Below, in pieces: positions 1-64,000 of a stretch of DNA of 64,000 bases. Below the pieces are notes generated by a model that did no database searches, was not told where the DNA came from, and saw nothing but the letters and a program-made list of their open reading frames with translations. The DNA comes from Leptasterias polaris (lineage: Eukaryota > Echinodermata > Asteroidea > Forcipulatida > Asteriidae): assembly GCA_037783415.1 (NCBI GenBank), contig JAZGTN010000178.1:620001-684000 (forward strand). Reading direction: 5' to 3'. Made by a program: the position numbers and the translations under genes. How positions within the stretch are numbered: the first letter of the stretch is position 1; each line of letters begins with the position of its first letter.

Positions 1-937
1 TTTGTGTGACGTTGAGGGAACTGGATGCATGCAAAACAGTTTGAAATAGGGGTTGAGAGCAATTGAGTTTTGGTGGGATATAAACTCATTCCTTCTTAGA
101 GCTTGTGGTGGATGGACACACCTTGTTTTGCGGTGCTTGCTGTTTTTGGTTTTCTTTTATTACAAATCGAATTGCCTGATAAAGGTATTGGAATCCAACC
201 TGGAAAATGCTGCACCAGCTTTGCAAGCTTTAACATTTTATTAGCTGCTGTAGGCTTCGAGCCTCGTTTTACCAGCTTAGAAGGAATTGGCAGGTTGGAC
301 GACACATATTCAATCGTAAGTAAATTCTTTTAAATCAATTAATTATTTCAAGAAGTCTGTCATAGAAAAACCATTGTAGCTTGAATTACAAATCTTGGAC
401 AACTTGTGCGGAATAAGAAAGACAATTTGAAGTGTATACTTGGTAGTATCGTTGGATTTTTTTTGCATTGATCAACAGAGCATTAGCAAAGTTATCTCCT
501 TATGAAGTTTAGTGTAATTTAAAAGGTATTTGATTAATTGAATGTCGAAGTGTATCATGTGTTTTGTGGCCTAAATTATGTCATAAGTTTGGCTAATGAA
601 ATTTTCAGATGGCCCGTACACACGAATGAAGTACTGACGCTAGAGGGCAAGTTTCGGTGGTGGCCCCGCAGTTTGAAGTGAGCGGAAATCGTCGCAGGAC
701 GAAGTCGTGGATTTTAATAGAGGTTAATCAAGGCAGGAACGCTGATTGTATGGTGAAGAAAGCTAGGTGTATAAAAACCCTTTCGCCTTGGTTATTTTAA
801 TGAGGTGAATCCTCTACAGTGGAACCCTAAAGTTAAACTTCGTGTTGAAGTAAAGTGTCAGTGATGATTATCTAGTAGTAATAGTTTAAAGTGAATTTTG
901 TTTGGGAACGAAAGTTCAAAACTGCTAATTCAAACGG

Positions 938-1303
938 AAGGACGAGGAAGTCTATAACCCATTGTCATTTTTTCCTCAACAGTGATTAGGTTTATTTTAT
1001 AATTTAACTGAATCACTATTTTTGGTATTGAATAGTCCATAGTGGAGTTATAATAAATATTTTTAAGAACTTAATAATTTCAATAATTTGTCACCCAGTT
1101 GGGAAAAAAAATTGAATTTGAAGGACGGAGAAGTATATAACCCATTGTCGCTTTTCCTCAAACAGTGATTAGGTTTATTTTATAATTTAACTAAATCACT
1201 ATTTTTGTATTGAATAGTACATAGTGGAGTTTTAATAAATATTTTTAAGAACTTAATAATTTCAATATTTTGTCACCCAGTTGGGAACAAAAATTGAATT
1301 TGG
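938..1303. repeat. Two-copy direct tandem duplication, about 183-bp unit
   Basis: The block 938-1120 is repeated at 1121-1303 with a few substitutions and single-base indels. Both copies run from GGACG..GAAG through 'aacccattgtc' and 'aacagtgattaggtttatt' to 'tcacccagttgggaa'. The copies are about 90% alike by eye. No coding potential is visible. The rest of 1-2440 holds no recognisable gene. Confidence 0.85.
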
Positions 1304-1598
1304 ACCAGTTGTTCTAGTCGAACTTACCTCCAGCCTGAGACCTAATTAATTGTGGGAGTTATTGGTGTATATTGGTGTATATTGCTGTATATTTTTTTTA
1401 AATAGAGTAAAGTGAGAAAATCTCTGAGTTTTATTCAGTGTATTGTGGAATATTAGAGGAGCGTAGGTTTGTTCTGACAGTAGACTTGTGTCAGTCGGCG
1501 ACAGGAATGATGACTCTATGTATATTCTACAAAAACGTCAACAACACGGGTCATAAATGGGTTTAGGACTTGAACGAGTCTAGGAAGCCCTAGAAAGA

Positions 1599-1648
1599 GC
1601 ACCGTTAAACTCATATAGATTGAGGGCGCTTGACGAGTTTAACGGTGC
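1599..1648. repeat. Inverted repeat with perfect 14-bp arms
   Basis: Arms GCACCGTTAAACTC (1599-1612) and GAGTTTAACGGTGC (1635-1648) are exact reverse complements around a 22-bp loop. It could be a hairpin or the end of a small fold-back element. A T-rich run follows the right arm, but nothing nearby suggests it terminates a transcript. Confidence 0.7.
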
Positions 1649-2259
1649 ATTTTTTACTTTTTAAAAAACGTAAAAAATTTACTCCTTGTCGTTTATAAAC
1701 ACATATCAAATTCTAGTCAGAGTACCCATGGCGTTCAATTTGCCTGAGAATTTGGGTTTTTTTCTCTACTGACAATGTTTTAATAAGTTTTGATGCTTTT
1801 AAACTGATTGTCTATAATACCTTTCTTGTTATAAGAAACATTTGTGTAATCTAGGACGTTAAATTTGAGCTTAATTGAAAAAACTGTTTCTAGAAGTCGG
1901 ATTTGTTTTCACTATCTCCGTGTGTTTTGTACACGGGCGAAAATGCGCAATAAATGACGTCATTGTGACGTCGTTCCACATTTTAGGCCGAAAAGCACAT
2001 CTACAGTACCCAATAAGTCTAAAACTGAAAAAAGTTTGACGATCGGTCGTCTACTTTTTGAGATAGAGTGGTCTAAAGTCTGGCTAATTAAATATTCACC
2101 TCGCTGTAAAGTGGCTAATTAATTAAGAATTTAAAAAAAAATTACATTTAGAGTTAAGTTTCAATTTGATATATGATTTAACTCTTTCGTATTTGCGCTC
2201 TAGGATATTAGGCTTAAAGAAAAAAACGTGTGCAAATGCTATGGGATTTGAGTGGAAAC

Positions 2260-2372
2260 AAATAATAATAATAATAATAATAATAAAAATAATAAAAATC
2301 TCGACGAAAACAATAGCTGTTCCGACTGCATCGGAACAGCTAATAATAATAATAATAATAAAAATAATAACT
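2260..2372. repeat. Two AAT microsatellites flanking an 11-bp-arm palindrome
   Basis: (AAT)n runs at about 2260-2300 and 2341-2371 flank AGCTGTTCCGA (2315-2325) and its exact reverse complement TCGGAACAGCT (2331-2341). The core AGCTGTTCCG appears again at about 2401. The arrangement suggests a small duplicated insertion with AAT tails. Confidence 0.75.
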
Positions 2373-2444
2373 AGACATTAGGTGTTTGTGAACAAACACA
2401 AAGCTGTTCCGTTTATTATTGTTTTGCTTAGATTAAATGCTTTA

Positions 2445-2745
2445 AAGATGGTCTGATTTCTACGCCCATACACGAATCTCAAAGTGCAGATGATGAAAAG
2501 GTTATGGGTTCAAAGTTTAACCCTTTCATTGAGGAACTGGCACCTCTGAAGGTAAATGAAAACGCCTTCCTTACATTGCAATGTTAGATGTTATGAACTT
2601 ACCAAAGAGCAGTATAATAACTTTCTATGGTGACCCTATGGACTATTGGGTGTTTATTCGGTCTTTTGATTGTTGTGTGGGTAATTCATCAGTCAGCGAT
2701 GGGGCTAAACTAAACAGGCTGTTTGAATACTGCAAAGATAATTAA
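2445..2745 (+). pseudogene. BEL/Pao gag, 5' fragment
   Basis: In one frame the stretch 2602-2742 reads as the N-terminal gag region of a BEL/Pao element (FYGDPMDYWVFIRSF, then AKLNRLFEYCKDN). It meets TAA at 2743-2745. The next gag block resumes at 2760 in another frame, so there is a frameshift at about 2743-2760. A weaker stretch of the same protein (PIHESQSADDEKV..FNPFIEEL) lies upstream at about 2465-2550. No LTR or primer-binding site was recognised to the left. Confidence 0.6.
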
Positions 2746-2759
2746 GGCAGCCCGTGTAA

Positions 2760-4550
2760 TCAGACGGATACAAGAAGGCACGTAATCTTCTAAAGGAGAG
2801 ATTTGGCAATGATTTCACCATCTCACAAGCATGGGTAAAGAAGGTGACCGATGGGCCATCTCTCAAAGCAAATGATGGAGAAGCCTTGCAAGACTTTGCT
2901 GATGATGTCAGGGGCTGTATGGAAACGCTAAATGCGATGGGAAAACTTAATGAGTTGGACTCTCGTGTGAGAATGGTGCGAATAGTTGAGCGACTCCCAT
3001 TTCATCTGCAATCTAGATGGCGTAGAGAGGCAGTTAAGGCGGTGGAACGAACAGGTGACTATTCAAATGTTGAAGGATTAGTCAAATTTCTGAGTATGGC
3101 TGCTAAGGAGGCAAACGACCCTATTTTGGGGTTCCTTGCCACCAAATATAAAGATCAGAGAGCGACTGACAAATCATGCATGTCAAAACGAGGTTCATCA
3201 TTCAGTGTCCTGGCTGAGGATAATGCAACTAACAAAGTGGACTGGGGTGAAAATAGAGAAACCACCGACAAAAGAAGCGGATGGTCAATGAGACAGTGTT
3301 GTCTGTGCGGAGGAGTCCACCGCCTCTCTGATTGCAATGAATTCCAGAAAATGTCCTCTCAGAAAAGAATGGACTTGATAAAGAAGAAGCGACTGTGTTT
3401 CAACTGCTTGGATGCTAGCAACCATGCTGCAAGATGGTGTAGGAGAAAGAGTGATTGCAACATAGAGGGTTGCACTCTGAGACATTCCATGTGGTTACAT
3501 GACGCAATGCAGTTTGCCATAAATAGACCAGACCAGAACAATTTTCCGAACGACGATATGCAAAATAGAGATGTGCACAAAGTCGAAGCTAAAAGCTGTG
3601 CAGTTTGCCCCTCGGGAAAAGGAGCAAAGGTTGTCCTCCCCATTGTCACAGTCAATGTCAGAGGTAAAGGTCAAACTGACTTTATCCAAACACATGCTCT
3701 CCTGGACCCTGGCAGTAATCGAACATTCTGCTCACGTTCTCTACTGGAGCATATGGGTCTGAAAGGAAAGGAAACTGTTCTATCACTAGAGACCCTGAAT
3801 GAGGGCAATGATTCACAAGCATTGGAAGTTGCATTGGAAGTGACTGGAACAGCCGGCAAGAAAAGAAAGCGAAATGTCATTCAGCTGCCAAAGGTTTATG
3901 CTTTACACTCGTTCCCGACTCTTAATAGTTGTTTAGCAACTTCAGCCGACTTAAGAAGATGGGACCACTTTAAAGATTTAGACTTGCCCCAAGTGCATGA
4001 ATCTAAAGTAACAATCCTAATCGGGCAGGATATTCCTCAGGCCCTGATGCCCTTAGAGGTGAGACAAGGTGCGCCAGGAGAACCATATGCAATGAGAACA
4101 GCTCTTGGATGGACACTTAATGGGCCAATCATCGATGAACAATCCTCTATGAGCAGTGTCTGCAATTTTGTGCATGCAGCAAATCAGGAAGAAGTTGCCC
4201 TTGATGCCCAGGTTGAGCGCTTCTGGAAGTTAGATACTGCCCATGCACTGGCAGGAAGCCAACCTCGCATGTCCATAGACGACAAAGGGGTAATAGACGT
4301 TTGGAACAAAACACTGGCAGTTGTGGATGGGCATTACCAAATGGATATTCCTTTCAAGCTGTACCAACCACAGTTGCCAGATAACAGATCCCTTGCTGAT
4401 AAGAGACTGCTAAGCCTTGGAAGGCGTCTGACCAAAGATCCAGAGCTTCACTGCAGATATAAGGCTGGCATTGATGATTTACTAAAAAGGGGGTACGCAG
4501 AACATGTATCTTGCATTGATAAAGATGCCTCTGCCAGATGTACATGGTAC
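2760..4550 (+). pseudogene. BEL/Pao gag - protease - start of reverse transcriptase
   Basis: This is an open frame of about 597 codons. It encodes the gag C-terminal half; two zinc knuckles (CCLCGGVHRLSDC and CFNCLDASNHAARWC, about 3295-3450); a retropepsin-like segment (HALLDPGSNRTFC, about 3690-3735); and the linker into the Pao-type RT (RYKAGIDDLLKRGYAEHV). The order matches gag-pro-pol polyproteins of BEL/Pao retrotransposons. The protease triad reads D-P-G where the family has D-[S/T]-G, so protease activity is doubtful. The frame is cut at 4550/4551 by a LINE insertion, and the RT continues at 5351. It is a decayed copy with no LTR seen. Confidence 0.85.
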
Positions 4551-5350
4551 ACATTGCGACCACACCAATCCCTTGTTTTCGAAACTAAAAACTTTAAAAG
4601 CAGATGATATATATATTCTACAAATAGCACTTTTCATGTTTCGCTTACAAAATGGTTTACTACCTTCTTATTTCCCCCCCATTGTTTAATTTGAATAAAA
4701 CCATTCACTCTTACCCTACAAGGCAAACTGAAAAATTCCATTTAAGAAATCCAAAAACCGCATTGGCTCTCAAATCCATAAGACACGCCGGCCCAGACAT
4801 CTGGAACTCTCTGCCCATCGTAATAAGAAACCTTGGGACATTGTATTCATTTAAGAAGGCAGTTAAAACTATGTTATTGTTATTGATCCTGTCGTGTGTA
4901 ATTGTACTATATTCATGTTCGTGTGCACATTGACTGTATATTTAACAAGGATGTGTAATCGTCCATGACCTAGCATCGCTTAGCCATTCATGAATGAACC
5001 TGCATTCAATCAGCAGATGTACGAGATTTATTGTATTATTACCAACGCTCCTTCTCTCCCCTTTCTTTTTCTTCTCTGCAAGTCAGTCTTTTGTATTTGT
5101 ATTTGTTATTGTTGTTGTATCTAAGTTGAGGGCTGCGGGCACGTCAAGCTACTTTGCTTATTTCTGTAGCCCTCCTGCATCTAATGTATGTTAATTATGC
5201 ATTCAATATATTTGTTTAAATTCGTTTATTATCTGTATAAAATTATATACACTTAAATATTGTATCAAACCATACTATGTTCATGAAAATGTTTGATGCA
5301 AAAAGAAAAAAAGATGCAGAAACCAATAAATCAAATCAAAAAATCAAAAC
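4551..5350 (+). mobile_element. 5'-truncated CR1/L2-like LINE inserted in BEL/Pao RT
   Basis: This 800-bp block interrupts the BEL RT codons. Translation gives the usual C-terminus of CR1/L2-type LINE proteins: a PLF..LK.L..DI..LQIALFMF..NGLLP block, then H-Y-TRQ, WNSLP.VIRN and a final FKKAVKTMLL. A non-coding 3' UTR follows, ending in an imperfect A-rich tail (aataaatcaaatcaaaaaatcaaaac, about 5325-5350). The 5' end is truncated and only about 110 codons of pol remain. The target duplication, if any, is no more than about 2 bp (AC). Confidence 0.75.
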
Positions 5351-6625
5351 CTTCCCCATCATAATGTGATGAATCCCAACAAGCCGGATAAGTTACGCAT
5401 TGTTTTTGACTGTGCAGCTGAATATGCTGGAACTTCCCTGAACAAGGCAGTTTTTCAAGGCCCTGATATGACTAATAAGCTGATAGGAGTTCTGGTCAGA
5501 TTCAGAGAGCGCCGAGTTGCAGTCATGGGTGACATAGAGGCTATGTTCCACCAGGTGAAGGTCTCTCCTTGCCATAGAGATGCCCTTTGATTTTTGTGGT
5601 GGAAGGACGGAAACACAAATAATCAACCAGAAGTCTACAGAATGGCGGTGCACCTCTTTGGGGGTGTATGGAGTCCGAGCTGCGCCAATTTTGCCCTACG
5701 CAGAACTGCTGAAGATAATGCAGACAAGTTCGACAACAAAACAGTCACTACCGTAATGGAAAATTTCTACGCAGATGACTGCTTGAAAGCAGTGGATAAT
5801 GAGGAAGAAGCAGTAACATTGGTGAATTCACTTACCAAGCTGCTGTCTTTGGGTGGTTTCCGCCTAACTAAATGGATCTCAAACAGCCGAAAGGTCGTCG
5901 AGTCTATCCCACTTGATGAAAGAGCCAAGGGAGTTAAGGATTTGGATCTGGATAGAGCACCACTCCCGATTGAAAGAGCACTCGGCGTGCACTGGAACAC
6001 TGATACAGATGTTTTCAGTATCAAAATAAAACCAAAGGAGAAGAGCTTCACGAGAAGAGGCCTGTTTAAGCCGAGCGGATCGTACACCGAACTCGCAATG
6101 CTCGTCTGCCCCTTTGTGCTCAAAGCTAAATGTATCTTTCAAGATGAGTGTAAGTCATACAAGGGGTGGGATGATGAGCTAGAACCAGGAAATCATAGGC
6201 GCTGGATCAAATGGCTGGCAGAGCTTCCGATGATGGAGAATTTTGAAATTCCGAGATGCATTGTGCCTCAGGGCTTTGAAATGGCTGCAAGGGTTCAGCT
6301 ACACCACTTTTGCGATGCTTCGTCGGCGGCCTATGGAGCAGTTTCCTATGTAAGGCTGGTCAATCAGGAAGGAATTTCACACTGCGCGTTTCAGTTGGGA
6401 AAGTCAAGACTAGCACCAATTAAGCCTATGACCATACCGAGGCTGGAGTTATCAGCAGCAGTGGTGGCAGTCCGTTTGGATAGTATGCTTCGTTGTGAAA
6501 TGAGGCTACAGGTACAGGAGACAACATTTTGGACTGACAGCATGATCGTCTTGCAGTACATCAAAACGTTTCCACACGTTTGTCTCCAATAGAGTGGCTA
6601 TTATTCATGATGGATCAGTGCTATA
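5351..6625 (+). pseudogene. BEL/Pao reverse transcriptase - RNase H (decayed)
   Basis: This continues the BEL/Pao pol interrupted by the LINE. Seen: the [19 protein letters not shown] block, [12 protein letters not shown], the catalytic YADD box (FYADDCLK, about 5765-5790), the APFVLKAK-like connection at about 6100, and RNase H with HHFCDASSAAYG (about 6302), IPRLELSAAV and FWTDSM. Lesions: an in-frame TGA at 5588-5590, a short inverted segment at about 6065-6104, and a frameshift near 6565, after which RNase H continues in another frame (FVSNRVAIIHDG) to about 6620. Homology stops there, and the integrase and 3' LTR are missing. Confidence 0.85.
6065..6104 (-). other. Micro-inversion inside BEL/Pao pol
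   Basis: The + strand frame loses family similarity for about 13 codons between RRGL and VCPFVLKAK. The complementary strand over exactly this interval reads SIASSVYDPLGL, the conserved BEL/Pao connection motif ([S/T]..SS.YDPLG) expected at that place. Similarity resumes immediately on both sides in the same + frame. The simplest explanation is an inversion of about 39 bp without net frame change. Confidence 0.75.
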
Positions 6626-8280
6626 AGGTCATTAATTGAAATTTCATTTTTGCTGAGATCAAAAGGGCAAATAAAAACAAAATCCACAAATAAATCTTGT
6701 TCTTAGAAAATTATCATTTCTTTTTGCCAATTACTTTCGTGACAACTCTTGATCAATAAATTGCATTTACCACAAGTTAAAATTATCAAGAGCAATTTTA
6801 GGACATTCATACAAACTGCATTAAATGAACTTATTAGTCCTCAATGGAGGATATTCTGTATACGGTTCTCTGCCTACACAATGACAATACAAATATAAAT
6901 ATCAATAACAGCTCTTATATAGAGCAATTCCAAAAGTGATCATTGCTCTTCACAAATAAACAAGAACAACACTAGCAATGTGAACGATCCATCTATCAGT
7001 TTGTTACTCCTACATGTAGGAATGAAAAGATGATCGTAATGTCCTGTTTCCTACGTAGACCTTCCCTTGATGGTACAATACATTGAATTTGTCAAATTGC
7101 ATAAAATGATACAAGGCTGTTAATCATCTTTTTCCAAATTACTGACACCTTAAATAATACCAATTAAGATAAATCATAATTATTATAGTTATTAATCTGC
7201 ATACTTGTACACGTCTTGCAGTACTACACATTTACATAGTGTAGTACTGACAATGTTTTTCAGTATATTAAACATCTTTCTAGTGCTCTTTACCAGATTG
7301 AGAAGGGCCAATCATATAGCTGAATAATTTTGAAGAGTGCTTGTGAGGTTGGGCTCCTGGATGCCGATTGTCAAATACAGAGGAGTCCACCAAGCTAGAA
7401 TGAGGATCAGGGCCAATCAAATGACTTTACAGCTTGGAAGAGTGTGCTTGCAAGGCTAGGCTCCTTGATGCTGAATGTCAAATGGTCTAATTTCAGACAG
7501 CTGCTAAGCAATAGCTGTGACTTCAATGATGCTTTGCGCAAACAGGTTGGCAGCCCACCTGGTGTGTTATGTATTATTGTCTCATTTTCTGCTGAACAAT
7601 TTCATGAGGTACACCTCTTGCATAGATAATCAGGTTGTGCAGGGGGCCTCGTACTACAGACTCACTGTGGATGTACCGTGGATCACGAGGGGTCACCTTC
7701 CGAACCCATCATAGATTCAACCTAGAAAAGACATTTGAAAAACATGAACAATCTGTCACTCCCTCAAATTAAATTTCAAAGTAAGACAATTATCTATAAT
7801 TATTTGCACAACTGGACTACCAGTGCCAATATCACCTACATTGAATCTAAACTTACATGTATGTAGTGCAAAAACAATACAGAGAAATGGTTTGCTGGAT
7901 TTGACAACCCCATCAAAGAAATCTTAAACGATAATTGAGAAATAAAACAGATTTCTGAATCTCATACGTAATGTTATTAAGTATTCTGAATTTGTAGATT
8001 GGATTGTTTTACACCAATATTTTTTTCGTAATTTTAACTGAAAAAATTAAACCTTTCTTGGGGTTTTTAAAAACTCGCGCGCTTCCATGGCTCCCTCCAT
8101 AGGCACTGTGCTTGTCCAATACTAAAGCACTTGCATTTACGCGCACCACGAACCCACTATAGGATACGTGCGTGAACCAGCGAATGACGACGTACTTGTT
8201 GGGACGGGAAACCAGGAAGTAGCGAGGTGTCGTGTGTTTACACGGTAACTATGCATGATGATCTCATTATTCGAAGACAT
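6626..8280. other. Noncoding interval with small repeats
   Basis: No gene recognised. It contains a hairpin with 11-bp arms (CAGTACTACAC 7219-7229 / GTGTAGTACTG 7239-7249). It also has an imperfect direct duplication of about 75 bp (7307-7375 and 7411-7483, both GGGCCAATCA..GCTCCT.GATGC.GA.TGTCAAAT). Two TACATGTA 8-mers lie at 7011 and 7854. Confidence 0.6.
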
Positions 8281-8320
8281 TCACCAAGTTAAGACGAGAT
8301 AATTTACTGTCCTGAACTCA

Positions 8321-8565
8321 TGTGCTGTCGGTGGATGTACTCGGAACACAAATGAGAATCCAGATGTGAGTTTTTTACCGATTTCCATGAGAGATCCTGT
8401 CCAGAGAAGGGGGTGGGTTTCGAGACCAACACACGGAAAAACTTCACGTTGACAAAATGGACAATGATTTGTAGTGCCCATTTTACGGACGACTGTCGGG
8501 ATTCAACATCGCAACTAAAACAACAGGCTTACGCCAGAGTCAATTCCAACCATGAAAATACTTCA
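8321..8565 (+). pseudogene. THAP zinc-finger domain remnant
   Basis: The first part reads CAVGGCTRNTNENPDVSFLP, then RDPVQRRGW. After a frameshift near 8420-8430 it reads TNTRKNFTLTKW, then ICSAHFTDDC. That reproduces the C2CH signature of THAP DNA-binding domains (C-x4-C ... C-x2-H) with the intervening W and the HF motif. THAP domains occur in P-element-type transposases and in host factors. No initiator ATG is in frame and stops follow at 8566 and 8572, so this is a broken or partial copy. Confidence 0.6.
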
Positions 8566-8639
8566 TGACGATAAACAGTGGGGGAGAGTAAACATTGCAT
8601 TGTTTGTTGTTCAAAAACCTGTGGAACTCACCATTCAGT

Positions 8640-8875
8640 GTTATTTAGTCGCTCAGCTTCGCCTCCTGCATCAGGATTATCACCTTCGCGATCCTTGGCA
8701 GCCAGTGGCTCAAACCAATATGGTTCGGCAACTCCCCAAGCTTCATCAACGCCCTCTTCGTCTTCGGAGGAGCTCCCTCAACCGTCAGAGCTATCCTCAC
8801 TATCAATACTATCATATGTATTTGCTAATTCTTCTTCGTCCACACTGTTCCTCCCACGATCCGCTAGTGTCTGAC
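8640..8875 (-). pseudogene. Acidic, serine-rich exon-like segment on the minus strand
   Basis: Read leftward from about 8868, the minus strand encodes ADRGRNSVDEEELANTYDSI, an acidic Ser run with one stop, then EEGVDEAWGVAEPYWFEPLA and DREGDNPDAGGEAERLNN. It ends at a good 5' splice site (AATG|GTGAGT at about 8637). The acidic run followed by a PYxFEP motif resembles N-termini of P2X7-like Zn-finger proteins that are multicopy in marine invertebrates. That resemblance is from memory and weak. It lies divergent to the THAP remnant. Confidence 0.3.
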
Positions 8876-8879
8876 TTTT

Positions 8880-10490
8880 TTTTTCCGTTACCGTGAAAAT
8901 AGCTATAGACGCGTACAATAAACACACTCTGCTGCGCGGGGGGTAAACAAGCCGTTTCCACTCATGTACGTCATCAAAGTCTATGGTATATTTTCATCAC
9001 GTGACACGCTGTTTCCAAAAACTCGCTATGAGGAGCTGCTGAACGCTGGTCAAAATGACCTCTTCTTTGAAATATACGTAATCATGAAACACAAATTGAT
9101 TGGATTTCGGTAACGTTTAAATTATGTTAGTGCTGTTGAAGTAGATCTTTAAACAGTGCACGAAAAAAAAGCAAGGTCTGCTCAACATTGTGACAAGGAG
9201 TGGCAGCATCACTTACAGCAGCAGCGACTGCAGCATCTGAAGGAAAAAATAAAAGAAAAGAATGAGCATGATTAAAGGTAATCTCGGGAAGGACTAATCA
9301 TGGGGAGGACTTCCTCCCTGGACTAATCAAGGACTTATCAAAACATGGAGGCTTATGGGAATCAGAAGAGCAAATCAATTGTGAACTACAAAACAAAAGG
9401 AAACCACACACAGTAGAACTTTTAAAATCAAAGTTGCTGAAATTGATACAAAGTGAGGGGCTACAGTCAACAGATAGTTGACACCTGTGGACAGATGAGA
9501 AAGGAGAACTTTGGTGGACTGGACAAATCAAGGAAAAGGAGTGCTTATTAAATTAAACTAGAAATGTAGTGTTTGTAGGATTACAAACACTAGGTGTTCG
9601 GGTTTTCAATGAAAGTTAGTGGTAAGGCTTATGACCGTATGGTGCCATGAAAGTTTGTTTTTATATCCCATTCCGATAGTGAGAAGGATGGCTGAAGAAG
9701 GTTGGCCTTTCTAATACTTTGCAAACTAGGGTTTGTGAAAAGTTTTTTGACTTGAAATTGAAGATTGAACCAGAAGGCGAGTTTGGCAAGTTTAATTATA
9801 TTTTGTTTTGACCCTCGAACACGGCACCTTAATTGGACAAGCTTAAGTTGGTACGTTGTCAGCACCTTCAGTTGGTTAAAATGGTCTGTTTTGCATTTTT
9901 AATAAGCACTGTGTTTTTAAAAAGCACAACGTTTTTGTTCCCACCTTTTTACTCTCCAAAACCACCGCAGGACAGCAGTTGAAAGACAAAACTTGTTTTC
10001 AACATAAAATCTTGCGAAAACTCGACCTGCAAGATTAGAACGACATTGCTGAATTGGAGCATTTTTCCTGAATTCACTCACTGGAACAATCTTTGAATCT
10101 GTGAAAGACCCAACTCATTGTGAATTCTTATTTCATCCTTTTATACAGGTATGTAGATTTTAATTTGTATAATATAAGTTCATAAACTTAAGATTGATAT
10201 GGTAGTATTCTAAACTTGTTTTAACTCAAGAATAGTAGAGATTTATCTCCTCAAATTTAGCTATAACTTTCACCATGAACCACGATGTGTGTAGGCCTAT
10301 GCTTTACTAATTGGGTTAGCTCTGAAGTGTACTGAATTGATTTAGACTTTTATTCCATTTCCTTATTATGTTTTGATTAATTAACTTGAGTTTCTGATAG
10401 CTCATATTCTATAGAAATGTTTGATGCTAAGAATTGTGTTTTATGACTTTTCCAACTATGCATATTTCTAGAGGAAAAGCAGTATGGACA
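8880..10490. other. Noncoding, nothing recognised
   Basis: I see no ORF with family resemblance, no terminal inverted repeats and no tandem repeat in this stretch. Short open frames on both strands lack recognisable motifs. Confidence 0.5.
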
Positions 10491-10529
10491 GCCATTGGGG
10501 CAAAAAAGACAACATTACTACAAAAATAA

Positions 10530-10800
10530 GAAGATTGCCAGAAATATATTGATCCACAGAAATAATTATATCAATCCCCAGAAACATACAATTTCCAGAA
10601 ATATATCAATCCCCAGAAATATATCAACCCCCAGAAATAAATCAAGCATCAAAATATATCAATTCCCATTACCTAGCGCCACAAATAAATTATGCGTCAG
10701 AAACATGTAGATAAGCGCCGTAAACGTACACAAGGTGCCAGAAATTATATCAATCGCCAGAAATATATCAATCCCCAGAAATATATCAAGCGCAAGTGCC
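10530..10800. repeat. Degenerate minisatellite, unit about CCAGAAATATATCAATCC
   Basis: About a dozen imperfect copies of an 18-20 bp unit (consensus CCAGAAATATATCAATCC) occur at 10530-10660 and again at 10738-10800. A less repetitive spacer (about 10670-10735) separates the two runs. Confidence 0.8.
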
Positions 10801-10945
10801 AGTAGAGGGCGCTGTCTCTCGCGCTTCAATTCATTCGATCCTTGATGCACACCCCGTCTTTCGGTGCTAGACGGGTGAATTTTACGGTTCGCGTTTTGTG
10901 GTCCTTTTATCGTAAAAAGACGCACACAAGATTACATCTTTAGTC

Positions 10946-11242
10946 ATGCAACGCCAGATAGCTCCCGGACCCGGCGGCCTAACAGAGGCAACAAGGCTAC
11001 TACAACGGGCAAACAAGTTGCTCGAGTCTGTTTTACAGCATACTGCTACTACTAGTACTACTACAACTCCAAGTCCTACTCCGACGAGTCCTAGTCCAAG
11101 AGCTGCCGCCACGACTGCCGTCATTACTTGGGGATACACGCAGTTCATAGTAATACCGTCGCCACAGGGCTCTCTTTCGGAGAGGAGGCGGTGTCCAGGT
11201 AGGCCCACATTTCTATTGAACATGTTCAATCAACTGAACTGA
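10946..11242 (+). CDS. Unrecognised 98-codon ORF, possible first exon
   Basis: It starts with ATG (MQRQIAPGPGGLTEATRLLQ), a short amphipathic segment, then a Thr/Ser/Pro-rich stretch made of ACT/CCT repeats, and ends at TGA 11240-11242. The first 35 residues look protein-like; the remainder is low complexity. It lies about 250 bp before a Gypsy RT fragment, but nothing shows they belong together. It could be the N-terminal exon of a repeated gene or chance. Confidence 0.25.
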   Translation: MQRQIAPGPGGLTEATRLLQRANKLLESVLQHTATTSTTTTPSPTPTSPSPRAAATTAVITWGYTQFIVIPSPQGSLSERRRCPGRPTFLLNMFNQLN

Positions 11243-11489
11243 GTATCTTTTTATCACAATGTCGCCCCATCGACAATGACGTCGCCCCCAGCAAAACAGT
11301 GGTGGTAGTAAAAACTACAAGTACAGTAGGGAGAGATTTTTCACCTAGTAGTTATGATTACGTATCATAGAGCATTTGCTCCCTTGCTCATCTCACTCGC
11401 GGTGGATGAATATGGTTACATATGTACATGTACTAGAGGGGGCGCGCTGTACTCCTTTTTTCGAAATTTTGACATCATCGGTCGTACTA

Positions 11490-12962
11490 GCGCAGTCGGG
11501 CATCATCAAACCAAGCCAAAGTCCGTTTGCATCTCCGATCGTTATAGTCCAAAAGAAAGATGGCACCATTCGTCTGTGTGTGGACTATAGACGGTTAAAT
11601 TCAAAGACAGTCCGTGATGCATATCCCCTCCCACGTATTGATGAGGCGTTAGATGCGCTGGGAAAGGCAAAATATTTCTCATGTCTTGATTTGACATCTG
11701 GATACCATCAAGTTAAGATGTCGGAGGTGGACCAACCAAAAACAGCATTATGGGTCTGTTTGAATTTACTCGAATGCCATTTGGACTGGTCAACGCCCCA
11801 GCAACGTTCCAACGATTGATGACCACTGTATTTGGTGACATGAATTTTGAGAGCGGGTTAATTTATCTCGATGACATTATCGTTTTCAGCACCACCTTCG
11901 AGGAGCATGTCAAACGACTTAGCCAGGTGTTCAACAGACTAAGGGAACATGGGTTAATTAAGATTGAAGCCGTCCAAGTGCCACCTATTCCAGTCCAGTG
12001 TACACTACCTCGGTCACGTAGTGTCGGGAGAGGGTATAACGACCGACCCAGCAAAGATTTCCGCAGTAAAGGATTGGCCAGTCCCCAAGTGTAAGAAGGA
12101 CGTGAGGAGCTTCTTAGGAATAACGGGGTACTACCGGAGGTTCATTCACCAGTACGCCAAGATAGCAGCTCCCCTTTTTGCCTTGACAGGAGGAAAGAGA
12201 GGAGTTAAGGACACATGTTTTGTCTGGACAACGGAATGCCAAACTGCCTTCACGAAGCTCATCTACAGCCTGACGTCAGCACCTATCTTAGCCTACCCAG
12301 ACTACAGCGTACCGTTTGTTCTTCAGACTGATGCATCCCGGGATGGTTTGGGGGCAGTGCTCGTACAAAACCAAAGTGGCAAGGAGCGAGTCATTGCTTA
12401 TGCCAGCCGTAGTCTTTCTTCAGCTGAAACCAGGTACCCAATCCACAAACTTGAATTCCGAGCTCTTCACTGGGCCCTTTCTACCAAGTTCAGGGACTAC
12501 CTTTATGGCAACCGAGTCACTGCAGTTACAGACAATAACCCTCTGACTTACGTTCTGGACAAAGCTAAGCTGGATGCAACTTGTCAACGCTGGGTGAGTG
12601 ACATCGCTATATTTGACCTAGACATCATATACCGGCCAGGCAAGAACAACGCAAATGCAGATGCTTTGTCAAGGATGACCCATGACGAAGTGGTGCGCAT
12701 ATTAGATTTGACTGAACGAACGGCGGGTGCAGACACAAAACCAGAAGTTATACATGTACAGGTCCAGACGCTAGTAGACCAATCTGAGAGTTCAGAAAAC
12801 TCAGGAGTCGTCGTAGGTGAAGAGGAGGCGGCAAGCTTTGGAACCCCTTGTGTGCAAAGCAATAACCTTCTTCAAGCGCAGCTTAATGATCCCGATATAA
12901 GTCGTGTGGTTTCACTGAAGCTCGAGAGGGATACCAAACCGAGTAGGATTCTTGAGGGTTGA
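11490..12962 (+). pseudogene. Ty3/Gypsy reverse transcriptase - RNase H, truncated and frameshifted
   Basis: RT begins at SGIIKPSQSPFASPIV and runs through VDYRRLN, LDLTSGYHQ, MPFGLVNAPATFQ, the catalytic YLDD box (about 11870), YLGHVVS, and DVRSFLGITGYYRRF. RNase H follows: LQTDASRDGLGAVL, a KLEFRALHWAL segment and VTDNNPLTY, ending at NADALSR. Two lesions break the frame: a small deletion near 11745 and a 1-bp insertion near 11960. Gag, protease and integrase are absent. The coding similarity ends in the RNase H-integrase linker just before TGA 12960-12962. Confidence 0.9.
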
Positions 12963-13476
12963 ATACTGCAACACCACATTTTATCATTCAGAGATCAAAT
13001 GATTTATGCTTAGCTTCCGTAGTTGTTCAAATTGACCCCCCCCCCTCCTTTTATTAAAGTAATTTCCCTGGGGTGAGCTCATGGTCATTCATTATTGCCC
13101 TTGTTCTCACTTTGTCACAGCTATTCACGGAGGTCACGTCTATGTGAGCTCCATCAATTTTAATCATCTACCAATACCATATAAGCAGAAGTTTCAGTTG
13201 TACCAACATATGCTGTAGCTAGTACTCAGCTAGTTCCACACTATAGCAATTTCTACATTGCAAGAGAACTGCTGGAACATCAATTCCGTGATACTTGAGC
13301 TGAGGAGTTTATACTTGAAGGCTATCAGAGATCGCATCCTGCTAAATTGCCTAACATGTGAACTGTGCCATAAGTTCTTTGTGTTATTTTACTGATCCTC
13401 TTCAAGTTCTTGGTGTTACTCCAGCAACAATTTGACTTTTAGGATTTTCGCTGAACCTGATATCTCATAATTGAAA

Positions 13477-14345
13477 ATGCCTCGTCCCAAAAGGCAGTCC
13501 AAGCGGCCTGCTCGTCTGTTGGATACTTACTGCAGAGACGCCGGAGCCTGCAGCTAAGAGGATGCATCCAAATCACGGGATGGCAGCTAGTAGTAGTACC
13601 AATAATAGGCCTGCTGCTAGTACTGACACAAGCATTTCGGGTAATGTAGAAAGTAGACCTTCTTTTAGTACAGGTGGTAGTAGTACTATTAACGTTAATG
13701 GGGTTTACAAACAAGTAATAATGTGGCAGCTGTTAACGTCCCATTGGGGCCGGTCAGTGGTACATGGATGCCACTTTCAAGGTTGTGAAGGCACCATTCA
13801 CAAAGCTGTTTGGCATTCACTGCTTCGTCAAGAAAGGCAATGCAACAAAGCAGGTTGGTTTCTTTACTTTCTCTGTTTCAAATGGAAAAGCAATTACAAG
13901 AGACAAATTTTTAACAATGAAAAGCTTGAAGCAAGACAAACATTTTTGTTTTTATGGTTTTGAGGGCACTTTTAGGCCCTGAAGAAACCTAAGCTACATT
14001 TACCACTACAGGTACCACTGATATTCGTCACGATGTCTGGTAAGAAGAAACGCGACTACGTAGCTGTCCTGCAGGCTGCGCGAGACATCCTTCCGAGGGC
14101 CATCTGCCTGGCGGAAGTCCTCATAGATTTCGAGTCAGCACTGTGGAGAGCTATGTATTTCCTGACGTTTCCATCAAGAGGTGCTGCTTCCACTGGAACT
14201 GGAAGCAAGCAGTGAGGTGTAAAATCCAGGAGACAGGACTGCAGCCAGCATACATGGAGAAGACCAGTGTTTACAGATTGCTGACTCAACTGAGAGAAAA
14301 ATTGCGAAGCACACAGAAAGAAAAAAAAAGTCCTTACAGATAAAC
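13477..14345 (+). pseudogene. Mutator-like (MULE) transposase with one intron, frameshifted
   Basis: An upstream ATG (13477) gives a short basic peptide ending at a stop. From about 13740 the translation reads WYMDATFKVVKAPFTKLFGI, typical of the MULE domain (first catalytic D in DATF). After ..NATKQ the frame is interrupted by a 155-bp intron (donor GTTGGT at 13852, acceptor CTACAG at about 14006). It resumes as VPLIFVTMSGKKKRDYV, then VLIDFESALW. A frameshift near 14155 shifts to FPDVSIKRCCFHW, matching the conserved GC.FH motif, then GLQPAY. No flanking terminal repeats were found. A decayed copy lying between two Gypsy fragments. Confidence 0.65.
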
Positions 14346-14349
14346 TTTT

Positions 14350-14995
14350 AACTCAAAATAAAGAATGGAAACAATATCCAGTGCACAAATTCAAAATGAT
14401 AAGTTGCAAAGGGAAAATGATTGCTTTCAATCGAAACAGTCCTTCCAACTGGAGCAAGGGCCCAGTTCATCAGCCGGACATCAAGTCTTGTTTGCACGGC
14501 CAGCAGTGAGTTAAATTAAGCCGCAGACCTTTGTTCAACTTTTAATGCCACAAGTTAGCAGCACAGAAGCCTCTGCCAAAACCATAATTTATCGAGCAAG
14601 AGAACTGACGAAGGTAAATTAATATTTTTAAACTCGCCTACCTTCGATCCTTCTGTAAATAGATGCAAGAAATATTTTGTCTATAAAGTCACTACAAGTA
14701 CAACTGTAATAAAGGTGGATATAAAAAAGTTAGTATTGCAACAATATCATTTGACTTTGAATTTGTTGTGAGAAATACCATCTTCCTACAGAAATTAATA
14801 ACATCCTAACTGAGAACTTTTCTCAAGAACAGTAGGATCGACATATTATTTGCCAGTGACAGAAGAATATATGAAGAGCTTGCAGTAAGTTACAGGGTTA
14901 ACAAGTTCTAGATAATAAATAAATTTGAAAGTCTGGATTGAAAATAGTGGTCAACCAAGAAGGAAGTCCTCCTTTGTGGCTGATGTAAATCCTGC
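14350..14995. other. Noncoding, nothing recognised
   Basis: AT-rich sequence without a recognisable ORF, inverted repeat or tandem repeat. Confidence 0.5.
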
Positions 14996-14997
14996 AA

Positions 14998-15235
14998 AAC
15001 AGAAGCTCAACTGAATGATCCTGACATAAGTCGTGTGGTTGCACTGAAGTTAGAGAGGAAAACCAAACCAAGTAATAAGAGGCAAACCACCAAAGAGTTG
15101 GCCGTAGTTCAACAGATACTTGGGGCTTTTTATTCTACCGTGAGGAGGATGGGACCCAAGTCCAATCTCCTCGTCCTTCCACAAGCTATGAGATTGTAAG
15201 TGCTCGCACACCTACATGATGGTATCCCTTTATAC
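14998..15235 (+). pseudogene. Ty3/Gypsy fragment: RNase H-integrase linker
   Basis: The frame EAQLNDPDISRVVALKLERK, then TKELAVVQQILGAFY and a LLVLPQAMRL block, is the linker that leads into the integrase zinc-binding domain. Its first 24 residues overlap, with differences, the last residues of the Gypsy fragment ending at 12962. The two are therefore separate copies of one family. A stop follows MRL, and similarity fades after VLAHLHD. Confidence 0.7.
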
Positions 15236-15239
15236 CAAA

Positions 15240-15380
15240 CAAGACTGCTATAATAGCATGTGCATAGCAGTTCAATAGCATTCACACAGCATGTGCATGC
15301 TATTACAGCATTCACATAGCATTCACAGAAGATGACTGCTAAGTTTTACACCTTACAGCATTCTAGATAGATAGATAGAG
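15240..15380. repeat. Short simple repeats (AGCATTCACAT-like, GATA)
   Basis: Imperfect repeats of 'agcattcacata' and 'agcatgtgcat' occur at 15250-15320, followed by (GATA)3-4 at about 15364-15379. Confidence 0.6.
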
Positions 15381-15450
15381 GTACTCCAACTCCAAATTCA
15401 CAATCCAGCAAACATCTTGACCACCAGATATCTTTGGGGATGTACTAAAC

Positions 15451-16237
15451 ATGAATGACGCAACGCTGGTGAAGTTGAGGGAGGAGCCCAGTGACCTTGT
15501 GATGTTCAGCGAAATGGTGAAGGTGTGCTCAGTAGCAGTAGTTGATGTACTTGAGAGGCAGTTCAAAAAGTACTTTGAACTTGATATCACCCAGCAACTC
15601 GAGGAGGAGACCAAATCAGCCCGGTCTCACAACATAGATGCGGAGGAGATAATGGGTATGTTTAGTTCAGCTAAACAAAAGGCCCCCCAATGCCACCCTT
15701 TGCTACCTGTCCTGCAAAATGAGAGCTACCAAAAACCGAACGGTTGAATACTTGGATAGTCTGGAGAAGGTGAAGCAGGATGAGGTAATGAGAAGTGCTG
15801 TTCAATTGGGCAGGAAGCAAAGGGTGAACAGAAGGAAGAAACAACTAGATATGGCAGCAGAACTATCAAGGAGACAGGCAACCAAGCAGCAAGAACGGGA
15901 CACAAATCAACGAAAGAAATTAGAAAAACGGCTCAAGAATACAGAACTTATCAATATCAAAGGGGAATTTAATGAACTTGAAGAGGGGAAACTTGAAAAT
16001 CTTGTAGATATTCTGGAGGGCAGAGCCATTGGACTAAACATCTGCCATGCCTGGCACGAGGATGCAGGACTTGTCCTGTATAATGGAAAGATAGAAAAAT
16101 TTAAACAAAAGAGCAACATATACAAAATTGCATACTGGTCACAAGAACAGAACTACGACAATGCCGCCACCGACTACAACATATCAGCATATGAGTTGGC
16201 AGCAGATCTCATATGTGATGATTTAATCATTTCATAA
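15451..16237 (+). pseudogene. Unrecognised repeated protein family, C-terminal part (copy 1)
   Basis: The frame from 15451 (VLERQFKKYFELDITQQLEE..) and the frame from about 15670 (PPNATLCYLSCKMRATKNRT, then EYLDSLEKVKQDEVMRSAVQ, a Lys/Arg/Glu-rich coiled coil, YKIAYWSQEQ, and ELAADLICDDLIIS at the end) are joined by a frameshift at a C6 run near 15690. The same protein recurs at 46115-46875 (VLERQ..Y, PNAT..F.D.K, coiled coil, YW, DLI..DL). Two diverged copies in one window imply a dispersed, probably transposon-borne family. No catalytic motif was recognised. Confidence 0.55.
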
Positions 16238-16239
16238 CT

Positions 16240-17250
16240 TGTCATAAGGTATTGCAATCATAAAAGCAGATTATTATTTATATTCACTGAAAATTTGAAC
16301 AAGATACAAACAAGTTACAAACAATTTCATCGGTCACACGACTCGTATGCTTTATTATTGGTATTGTGTTCCGAAAATTAATACCAACTCCTAAAATTAA
16401 AAACGGTGTAACTTCCTTAATATTCATCATATCAATAGGCTGTTTGCATTTTTGTAATGCTTGATTCATGCCCTTTCCAATGGTGTTGGTTTTAATGGTA
16501 TCCTGTGAATTTGAAATTTTTTGTCACATACCTATAGCTAGTGGCTAGGCATTATCATTATTACATAGTCTACATGTAGGGCTATCCTCCCCAGTCCTGT
16601 TTTCGAGGTACTATGCCTTTTTCTTTGAATTTGAAAAAAATAATGATGCCATATAATTATCAACTGATGCCCTTATTACCTTCATTTGTTTAACAGAAGT
16701 ATGTAAACATATATTAAAACTTGATGGACATTGAAATTTTTACACCACCGCACGAGAGCGCGGAATTGGGCTTCATACGTCGGTTCGTATATACATGTAG
16801 CTCAAAACAAACCATGGCTCTACCATATGATAATGATTAAACCAACTAACCGTGTCGTCGATGTATTTCCTATATGGACCACGGCCATTACGGCGTGCCC
16901 TGTTCCCGTCGCCTCAGATGTCTGCAAATGCCTCCGAAAAAGTACCCAAACTTATGTTTGTGCACTCTAATGTGTAGCTCTGTTAATTTACGCTGTTTTT
17001 ATAACATTTCTTCGTCTGTAACATGTTTGTCTACTCCAAGTGTGAACTGTGGCATTTTGTAAGTACCTCTGTCATACTGTACCCGTTTTGTGCATATGGA
17101 TTGAGACCGGAAAGTGATATTTCAGCTACTTTCTTTTTTGCACATCAATCGTTTTGAACCAATGCTACGTGACCACAGGATACCAGACATCCTACAGTTA
17201 AGAAACATGACTTTATCTAGTCTGGTCCCCAGCACTACAGTAACTGCCTA
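16240..17250. other. Noncoding; possible LINE 5' region at the right end
   Basis: No gene recognised. TACATGTA occurs at 16571 and 16792. The last few hundred bases may be the 5' UTR of the LINE whose long ORF opens at 17251, just after an in-frame TAA, but no boundary is visible. Confidence 0.4.
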
Positions 17251-18657
17251 ATGGAGAGATTAACGTATAGCTCTAGCTACCTCAAAAGCCTCAACATTAA
17301 CAATAAAAACGGGGTTTCTTCCAACCAAGACATACTGAGCATATGTCTAGAGATCCAAAAATGTTGCAAAAGAACTAAACGTGGTTGTCGTGCTGGGAAA
17401 CTTCTACAAAGGAGAATTGAGGTAATTGTGAGACCTCGATCTGTCAAACCAACCTCGTACCCACGTCTACCCTCAGTGCTCTCAGTGCCGATGTGCCACA
17501 AACAAAAACCTGCTGGAACTACTACTAGCACGAATTGCCCAAAGCTGAGCTCCCTCCCAGGCTTTTTCCTCACAAACATCCGTTCAGCCATGAATAAAGT
17601 TGATGAACTTGAAGCTATCCTCAAGCAGCCATATTCCTCCCCAATTGACATTGCTGTTCTTACAGAAACCTGGCAGTCAAACATGATCACTGATGACTAC
17701 CTAGCAGTGGACGGCTTCCAGATATTTACCAAGATTAGAACTGAAAGAAGTGGGGGTGGAGTAGCGATTTATGTTAGAGACAACATCCCTGCTATGGTTC
17801 TAACCAACATTACAGTGCCCGAAGAGCTTGAATGCCTGTGGCTACAGGTTCGACCCCTTAGGCTCCCACGTCAAGTATCAAGTGTGGTTGTATGTGCAGT
17901 CTACATTCCACCTAAATCGGAACATCAGCAAACTCTGGTTAATCACATTGTCAGAACCCTCGATCTACTGAAATCAAAACATCCAGACGTGGGACTAGTG
18001 ATTTTAGGGGATCTTAACAGAACTGACACCAACCCTATATGCAGAGCTCATGCCCTGAAGCAGGTAGTTGACAAACCTACAAGAAACGATGCGATCTTGG
18101 ACGTTATCATCACTAACATTAAGAACCTGTACAGCAGTCCAGTTGTAAGTACTCCGGTTGGCCGGAGTGATCATAACACTATATATTGGTCTCCCAGTGG
18201 AAACAAGATTGTGAATGGTGTCCATGTAAGATCTGTCAGACCACTCCCCAAACCGAGCATGCATGAATTTGGCAGATGGATAACAGCTCATCAATGGGAA
18301 GAGGTTTTGAATGCTACTAGCACTGGTGAAAAATCTGATGCTTTTTATTCCACGATCAATGCTGCACTGGATCTTCACTTCCCTACCAAATTAGTCAAAC
18401 TTCACACTAATGACAAACCATGGATCACTGCTGAAATCAAGGTACTCATCAAAAAACGTCAGGTTGCATTTGCAGAGAAGAAAACATTCCTTTGGCGTCT
18501 TCTTCGTAACAAAGTCAGCCACGCCATCAGTCGAGCCAAAAAGTCGTTCTACCAAAATCGTCTCCAAGGCCTAAAATCCAGTGATCCATCAGGCTGGCAT
18601 AAAGGAATCCAAATGATCACCAATAAGACTCAGAAGCCCACTGTTATTTCCGTCCCA
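17251..18657 (+). mobile_element. CR1/L2-like LINE, 5' half: APE endonuclease and start of RT
   Basis: This is an uninterrupted frame of 469 codons. An AP-type endonuclease spans about residues 105-320: NIRSAMNKVDEL, LTETW, GGGVAIYVRD, VILGDLNRTD, LDVIITN and GRSDHN, the usual metal-binding and catalytic blocks. A basic linker then leads toward the RT. The frame is cut after codon CCA (18655-18657) by the EnSpm-like transposon and resumes in phase at 37391. With one CA duplication copy removed, the joined ORF would be about 990 codons, a normal length for EN-RT proteins of the CR1/Jockey group. No stop lies in either half, so the LINE was young when hit. Confidence 0.85.
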
Positions 18658-20070
18658 CACTGTAAAAAAACCCTGTAAATATACAAGTTTTTTGGGCAAT
18701 AAAATTACAGCAAGGCAACGTTTTTGGGGTCTGACTGAGTTTTGCTGGTAAATAAACACCAAGTTGCTGTTAATTAACATTACGACGTTTATTTACATAG
18801 TACACTTTTTTTTTTACGGAAATGATCCTTAAAAAAACGGTCTGCAATTGAAAATTACAGTTATAACTGTAAATTTCAATTGTAGGCCGTTTTTCCAGGA
18901 TCATTTCCGTCAAAATACAGGTTTCCCGTGCGTGTGAAATAAACCTGTAAAAATACACTGTAAAAATGACTGTAAAATACAATTTTTTTGGCAATAAAAT
19001 TACAGCAATGCAACGTTTTTTGGTCTGACGGAAATTAAAGGTAAATAAACGCCAACTTGCTGTTAATTAACAATTATGACGTTTATTTACATATTTTTAA
19101 CAATGAAACTGTAAATTTAAGTTGTATGCCGTTTTTTTCAGGATCGTTCCGGCAAAATACGGGTTTCCCGTGCGTGTGAAAAAAAACCTGTAAAAATACA
19201 CTGTAAAAATATCCGTAAAATACAAGTTTGTTGGCAATAAAATAACAGCATGGCAACGTTTTTTGGTCTGACGGAGTTTTGCAGGTAAATAAACGCCAAC
19301 TTGCTGTTAATTAACAATTACGACGTTTATTTACATATTTTTAACAATGAAACTGTAAATTTAAGTTGTATGCTGTTTTTTTCAGGATCGTTCCGGCAAA
19401 ATACAGGTTTCCCGTGCGTGTGAAAAAAAACACTAAAAATACACTGTAAAAATAACCGTAAAATACACGTTTGTTGGCAATAAAATAACAGCATGGCAAC
19501 GTTTTTTGGTCTGACGGAGTTTTGCAGGTAAATAAACGCCAACTTGCTGTTAATTAACAATTACGACGTTTATTTACATATTTTTAACAATGAAACTGTA
19601 AATTTAAGTTGTATGCTGTTTTTTTCAGGATCGTTCCGGCAAAATACAGGTTTCCCGTGCGTGTGAAAAAAAAAAAACACTGTACAAATGAACGTTTTTT
19701 GGCAACAAAATTACAGCATGGCAACGTGTCTTTGGTCAGACGGAGTTCTGTAAGTAAGTAAACGCCAACTTACTGTTAATTAACTACGATGTTAATTAAC
19801 ACACTTTTTACCCTGGTAACTGTAAATTAAAATTGTATGCTGTTTTTCAGGATCATTTCCGTAAACATACAGGTTTCCCATGCGTGTGAATAAACCCTTA
19901 GGGCCTATGTAAAAATACTCTGTGTAAAAACATCTTATTGGGGGGGGGGGGCAATCAAAGAATGGCAACACTTTGTGGTCTGACGGACTTTTGCAAGTAA
20001 GTTAACGCCAACTTACTGTTGTTAACATTACGACGTTTAAAATAACAGCGCACCAACGTTGGTTTGACGA
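18658..20070. repeat. 5' subterminal tandem array of about 243-bp units
   Basis: The landmark GGCAACGTTTTTTGGTCTGA starts near 18714, 19009, 19252, 19495, 19720 and 19964, with a seventh remnant near 20053. Spacings are about 243 bp apart from a longer first unit (about 295) and a shorter fourth one (225). Each unit carries CTGTAAAAAT/CCGTAAAA motifs, a conserved 'acgacgtttatttacat' and 'caggtttcccgtgcgtgtga'. Units 2-4 are nearly identical and the outer ones are degraded. Such subterminal repeats are the usual transposase or accessory-protein binding regions in CACTA elements; that role is inferred here. Confidence 0.85.
18817..18909. repeat. 93-bp near-perfect palindrome in the first subterminal unit
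   Basis: The left arm 18817-18863 (CGGAAATGATCC.. to ..TTACAGTTA) is followed without a loop by its near-perfect complement 18864-18909 (TAACTGTAAATTTC.. to ..GGATCATTTCCG). It accounts for the extra length of the first subterminal unit. Confidence 0.75.
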
Positions 20071-20074
20071 ATTT

Positions 20075-21030
20075 TGTTGATGACTGTAGACTTTCTGTTA
20101 ATAATTAACACATCGTTTATTACATAATTAAACTGTCAATTTAAATTGTAGCTATTTTTATGAATTTTCCCGCTGTCAAAATACATTGTTTCCCATTCCA
20201 GAAACCTGCAAGGATGCCCTCTATATAGTCATCTGAATATCGTCTCCTCAATGTTTTTCCCTTTTCATTTCCACCGACCCCTTTTACCTTCTTTTTGTGA
20301 CCCCCCCCCCCCCCCCCCCCAAGAAAGTTTCCCTCAACTGTTGATTTTGTAACCATTGATCATATGTTTTTATTATTTATTTATTCATTTACTTATTATG
20401 GGCCTGTAGTTTCCTTGTTAAGTCGATGGTTAATAAATTTGACGAAAAAATCCTGTAAATTTACCGTGGCTCATGTATGCAACGCACGTGGAAACTGGTA
20501 CCCTGATTTTACATACCGATATAGACAAAAAGCATTTTGGCAACCAGTGACTTTTTAGGAACCAGTCTATCCTCGCTGTACCGTGAATAACATGGGCTAA
20601 ATTTGGGAAACTAGACGAGAAGCGGGCGCGCATGATACGAACGGTTGATGACTGGCTGAGCTGTCAACTGAAGTTAGGCCTACTGAGAATTGTGTCAAAC
20701 AGCAGAATCATTGCTGCTTAAGGTATGATTATATCATTCCATTCATATTGTACGTGTAGCTTAGAATTATACGTTGTTGATGTTGGCAAAATTGGAAAGG
20801 TGTTTTGTTGTTTACTCCTTTTTTTAGAATTAACGAAAGGATTAACTTTAATTGAAACAAAATAGCCCCGGTAGCGTCATGTCCGTTGACGTTGAACGTT
20901 AGTTAGTTTATGTCACGTTTTCTCTGTGCAGACGACAATCTTGCACACAAAACCTCCAGTATCCTATGCTACAGTACCTTAACTATGTGTACTAGTACAG
21001 TACACATTTAAACCAAAAAGATCAAAAAAC
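20075..21030. promoter_or_regulatory. Leader region upstream of the transposase gene
   Basis: Nearly 1 kb lies between the subterminal array and the transposase ATG. It holds a run of 20 C residues (20301-20320) but no recognisable ORF. By position it should contain the promoter and 5' UTR; I cannot identify a TATA box or initiator with confidence. Confidence 0.35.
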
Positions 21031-23757
21031 ATGTACAACAGGACTGTTTGTCATGTTTGTGGTACACAATGTGACAGTATCAGAGCATACATACGACATT
21101 ATCAAGTACATAGACATGATCGAAATATGCGATTTCCTTGTGTGTCTGGTTGTCAAAAAACGTATTTCACATACAAAGGTCTCATTTCTCATATTGAAAG
21201 ACACCATCAACTAACGAAGGAAGAAAACAATAACAGGTACAGGGATGCTGGTGTACTTTTCCGGTGTCCACTTGATTTCTGTCAGCATGAATGTTCCGAT
21301 ATTCAGGCGCTACTTGCTCATTTAAGAAGCCATATTACAAGTGGTTTGAATGTACCTTGTCCATTTGAAGATTGTACTAAAACATTCACAAATAAAAAGT
21401 CTTTCTCTTCTCACTTATCGCGGTATCACAGAAACTACTCAGCTCATAATGTAAACCAAACATTAATTGTTGACAAAAATGTCAACTTCGATGTAAATGA
21501 TAATCCATGCCATGATGGAGCAGGTACATCCACATTTACTGAGCCTGAAGACACAGTTGATGGTGATGACAATGATCATGAAGATGACGATGATCCTGGA
21601 GTATCTGTGGCTGACTTTACCAAGAGTATTGCACTATTTCTGCTCAAATTATATTCAAAGTTCCTAGTTCCAGAGAACACTATTCAAATGATAGTGGAAG
21701 AGATGCACGATTTGTTTGAATTAAGTTGTGAGAGCGCCAAGAAGCATGTTCAGTGTATGCTTGAAAAAGCAGGTACCAACTGTTCCATTTCAAATCATGT
21801 GCTAGCTGGTAACATTTTAGATGCCATATCCGAATTGAGTTGTGCTTTGGATCCATCCAATCATTTTAAGTCCCCATTGTGTGGTGCACTTCGATCAAAA
21901 CACTGTAGGAATTGCTACTACAAAAAAGAGTTTGATTTTGTGAAGCCTGTTGAAATCAAATTGGGAGTAGATTCATCTGGCAAAACCCATGTTTGTCATT
22001 ATGTGCCTATCCAAGAAACGTTGAAAGTCATGTGGAAGGATAAATCAGTGCAAACACATATTGTACAAGCCAGTGATGTTGCACAAACCTACAGTGATGT
22101 CCATGATGGAAAGGTGTACAAGCAAAGTGCATTTTACAAAGACGATCCTAATGCCTTTCAAATAATCTTGTTCCAGGATAGTTTTGAGGTTGTGAATCCT
22201 TTGGGTTCTGCTAGATGTAAGCATAAAATTCTTGGAGTGTATTATACACTTGGAAATATTGATGCTAGGTGTAGATCACAGATAGATCCAATGCAGCTTG
22301 TCCTTCTATGCAAAGAAAAGTCAATAAAGCTCTTTGGACAAGAAGCAGTGTTTTCAAGACTTGTGCAGGATATAAAATTCCTGGAGAGAGAGGGCATTTC
22401 TGTTAATCAAGAAGTTGTCAAGGGAACCGTACTATCGATAGTAGGTGACAATTTAGGTTCTCATTTCATTGGAGGATTCTGTGAAAGTTTCAACGCTGAG
22501 TACTTCTGCCGATATTGCCTTCGAAGTAAGACAAAAATTAATGAAGAACCACCATACACCAAAGGGGTGTATCGAACAATTGAAACACATAATAATTCAC
22601 TGCAAATTTTAGAGGAAATGGTTGTTGACTCTGACAAAGGGATTAAATTTGATTCTGTGTTCAATAATTTGTCGTTCTTTCATGTGGCAAATCCTGGTTT
22701 GCCACCTTGCCTAGGACACGACCTCTTTGAAGGCATAGTGGATTATGATGTTGCTTTGTACATGTATATTCAGCATTTCATTAGATGCAATTGGTTCACC
22801 GACAAGATTTTGAATGAAGAGCTGCAGAATTTTCCATTTTGTGTAAGTGATGCAAAAGATAAGCTGTATACAGCAAAGAAAGACAAAATAGGGGGTCATG
22901 CAGTTCAGAATTGGCATTTCTTACGATTTTTCCCACTTATAATGTATAATCACATTGTAGATACTGAAGACCCTGTTTGGGAATTGCTTTTGAAGTTAAA
23001 GCAAATAGTGGAAATTGTTGTTTCACCAGTCATTTCATCCTCACAAGTGGCTAATCTCCAAGTCCTTGTTGATGAATATCTTGAAGATAGAGTCAGACTG
23101 TTTCCAGGTAAAAAGCTTCGTCCCAAGCATCACTTCTTGGGCCATTATGCGTGGCTTATACATATGTTTGGGCCACTTATTCGTGTCTGGACATTGAGGT
23201 TCGAAAGCAAACACTCTTTTTTCAAAAAGTGTGTGCGATTCAGCCAGAATTTTAAGAACATAACAGGAATGCTATCAGAGAGACATCAATTGTTTCAGGC
23301 ATTCTCCTGTCATGGGCAGCTATTTCCTGATGATGTTAAAATGCATAAAGGCATAGGATTTGATCCAAATCTTTATGCTGGAAGCATCCAACAAGCTGTA
23401 CATTTGTATTTTGGTGACAAATTTCATGATAAGAGTTGTGAAGTTTCAGATGAAGTTTTTATCTTTGGCACAAAATACACAAAGGGCAAGTATGTTCTGG
23501 TTAAATCTGCTGATTCCTGGACTTTTGCCTGCATACTTCTTGTTCTATTGATAGAGGAGGTCTACTTTCTTGTCAGACGATGTGAATGTACATATCTGCA
23601 TGAATATGGCCTTTATAAACTGTGTTCATCAGACAGTGATCACTCAAATGTAGAATGCATACCATACACTGCTCTGAAAGACTACTTCCCTTTGGCCTCT
23701 TATAACATTAGAGGCGATTCCATGATCACACTAAAAAACCAACCAAAGATTTGTTAG
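21031..23757 (+). CDS. EnSpm/CACTA-type transposase with four N-terminal C2H2 fingers
   Basis: A single uninterrupted 908-codon frame starting at ATG 21031. Residues about 8-140 carry four C2H2 fingers (CHVCGTQCDSIRAYIRHYQVHR first; also FPCVSGCQ, FRCPLDFCQ and VPCPFEDC), probably for DNA binding. An acidic linker follows (EPEDTVDGDDNDHEDDDD). The C-terminal two thirds resemble the Tnp2-like core of animal EnSpm transposases: IVGDNLGSHFIGGF (Asp473), a CRYC knuckle, CLGHDLFEGIVDYDV (Asp564) and LRFESKHSFFKK (Glu725). I propose those three acidic residues as the DDE triad. It should cut at the CACTG ends. The intact frame and unmutated motifs suggest a recently active gene. Family assignment rests on motifs and the element's ends, not a search. 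Confidence 0.85.
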   Translation: MYNRTVCHVCGTQCDSIRAYIRHYQVHRHDRNMRFPCVSGCQKTYFTYKGLISHIERHHQLTKEENNNRYRDAGVLFRCPLDFCQHECSDIQALLAHLRSHITSGLNVPCPFEDCTKTFTNKKSFSSHLSRYHRNYSAHNVNQTLIVDKNVNFDVNDNPCHDGAGTSTFTEPEDTVDGDDNDHEDDDDPGVSVADFTKSIALFLLKLYSKFLVPENTIQMIVEEMHDLFELSCESAKKHVQCMLEKAGTNCSISNHVLAGNILDAISELSCALDPSNHFKSPLCGALRSKHCRNCYYKKEFDFVKPVEIKLGVDSSGKTHVCHYVPIQETLKVMWKDKSVQTHIVQASDVAQTYSDVHDGKVYKQSAFYKDDPNAFQIILFQDSFEVVNPLGSARCKHKILGVYYTLGNIDARCRSQIDPMQLVLLCKEKSIKLFGQEAVFSRLVQDIKFLEREGISVNQEVVKGTVLSIVGDNLGSHFIGGFCESFNAEYFCRYCLRSKTKINEEPPYTKGVYRTIETHNNSLQILEEMVVDSDKGIKFDSVFNNLSFFHVANPGLPPCLGHDLFEGIVDYDVALYMYIQHFIRCNWFTDKILNEELQNFPFCVSDAKDKLYTAKKDKIGGHAVQNWHFLRFFPLIMYNHIVDTEDPVWELLLKLKQIVEIVVSPVISSSQVANLQVLVDEYLEDRVRLFPGKKLRPKHHFLGHYAWLIHMFGPLIRVWTLRFESKHSFFKKCVRFSQNFKNITGMLSERHQLFQAFSCHGQLFPDDVKMHKGIGFDPNLYAGSIQQAVHLYFGDKFHDKSCEVSDEVFIFGTKYTKGKYVLVKSADSWTFACILLVLLIEEVYFLVRRCECTYLHEYGLYKLCSSDSDHSNVECIPYTALKDYFPLASYNIRGDSMITLKNQPKIC

Positions 23758-24071
23758 GACTGCAGTTTATAGTCGACTTCATGTACCTCATGTCAAGAGG
23801 CAAACAGCTGATCCACCTACACTGTACACTGTACTCACCTTGTATTGTTTTGTAATGTGCAATGGAAAGAAATTACAAGTAGATTGTGTATGGTCTCTGT
23901 GTTCCTATAAGATTTATATTTTAAAAACATTTACATGTATGGATTAATTTTCATGTATTGATTATTAGGCGGGGTTAACCAAAATAGATGTATAATGTAC
24001 AAATATTTTTGCCCATGGTTAAACAGTTTTGGTCAAGTATTTATTGTCAATTTGCCAGCAAAACAATATAT

Positions 24072-24077
24072 AATAAA
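24072..24077 (+). promoter_or_regulatory. AATAAA polyadenylation signal after the transposase
   Basis: AATAAA lies 315 bp downstream of the transposase stop and upstream of the next gene's first recognisable exon. It is a plausible poly(A) signal for the transposase mRNA. Confidence 0.4.
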
Positions 24078-24190
24078 ACACATGTACCATGGATGTTGTG
24101 ATCAGAGTTTGGGTCAATCTGTGCCAGCCGAGTAGGGACAATCTACCCTTTCATTGACTCAACAGTTTTATTACAGATTTCAGCTTTGAA

Positions 24191-27100
24191 ATGGATGACA
24201 TTCACACTCACAGTGAAACGGGAAGTGATGTGGAGGAGCAGGAAGATGAGATTGCACAGTCAATACATACAGTTTTGCCAGCTATTCAGCCACATCGCTT
24301 TATGAAATTAGTGACCTGCTTGCAAAGATTAGGTGTTGTGTGCAAAGAGGACATGACTTATTTGGTTGAAGATGACATTGTTCCTACCCTTACCAAGATT
24401 GAAGCAAGGAAGCTGTTATCAGGTTTGAAAGTGAAAGGTTAGTAATAAAAATATAGTTTTTGATTTTTCGTGCTGCTCAAGTCATTGACAGATCCCTTTT
24501 TTTTTTTAGGGGGGGTGGGCTTAAACCACCCCGCCATGAAAAAATTTAACCAACATTAAATAAGTTAAGTGGGGGTGGGGAAGAGTTGTTACAATGTAGG
24601 TGGATTGGTAGTACATTTAAGCAAAAAATAGGTTGCACTGTTTGGTCATTTTGATCAAGTTACCTAAGGGTCCCCAGGTGACCCCCTCATGTTTGGCTGA
24701 ATTTGTTTTAAACATAGCATTATTCTTCAAACTCAGACAAAAATGAAATAAATTAAAAATATGAGAAAAATTCCAAGCGGATTGGGATTTAAGACCCTCC
24801 AAATGGGGTGTGTCACCGCCCTTTTTGACAAATGAAAATGTTGCTGACACTTTTCCGCAAATTTCATACATGTATGCTCATAATTTGTGTTTAAATAACG
24901 TGTGTATGGGCCTCAAAGTTGGTTTATTGGTCAAAGTTTGTTTAATGTTTACCCCCCCCTCCCCAAATTCACATTCAAACATAATAATAGCACTATTTTG
25001 TATAGTATAGCTAAATAGCTATATTATAAAAAAATAGTGCTATTTTATGTTTGAATGTGAATTTGGGGGGGGGGGGGGGTAAACATTCCAATTTAATAAC
25101 TGTCGAAGAATTTAAGTAGGGTTTTTAGGTGAGAATATCTCAAGATGTGATGTAGATACAGTGTTTTAGATGCCTTTTATATAGAGAGTACAGGTCAAGT
25201 TTACCCAATAAACCAACTTTCAGGCTCACATCTTTTCAAATAAATACATGTAGCTAGCTATGAGTAAATGAAAATGGACGAAAAGTGTCAGTAATATTTT
25301 CATATGTCAAAAAGGGTGGTGCCACGCCCCTTTTGGTGGGCCATAAATCCCAATCCACTAGGAATTTTGCCAGGATTTTTTGTCTGAGTTAAGGGTAAAG
25401 CTATATTTTCAAAAATGTTCAGCCAAATTTAAAGGGGTCACATGGGGGAATGTTGAAAATTTAGGTGATTTGACTTGGAATGACCCTATTAAAAAAAAAA
25501 TTTGAGAGTTTATTCAGAACATAATACATGTGTCTTACTTTGCATGATTTAATATTGATTTCACTATTTTCATTATTACATGGGAATGTGTTCATTTTTT
25601 AATCACTCCCTCCCCCACACACACATACCAATCTTTAAATTCTGGATCCACCAATGCAAGTCTTTTTAACCTAAAGGCTAACAATTTGCAGATTCAGGGT
25701 TAAAATGTACATCTCAAAAATGCTCCAATTAGTTGAAGTTTTTGGTTTTATTATAAAATTTAATAAATATTAGATTTTTCCACATTCATAGGTGTGCCTG
25801 AGAAAGCACCTGCATTGGATTCATCTGTGACAGAAGATGACTCTTCATCAGCGGCAGGCTCATCTGTGCCAGAAGATGACTTTTCATCAACTGCATCAGG
25901 CACATCTCCAATGTCATCGACTGCATCTAGTGTTCAACCTAGTGTCCCTTGGCGCAAGATGTCGAAAGATCTCCTGTCTTGTGTACAGGCTAATTTGAGT
26001 CCATCACCAAGCATGAGGAAGGAGATGATTAGAGTCATAGTAGACGATTTACACAAGCCAAACACACCACTCCCTCGCACTAAGACATTACGGTCAATTG
26101 CCCAAGAAGTCATCCGTAAATACCCAAAATCCTTCATCGACGAAGTCGACGGTGAACAAATTGGTAGCGGATACGATAGTATCCTCTCGCAACTCGTCAA
26201 CAGGGTTGATAATATTTCTCGGAGTCAGTTGTCTACAAAAAGGAAATCATCACCAGACAATGCGAGTGCAACACCTGTCAGTAAGAGAAAGCGTGATTCG
26301 TATGGATGTATTAACTGGGAACCCAGTTCTTTTCCTCAAGGTCAGACACAAGAATCGCAAATTGAACTCAAAGAACAATTAAAACAATTACACAAATCAG
26401 AACCTCACACCAAACATTCGGAGGTCATGGACCTAATGGGTTTGACTTACAGGAGTCAAAGGCAGGCAATAAATAAACCGACATGTGTGTTCCTCGACTT
26501 AACAGAACAATGGCCCTACCTCTTTGACGAAAGATTCATGTTGGAACACTTCAAAGAACTTGTTGGCATAGATGTGAAGGTGAAACTGACAAATATCTTC
26601 GAAGACAAGGTACCAAAGCTGCTACGCTTTTTGAAGCAAGGTGTTAACAACAAAAAGGTACGAACTGTCCTCACTGATATAGAGAAAGCCAATCATGAAG
26701 TAGGTGACAAAACACCACAAGTGATTGGGCTGATTCTGCTACTGTGCAGTTACTTTGGAGAGGATGAAGCTTGCCACGTCATATCAAGAGAGGTAAGGGT
26801 CACCCTATTTAATTGTTTGCATTTCAATGACTGAATGTGGAACTCACTCCAACCACAAGTGAGATCAGCTGCTGCCACCAATACTTTAAGTCCCTTCTTT
26901 AAAACATCCAAATTTAAGTACATGTAGGAGCTTACATGCAAGAGGGTCTGCGCGTTTATAGCCCAACCAAGCAGTAGCGGTTTGTGCAATATTTACAACA
27001 AGATAAGACAAGACAAAGAAACCCATCCAGTCTGAACCCATCCTGCACAATAGCCAACCCTCACTTTGCAATCACCTTGGGATTGGTGCTATTGAACTGT

Positions 27101-28569
27101 AAGCTGTGACTGTAATTTTTCCTAATTTTTCCAACTCTATTATTCTATCTGATAAGTTTTTTAACCTACATTTTAACCTACATTTTTTGTGTTTCTATGT
27201 TGTTTTATAATAGACACTTGGATATCCTATGGAGAAAGACAGACTTCCTGCAAACCCATGTTTGGTTTCATCAGGTAAGTGCATATATTGGTTTTGTTTT
27301 GTTTTGTCTGTATAAAATGGTACAGGGCTTGCTGTGTTCTTCAAACTTTACAGCCAACAAATTAACATAAAGAGTTTGTTTTAAGGCTGTTCAAGGGGGG
27401 GACCACATATTGCCCCCTTCCTCTGCATTTTCCAAAGTGTACGACTGATTAATATGTGGGGGTGTGCTCTCCCCTCCTGATAGGGTTAAAATGTCACTTA
27501 ACATGTTTGTCAGAAACATTGCATACTACAAGTCAAATCTCCATCTAAATATTTGCAAAGCATTTGTTTGTGTCTTTAATTTTACTGTCCAATACTTTCA
27601 TTACATGCACTGCAGGTAGACCACTTCAAGCTTCAAGCTTTTCACTCGCCATTGGAAAGTTTCTCGTGGCAGATTTGGCTAATCCTTTGTCAGCCCTAAG
27701 CATGTGGTTCTGTGCTTACTATTGCTTCAATTTGAAGTACCCGAACAAATCCGAAGGGGCGCTTGAGTTTATCCAGAGGTGAGTTTACTGACAATGTTCA
27801 AGAAGCTTGGCCTGTTCATGTTAGAGGAATCCCAGGGTTGATGCAGGGTTCAAATATCATGTTTTGTGTTTAACAATTGGAAACATTTAAACCTGCACTA
27901 ACCCTGAGAATTTTCGCCCTGATTCCAGGTCAGGGTTGAGATTTTTCAACCATTGATCGTAAGATAGGTATTGGTTTATTTGGTACTCATGAACAACTGA
28001 ACACAGGAGACAGCATGTACTTAGGGTGGGACCCCTAAGAGTCATATTACAAGTGGGTCTCATTGGACAGTAGGAAGTGGTCTGATATTTGGCCATACTC
28101 ATAGCACATGTATGCCCACTAGTATGTCAAGGGTCACACATAAAATTAGTGTGCACCCCTTCTTTGTCTCCCTTTCCATTGTTCCTCCCCTGCTTTTTCT
28201 GACTACAGTCTTCTTTTGTCTTTTCACTTCTTTCCACCTGGCTGCTTCTGTTACACATGTTTGTGTGTGTTGTGTTGTCATTTAGCCTTTGAGAAGGACT
28301 CTGCTAGGGTCGAAACATGACATTAACTCCTTTCTGTATCTAAACAGTTCCAACTTTTTTATGAAAAACATAACAGCACATCTTTATTTTTTAACAAAGA
28401 CAAGGCAATATTCCAATCTGTATATTTCTGTTTATATTACAGATGTTTCTTGGGCCTAAACCCAGGGACTGGCTCCAAAAGTGGACGAAAGAAGCCGTCT
28501 GTTCATCCAGGCGTACTGAAGCTGGCTAATTCAATGAAAGCCTTTGAGAATGAGTGGGACTTGATTTAA
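24191..28569 (+). CDS. Five-exon SAM-domain protein (SAMD3-like) encoded by the transposon
   Basis: Exons 24191-24437, 25792-26792, 27214-27274, 27616-27778 and 28443-28569 join with consistent phases (1, 0, 1, 2) and consensus GT..AG borders. The product is 532 aa, from MDDIHTHSETG to AFENEWDLI. Residues about 30-80 form a SAM-like fold (LVTCLQRLGVVCKEDMTYLV, DIVPTLTKIEARKLL). A Ser/Glu-rich acidic linker follows, then a helical domain (ARRED-free; IAQEVIRKYPKSF, FDERFMLEHFKELVGIDV). It resembles proteins annotated 'SAM domain-containing 3-like' in fish and invertebrates. A 3' splice site (TTACAG|ATTTCAG, 24171-24176) just before the ATG implies an upstream non-coding exon. A role like plant CACTA TnpA (binding subterminal repeats) is a guess. 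The gene appears intact. Confidence 0.8.
24637..25487. mobile_element. Fold-back element in intron 1 of the SAM gene
   Basis: A long imperfect inverted repeat. The left arm (about 24637-25005) and right arm (about 25028-25487) pair along most of their length. Matching landmarks are GGATTGGGATTTA (24780) against its complement near 25353, CCCTTTTTGACA (24819) against TGTCAAAAAGGG (25306), and ACTCAGACAAAAA (24733) against TTTTTGTCTGAGT (25377). The inner arms are almost perfect: TTCACATTCAAACATAATA on the left and its mirror after AAATAGTGCTATTTTATG on the right, bordered by C and G runs. A non-autonomous fold-back or MITE. Confidence 0.7.
26830..27100 (+). mobile_element. LINE 3'-end remnant in intron 2
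   Basis: One frame reads MWNSLQPQVRSAAATNTLSP, then FFKTSKFKYM before a stop. That is the WNSLP..VR.A.....FK C-terminal signature of CR1/L2-like LINE proteins. The rest is 3' UTR-like. The remnant is short and degraded. Confidence 0.45.
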
Positions 28570-28639
28570 AAAACATGGTACATGTAAATGTAATCATCAC
28601 ATAAAAGTTTTGGCTACTCCACCAAGATTTTTTGCAGTG

Positions 28640-28820
28640 ACACATAATTTTAATATATGTGCCATTGCAAAAACATGCAGCACATTATAAACTTGTCTCA
28701 TTTTTGTTCAGGTAATAATAGTATCAGGCCTTTAATATTAGTGGAAGTTGTACCAATAAACAAAGACCTGTGATCACATATGTATTCTTGGTGATGGGGC
28801 CAAAACTTGAGCCACTATAA
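28640..28820 (+). repeat. Diverged founder copy of the 177-bp satellite
   Basis: Starting about 70 bp after the SAM gene stop, this segment aligns along its whole length with the 177-bp satellite unit but with many differences (about 80% by eye). It shares CTTGTCTCATTTTT, AAAGACCTGTGATCACATAT and the terminal GCCAAAACTTGAGCCACTA. It contains an AATAAA (about 28755) that the array copies have lost, a plausible poly(A) signal for the SAM gene. Confidence 0.75.
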
Positions 28821-29062
28821 GGCCGTTCCAATTTTATTAGTTGGTTTACGGATTGCGGCGACGCGTTTTGTTGAAAAAACGAAAAAAATAAAAATTGGAA
28901 AATCCATTCATTTATTTTTTTTTCTTTTTTCCCCGGCTTCGAATATTCAAACTTTGGTCAGATTATTTAAAATAATTAGTCGACTTTTTATTGAGAAAAA
29001 GCTCATGAAAAAAACCCCCAAAACATCGTGTTACGTTTCGATCACGCATTGCGTTGGTCGAT

Positions 29063-29094
29063 CCATGGAGGAAGAAAATTTTCTTCCTCCATGG
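29063..29094. repeat. Perfect 32-bp palindrome
   Basis: CCATGGAGGAAGAAAA is followed directly by TTTTCTTCCTCCATGG with no spacer. GATC-containing flanks extend it imperfectly. It lies inside the Harbinger-like element. Confidence 0.9.
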
Positions 29095-29715
29095 TCGATC
29101 ATGGTCCGATGGATACAGAGTGCTTCGCGGGCCGGCAGCGCACGGCACAGAGAGCATGGAGCTATGCTCCATTGTAAGAGCTAGCTACATGTAACTCTGT
29201 GCCTCCCTCATGTTTCGATATCAAATACACACAGCGCATGGGGCTGTGCTTAATAGAGAGAACAGCCCATGTGGACCGTTCGGTAGATCAGTGGGAATGC
29301 AATACCGGCGGCTCTGGGGTTGTGTGCTAGACGGGAAGTGTAATACGCGATGTAAACGAAATAGTCTGATACTTGATGATGTAAACAAAATGCTATGTCG
29401 CATGTGATCAAGTGCAAGATTCAGCGTTCTGTCAAAGTTTGGTGGATCCAAATCACAATGAATGGCAAGCACGATCCGAGCAAAAAATACTTGTTCAGTG
29501 ACTGTAAAAGAGGGAGGAAAGCTGGATAAACCCCTTATTGATTGCTGTCTCACTGGATTAAATGATCGGTTCGTTGACCAATGCAACGGGTGTCAGTAAA
29601 AAGTCCCTTCAGAACTTCAGGTACAATTTTACTGCAACAAGTGCCGTCGACATGACGACTACCTCCGACTGCGGAACGGCTATTTAGTATTTAGCGTGGA
29701 AATTAATTCAGTTGA

Positions 29716-30130
29716 GTGACAATTAGAACTGCTCCAAAATCCATCAAAGACCTCTATAAAATACTTTAAACTCACCAGAGGAACACAGGAGATGTTGCTG
29801 TTAACATGGTGGTACGATTGTGTCAGGTACATTTCTCGAAAATGTGAACTCAAAATTTCTGTTGTGAGTCTTTACTTGTTTAGCACATTCTTGGGATTTG
29901 CACAATCTTTAGATAGCGCACAATATGAGATTGAACTGCTTAACCTTCACAGTGCAATCTTCAGGATGTGCAAATCCCAAGAATGCGCTTCTCGAGGAAC
30001 GACGCACAAAGCCAATTTTTTATTTTTTATTTTTTTTGGGGGGGGATAAATGTATCTTACACACAACGTGCCACCATATTAAAGTATTTTACACAGGTCT
30101 TTCATGGATTTTGGAGCAGTTCTTTGTCAC
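29716..30130. mobile_element. Nested fold-back within the Harbinger-like element
   Basis: The left arm GTGACAATTAGAACTGCTCC..AAAATACTTTAA (29716-29769) mirrors the right arm ending GGAGCAGTTCTTTGTCAC (30130). Further inside, ATTCTTGGGATTTGCACA (29887-29904) is exactly complementary to TGTGCAAATCCCAAGAAT (29967-29984). It can fold into one long hairpin of about 415 bp. Confidence 0.7.
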
Positions 30131-30701
30131 TTTCTGTTTGAGGGTTGTGAATCTTGTTGTAGGGCATCTGACGACAGTGCAACAAACACATCAGCATTCA
30201 CTTCGACCCTACATTACATACGCCAGATAATGTCCAAAATGTTAGGAAGCAATTTAAAATTAAGCAGCAGTTAAATTCATTTTTGTTCTTAATATACAGT
30301 CCAGAACCATTTATCTTCATTTTATAAATTTGGGTGGGTTGGGTAGTCCAGAGTTTTTAAGTGTCAAATAAAATGTTCTATCCATTCGATTCATGTGTTC
30401 GGTGGCAGAATAATAAATAAATCTCACAAAGAGATTTAAAAAAATAAAAATAATTATGGTATTAAACAGAAATTTAAAAGATGCAAAATACTTTAATAGG
30501 CTTATTGGACCTGACATGGAATAGCGAGATGGATATGGAGGCACATCCCAGTATTAAGCAGATCTTTGGTTGTTGGCCAACGGATTTCGACACTTTTATC
30601 TGTTATCATCATCATTTTTATTTTTATTTTTTTCCTGTCTGACGACTTTTTTCAACACCTAAAAAATCCGTAAACCAACTAATAAAATTGGAATGGCCTA
30701 A

Positions 30702-33700
30702 GAGATAAAAATTATGTGTCACTGCAAAAGATCTGCAACACATAAAAACTTGTCTCATTTTTATTCAGGTCATACTTTTATACAGGCCTTTAAAATCAGT
30801 TGGAGTTATGCCAGTAAAAAAAGACCTGTGATCACATGTATTCTTGGTGATGGGGCCAAAACTTGAGCCACTATTACAGATAAAAATTATGTGTCACTGC
30901 AAAAGATCTGCAACACATAAAAACTTGTCTCATTTTTATTCAGGTCATACTTTTATACAGGCCTTTAAAATCAGTTGGAGTTATGCCAGTAAAAAAAGAC
31001 CTGTGATCACATATGTATTCTTGGTGGAGTGGCCAAAACTTGAGCCACTATTACAGATAAAAATTATGTGTCACTGCAAAAGATCTGCAACACATAAAAA
31101 CTTGTCTCATTTTTATTCAGGTCATACTTTTATACAGGCCTTTAAAATCAGTTGGAGTTATGCCAGTAAAAAAAGACCTGTGATCACATATGTATTCTTG
31201 GTGATGGGGCCAAAACTTGAGCCACTATTACAGATAAAATTTATGTGTCACTGCAAAAGATCTGCAACACATAAAAACTTGTCTCATTTTTATTCAGGTC
31301 ATACTTTTATACAGGCCTTTAAAATCAGTTGGAGTTATGCCAGTAAAAAAAGACCTGTGATCACATATGTATTCTTGGTGATGGGGCCAAAACTTGAGCC
31401 ACTATTACAGATAAAAATTATGTGTCACTGCAAAAGATCTGCAACACATAAAAACTTGTCTCATTTTTATTCAGGTCATACTTTTATACAGGCCTTTAAA
31501 ATCAGTTGGAGTTATGCCAGTAAAAAAAGACCTGTGATCACATATGTATTCTTGGTGGAGTGGCCAAAACTTGAGCCACTATTACAGATAAAAATTATGT
31601 GTCACTGCAAAAGATCTGCAACACATAAAAACTTGTCTCATTTTTATTCAGGTCATACTTTTATACAGGCCTTTAAAATCAGTTGGAGTTATGCCAGTAA
31701 AAAAAGACCTGTGATCACATATGTATTCTTGGTGATGGGGCCAAAACTTGAGCCACTATTACAGATAAAATTTATGTGTCACTGCAAAAGATCTGCAACA
31801 CATAAAAACTTGTCTCATTTTTATTCAGGTCATACTTTTATACAGGCCTTTAAAATCAGTTGGAGTTATGCCAGTAAAAAAAGACCTGTGATCACATGTA
31901 TTCTTGGTGATGGGGCCAAAACTTGAGCCACTATTACAGATAAAAATTATGTGTCACTGCAAAAGATCTGCAACACATAAAAACTTGTCTCATTTTTATT
32001 CAGGTCATACTTTTATACAGGCCTTTAAAATCAGTTGGAGTTATGCCAGTAAAAAAAGACCTGTGATCACATATGTATTCTTGGTGGAGTGGCCAAAACT
32101 TGAGCCACTATTACAGATAAAAATTATGTGTCACTGCAAAAGATCTGCAACACATAAAAACTTGTCTCATTTTTATTCAGGTCATACTTTTATACAGGCC
32201 TTTAAAATCAGTTGGAGTTATGCCAGTAAAAAAAGACCTGTGATCACATATGTATTCTTGGTGATGGGGCCAAAACTTGAGCCACTATTACAGATAAAAT
32301 TTATGTGTCACTGCAAAAGATCTGCAACACATAAAAACTTGTCTCATTTTTATTCAGGTCATACTTTTATACAGGCCTTTAAAATCAGTTGGAGTTATGC
32401 CAGTAAAAAAAGACCTGTGATCACATATGTATTCTTGGTGATGGGGCCAAAACTTGAGCCACTATTACAGATAAAAATTATGTGTCACTGCAAAAGATCT
32501 GCAACACATAAAAACTTGTCTCATTTTTATTCAGGTCATACTTTTATACAGGCCTTTAAAATCAGTTGGAGTTATGCCAGTAAAAAAAGACCTGTGATCA
32601 CATATGTATTCTTGGTGGAGTGGCCAAAACTTGAGCCACTATTACAGATAAAAATTATGTGTCACTGCAAAAGATCTGCAACACATAAAAACTTGTCTCA
32701 TTTTTATTCAGGTCATACTTTTATACAGGCCTTTAAAATCAGTTGGAGTTATGCCAGTAAAAAAAGACCTGTGATCACATATGTATTCTTGGTGATGGGG
32801 CCAAAACTTGAGCCACTATTACAGATAAAATTTATGTGTCACTGCAAAAGATCTGCAACACATAAAAACTTGTCTCATTTTTATTCAGGTCATACTTTTA
32901 TACAGGCCTTTAAAATCAGTTGGAGTTATGCCAGTAAAAAAAGACCTGTGATCACATATGTATTCTTGGTGGAGTGGCCAAAACTTGAGCCACTATTACA
33001 GATAAAAATTATGTGTCACTGCAAAAGATCTGCAACACATAAAAACTTGTCTCATTTTTATTCAGGTCATACTTTTATACAGGCCTTTAAAATCAGTTGG
33101 AGTTATGCCAGTAAAAAAAGACCTGTGATCACATATGTATTCTTGGTGGAGTGGCCAAAACTTGAGCCACTATTACAGATAAAAATTATGTGTCACTGCA
33201 AAAGATCTGCAACACATAAAAACTTGTCTCATTTTTATTCAGGTCATACTTTTATACAGGCCTTTAAAATCAGTTGGAGTTATGCCAGTAAAAAAAGACC
33301 TGTGATCACATATGTATTCTTGGTGGAGTGGCCAAAACTTGAGCCACTATTACAGATAAAAATTATGTGTCACTGCAAAAGATCTGCAACACATAAAAAC
33401 TTGTCTCATTTTTATTCAGGTCATACTTTTATACAGGCCTTTAAAATCAGTTGGAGTTATGCCAGTAAAAAAAGACCTGTGATCACATATGTATTCTTGG
33501 TGGAGTGGCCAAAACTTGAGCCACTATTACAGATAAAAATTATGTGTCACTGCAAAAGATCTGCAACACATAAAAACTTGTCTCATTTTTATTCAGGTCA
33601 TACTTTTATACAGGCCTTTAAAATCAGTTGGAGTTATGCCAGTAAAAAAAGACCTGTGATCACATATGTATTCTTGGTGATGGGGCCAAAACTTGAGCCA

Positions 33701-36700
33701 CTATTACAGATAAAAATTATGTGTCACTGCAAAAGATCTGCAACACATAAAAACTTGTCTCATTTTTATTCAGGTCATACTTTTATACAGGCCTTTAAAA
33801 TCAGTTGGAGTTATGCCAGTAAAAAAAGACCTGTGATCACATATGTATTCTTGGTGGAGTGGCCAAAACTTGAGCCACTATTACAGATAAAAATTATGTG
33901 TCACTGCAAAAGATCTGCAACACATAAAAACTTGTCTCATTTTTATTCAGGTCATACTTTTATACAGGCCTTTAAAATCAGTTGGAGTTATGCCAGTAAA
34001 AAAAGACCTGTGATCACATATGTATTCTTGGTGGAGTGGCCAAAACTTGAGCCACTATTACAGATAAAAATTATGTGTCACTGCAAAAGATCTGCAACAC
34101 ATAAAAACTTGTCTCATTTTTATTCAGGTCATACTTTTATACAGGCCTTTAAAATCAGTTGGAGTTATGCCAGTAAAAAAAGACCTGTGATCACATATGT
34201 ATTCTTGGTGATGGGGCCAAAACTTGAGCCACTATTACAGATAAAAATTATGTGTCACTGCAAAAGATCTGCAACACATAAAAACTTGTCTCATTTTTAT
34301 TCAGGTCATACTTTTATACAGGCCTTTAAAATCAGTTGGAGTTATGCCAGTAAAAAAAGACCTGTGATCACATATGTATTCTTGGTGGAGTGGCCAAAAC
34401 TTGAGCCACTATTACAGATAAAAATTATGTGTCACTGCAAAAGATCTGCAACACATAAAAACTTGTCTCATTTTTATTCAGGTCATACTTTTATACAGGC
34501 CTTTAAAATCAGTTGGAGTTATGCCAGTAAAAAAAGACCTGTGATCACATATGTATTCTTGGTGATGGGGCCAAAACTTGAGCCACTATTACAGATAAAA
34601 ATTATGTGTCACTGCAAAAGATCTGCAACACATAAAAACTTGTCTCATTTTTATTCAGGTCATACTTTTATACAGGCCTTTAAAATCAGTTGGAGTTATG
34701 CCAGTAAAAAAAGACCTGTGATCACATATGTATTCTTGGTGATGGGGCCAAAACTTGAGCCACTATTACAGATAAAAATTATGTGTCACTGCAAAAGATC
34801 TGCAACACATAAAAACTTGTCTCATTTTTATTCAGGTCATACTTTTATACAGGCCTTTAAAATCAGTTGGAGTTATGCCAGTAAAAAAAGACCTGTGATC
34901 ACATATGTATTCTTGGTGGAGTGGCCAAAACTTGAGCCACTATTACAGATAAAAATTATGTGTCACTGCAAAAGATCTGCAACACATAAAAACTTGTCTC
35001 ATTTTTATTCAGGTCATACTTTTATACAGGCCTTTAAAATCAGTTGGAGTTATGCCAGTAAAAAAAGACCTGTGATCACATATGTATTCTTGGTGATGGG
35101 GCCAAAACTTGAGCCACTATTACAGATAAAAATTATGTGTCACTGCAAAAGATCTGCAACACATAAAAACTTGTCTCATTTTTATTCAGGTCATACTTTT
35201 ATACAGGCCTTTAAAATCAGTTGGAGTTATGCCAGTAAAAAAAGACCTGTGATCACATATGTATTCTTGGTGATGGGGCCAAAACTTGAGCCACTATTAC
35301 AGATAAAAATTATGTGTCACTGCAAAAGATCTGCAACACATAAAAACTTGTCTCATTTTTATTCAGGTCATACTTTTATACAGGCCTTTAAAATCAGTTG
35401 GAGTTATGCCAGTAAAAAAAGACCTGTGATCACATGTATTCTTGGTGATGGGGCCAAAACTTGAGCCACTATTACAGATAAAAATTATGTGTCACTGCAA
35501 AAGATCTGCAACACATAAAAAATTGTCTCATTTTTATTCAGGTCATACTTTTATACAGGCCTTTAAAATCAGTTGGAGTTATGCCAGTAAAAAAAGACCT
35601 GTGATCACATATGTATTCTTGGTGATGGGGCCAAAACTTGAGCCACTATTACAGATAAAAATTATGTGTCACTGCAAAAGATCTGCAACACATAAAAAAT
35701 TGTCTCATTTTTATTCAGGTCATACTTTTATACAGGCCTTTAAAATCAGTTGGAGTTATGCCAGTAAAAAAAGACCTGTGATCACATATGTATTCTTGGT
35801 GATGGGGCCAAAACTTGAGCCACTATTACAGATAAAAATTATGTGTCACTGCAAAAGATCTGCAACACATAAAAACTTGTCTCATTTTTATTCAGGTCAT
35901 ACTTTTATACAGGCCTTTAAAATCAGTTGGAGTTATGCCAGTAAAAAAAGACCTGTGATCACATATGTATTCTTGGTGGAGTGGCCAAAACTTGAGCCAC
36001 TATTACAGATAAAAATTATGTGTCACTGCAAAAGATCTGCAACACATAAAAACTTGTCTCATTTTTATTCAGGTCATACTTTTATACAGGCCTTTAAAAT
36101 CAGTTGGAGTTATGCCAGTAAAAAAAGACCTGTGATCACATATGTATTCTTGGTGATGGGGCCAAAACTTGAGCCACTATTACAGATAAAAATTATGTGT
36201 CACTGCAAAAGATCTGCAACACATAAAAACTTGTCTCATTTTTATTCAGGTCATACTTTTATACAGGCCTTTAAAATCAGTTGGAGTTATGCCAGTAAAA
36301 AAAGACCTGTGATCACATATGTATTCTTGGTGGAGTGGCCAAAACTTGAGCCACTATTACAGATAAAAATTATGTGTCACTGCAAAAGATCTGCAACACA
36401 TAAAAACTTGTCTCATTTTTATTCAGGTCATACTTTTATACAGGCCTTTAAAATCAGTTGGAGTTATGCCAGTAAAAAAAGACCTGTGATCACATATGTA
36501 TTCTTGGTGGAGTGGCCAAAACTTGAGCCACTATTACAGATAAAAATTATGTGTCACTGCAAAAGATCTGCAACACATAAAAACTTGTCTCATTTTTATT
36601 CAGGTCATACTTTTATACAGGCCTTTAAAATCAGTTGGAGTTATGCCAGTAAAAAAAGACCTGTGATCACATATGTATTCTTGGTGATGGGGCCAAAACT

Positions 36701-36755
36701 TGAGCCACTATTACAGATAAAAATTATGTGTCACTGCAAAAGATCTGCAGCACAT
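30702..36755. repeat. 177-bp satellite array, about 34 copies
   Basis: Head-to-tail units of 177 bp, nearly identical. Variation is confined to a few diagnostic sites: GTGATGGGGCC (type A) or GTGGAGTGGCC (type B); ATAAAAATTATG or ATAAAATTTATG (type F); a 2-bp deletion (CACATGTATT instead of CACATATGTATT) in three 175-bp units ending near 30838, 31902 and 35439; and AAAAATTG for AAAACTTG in two units near 35520 and 35697. The last unit is partial and ends near 36755. Because 177 is divisible by 3, one frame stays open for long stretches; I do not consider it a gene. Confidence 0.95.
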
Positions 36756-36775
36756 AATTTGTGATGTAATATACG

Positions 36776-36870
36776 TGTAATGTTCTGTTCTGATAGTGGA
36801 ACAAAAAATAGACAAGTTTGTATTATAAATTTAGTTATTTTTTGTTACACCATCAGAACAGAACATTACA
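36776..36870. repeat. Hairpin with perfect 19-bp arms after the satellite
   Basis: TGTAATGTTCTGTTCTGAT (36776-36794) and ATCAGAACAGAACATTACA (36852-36870) are exact complements around a 57-bp loop. It sits at the junction of the satellite and the 3' subterminal region. Confidence 0.8.
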
Positions 36871-36989
36871 CCGTTATTTACAAATGCTTAAATGTTGGAG
36901 ATGTTTTTGTTCTGCTTTTCTTGTTTGTTCTTCGGGTTCCAAGAAGGTATATGCCAAAGTTTGCCAAGTTTTTACATGTTTGTGGTTTG

Positions 36990-37388
36990 AGGATGTTGAG
37001 CGCTAAATAAAAAGAAATCGAAACCCTACACTGATGTGTTCCGGTAATGTTATTAATTGTTTGTTCTTGATGTTTCCAGTTATTAAATTGACGTGTATTT
37101 TACGGTAAGGTACGGAACGTGATTTTACTGGGCTGATTTTGTGAAATTAATTTCAAAAAGCTGTGATTTTAAAACAAAAGTTATGTGAAAGGACGGTGGA
37201 GCTATCCTATTTTTACAAGCCTCTCCTTGTAAAATCACAGCGACGAACCATATTTTTACAACACCGAAGGTACAGTGGTTTAACAGTGTGGCCTGTACAT
37301 TTACTCTAAACCGTTTATTTACGGGATAGTACTGGCGTCCAAACTGCCAGGAAAAAACCGTAAAAATACGATTTTTTTTTTTACAGTG
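36990..37388. promoter_or_regulatory. 3' subterminal region of the EnSpm-like element
   Basis: Contains scattered TTTTACGG, TTGTAAAATCACAG, ATTTTTACA, CCGTTTATTTACGGG and CCGTAAAAATACG motifs. They resemble the motifs in the 5' subterminal units but are not arranged as regular repeats. It ends in T-rich TTTTTTTACAGTG. Asymmetric subterminal regions are known for CACTA elements. Confidence 0.6.
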
Positions 37389-37390
37389 CA

Positions 37391-38956
37391 GGCATACCCC
37401 AGAATGATGACAAAGCTATCGCCGAGGCAATTAACCTGGACTTTGCTTCTGTCTGTCAAAGCAGGCCCCCTATCAATCTGAAGGAACTGCCTGCTTACCT
37501 ACCTGCAGAACCTACGCCTCAAATCAAAGTATGGGATATGTACAATGCTCTCAAAAAAATATGTGCCAAGAAATCAGCAGGCCCTGATGGGCTCCCAGGA
37601 AAACTAATCAAAGAATTCGCATGTGAGCTCAGCATACCTGTTTCTGATATATTCAATTCGTCTCTTGTTGAGGGTTGCGTACCACAGATTTGGAAGGATG
37701 CAATTGTCGTGCCAATTCCTAAAGAAACACCAGCCACCATTACAAAGCTGAGACCTATTTCACTAACTGCTCTCCTAGCAAAAATATGCGAAGGGTTCGT
37801 CTCAAAATGGGTGCTTGAAGACATCCACACATCTATCGGCCGTAACCAGTATGGTAGTATACAGGGGTCATCAACTACTCACTGCTTAATTGAACTCCTT
37901 GATGTGCTCTACAAGGGAACTGACAAAGCCGATACAGTTGGCACGCTGGTAGTGACGGACTTTTCCAGGGCTTTTGACTGCGTCGATCATACTTTGGCAA
38001 TTCAGAGATTACATGACCTAGGTGTCCGTAGCGAAATAATGCCGTGGATCGTAAATTTCCTGACGGCACGCCGCCAGAGAGTTCGATACCACTCTGCCCT
38101 ATCAGAATGGGAAACCATCTCTTGTGGAGTTCCACAGGGTACGAAATTGGGACCCATTGTATTCATTGGCGTTATAAATGAGGCTTCTGAAAGTACCAAT
38201 TCTTCTAGTTTTAAGTATGTTGATGATCTAAGCCTTGCTGAGGTCCGTCCTGCCAATGTGCCTACTCAGATTGACTTGGACCTTCGAGACCTTGAGGATT
38301 GGGCTGACAGTAACCACCTCAAGCTCAATCCCTCTAAATGCAAGGTTATGCAAGTGTGCTTCAAAAGAAACCCTCCATGTCCTCCTGATATGAAGATTGC
38401 TGACAAGGGGCTTGAGCTGGTTACTGGGATCAAGCTTCTCGGTCTCACTGTTCAATCGGATCTTAGATGGGACTCTCAGGTCAATGATATGGTGTGTAAG
38501 AGCAGTCGCAGACTTTACATGCTTGGTCGTCTCAAGCGTTTTGGTGTACCCGTTGAGGACTTGGTATCTGTGTATGTTGGCTATGTGCGTCCTTCAGTTG
38601 AGTATGCGTCTCCTGTGTGGCATGGTTGCATCAGTAAACAGCAAACTCATCAAATTGAAAGAATTCTAAAAAGAGCGTGTCACGTGATCCTTGGGAACAA
38701 CTATATTACATACACGGATGCTCTTGACCTCATGGGTCTCCAGACGCTTGAAGATAGACGTGATCAATTATGTACAAACTTTGCTGTTAAATGTAGTACC
38801 TCTGATAGATATGCTGGTTGGTTCCCTCATAACAACAACACTCACAGTATGGGTCTTCGCAATGCTACTAAATATATGGTGCCTAAACATAGGACTAAGC
38901 GTTATGGCAACAGTGCAATTCCATTCCTTACTAAACTTTTAAACCAATCCTCTTAG
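37391..38956 (+). mobile_element. CR1/L2-like LINE, 3' half: reverse transcriptase
   Basis: The frame resumes in phase with the half that ends at 18657 and stays open to TAG 38954-38956 (521 codons). RT blocks are visible: KKSAGPDGLPGKLIKEF, LRPISLTALLAKI, NQYGSIQGSSTTHCL, VVTDFSRAFDCVDH, CGVPQGTKLGP and the catalytic FKYVDDLSLAE (about 38212-38240). Thumb and C-terminal blocks follow (LKLNPSKCKVM, LGLTVQSDLRWD, VEYASPVWH, FLTKLLNQSS). No lesions are visible. Confidence 0.9.
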
Positions 38957-39438
38957 ACTGGAGCTTCCATATTTGCTTTTGCTTTATTGGTGTGTGTGTG
39001 GGCTGTAAATTTTATTTTCAATGATTTAGTATGCCCTCATAAATGAGGGTCTCCCACATCCTGTAACTGTTTGATTATCTTTTCTGTTTTATCAAACTTG
39101 TTTTCCCTTTTTTTGCTATCATTGTTTTTGTCATATGTTCAGTTTTAACTGCTAGGGTTTCTCTTTTGAGCTGGTTAATTCCATAGTGGGGTTCCAATGT
39201 ATAACAGGGTTCCCCCAACACCCTGTGCATTTTTTAAAGTGTCTTTTAGTGGTTTATCTAATATTTATTTTTACTTATTGTCGTCTTCTTATATAATGTT
39301 CCTTTGTACCCCGCGGTGGTGCTATTATTGTTTGTTTTGTCTATGCTATTTTTATCAATATTGTTATCTTGTAATGCCACATTATTCAGCTTCGTGCTGC
39401 CAGTTGGTTTTTAATAAAAATGAATGAATGAATGAATA
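38957..39438 (+). mobile_element. LINE 3' UTR with (TGAA)n tail
   Basis: T-rich non-coding sequence follows the RT stop and contains 'tttttaataaaaa' (AATAAA, about 39411). It ends in TGAATGAATGAATGAATAA (39421-39439), the short tandem tail usual for CR1/L2-group LINEs. The 5' target duplication could not be located. Confidence 0.7.
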
Positions 39439-39439
39439 A

Positions 39440-42190
39440 TCGTGAAGTGTACCCGACTATCCACAGGAAAATATCAGTACGCATGTGCGGCAGTCAGTGA
39501 AGGGGAATATGTAACGTGAAAGTTTGAAAATAATGTATACTTTTTTGCTAATAATACAATTTAAAAAAATAAAACGGATAATTAGACTAAATAAATTTAT
39601 ATCAACTTAAATTTTTTTATTTTAATTATGTACATCTAACGTTCGCTTCTTTTGGAAAATTGCAATGAGAAAGTAATTGCGCGCGCAAGATTTACCCGCC
39701 GTTTTGAAACTTTCACCGCCACAAATAAGCCAAATTAACGGAACGATCGATATCATATCCGTACGTCGGCGGCGACATCATCACTTTAGTAAGAATTGAT
39801 CTTTTTGTTCACGTTTGATGATCGGATTCTAGTACTTTATTAACAATACTCCGATCGAGTCCCTGCTGTGTGTGACACAGATATAAGCTTCTGTTGACGA
39901 CGTCTCTACAAAACAAAAGAAGATAATAGGCGGAAGATAGATTTTAAGAGTCGCATAGGTCCCATAGCTAGGGGGCCTACTTCTCTTCTCAGCTCAGTTC
40001 TTGACCCCGTGATTGAGATGACCAGACGAGTAAAACCAAGTTATGTACAAGAAGAATGTAAGTACTGAAGTATGTTTTGGAACGAAAGGTTTCACTTTAA
40101 AAATTAATCTTATAATTTTTGTTTTATTGTTTTTTAATGTTAGGCCTATGTTATGTGCCCCTCGATCGATGGTTAACCCTTGCCTTATCAAGAAATTGAT
40201 GATGCTGGTCTGTTTGTATCCACCATTGGATTAGGCAGCTTTGCTTTGGTAACAATTTTCCTAATTATAATGCTCCGGGGTGAGTCACAAATAATGTTGT
40301 GCTACAAAACCATGCTGTCAGAATTTAACCTCATGAACTCTTGTGAATTTAGAATTTTCCTCTTCAGTAGTTGTGAGTTTAGTTAAAGTTTTGTTGTGCC
40401 TCATGAATATTTTATCAGCCAGCTCCCCAGTAGGTAAGTATTCATTCTCTTTGTTATTATGTTAATGATTCACCTTATTTGGTCTGCAGTGGTAAGTTAT
40501 TCCCCAGAAATTCCTTAGGGTATTATGTTCCGTTCATGTATGAAGTTTTGAAAAGGGAGAAAGTTGAGGTATGTTGGGTAGAAGGGTGCGGTCAGTGGAG
40601 TAAGATTATTCTAGCACCATCTTAGCTAGAGAGAGGTTGTGAACAAAAAATTGTGAGTGATCCAGAGTCAGGCATTTTGCGCTGGATGTTGGTCTCTGCT
40701 TCGTGATTGTACTGCCATTGCTAAAATCAGAGTAGATTTACAGGCTACTGTTTTAAGGCAAATTGGTTAGTGAGACAACATTGTACTGGGATCTGAACTT
40801 CAAGGTTGGAAACAGGAGGAAAATCGTAAGTTTAATTTGCTTGTTGTATTGGTTTTAATTAAGCAGAATTCCTATAACTAATAATTTACTTTAAAGTGTA
40901 TACTTCATGTGGTTTTGTTAAAGCATTGGATTCAAAAGCCCTGTAGTGTGAATATAGTTCACATTGTGGAACGAAATTAGATAAAGAAATTGTTTGAGAA
41001 GTGTGTATTTAAACAAGGAGAGCATCAGGCATTATTGTATTTGTTCAAATAACTATTTTTATAGATGGCCATGATGCGGGTATCCAACCCCCTCCTAGAA
41101 GTACGAGGTGCTAACCCTCACAGAGTGTGATGTAATCGGTCTGAGACGAATGTGGTAGACTGGAGAATATATATATATAGGTATATACCAATACCTATAT
41201 GTCATAAGGACGGACAACAAAAGGACGCAGTAGGCGTCACTTCCAGTTGCTCCGCGCCGGAAGGACAGGTTTAACCTTCGAACATTTGCACGGTGGGCCA
41301 ATTTTATTCGTATAATGTTTTGGCATTTGGTTTGAATTGGAGTGGAAATGGAGGCAAGATGCCAGACCACCGAGTGACTTTTTATTTAAGTGAAGTTTCG
41401 TTAAACGTTTGATTTATACGATCTAAAACCTTGAAATTGTCTTTTGAGTATTAACTAGTGTATTTTAATATGTACAATGCAAGAAGCTAAGCGTTTTAAG
41501 AAGTCTGACCAGCATTGTTGAAAAAGTGCTTTTGTTTAGAGAGTTGAATCCAGGGAGACTTGCCCTTTGGGGTTGATTAGAATTTTATTGTGACGTCACA
41601 AAAGTTAAGGTGAAATAACTGAACGTATTTAAATCTATGCGCATAGGTCTACATCATATTGTCGACTATAGACTATTATAATTGTTATTTTTGAAGGGAT
41701 TAAAATGAATCCAGCCGATATTAGTTGTGTTTAATTCAATTTATAATTTCATTAGAACTTGATATAAATAATTGTACAGACGCCTGAAATGGGGCAGTAT
41801 CCCCAGCAGTTGTAAATAAATGTAAAGAAATTGTAAATACAATACTTTTGTCAAAGAGACTTTCCATTCATTGTTTGCTATTTTCTTTCGCTGCACAGTT
41901 ATCCCAGCTTGACTGTGACACATGCTAATTGACGCATGTATTATTTAATTTTGTGTCTTTCAAGTTTCAGACTCAGAGGGGTGGGGGAGGTTTAAAGTTG
42001 ATTAATTTAGCACTTTTGTGAAATTAATTATCCTCAGATTATGTTGCCAACAGTACTATTTTCATATAGGATTTTGTGAAATAAACTTGTCCTATTAATT
42101 ATCCTCAGATTATGTTGCCAACAGTACTATTTTCATATAGGCATTGGGCCTAAAGACCTATAATAACAATCAATTTCTCTATTCATTACC
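39440..42190. other. Noncoding, only small repeats
   Basis: No gene recognised in 2.7 kb. There is an AT/TATA run near 41166-41200. A 71-bp period direct duplication lies at 42023-42070 and 42094-42140 (ATTAATTATCCTCAGATTAT.. to ..TTTCATATAGG), in which the two 47-bp copies are identical. Confidence 0.6.
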
Positions 42191-42779
42191 AGTGACATGG
42201 GTTTTGGTGAAATTCCAAGACGGAATGTTTAGCCATCCCATGTGCTAAAGGGGGAAAATGTGGAGCTAATAAGCCGTGGAATGTCTGCCCAAGATAGCCA
42301 GAATGTAAAGACTGGTGAAGCCTGTATGGCACCATGGCAAGGAATTCTGTATGAAGGTGTCATATCCGCAATTTCAAGTAAGTGTACATGTTTGACTATG
42401 TGCTATTCAAATGTTCAAAAACAAATTATTGCATTCTATAAAAAAAAACTAGTCATTTGTTTTAAATTGAAGTTTTTGTTTTTTTAGTTGAGTCAGATTT
42501 TAATTTTTTGTTTTTACGACGTGGATGATTATTTAATCATTTTCTCAGAAGGTTAAGTCCTCATAAGTCCTCAGAAGGTTAATTTTTGATACAACAAAGG
42601 GATTTACAGGTTTTATGCAAACTTAGCATAATTGTCATAGCGCTATATTAATCAAGATAAATAATAAAATATATTTATACCACGCTTCATACTACGTTTC
42701 TAAGCGCTATGGTGTTGGCGTCCTTGAAGACTATAGTAAACCAGGGCAACTACACCAAATACAAAGAACAAATTAGAAA

Positions 42780-42930
42780 CAAATTAAGCAAAAAAAATAA
42801 TAATAATAAATAAACACATGAAACATGAGAATAACTACAAAGATTTGAACAAGTGAGTCTTCAACATGGTTTTAAATGTTTGTAAGGAAGAAGAGCAAAC
42901 AGCAATGTTTTGGAAAAGAGATGTACATGT
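42780..42930 (-). mobile_element. LINE 3'-end remnant, minus strand
   Basis: The minus strand reads LFQNIAVCSSSLQTFKTMLK, then THLFKSL and a stop near 42835. This is the C-terminal SSSL..FK..LKTHLF signature of CR1/L2-like LINEs. A TTATTATTATT tail (minus sense) lies at about 42795-42812. It sits in an intron of the BEND-like remnant. Confidence 0.45.
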
Positions 42931-44035
42931 ATACCCAACCACAAAATAATGTAATTTTTGGAATTGGGTAATCATTTTTTGATGACTTTGAACAAACATT
43001 TCTGTGTGATTTAATTTAGATGACAAAGATGCAGTGACAAGGGAAAGAGTTTCTTTAACAAAAAAGACAACCAAAAGAGTTCCAGTGGCCCTACACAGGA
43101 GGATGAACTGGTGGAGGAGAAAGAAAAGCCAAAAGAGTCAAAGAAAAGAAAGGACAACAGGTCTGGACAGGAAAAAGAATCAAAGAAGAAATCAAAGAGT
43201 AATTTGTCTTCTGCTTTTCTTCATTGTTTAAACTTACATAAATAATGGTTACATTTTCTCCTCAGTGCCTCAATGGCTTCATTTTTTACACTTTGGTATG
43301 GAATCGATGCATTTTATATTTTTAAGTGTTACAAGTTTGTGTTGTGCATGCAAACAAATACAGTTCTTTTCACTTAAAAATCAGTATGTTAAATGTGCTG
43401 AAAAGAAAGACTACTATAAACAACATGCTGTGTGCACAACTTGTCTAGTACGCCAAACCCATGTGCTGGTAATCATATTTATTTTAAACTTTATCTTAAT
43501 TGCAGCATCAGCAGCACCAGCTAACCTAAAACCAGAGGTTGCTGAGCAGTTTGGTATGCTGCTTGGCTTCAAGTCGGTAATGGAGACAGGACAGATGTTC
43601 AAGGACAGGCTAAAGCTGGTGAAAAACAACCTCCAATTTGGGAAGTGATGCAGCTGTATAATCCCAACAGCCCCACTATGCTGTGGGATTCACCCTCCAT
43701 CCCCATGGAAATAGAATCACCCTTACATCATGACACAATGACTCCGGTGGCAATTATGGTGGACAGATAAAGGCCCTTGATGAGGCAGAAGTCGAAAGGT
43801 TTCAAACCGAGAACATCACACTTCATGCTGAAAATCAGCACTTAAAGTAAAGACAAGTAAGTTTTTAATCATGTCTAAAATTATGTTAATCTGCATTCTG
43901 TATAATGACAAATGTACATGTATGGTTGTTTTCATTGACACGTATGCAGACTTGGTCCCACATTAAAAGTTGTGGTCGAAGAAGTAATTCACACATGATA
44001 TTGAATAATTGTTTTGTTCCAACTCCCCTTTTTAC

Positions 44036-44864
44036 GGGTTGTTCTAAAACCCCCTCGACCCCCTCGACCCCCACGACCCACGACCCACGACCCCCTCGAC
44101 CCCTCGACTTATGCTCGATTTTTTTTTATGTACACCAAAATTGCCACATGACACGATCTCAGCCAATCACGCACGAAGCAAACTGCGCGTGATTGGCTGA
44201 GATCGGGTACTGTGGCAATTTTGGTGTACAGAAAAAAAATCGCGGCATTTCCAAGCGTATCTCTTGGCCGACCCGAGCCTGAATAGGAGTATATCCCAAC
44301 TGGGATCCTGCGTTTACCGCCCGAGTACGATTTAGGCCAACTCATTACGTGATGATCAGGCAGACTCATTTCCGGCTGATCGCTCCCGTCCTGTGTCAAC
44401 AATTACTACTTGCTCTATGCGGAGCTCGAGGTTGTAGACCCGACCGACCATGGCCCACACGTGTTTTGGGGTTGTCAGTCTCCCACACCCGGGCCCCCGA
44501 CCATATGAAACGAGATCATGATCGGTGTGCACGTAACGTGCACACAGACTGGCAAACAATTGTTGACAACACGAAATTATTTGACATGCTACCTCTCTTC
44601 TTGTGTCGTGACTCTCACTCGGTCGGTGCAACACCACTGACTCTGGACGTATGGTCTGTTGGTCATCAGCAGGTCGCCGGAAGGAAGTCGCGTCGCCAGA
44701 CCAGCTAGCTCTTTGGATCACACGCTGTGAATTCTAAATCGGGAACTTAATTCTTACTCGGCCGTAAAGCGATGTGTTATGAATTGGAATTGGGACACGT
44801 TTCGATAACGGGGCGGACGTCGAGGGGTTGTGGGTTGGGGGTCGAGGGGGTTTTAGAACAACCC
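44036..44864. mobile_element. Non-autonomous Mutator-like element with 9-bp TSD
   Basis: Terminal inverted repeats of about 28 bp: left GGGTTGTTCTAAAACCCCCT.., right ..AGGGGGTTTTAGAACAACCC. CCTTTTTAC is duplicated at 44027-44035 and 44865-44873. A 9-bp duplication with G-starting long ends fits Mutator-like elements. The left end is followed by C-rich CCCTCGACC/CCCACGA repeats. No transposase inside. Confidence 0.7.
44116..44242. mobile_element. Nested 127-bp palindromic MITE
   Basis: The left arm CGATTTTTTTTTATGTACAC..TTGCCACA (44116-44148) mirrors the right arm TGTGGCAATTTTGGTGTACA..AATCG (to 44242). Inner arms GATCTCAGCCAATCACGC / GCGTGATTGGCTGAGATC are also exact complements, leaving only a short loop. 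Confidence 0.8.
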
Positions 44865-45026
44865 CCTTTTTACTCCAAAGATTCAGGAAGAGTGACAGTG
44901 CCACCCCACCTCATTGTCAACATGGAAGAAATTCTTGGATTTTTAAAAAATCCACCGGTTCAAAAGGTATGCTGTTGGTATGAATATTATACCTATTTTG
45001 TCTTGATATTTTGTACAGTGCCTTGA

Positions 45027-45454
45027 CTAGTCGATATTACATGTAGCTCCCCGAGAATAGACCTTATGCATTGATGTCACCAAGCCGCCATCTTAGAGGT
45101 AAACTGATGATGAAACAATGGAAACGCGCTGATTTGTACGCGCGGCGCACAAGACTGGCCAATGAGCATCTTCCGTTTGACCTCTAGATGAGGGCGCCCT
45201 ACTCAAATGACGTCATATGCATAAGGTATATAGGAAGTTGACAAACTAGTTCCCGAGGCGAAGCCAAGGGAACTAGTTTGTCAACTTCCAATACGCCTCT
45301 CTTAATATTTATGCATGAGTACGTCACAATTCTAACCCAAAACGAGGCCAAGTGGTGGCGGATGTGTGCCTATAGCCTCATTTTGGGTAAGAATTATGAC
45401 GTCATGCATGAATATTAGGAGAAGCGTATACCGAGGGGAGCTAATATCGGCTAG
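45027..45454. mobile_element. 428-bp fold-back MITE with nested hairpins
   Basis: The outer ends CTAGTCGATATTA..AGCTCCCC (45027-45053) and GGGGAGCTAATATCGGCTAG (45435-45454) are complementary. The left end carries an extra CATGTA. A central hairpin has perfect 22-bp arms (GGAAGTTGACAAACTAGTTC.. 45233-45254; ..45268-45289). A right-hand hairpin pairs ATTCTAACCCAAAACGAGGC with GCCTCATTTTGGGTAAGAAT. A left-hand one pairs ACCTTATGCAT with ATGCATAAGGT. Confidence 0.75.
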
Positions 45455-46110
45455 TCACCCGAAATAAACCATGTTATATTTGTTTTACTATACTTCATAC
45501 CAGTACATATTCAGTTACCGGAACATTATTTGGAGCGAGGGAAAATGATGACTGTGAAATAAAATGCACATGATAATTATAGTTTGTTCATGTGTTGGAT
45601 GTCACTAGAGAGAGCGATGTTCGTGCGTGTATACAAAACAGTACCACGATCATAAAGCGCCTTGACAATAGCGCCCGGGCCGACCGGTCGCACAATGGTT
45701 AATGCGCATGACAAGTAGAATAGCTCCCGGGATCGACCAATCAGAATTAACAAGCGTGATATAACAAGGGTTGGACATCATAATTGACTTCATGTTTACT
45801 ACACTTGGGTTATTTCAAGCAAGATGTAACCTTAGGATTTCTACTACTGACTGGCGTTCCACAAAAGCCCAGTGAGAGGTTTGACCTACTCTAGTCTTTG
45901 CGACTTATTAAGTTATTTATTGGTAGTTGCGATAACGTATTAAACCCTCCTCCCGACGGCGAAACGAACAGGGCGAAATGGTCAAACACGTACAATTTCG
46001 ACAGCTGATGGTCAACAGATTTGCTCCATTTTTACCACTTTCAAAAATCCTGACACAAATTATAGGAACACGAACTTAATCCTCAATGTCTAATGAATCC
46101 TTTCATAACA
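45455..46110. other. Noncoding, nothing recognised
   Basis: No ORF, tandem repeat or clear inverted repeat recognised. Confidence 0.45.
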
Positions 46111-46114
46111 CTCA

Positions 46115-46875
46115 AAACACCATTGAGCTGGTGGAGGGAGTTATACAGTGGTCCTTGAAAGGCAACTTGCAGACTATCTGACTGGTGATTTAAACACACC
46201 AACCCCTGCCATGCTGGAGCAGACAAAGTCCGCCCCAATTCACAACATTTACAGTGAGAGAATACTCGGGATGGCTGACCACCAGACAATTCGTGCCCCC
46301 AATGCCACAATTGGCTTTATCGATGCCAAAGTAAAAGCAGCAAAAAGACCCTACAGTGGCTACAGTGGCTAAATTCAAAAGAGGCTATACTACAAGAAAA
46401 CCTAGTCAAATTTTCAATTAAGAGAGCCAGAGAGGTCAGATTCATCCGCAAGCAGCGAGAAGAATTGAAAACAAGTGTGTTTGGAGCGACAAAAAATGAG
46501 AAAACAAAAAAGATATCAAACTAGTAGAAACAAACTTGAGAAAAAAATGAAAGCTGTGGTGGCATCTGGGCAACTTGGTGAAGGCCTCCTGAATGAACTT
46601 AAGCTATCTGTGGAAAAAGAACAAACATTCACATCAATAATAGAAGACTACAAGAGACTTGAGGATCGCCACATTGAACATTTCTGGTTTGTCAGTGGTG
46701 TAAACATTCTCTACCATGGGCACATACTTGAGGTGAAAAAGTCCAAGTCAGGTCGTACACAGTGATCGTGTCATACTGGTTGGAAGCCGAGACAGACGAG
46801 GACAGTGAAGACCACAAGATACCATTGTCACAGCTACTTACAGACTTTGTCCTTGGGGACCTCATCTTCCTTTAG
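46115..46875 (+). pseudogene. Unrecognised repeated protein family, C-terminal part (copy 2)
   Basis: In successive frames: VLERQLADYLTGDLNTPTPA..TKSAPIHNIYSERILGMADH..APNATIGFIDAKVKA, then LNSKEAILQENLVKFSIKRA, then a Lys-rich coil (KQKRYQTSRNKLEKKMKAVV), HFWFVSGVNILYHGHI, and finally IVSYWLEAETDEDSEDHKIP..DFVLGDLIFL before TAG. It matches the protein at 15451-16237 domain by domain. Frameshifts lie near 46365, 46480 and 46740. SAP.HN..SE..LGM..........PNAT..F.D.K is the best conserved stretch. Function unknown. Confidence 0.55.
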
Positions 46876-46975
46876 ACTTTATTATACAGGTACTATGTCC
46901 ACATATTTGCAATCCTGAGATTGTTACCTATAATTTGATACCAAACTTAATGCAGTTGTAATTTTCTTTCGAAAA

Positions 46976-47072
46976 AAAGGCCGCCGTCCATTCAAAATGG
47001 CCGCCATCCTTTCAAAATGGCCGCCATCCTTTCAAAATGGCTGCCAAGTATCCAAAATGGCTGCCAATAAGT
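46976..47072. repeat. Minisatellite of AAAATGGC(C/T)GCCA units
   Basis: Five imperfect copies of a 17-20 bp unit (TTTCAAAATGGCCGCCATCC consensus). A related single 'agatggctgccatcttttca' occurs near 60243. Confidence 0.85.
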
Positions 47073-47088
47073 GGACGACAATTATAAA

Positions 47089-48310
47089 GATGATGACTTC
47101 CAATGTGGCCAATATCTGCAGCCCCATCCTCGTAACTAGTCGTCTCACTAGAAAAAAGTAAACAAATCAGACTGAACCCCACCACTCATGGACTGGTTCA
47201 CAAGGCCAGACAGAAATTGTCTGCTTGGCCAGCCTAAGAAATCAAGTCTGGAGACAGGTGGATAAACTGAAAGAAAGCCTTGACTGGTGCAAAGGACATC
47301 ATAATTCAAGAATAATTCAAGATACTCGAGACACCAGCGATTTTGGAAGAAAGGTATACAGGAATTGAAAAACGAGATGTAGGTGCAGGACAGCCCTGAT
47401 GGGAACAAGGTTGAAGAGCCGCAGCCGTTTATCCTACTTGACTCGCCCACTTACCAGGTGCTCCTTGAGGAGGTGAGACACGACTTGGGACTGGACATCT
47501 TTGGCTTGCTGCCCTGTCTGCTTATAATTTTACCTAGGAGTACGGAAGTGGCAAGCTCAGTGGTGATGCAGATGGCCTGTCCCGCCGCCCCCATCATGAG
47601 ACTGCAGCTAATTCACAGACTGTTTCTGCTGAAGCTGTAAAAGCTATAGTAGGCTCACTCAGTGTACATGTATATCTTGCCAACTCAGCCTTGTCATCAA
47701 CCTCATTAGTAATCCTCCACTATGGCCAGGACAAAGTCCAATTCATCAAGTGTCCACGGAGGAGTGGAGGCAATACCAACAAGATGATCCCATTATTGGG
47801 AAAGTCATTCAATACAAGTCGAGTCCTTGCTCCGTGATGGCACGTACACCGAGCAAATTCTTGCCTCGTATGTCCGCCAATTGATTCGTTGAGAGATGGA
47901 GTGGTTGGATGGTCTGAAAGCCTTGACTGGTGCAAAAAGGACATTAAGAAACTCCCACCCTGCTCACTGAAGATGATCTCTAAGAACAAAAATAGCATGG
48001 TTTGCAGTGGAATATGGTGGATTGATCTTCGATCAGTAACAGTTGAGGATAACCACAACTGGTCTCAAATCTCCACTTTCATGTCATCTTTGGTATAGCA
48101 CTACAAAATATTCATCACATTCTAGCTTTTGTGATGAACTAAAGGCATCTAAGTCAGGCCTCCAGACAGAGGAAGACATGCCAGTAGGGGGAGGGTGCAA
48201 AGGGGGGGGGGGGGGGGGGGAGAAGCAAATCAGTAGAGTTGGGCAAGAAGAATGAAGTTGACCAATGAAGAAGAGAAAGTATTTTAACCTGTAGCCTGTA
48301 TCTTTATCCA
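47089..48310 (+). repeat. Duplicated block, copy 1 (internally deleted)
   Basis: Aligns with 61769-63599 at roughly 97% by eye over shared parts. Relative to that copy it lacks about 46 bp (junction ATTAGT|AATCC, 47710) and 559 bp (junction at AAG 47816-47818). The shared sequence includes a Gypsy linker segment and a G-run near 48205-48220. The duplication continues at 50163-50221 after a 1.85-kb insertion. Confidence 0.9.
47530..47820 (+). pseudogene. Ty3/Gypsy RNase H end and linker (copy 1)
   Basis: A frame reads YGSGKLSGDADGLSRRPHHE, the RNase H C-terminal N.DA..LSR.P signature, then TVSAEAVKA and, after a frame change, the linker QDDPIIGKVIQYK. It is truncated by the microhomology deletion at 47818. 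Confidence 0.65.
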
Positions 48311-50162
48311 TGTTTTACATTTAACCAACAACTTTCCCAGACACGCATAAATGAGAGCGGTCTCAGACCGTGTCCGAATGTATTCCGCCTCCCATGGTGT
48401 ACGAGTTGGCGTGCGCGTATGAGTTGACCTATTTCCCTTCCCATCATGCTTTGCGACAACAGCACCTTATATTGATAATTTGGTATTCGCGATAAACCTT
48501 ACCATCATGCAGTCCAATAAAAAGGTGTGCATATCGGGTCACTTGAATCCTTCCATCTTCCGAAAATTCTATCGCATGAAATGTAGACATTTCTTGTGTC
48601 ATCATTGCGTGAGGCATTACGTCATGCCCCATTTACCCAGTATTCGGTATCCAGCAATGATTTCAACTAAAAATGGGCAATATAAGTGCCACCTGTGCGG
48701 CATTTTTTGATTCCTTTTTTGTTGTTTCTTTAAGTTTCCTTTCTTGTAAAATTGATTAAGGTGATTTGCCGTGATTGGCATCAATGGACTGTAAATATGA
48801 TGATTACATTTTAAATTGAAAGACAGAGTTTACCCTTCTCCATCCCATACCTTTTTCCCGGACCAGCAAGAAAGCACACTTGACAAGAAAAGGATTGTAC
48901 ACTATTAACTGCTATTAACAGGAGCATGATTTTATTACAGATTTGGTAACAAATATTAGCAGGTACATGTACATGTATACAAATGGGGGAAAAGTTTACA
49001 CACTATGTGCCAAGTAAAAGCAAAACAAAATGTGGCCCATTCAAATTTTAAAAAAGTACTTTGCATGCAAACAATTTCAGTAAAAGTAGGATGCAAAAAA
49101 TCTTGGAATTAGAGGGCAAACCCTCTGTGAAAAGAATACGTTATCAGGCCAAAATTTTAATAAAAGAGGCATAAGGGCACACCCTGAGTAAAATGGCTAA
49201 ATCAGGGCAAACTGTGAGTAAAAGGGCTATAATATCAGGGCAAATCCTGTGTAAAAAGGCTAGTATTATCAGGACAAACCCCGAGTAAAAAGGCTATTTA
49301 GAGGGCAAACCCTGAGTAAAAAGGCTGTATTATTATCAGGACAAACTCTGAGTAAAAAGGCTATATCAGGGCAAACTGTGAGTAAAAAGGCTATAATATT
49401 AGGGCAAATCCTGTGTAAAAAGGCTGTGTAAAAATGTTATCAAGACAAACCCTGAGCAAAAAGACAACATGAAAACTGTACCTTTAGGAAAAACGCTTTT
49501 AGTAAAAAAGCTTGATAAAAGAAAACCCGTCGGGGAAATCCTTAGTATAAAGGCTACAATACATGTATCCTTAGGGTAAATCTTTAGTTAAAAAGCTACA
49601 TCAAAGGTTTTGGAAGGAAGAAGGTGGGGGAGAATAATAAAAAGCAAACACTTTTTATCCATTGCAATCACCATTATACAGCTTGTTGGTGCCAATCAAG
49701 GCGAATTATTTTTATATCAACTTTATTACTGCTGCTCTGATTGTTGACTGTGTGGTTTTTTTTTGCGTTTGCTCCTGTTTGCCCGTTGTTCTTTTTGTGT
49801 GAACAGTGTGATATGCTGATTATGCTGGGAGAGCGATGGGTGGGCGGGGGTAAGCGTAGTCATTGCTTAGGTATGGCGATCCACTTTGAACTCCAATGCT
49901 TATTATGTACTTGTGTGCTTTTTATATATTTATAGTTCTGTTTTTTTAACTAGGTTTTACTTTGTTCTGACTGGGGTGTGGTGTTACCATTGCTTGCCTT
50001 TTTAAGTTTGTTCTTTGCTTTTTTATCAATCTTTGTATTGTTTTCTTGTATTTTTTTATCTTATTTTCTGATTGTACTTTTTAGGGATGGCCCATTGAAA
50101 ATCATCTTTTTAGGTGACATGGCTACCATCATTAAATAAAGCTTTTATTATTATTATTATTA
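48311..50162 (+). mobile_element. 1.85-kb retroposon-like insertion with (TTA)n tail
   Basis: The paralogous copy runs straight from CTTTATCCA (63599) into CAAAGCTT (63600). Copy 1 has 1.85 kb between CTTTATCCA (48310) and AAAGCTTT (50163). The insertion ends in AATAAAGC and TTATTATTATTATTATTA (about 50139-50160), so it is probably a LINE or other retroposon in + orientation. An open frame at 48480-48710 with HFLCHHCVRHYV and CHLC resembles half a RING finger, but I do not trust it. Confidence 0.6.
49110..49600. repeat. Minisatellite, 28-40 bp unit AGGGCAAACCCTGAGTAAAAAGGCT
   Basis: About twelve imperfect copies of CAGGGCAAACCCTGAGTAAA-type units, with variable spacers such as 'ataatat' and 'attattat'. 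Units degrade toward the right. Confidence 0.85.
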
Positions 50163-50639
50163 TAAAGCTTTTTGATATTAATGCTGTTGTTTCAACAACG
50201 AACTAATTTACTTTACAAATGGGTTCGATACATTCGTGCCACACAACATGTAAATTAGATTGTACAAATTAAGATTTAAAGAAACACAGAATAGACCTAT
50301 TAATGATAGAAACCAAGAGAATGTGGGTATTTTCCTTGAGAACATTTTAACTAAATTTAGAATGATTATCAGCTTCCTTACACCAACATTATCTAAAAAT
50401 GGTAAAATGGCCTCCAAAGCAAAGTCTGGCAAATTGTACAAAAGGTACAGAACAGAGGCTTGTGTCTTCTGGCCACCTGGTCTGAGGACCTCCAGTGGAG
50501 GCACTGATCAGGAGGGGTGGTCAGAAGGAACCAACAGGGATGCTTTTTAAGAAGTCATTCTGGTTCTTCATAAGAAAAATCACCCTTGACTTGTTGACAT
50601 GTAAACAAAAATGATAATACAGTGTTTTCACTTGCCGAG

Positions 50640-51592
50640 GGCTTCTTCTCCTATCACCATTGGAGAAGCTATCACTCACTATCAAGTTGTTCATTTGAAA
50701 GATAAGTTAGGTTCGGCCAGGCAGAGTTCATACTACTGTACAAACGTCTGAAGAGAAAGGAAGAAAGTTCAAGGAAAAATGAGTTTATCATCAATCAACA
50801 TGTGTCTGGCGGTTGCACAGAGAAGATAAACAAGCTTTTAAAAAAACATCCGGAGTTTGCAAACCCAGTGTTCAACCCTAAAGCAAGCCAAAAAGTGCAA
50901 AGAATTTGAAAAATAAAACACTTCAGACACAACAAAAAGCCAAGGAAGGGCAGTTGAAAGCAGATTGTAAGCTTGGAAGCAGAATTGCTTGATCTTAAAG
51001 AGACAATTGACAATGCACAGTCGACAGTTAATACAAGAGACAAAGGAACACGATACAGCGATGATATCATCAAATGCTTAATGGAACTATGGGCGAGGCA
51101 GAAGTTCCTGCACATCAATGTGGGAGAATCATTCAATTTGTTTCAAGACATGTGTTTAACAAGAATATTCCTTCAACCAATGTACCATCAGAACAAACAG
51201 CTTTAAGAATTGCTGATAAAGCTCATGTTTTAGCAAAGTATCATGTTGCTGAATGCATTTCTGAGCAAGAATTTGATCTTCACTCTGATGGGGCGACAAG
51301 AGACCACCGCAAATTTCTGGGAAATCAAGTGACACTTGAAAGTAAGAAAACATTAAGTACAGGTTACCAGATGGTTGATAAGGAAGACACGGCAAATCTG
51401 CTCAATGCTGCAGTCTCCCTTCTTGAGGAGCTATCATTTGTGTATAATGAAGAGAATGCTGATCTCCAGTTCAAAAAAATGCTGGAAAAGCTAACAGGGT
51501 TAATGTCGAATAGGGCCAGTTATCAATCTTCAATAAATTTAAATAACATTCCTCTCAGATTGGCTTATTATCTTAAGTTACATTGTCTTTAA
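50640..51592 (+). pseudogene. Unrecognised repeated protein, N-terminal/central part
   Basis: The frame at 50973 (LEAELLDLKETIDNAQSTVN..SDDIIKCLMEL) passes, after a frameshift near 51080, into the frame GEAEVPAHQCGRIIQFVSRH, then LAKYHVAECISEQEFDLHSD, GATRDHRKFLGNQVTLESKK, DKEDTANLLNAAVSLLEELS and LTGLMSNRAS. The coiled coil, LHSDGATRDH and M.[S/D].RAS blocks recall large multicopy proteins of cnidarians and deuterostomes whose C-termini look like 15451-16237 and 46115-46875. That link is from memory and unverified. No known catalytic triad identified. Confidence 0.4.
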
Positions 51593-51618
51593 ACACCTTT
51601 TAACATCTCTGGTTTCAG

Positions 51619-53578
51619 ATGGCACCCAACTTTGCTGTTGTTGAATTTGTGGAAGAACAGTCGGTGGAGGTTATACACACATCGTGGATACTAAAAACAA
51701 CTGATGTGGAGGTGAGTTTAATTTGGTATTAAACTGACAAACATTTGAAAATTTCAAAAACAAGTCAAAAAACCTTGAATTTTAATTCGTGAGATGTCTG
51801 ATTATGTTAGGTCAAGTAACTGCCATTTAAAGGGTGTTACAACATTGGTAAGATTGAACATATAAATGTTCACAGATTGCACATGTATAAAGATGGTCAT
51901 GGTGGAAGACTCCCTTGAAATAGTTTTGCTTTGAAATTCCATAGTTTTTAGGAAACGAGTAAAACAATAGTCTTTATCCTGCAGGATAAAATCTTATGTT
52001 TGAAAAAAAGCTAAAACAAATATGACTCATGACTCCGATGACCGATAGTTAGCTTAAACTTTCACAGGTTTTTAATTTCATGTATACTAATGTGGGGTCA
52101 CGTCAAGTATGGATACAGGTCTTTGGCAATTACTAATGTTGTACACACCCTTTAAACCACAACTTTCCAGAGGGGGAAACAGCGATTACACCTGCGCTTC
52201 TTTTTAAAAGTTGAAAGCTTAAATTTGGTACATACACTTTCTGAGTTTTATTATTTGAAAAGTTTATTATTATACTTTCTGAATTGATAGAGCGGGAAAC
52301 TGTGAACATCGTTACTTTGATGCACTCATCTCTAAAAACAAGTCAAAACAATTAATTACATTTAACGAAAAAATGAATGTTGAATTTTTCCTCATTCCAG
52401 GACTCTGCGCTGTATTGCCTTTGGCCAAATAAAAACCACTCTGCAAAGGCCAGAAGGGGGCAGATACCTGATATAAAGGAAAGGTGGACTAGACAAAGAT
52501 ACGGGTGTTTTCTTACACAGGTAAATCGTTTGGTTTGTTTTCTGTTTTCTAATATTTTTTTTGAACTACCGACATAACTCAAACTTACTTCCGTTAGGCT
52601 ATACTTGAATTAAACTGACTTATTATGTGAACTTGTTTCGAGTAAGCTATAATGTGCTGACTAGGACTGTGAACAGACAAATTTTCATAAGGATTCCTAT
52701 CACACAGGGACCTAACTAAAGACGTTTAAAAATAATATTAAGAACACCGAAAACAAAAGTTCAAATATTTAATGAAAAACAATGGACCTGTATTGGCTGG
52801 ATAGATGTATTATTTGAATAAATATGCACAAATAAAATGATATTTAATTCATACAGATACGTTGGAAAAAGCACTGCAAACTGCTAAAATGGCCGAAGAA
52901 ACGTCCAATATAGAGAGTGACGATGATGAAGCGCCTCGTCAGCGGAAAAGACCAAAAAGGTACAACTCGTCCGTCGAATCAGATGATGAAGGTAAGTTTT
53001 TGAAAACTAAAGTCAAACAAAATTTTTTTTGTGGAAACAGCTGAACCTTGCCTCACTTATAATTGGTGCATAACTTAATCAAAACAGACGGTGTTTTCAC
53101 CTCCTTCAAGATAAGCCCGATGTTCTATGGCATTGCACATCATTAAAAGTGATCAACGTAGAAATTCTTATAACTACATGTAGATTTTTGTGTTGGCACA
53201 TAATTATGTGTTTCACCTATTATAAACTGATAAATACCAAAGATAGTAAACTTCAAAGACTTTTGCTGTGAACATGGTGAATTCGTACTTTTCTTTTTGC
53301 ACCAAAACCCGTACGATCTTCACAAAATTGTAACCAGTATTTTTAGGCTCACATGACAATTGCTACCAGTAAAGGCTATTAGTTTTACATCGAGTAAGTT
53401 TGCATGGAACAAATAGCAATTAAACAACGCTGAATTTATCTTTAATTTAAAATTACTTCGCTTGAACCTTTTCTAGATGAAGTTCCGCCCCGCAACAACG
53501 TGGTACAGAAGGTGATTGGGAAGCAAACTTTGCCAGATGCTCCAACTTTTCGAACCAAGGACGATTCCTTAAGCCAAA
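51619..53578 (+). CDS. Partial spliced gene, DUF4806-type N-terminal region
   Basis: Exon-like blocks: 51619-51711 (MAPNFAVVEFVEEQSVEVIH.. to DVE|GTGAGT); 52401-52520 (DSALYCLWPNKNHSAKARRG..RYGCFLTQ|GTAAAT); 52857-52991 (EKALQTAKMAEETSNIESDD.. basic patch, GAAG|GTAAGT); 53477-53578 (DEVPPRNNVVQKVIGKQTLP..SLSQ|GTATGC). The AVVEF...EV...W / LYCLWP / W...YG.F pattern followed by an acidic-basic linker is typical of animal proteins with a C-terminal DUF4806 domain. Exons 1-2 and 3-4 join in phase. Exon 2 to 3 is off by two bases, so a small exon is missed or the copy is broken. The C-terminal domain is not in the window. Confidence 0.5.
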
Positions 53579-53579
53579 G

Positions 53580-54462
53580 TATGCATATGTTCTTTCTCAA
53601 CAGCAGAAAAATTGTGAACGAACAATGAGTGAATGAATTAATGTATAGACGAAGAAGGGGAGTAATAATTAAGCAGACAAAGTAAAATGCACAATGACGT
53701 CATTACAAAATCTGTAAGATGCGATTCAGATTTGAAAGTGTGTCAGAACATTCAGACAAGCTGTTTGTGGAGCCCTGGACTTTAGTTAAGAGAAGTTGCA
53801 CCCCCAAGTTTTAAGAGCCATAAAATAACCCACCATTTATTCAACAGCCAACCTCCACTGAACCCCCCAGCGAGAAATAACAGAGTGGATTGATGTGGTT
53901 GTGTTACGTTCGCCCTCACTGACAGCCAGCCATATTCTGGATGACTGAAATTAGTGAGAGAGCACAAAGCAAAAAAACATCAATTCACTGAAGTGGCTTT
54001 TCTCATCCATTTATTTCCGATTCATGAATTATCGTAACTATGATGATTTAAGGAGTGTTACAGCATGCTATTACAGTCAAACACAAAGAAACTTCCTGTT
54101 TTTGTTTTCCACAAAACATCATACATGTAGGTCTGGTCCCAAAAACCTCTAATGATGAAGAAACATTAAAAAACAAGTACATATTTATTTAAGAAGTGCG
54201 TAACCGCACTTAGTTTAATTGGCACAAATCGAAAACTCTTTGCCAATTTCCAACAATGGTTTCCGAGTACATGTATATAGAAAGACATCGTATTCTACAC
54301 TAAAAAAGTTCGCAAGTTCAAATGTAAATTATCTATCATTCAACAATTAAAATATTTATATAGCTCAGAAAAAGTCACGATTTCAGTAAATGGCTAATCA
54401 ATTTTTACCCTAGTGTTCAATACAATAGTTTGAGCAAATTGCACCTTTCTACTCAATACTGC
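53580..54462. other. Noncoding, nothing recognised
   Basis: No ORF with family resemblance. TACATGTA occurs at 54122 and 54268. Confidence 0.45.
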
Positions 54463-55605
54463 CAGGGTTCTCCACACGCGGTTTTGTCCGGGCGCTGCGC
54501 CCGGACAAAATTTTCAAAATACAAAATGCGCCCGGACAAAAAATGTAGCGCCCGGACAAAATCGTTGTGCGCCCGGACAAAAAATCGCAGCCACTAGCTG
54601 TTCGGTCCTAAATTAGTGTCAATCAGTAATTTCCACAATGAAACGATTGTTATTATTCCCCGCGCACGTGCCGGGCAAGTATAAGAAATCGCACTGCATG
54701 ACTGTTTTTCACGGCGCCCCCGCGGCACACATAACAGCCGTCATTTCAATCTACGTAAATCATACACACGGACCATAGAGCTATCGCTGGCAGAGCATCG
54801 CAGCGCAACTGCACGATCGTGATAATGTTGGGAAATCTCGGTACATGGTAACCACGTGTATAAAGCAGATTGATGCCGTGAGCTTACTATCCAGGAAGAC
54901 TATTGGCTCAAAAACGGGACCTTTCGCGCTATCAACCAATCCGCGGAAAGATTAAAACAGATTGACCAGGGGTACGTTTTCGCGGCTGGAACGAATAACT
55001 GTTTCGGTCATTGGCCCGTGTTATCGGATGGCCAAAATTCAACCGAAACATTTATTGGACCGCGAAATGATCACCCCTAATGACGGCATGCTGCACACGT
55101 AATGGAGTTTAGGACGACGACTCGGCGGTATCGATCGACTCGACGACAGATAGACGTGAGTGATTGATTGTGAATGATGATACCTTTTAAGTTTGTAAAT
55201 AAAACAGAAAGAGGGGTGAAAAAACTTAACTTTGTTTCAGATTAACGAAAAATTGTTAATGTTTTTTTTTATGGAAAAGTAAAAACATATTCTTGTTGAC
55301 TCAAATATAAAGCTGAAAAAGTGATTTTCCCCTACCTGCTGAATGCTGGTAATTTCACGCGAATCTACTCGGATTCGCGGCGTTAACGGGGGGCGCGAAT
55401 CGATTCGTGGATTCACGTCGGATTTCTAGGCCTGTACAGAAAACTTTTTTTCTTTTTCTTGTCCCATTGTTTGGTAGACTCCCACCCAGTGTCACATAGA
55501 TTTGATGATTCATTGCGCTTGCACATTATAAGCATTGCTTGCGTGAAAAAATCACCCGGCGGCCGGCGCGCGCCCGGACAAAATTCGACCCTGTGGAGAA
55601 CCCTG
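54463..55605. mobile_element. 1,143-bp non-autonomous TIR element with CCGGAC repeats
   Basis: The left end CAGGGTTCTCCACACGCGG and right end TGTGGAGAACCCTG are inverted repeats with a CAGGGTTCTCCACA core. They continue inward to TTTTGTCCGGGCGC on both sides. TACTGC is duplicated at 54457-54462 and 55606-55611 (6 bp). The left part has five GCGCCCGGACAAAA copies, the first forming a hairpin with TTTTGTCCGGGCGC. No transposase. The superfamily is undecided: ends look hAT-like but 6 bp is shorter than the usual 8. Confidence 0.7.
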
Positions 55606-57970
55606 TACTGCCTATAGTTACTGTACATTTTGTAATCTTACAGTAGTAATTGTGAATTTCTGGAGCCTGAAATTGGTCTAAAACTTGCTGTCACGGATGA
55701 AGCTTGTCCCAAAGATGTCAAAAATACAAACTGAGAAGTTTAGACCAAAATGGCCCCAAAAACACATTTCTCCCAATTTTGGAGCTCCACATCATGCCTA
55801 ATCTGAAAGTAGACACACAAAGCTTTGGAATGATGTATGATGTAGGTGTGTGTGGGGTGGGTCCATTAAACTCCTAAAATAAGCCTCTTCTGAAAGGTTC
55901 ACCGCTCGCCTAATGTAGTAGGTAAAGCAAACTGATACCATGTTTCTTTTGTTGTACCTATTTTAGATATGAAGCTGTGATGAAACAATATCTAAAACTG
56001 AGTGGAGAGATTCAGATTGATGAGGAGGAGGAAGCTGTTGGAAGATTGCTTCAGAAGATTCAAAGTTATTGTTTTATAATATGGAGTGAGCCAGTGGAAT
56101 TACATTTGGCTGAAACTGATTTATCATATGGGTTAACATAGGACCAGATAATGTGAAATATAAAAGAAATAAAATATTGAATGTTACCAGCTGGACTGTA
56201 TGCATAATTAAGCTGACAGGCCATCATCTTTATAATGTTATCTATAAAGTCTACTCTTGACACAGTCCCTTGTCACTTGTTTTTTTAAAACAATTGAGAC
56301 TCTATAGAAATTGTGCCGTATACAAAAATTAACTCAAGTCAAATACTCCTGTACTCTTTGTGCTTTCAGTGCTTTCAGTAACCATTTTGTTTATTTATGT
56401 GTTAGCTTCAAATAAAATATAAAAGCAAATTTGTTGGAAACTTTGTTTTGGGTGAATGGTTAGCTCATGTATATTCAGTGCCAGAGCCTTGTGAGCGATC
56501 TAAGCCACTCACTCTTTGAACTAAGAATAGCCAGTACTTTATCACGGCGCAATGCTTTACGTGCAATGAGTGTGAATACGCTATCGCACTTGGAGAACGG
56601 ATGACAAAAATACATGAAATCGTCTGTGAACATTTAGGTCAAGCTAGTACACAGCTATTGATGCAACATAACGAAAGATAAAATAACAGGAAATGTCTCT
56701 AACAAACTTATGGATAATGTGATAAACCTAAACTGTATGGTAAAAATTCAAATCAAGGCACTTGTCAAAGTGTACTTGGACTTAAAGAATTACAGAGGTA
56801 ATGAAACAGTGTCAAAGAAGGGCAAAGGCTCTGCGTAAAACACTTTGAACGTCGCGTAAAACACTTTGATATCTCGAAGAACAAAAAGACAAGGTTTGCA
56901 GTGGTACTGGGTAAACTGATCCTAGAACAGTACCAGTCGAGGCTCACCACAATTGAGGCGGACTGCGGGGGCCAGTCTGATCAATGCAGACATTAAAGAT
57001 GACAAGGAGCGTCAACTTTCTCTTCAAGTGATGGCGATCATCACGCAGTTGACAGAGCAGAAGACCAGTCTCCTCGGAGGACCCAGACAAAGATAAAGAA
57101 CATGGGCACAAGACAAAGATAAAGAACATGGCTATGCCTTTCAAACCCAACGGCTCTTTTCAGAGCCACCATTTTTCAAAACGGATATTTTGACCATGTT
57201 TGTTTTCTTAAAAAGAATATGCCCCTAGCATGTTCTACTCAAACTTTAATTTATAATGTCGATGTCCACTTACTTGCTTCATTTCCCCCCCCTTTCACTT
57301 TTCAGTCAATCTTTGTTTCTTTTTGATTATCTTTCCTTTTATGAAAAACTTTCTTAGCTTCATTTAAACCATAACTTGGAAGATCACCTAGAAAACATTC
57401 TTCAAGCAAGCATACACACCCTGCTCTTCTGATTTTCATTATTAAACTGAAAAGAGTAGACCTATTACCTAAAATAAAAATTAGCAAAAAAGAAAAGCAC
57501 AAGCCTGGCTCAGAGCATTCAGAATGATGCGGGTATCAGAAAGATGTGGAAGGTGAGATTAGGGAAGGGGCCTAGAATGGTACAGGAGCAGTCCAAATGG
57601 AACAGGAAAGTTCTTTAAATCAGCACAGGCAGGCAGCAAAGTCAGTGTGAAATGGGGTTCACAAAACTTGAAAGCAGGAGTTTGCTGCACGTCAGGTAAA
57701 ATAGTTTGCATAGATTGTCTTCAACAATCTTGACGAACCACATGCTTCGACCATTTCTACCTCCACGCATCGACCAGTTTCCTTCTCAGGCTTTCGTTTT
57801 GTTTTTTCATAATACCACGGTTTTCATTAGTATTTGAAAATCAATTTTTGAAAATATCCATATTTTGTATTTTCTTGTCGCAGTATTTTAGTACACTTAA
57901 GGTTACAGTCTTCGGTGGTTGTTTACGTTTTTTCTTGAACGACATGGCCGTAGCTGCTGCTGTTCGGGGT
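55606..57970. other. Noncoding; one exon-like open stretch
   Basis: An acceptor-like TATTTTAG at 55958-55965 precedes an open frame YEAVMKQYLKLSGEIQIDEE..GRLLQKIQ (about 55967-56065), which may be an exon of an unrecognised gene. A second open stretch near 56895-56990 (VLGKLILEQYQSRLTTIEAD) has no known match. Nothing else was recognised. Confidence 0.3.
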
Positions 57971-57973
57971 TGA

Positions 57974-59036
57974 ATGTGGTCGGAGGGGGAGCTGGCATGT
58001 TTTTTGGACATCTGGGCCAGCGAAGAGATTCGTGGTAAGTTGGATGGTACCACACTGCCGTGTTCAAAAACATAGCGTCACAGATGTCGAAGATGAGTTT
58101 CGAAAGAACTCCGAAAGAAATTAAAAACAAAATGAAAAACATGAAACGTGATTATAAGAAGATAGTGGACCACAAGAGGAGCGGTGTGGCTCGAAAAGAG
58201 ATGGCATACAAAGAGAAATTGGACATTATCCTGGGTGATAGGCCATCAGCGGAGCCCGTTGTAATTTTCCAGTCCTCGCTGGATGATGAAGAAGAGGAGC
58301 TTGAAGACGATTCCTCGGCTGATAATATCACCACAAGCTTCACTGACATGACCACCGACGATGACGATGAGTTAGGGGAGAGCATTTTAACTGCAATGCC
58401 CACCACATCGCCCTGCTCACCACCAGTCCAGCCAACTGCAACATGCCCAGGCTTAACAGGTGGGTGTTTTTTTTACTAATTCAAATATTTTTTAAGATTC
58501 CATTTCCGAGTGTATTGTGTCAAAATAAGACTCCATGTCTGACCAGCACATTTTGTACTCCTTTCAGTTTCAATCGAAAAATTATTTAATTGTATCAAAC
58601 TCAAGGCACATACATGACTTTTTATAGGTGTATTGTTTAATTGAAGTATAAATTAAAAGGGCCTGGGGAAAAAAGACAGAAAAAATCTGTTCGGATTGAA
58701 CTTAAACCTCGATCTACATTTTAGAAAAATATTTCATGCCGGCTACTTACAACCTACTTTTTGAGGTTTATCTGTCATTTAAAAGCTCTGATAAAATTAC
58801 TTGCACCAGTACCAATGAACATTACATACCATCTCGCATCTAGGCCTTTGTTCTACAATCATATAGTAACTTTGTTTAACTGAGTTTGTTTTTACATGTT
58901 CATCTGTTTTATCAATTTATTGTTCTTATAGGTAACAGCCAGCAGCCATCCCCAGCCACAGAAATCTCCACTGGCACCAACGCAGACAGCACCCGGAGAA
59001 CTAAACGATCCAATGCAACTGTGACTGAAGATAACG
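57974..59036 (+). CDS. Myb/SANT-like DNA-binding protein, two exons, frameshifted
   Basis: Exon 1 (57974-58459) reads MWSEGELACFLDIWASEEIR..LDGTT then, after a single-base frameshift near 58050, AVFKNIASQMSKMSFERTPK..IKNKMKNMKRDYKKIVDHKR and LDIILGDRPSAEP. This is the three-helix Myb/SANT (trihelix) fold of MSANTD/ZSCAN29-type and Harbinger-associated proteins. An acidic Ser/Asp tail follows. The exon ends AACAG|GTGGGT. Exon 2 (58932-59036, after CTTATAG) continues in phase: GNSQQPSPATEISTGTNADS..TEDN, then G|GTAATT. The later exons are missing. The frameshift suggests a damaged copy. It may bind DNA as accessory to a Harbinger-type transposase or be a domesticated gene. Confidence 0.6.
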
Positions 59037-59084
59037 GTAATTTGTGAAAGTGGGAAAAACAGCTTAAGTGATCAACTGATCATG

Positions 59085-59767
59085 ATATAATTGGGAAACT
59101 GCGAGGTAAACTGCATTGCCAAGAAAGACCCACGAGGAACAATTCGATGGATTAGAAATAACAAACTCCTATTTGTGAAATGGAAAGACACTAGAGAGGT
59201 TTCAATGCTCTCAACTATTCACCTTGTGGCAATGACACTGGCTCTCGCAAAACCAAAAATAAACAGACAGGCCAATTTTGAAAAACATTGAGGTGCCAAT
59301 TCTACCACCTGTAAAAGATTACAACCAGTCAATGGGAGGTGTTGATTTGTCGGATCAGCTAGTCAATTACTATAATGTCATACACAAAACTAGGAAGTGG
59401 TACAAAACTCTTTTTTATCATTTTATCGATATTGCTGTTGTAAATTCATTTATTATGCATAAAGAAATGAACCGAGCCCTTGGAGTGCCATCTTTGTCAC
59501 AGAAGAACTTTCAAAAATAGTTGGTGTATGACCTCGTTGGTGATAGTCTCCTGCCCCAACCTGATGCCCCCTCCTGTTGTACACCTTCCAGCGGAGATTC
59601 AAATAGTTGAGGATTAGGCTCAATGAGCATCAAAAGGAAGGAAGAAATGTCGCTACTGTTTGAACACTGACAATAAAGCGAACAGAACACCATGGAAGTG
59701 TGCAGGCTGCGACGTTCCATCATGTATTATTCCTACAAGGAACTGCTTCAAACTTTGGCACAACTGA
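59085..59767 (+). pseudogene. piggyBac transposase, C-terminal third, frameshifted
   Basis: Frame 1 (59091-59288) has [20 protein letters not shown] and [10 protein letters not shown] (the W-D-R....ST block). Frame 2 (59278-59520) has [40 protein letters not shown] and [12 protein letters not shown], a classic piggyBac DDE_Tnp_1_7 end (YN..M.GVD..DQ). Frame 3 (about 59640-59767) is the Cys-rich terminal domain: KCRYCL..KCAGCDVPSC..RNCFKLWH, then TGA. The N-terminal two thirds and the TTAA-flanked ends are not seen. At least two frameshifts. Confidence 0.8.
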
Positions 59768-59769
59768 AC

Positions 59770-60720
59770 TATAATATTGTAAATATTTTGTTTAGCAATC
59801 CTGTTAATTTGTTGTTTCTTCCATCTTCTTACGTTTGAGAATTACGAAGCAAAGCAGCTCATGTAACTTATCAATTCATTTAGTAATTGACCCTGATGAA
59901 GGCACACACACTATAGGAACAAATCTAAACAAGTTCAAGAATTCCAGAATTGCTGATTGTAATATCCCTTTTTCATTTTGTTTGTGATGGACAGAGAGGT
60001 TACCTGTTTCAATATTATTGTAGCTCAAACTGTTACCTTTGTAATGACAAAAAACATGAAGAGGTTTTGTTTTATTATTTTTTTTACTTGATGCCAAATT
60101 TTGATTGATTGTTCATTACTGCAAATCTGTCGCAAATGAAGTTTGCAAAAATGGCAGTCAAACTTTCTCAGCATTTCAGGTAATTTATGAAATTTGCATA
60201 GAACAAACAATTATGAAACAAAAAAAACGAAAATATTAAATTAAGATGGCTGCCATCTTTTCAAAAAACATTGTGATGTGGTCAAAACATATACCAATTT
60301 GTAGCCCCATATGTAAGCTTTTCAATGGTATATAATTTGATAAGGATTATAAAAAGTAAGACATAGTTGTTATTGCAAAACTGCACGACATTTACAAAAA
60401 TTTACCAAAGGGTTTTAAGAGATCGAGCAGAGCTAGAAGCACCTTACCAATCCTGTTTGCAATAGGCAGATAAATCAGAAGCAACAAGAGAAACATTGTT
60501 GGTGAATATTAGAGGCAAGTAATAGATGCGACAAAAGAGGATGCAATTGGGAGATAGTCTGTCTGAACTACGCCATCCAATGGGTTTAAAATTGAGGTGG
60601 AACTTCAGCAAGCAAAGACAGAGGGGATAGCCATATTTTGTAAATGTGCTTATTTTGAGGTCCGTCTTCACAGTGATCTCAGACAAAATCAGACCTATTT
60701 TTTAACTGTTTTGTTTTTCA
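59770..60720. other. Noncoding, nothing recognised
   Basis: AT-rich sequence without family-like ORFs. It includes one ATGGCTGCCAT motif (about 60246) shared with the minisatellite at 46976-47072. Confidence 0.45.
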
Positions 60721-60721
60721 G

Positions 60722-61130
60722 AATAGTGCAGACTTCTTTGAAAACTTTCTTAACATAACAAAGGCCCATGGACAGGTAGGATGCACTATGGCAATCAAGG
60801 TTTCCACTGGGACCGTCTCCACATATGCCTACATTACGCCAACATGTTTATACAGTACTAAAACCTGAAAGTCGTCTATTGCATTTTAGATTTTTGTTCT
60901 TTATTTTCTTAACCGGACAACATAACTGCAATAGCCAGGAAGATGAAGAGTTGATAACTCTACAACACTTTTTCACTTTTGTAACAAGGTTGGAGCACCT
61001 GCCTGTAAGTGGATGGCATCCCCCTCTAACAGTGACATTCATGCTCCAAGATGTTGCACTTATGAGAATTGGTGCCTGCACCTACAGCCACCAGTTGAAG
61101 CTACCAGTGCCAGAAAATTGTCAAGATCCA
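60722..61130 (+). pseudogene. Two exons resembling a HECT C-lobe
   Basis: Exon A (60722-60775, between TTTTTCAG and GTAGGA) reads NSADFFENFLNITKAHGQ. Exon B starts after GCCAG at 60939 in matching phase: EDEELITLQHFFTFVTRLEH, LPVSGWHPPLTVTFML, RIGACTYSHQLKLPVPENCQ. The F...T....LP..G....LTV.F / ACTYS..LKLP layout recalls the C-terminal lobe of HECT E3 ligases, where the catalytic Cys sits in T-C before L.LP; here ACT places the Cys one residue early. The frame runs without a stop into a Gypsy fragment. Confidence 0.35.
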
Positions 61131-61149
61131 ATGCCACCTGGGAGTGTTA

Positions 61150-61617
61150 CATGTATCTTTGATTTGTTTAACAAATCCTTTCCTGATCGGTTTTTTGCAC
61201 AACAGTTAGATCCAGACCTATCAGTTGTTTGTCGGTACTGGCTTTCAAAGACTCCCCCAACAAGGGGTCAGCTGGCACAGGAACCACGGGCTGTGCGGAA
61301 ACTTTTGAGGTTCTGGAGTCGGTTAGAGGAGAGAGAAGGACTGCTGTATCGTAATGTCATAGAGAAGGGCCAGAAGGTCAGCCAACTACTCTTGCCTCGA
61401 GCTTTACGACAGAAGGTCCTCGATGTGCTACATGGTCATGCTGGGCACCAAGGTAAAACCAGCAGTTGGAAATCTGTTGGCAACGAAACCATTAGAGGTG
61501 TTGGCAGTTGATTTTACGATCCTTGAACGGGCAAGTGATGGGCGTGAGTATGTTCTTGTCATGATGGACGTGTTCACTAAATTGGAGGACGGCAACGTCA
61601 AACATGGGAGAGTGTAA
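61150..61617 (+). pseudogene. Ty3/Gypsy integrase fragment with internal deletion
   Basis: LDPDLSVVCRYWLSKTPPTR..AVRKLLRFWSRLEEREGLLY.. then QLLLPRALRQKVLDVLHGHA and GHQG is the linker plus the first half of the H2C2 zinc-binding domain. In another frame KPLEVLAVDFTILERASDGR, EYVLVMMDVFTK is the start of the integrase core (two Asp-containing blocks). About 50 codons between them, including the two zinc cysteines, are missing. It ends at 61617. Confidence 0.75.
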
Positions 61618-62214
61618 CCGGGCAAATAATACCCGATTTTATTTCTTTGCCATAATTGTGTCGTACCCTTCTGCCTCCATGGCCCAGCTCAATGCCTTGG
61701 TACCACCACTTTTTAAACGTTCCTGTTGAAATATTTTCAAATTTTCTAGAAGCAAAAGACAAATAAGTGATGATGACTTCCAATGTGGCCAATATCTGCA
61801 GCCCCGTCCTCGTAACTAGTCGTCTCACTAGAAAAAAGTAAGCAAATCAGACTGAACCCCACCACTCATGGACTGGTTCACAAGGCCAGACAGAAATTGT
61901 CTGCTTGGCCAGCCTAAGAAATCAAGTCTGGAGACAGGTGGATAAACTGAAAGAAAGCCTTGACTGGTGCAAAGGACATAATAATTCAAGAATAATTCAA
62001 GATACTCGAGACACCAGCGATCTTGGAAGAAAGGTATACAGGAATTGAAAAACGAGATGTAGGTGCAGGACAGCCCTGATGGGAACAAGGTTGAAGAGCC
62101 GCAGCCGTTTATCCTACTTGACTCGCCCACTTACATGTACCAGGTGCTCCTTGAGGAGGTGAGACACGACTTGGGACTGGACATCGTTGGCTTGCTGCCC
62201 TGTCTGCTTATAAT

Positions 62215-62690
62215 TTTACCTTGGAGTACAGAAGTGGCAAGCTCAATGGTGATGCAGATGGCCTGTCCCGCCGCCCCCATCATGAGACTGCAGCTAATTC
62301 ACAGACTGTTTCTGCTGAAGCTGTAAAAGCTGTAGTAGGCTCACTCAGTGTATACCTTGCCAACTTAGCCTTGTCATCAACCTCATTAGTAGAGACTCTA
62401 GCCCTACAGAGCACAGCTGTCCCACCAGATATTGATAATCCTCCACTATGGCCAGGACAAAGTCCAATTCCTCAAGTGTCCACAGAGGAGTGGAGGCAAT
62501 ACCAACAAGATGATCCCATTATTGGGAAAGTCATTCAATACAAGAAGGAAGGACAATGTCCCCAAGGAAAGCTTAGACGTCATGAACACTGTGATGTTGT
62601 TGCAATCTTACGGGACTGGGACAAACTAACATTTAGGGATGGTGTCCTTTACCGCCAGCGTACAGAAAAAAAATGGCGTTAAAATCAGCA
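62215..62690 (+). pseudogene. Ty3/Gypsy RNase H end and integrase linker (copy 2)
   Basis: A 153-codon open frame: EYRSGKLNGDADGLSRRPHH (RNase H C-terminal signature), a Ser/Thr/Ala-rich linker, STEEWRQYQQDDPIIGKVIQ, and HCDVVAILRDWDKLTFRDGV then LYRQR, where the integrase would begin. It stops at TAA just after KKWR. Confidence 0.75.
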
Positions 62691-63027
62691 CACGCCAGCG
62701 CCACAGCCTCTGCCACGGCCAGCGCAGCAGCAACATGTGCATCACAATTTTACTCCTCTGCCTCCGTCTATGGGATTTACTCGACCTTCTCCCCACCCTC
62801 ATTCTGTTATTAGTCCGCAGACCACGACGCCCCATTTGTCGTCTATGCCGGCACCATCACCGCTTGCCGCTGCACACCATGTGCCTTCTTATCCTCCCCT
62901 TCCAGCTGGTTATGTCCAGCCCCAAGGATATCTCCTTTCTTTGGAGATGTGTTGTCCAAGTGGCATGGAGTCGACAAGCTCCACGAGCAGGGCACTTGGG
63001 TCTCACCCGGGTGAGCCACAGCAATGA
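62689..63027 (+). CDS. Proline-rich ORF of unknown origin
   Basis: An open frame from just after a TAA (about 62689) with QHTPAPQPLPRPAQQQHVHH, then PLPPSMGFTRPSPHPHS and PLPAGYVQPQGYL, ending at TGA 63025-63027. There is no splice acceptor or strong start; an internal ATG lies near 62920. Composition recalls retrotransposon gag linkers or a Pro-rich host exon. The whole segment is absent from copy 1 of the duplicated block. Confidence 0.25.
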   Translation, partial: HTPAPQPLPRPAQQQHVHHNFTPLPPSMGFTRPSPHPHSVISPQTTTPHLSSMPAPSPLAAAHHVPSYPPLPAGYVQPQGYLLSLEMCCPSGMESTSSTSRALGSHPGEPQQ

Positions 63028-63659
63028 CGTCAGAGCTATTCGAACGCACTGGGGTCAGACCTGGGTCGACCCGGGGAAGCTAATCGAACGGTTTATTTCG
63101 AAGTCGAGTCCTTGCTCCGTGATGGCACGTACACCGAGCAAATTCTTGCCTCGTATGTCCGCCAATTGATTCGTTGAGAGATGGAGTGGTTGGATGGTCT
63201 GAAAGCCTTGACTGGTGCAAAAAGGACATTAAGAAACTCCCACCCTGCTCACTGAAGATGATCTCTAAGAACAAAAATAGCATGGTTTGCAGTGGAATAT
63301 GGTGGATTGATCTTCGATCAGTAACAGTTGTTTGAGGATAACCACAACTGGTCTCAAATCTCCACTTTCATGTCATCTTTGGTATAGCACTACAAAATAT
63401 TCATCACATTCTAGCTTTTGTGATGAACTAAAGGCATCTAAGTCAGGCCTCCAGACAGAGGAAGACATGCCAGTAGGGGGAGGGTGCAAGGGGGGGGGGG
63501 GGGGGGGGGAGAAGCAAATCAGTAGAGTTGGGCAAGAAGAATGAAGTTGACCAATGAAGAAGAGAAAGTATTTTAACCTGTAGCCTGTATCTTTATCCAC
63601 AAAGCTTTTTTATATTAATGGCGTTGTTTCAACAACGAACTAATTTACTTTACAAATGT

Positions 63660-63947
63660 AACAGGAGAACCAGTCAATTACATTGCCGTGCATTAAATCA
63701 GTACTCAGTTTCTCAAAAACAAAGTACAATTTCTATACACTTGCAGACACTATGCATACGATGGATGATTTTCCACTAAATACTTTTGGAGGAATTTATT
63801 GTACAAAGAAGTTTAATAACTGAAGCAATGACTGAAGCCCTTCCTAAATAATTTTGTAAGGGGAAAACAAAAATCTCTGCAATTAATTTTATAGCTTGAG
63901 CTCTTTTGTAAAAGGATGCCATTGAATTTCACGGAGACCATCAAACC
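63660..63947. other. Noncoding, nothing recognised
   Basis: AT-rich interval between the end of the duplicated block and the next copy of the 2.28-kb unit. The minus strand from about 63948 leftward may continue the unidentified protein-like frame (GFDGLREIQWHPFTKEL) to a stop near 63898. Confidence 0.35.
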
Positions 63948-64000
63948 CCTCTGCCTCCATGGCCCAGCTCAATGCCTTGGTACCACCCCTTTTTAAACGT

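What the first reader, a model, noticed from the sequence alone, without database searches (positions are those of the whole stretch)
18658..37388. Precisely delimited 18.7-kb EnSpm/CACTA-type element inside an intact LINE ORF
Seen: 13-bp CACTG inverted ends, CA duplication, and exact restoration of a LINE EN-RT reading frame when the element and one CA are removed. Both element genes have intact-looking frames. Known: animal EnSpm elements start CACTG and make 2-3 bp duplications. Inference: a recently mobile, unusually large autonomous copy carrying a satellite and a passenger transposon.
Basis: partly seen in the sequence, partly recalled or inferred. Interest (0 to 1): 0.9.

Follow-up and report, generated by a model that had tools for sequence, protein, structure and literature searches.

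The report
Satellite-carrying jumping gene in sea star
A young, probably self-mobile DNA transposon of the CACTA kind has landed inside a retrotransposon of what appears to be a sea-star genome; it carries its own satellite DNA, whose length differs about threefold between almost identical copies.

Summary

Refinements: complete sisters are 12.8 kb. This copy is large because its 177-bp satellite has 35 unit starts (others 11, 11, 21) and a 1,878-bp insert with TAA duplication split the array. All 82 satellite matches found lie inside the four copies. A second gene lies 3' of 30 of 38 related transposases, 0 of 10 more distant ones. New variant of a known kind; a quinoa CACTA is a close structural parallel. 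Activity, the partner's role and the cause of array change are inferred.

The parts
17221..18657 (+). left part of host LINE ORF (endonuclease), interrupted by the element
   Evidence: open frame, Exo_endo_phos 4.4e-08
18656..18657 (.). target site duplication CA (left copy)
18658..37388 (+). whole EnSpm/CACTA element, 18,731 bp
   Evidence: ends, TSD, empty site, 3 sister copies
18658..18670 (+). left terminal inverted repeat CACTGTAAAAAAA
18865..19898 (+). left subterminal array, 243 bp x 4.3; CACTGTAAA recurs at 18956, 19199, 19442, so the unit holds a copy of the terminus; 2.3 to 4.3 units in the four copies
20983..23757 (+). transposase, 924-codon open frame (first ATG 21031): C2H2 zinc fingers, RAG1-like DDE core (D399, D489, C509-x2-C512, H716/H717-H721, E741), C-terminal BAH-like fold 784-919
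24191..28569 (+). second gene, five exons (24191-24437, 25792-26792, 27214-27274, 27616-27778, 28443-28569 in the model used; one search left 24 open models differing slightly at splice sites), 532 aa; N-terminal SAM/HhH-like helical domain (weak), rest unassigned
   Evidence: (P0105, Asterias amurensis, 532 aa, 96% over 100%)
28625..28654 (-). 30-mer at the left edge of the satellite array, inverted copy of part of the monomer
28656..28818 (+). first, diverged satellite monomer (about 85% to the others)
28821..30698 (.). passenger: 1,878-bp TIR element, TAA at 28818-28820 and 30699-30701, absent from the three sister copies
30703..36757 (+). 177-bp satellite array, 34 copies after the passenger
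36768..36878 (.). imperfect palindrome, 55-nt arms (82%), just 3' of the array
37114..37388 (+). right subterminal unit; one here, about 2 to 3 in the sister copies
37376..37388 (-). right terminal inverted repeat
37389..37390 (.). target site duplication CA (right copy)
37391..38956 (+). right part of host LINE ORF (reverse transcriptase)
   Evidence: RVT_1 2.4e-24

Best explanation
The stretch is a complete, recently inserted, probably autonomous animal EnSpm/CACTA DNA transposon. Its transposase (zinc fingers plus RAG1-like DDE core) most likely pairs the CACTG ends, cuts the element out and joins it to staggered cuts 2 bp apart, giving the 2-bp duplications. The second gene, kept downstream in related elements, most likely makes the partner protein that works with the transposase, as TNPA does in maize Spm. 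The 177-bp satellite was in the element before the four copies spread and changes length by unequal exchange or copying slippage, perhaps during gap repair after excision. SHOWN: ends, duplications, empty site, sister copies, gene adjacency, satellite found only in the element and variable in the assembly. INFERRED: activity, cut-and-paste chemistry, the second protein's role, the mechanism of array turnover.
Confidence: 0.9

Rival explanations
1. The element captured a pre-existing genomic satellite, as was proposed for quinoa CACTA elements, and the array is cargo without any tie to the element.
For: Capture is the authors' favoured reading for the quinoa case (section 10 and passages). Monomer length (177 bp) is near a nucleosomal length (recalled).
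Against: 82 of 82 genome matches found lie inside the four copies; the four share array edges and a diverged first monomer.
Confidence: 0.2
2. The satellite with its inverted 30-mer and palindrome is a separate mobile element (for example a Helentron-type element with internal repeats) nested in the CACTA before it spread.
For: Inverted 30-mer at the left edge, array, then a palindrome at 36768-36878; that such elements carry arrays is recalled, from no call.
Against: No copy of the monomer outside the four elements was found. A target duplication or empty site for such an insert was not seen, but was not searched for systematically.
Confidence: 0.15
3. The array-length differences are assembly artefacts.
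For: Tandem arrays are prone to collapse; one assembly only.
Against: Copies differ in monomer variants as well as number: B has one variant in 9 of 10 units, C another in 9 of 10, D that one in 14 of 20, A is a mosaic with a six-unit block twice and three 175-bp units.
Confidence: 0.1
4. The four copies arose by segmental duplication instead of transposition.
For: Two copies lie on the same contig (C178).
Against: The 40-bp flanks shown differ and each copy with both ends has its own 2-bp duplication (CA, AA, TA); an empty LINE exists.
Confidence: 0.02

Closest known systems
Maize En/Spm and plant CACTA elements (Tgmt*, 20.5 kb, soybean; PMC2613891, passages)
   Same: CACT-type 13-bp ends, subterminal repeats, transposase plus second function, size near 20 kb
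   Different: Tgmt* made a 3-bp duplication; here CACTG ends and 2 bp. Kinship of the second protein to TNPA was not tested
Animal CACTA elements: SmTRC1 of Schistosoma (PMC1636069, passages)
   Same: 2-bp duplications (7 of 14 copies there), Transposase_21 kinship, shorter second product
   Different: ends begin CCC in the related elements (passages); no satellite in the passages seen
Chenopodium quinoa CACTA with satDNA (PMC8978399, section 10 and passages)
   Same: 16.5 kb, 32.5 x 171 bp near the 3' end, 3' of the coding region; here 18.7 kb, 34 x 177 bp near the 3' end
   Different: there read as capture, with arrays also near elements; here found only in the element
RAG1, ProtoRAG (BbRAGL), Transib
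   Same: predicted catalytic fold, D-D-C2C-H-E order
   Different: about 10% identity; here C2H2 fingers and a BAH-like tail; longer duplications there (recalled)
Tetris foldback element of Drosophila virilis (PMC4079207, abstract and passages)
   Same: tandem repeats inside a DNA transposon, with copy-number change
   Different: non-autonomous foldback, repeats lie in the inverted ends and also form longer satellite-like arrays

Membership tests
EnSpm/CACTA | terminal inverted repeats beginning CACT | tested here: met
   13 bp CACTGTAAAAAAA both ends in A; C the same, B's right end has one extra base
EnSpm/CACTA | 2-3 bp target duplication | tested here: met
   CA, AA, TA in 3 of 3 copies with both ends; the fourth copy lacks its right end
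EnSpm/CACTA | Tnp2 (Transposase_21) transposase by profile | tested here: inconclusive
   7 of 20 alignment members match at E up to 1, best 1.1e-06; the window protein itself is not one of them
EnSpm/CACTA (CMCT group) | D, D, C(2)C, H(3-4)H, E in order | tested here: met
   positions 399, 489, 509/512, 716 or 717/721, 741; definition from PMC12730594 passages
EnSpm/CACTA | oriented subterminal repeats near the ends | tested here: met
EnSpm/CACTA | second, TNPA-like DNA-binding protein | tested here: inconclusive
   second gene conserved downstream; DNA binding and kinship to TNPA untested
EnSpm/CACTA | mobilised in cells | not testable with these tools
   only sequence traces: empty site and sister copies
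RAG1/Transib-like transposase | RAG1-like catalytic fold | tested here: met
BAH domain | BAH sequence profile | tested here: not met
   0 of 26 C-terminal pieces hit a BAH family, E up to 10; no BAH chain
BAH domain | BAH fold | tested here: inconclusive
PIF/Harbinger (passenger) | 3-bp TWA-type target duplication and TIR | tested here: met
   TAA both sides, 35-bp TIR at 97%; that this is the Harbinger pattern is recalled
PIF/Harbinger (passenger) | Harbinger transposase or autonomous relative | not tested
   no frame inside longer than 129 aa; genome search did not complete
LINE (host) | endonuclease plus reverse transcriptase in one frame | tested here: met
   clade not determined

The most novel reading that the evidence does not exclude
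Animal EnSpm elements of one large clade are two-component RAG1-like systems: a zinc-finger transposase with a chromatin-reader-like (BAH-fold) tail and a conserved SAM/HhH-type partner. In this family the 3' region has turned into a nucleosome-length satellite that is grown and trimmed at or between jumps, as in a quinoa CACTA, so that CACTA elements repeatedly act as satellite nurseries in animals and plants.
Probability: 0.3. Interest if true: 0.7.

Novelty: new variant of a known kind. Interest (0 to 1): 0.5.

Why it matters
It is a snapshot of a satellite changing inside a mobile element: four copies about 0.2% apart with 11 to 35 units, and no unit found elsewhere in the assembly. That favours 'grown inside' over 'captured' for one case, where the quinoa authors leaned to capture. 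It also ties a widespread animal transposase family, which the named records seen call uncharacterized, hypothetical or unnamed (or by a zinc-finger domain), to a RAG1-like predicted fold and to a conserved neighbour gene; both links can be tested.

Tried and rejected
Satellite as coding: a frame is open through 177 = 3 x 59 bases, and Pfam reports STAT_linker, GldN and PCYCGC on it; taken as artefacts of a repeated frame, since 175-bp units break it. BAH by sequence: none. PDB by sequence for the transposase: the best row is a zinc-finger protein, E 0.007. SAM domain of the second protein in Pfam: one weak hit, E 0.18, in 1 of 5 proteins. The rest of the second protein (about 130-532) gave no match to trust. 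A name 'SAMD3-like' came to mind from memory and is not used as evidence. Paper searches: in the listings and the starts of abstracts shown I saw no description of such a partner gene, BAH-like tail or satellite in an animal EnSpm; this covers open-licence papers only, and most listed papers were not opened. Gene adjacency outside this genome: P0003/P0125 (both ena, longest contig 5833) and P0064/P0124 (both jgi, 7299) share source and contig length, suggestive only. One of six fetched relatives, the 32% one, had no second gene within 8 kb. Rows left out: 4 of the 52 (fragments of loci already listed) and 34 of the 76 (small exons, second pieces and weak rows).

Full report
Where it lies. The window is G000:C178:620001-684000 of a 629.7-Mb genome in 334 contigs. 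No name is given; the second gene is 96% identical to an Asterias amurensis protein and its relative on C174 97.7% to an Asterias rubens one, so I infer a sea star close to Asterias.

The insertion. The ends are a perfect 13-bp inverted repeat, CACTGTAAAAAAA, flanked by CA on both sides. Removing 18,731 bp and one CA gives a LINE frame of 479 + 521 = 1000 codons through the join (coordinates; translation), with an endonuclease domain left and a reverse transcriptase right. Joined flanks match C58:4902863-4903170 at 308 of 308 bases, and two other LINE copies span the join at 92% and 89% (6 rows, two of them the window itself and one covering only the right part). The empty LINE is 100% identical over 395 bp and 99.64% over 1652 bp of the 3.3 kb held, so the LINE copies parted recently, and the insert is younger than the LINE copy it sits in.

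The family. The first 203 bp find four full left ends; the last 300 bp show three copies that reach the right terminus, A over 300 bp, B and C over the last 275 bp at 91%. Copies: A (window, 18,731 bp), B (C216, 12,809), C (C249, 12,812), D (C178 reverse strand, right end missing, with about 2 kb of an RT-like insert, judged by eye). Duplications: A CA, B AA, C TA. In about 7.95 kb of core the six pairs differ at 12 to 18 sites, 0.15-0.23%. No mutation rate is at hand, so no date is given. The transposase frame is 924 codons in A, 921 in C, and broken in B and D. The five exons of the second gene align over their full length in B, C and D; only exon 2 differs, with 1 mismatch in each and gaps of 9 nt (C) and 3 nt (D).

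Satellite. A has one diverged monomer, the passenger, then an array with 35 unit starts (34 whole units and a partial one); B, C and D have 11, 11 and 21 unit starts, each also after a diverged first monomer. Of 74 whole units only 7 distinct sequences exist; one variant makes up 9 of 10 units in B, another 9 of 10 in C and 14 of 20 in D, and A is a mosaic that begins with the block FBCABC twice. All 82 genome matches lie inside the four copies (five candidate regions scored, so a lower bound). Left and right subterminal arrays vary too: 4.3, 2.3, 4.3, 4.3 left units in A to D; right 1 in A, 2.9 in B, about 2 in C, and a second unit cut short in D. Unequal exchange or slippage, possibly in gap repair after excision, explains this; none of it is shown. 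A quinoa CACTA has 32.5 x 171 bp in the same relative place; its authors favour capture. Here the lack of matches elsewhere favours growth inside the element.

Passenger. 28821-30698, 1,878 bp, with TAA on both sides; copies C and D align straight through that point, and B lacks it too. The simplest reading is that it entered this copy after the family spread; it sits between monomers one and two, in phase. Its TAA and TIR suggest PIF/Harbinger (recalled); its other copies could not be searched.

Verdict. Observation confirmed, interpretation supported with refinements. A new variant of a known kind: young animal CACTA, two genes, a satellite found only in it.

Noticed in passing
G000:C216:52907-132421; C178; C36; C58: EnSpm-type transposases look clustered: of the 48 loci, 4 lie within 80 kb of the 496-kb contig C216, 6 on C178 (1.75 Mb), 4 on C36, 9 on C58 (9.5 Mb). 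Unexplained; perhaps a transposon-rich chromosome region. No test against chance was made.
   Followed up: no
window 2760-6592: Pao/BEL-type LTR retroelement pieces (DUF1759, Peptidase_A17, RVT_1). Described only.
   Followed up: no
window 11958-12962: RNase H of an LTR retroelement (RT_RNaseH_2 1e-32). Described only.
   Followed up: no
window 24672-25447: Nested inverted repeats (113-nt arms 81%, 33-nt arms 97%) inside intron 1 of the second gene; possibly an old MITE.
   Followed up: no
window 36768-36878: 111-bp imperfect palindrome directly 3' of the satellite array.
   Followed up: no
L039, L041, L042, L044 (3' of the second gene): Other EnSpm families in this genome also have tandem arrays 3' of the second gene (periods 107; 73 and 118; 208 and 108; 242), 4 of the 5 fetched loci with that gene.
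   Followed up: partly
window 18658-19450: The 243-bp left subterminal unit holds a copy of the terminus (CACTGTAAA at 18658, 18956, 19199, 19442), so the left end is an iterated terminus.
   Followed up: partly
G000:C174:1100414-1108211 (L039): A 63%-identical relative keeps the last 60 bp much alike, ending TTTTACAGTG followed by TA.
   Followed up: partly
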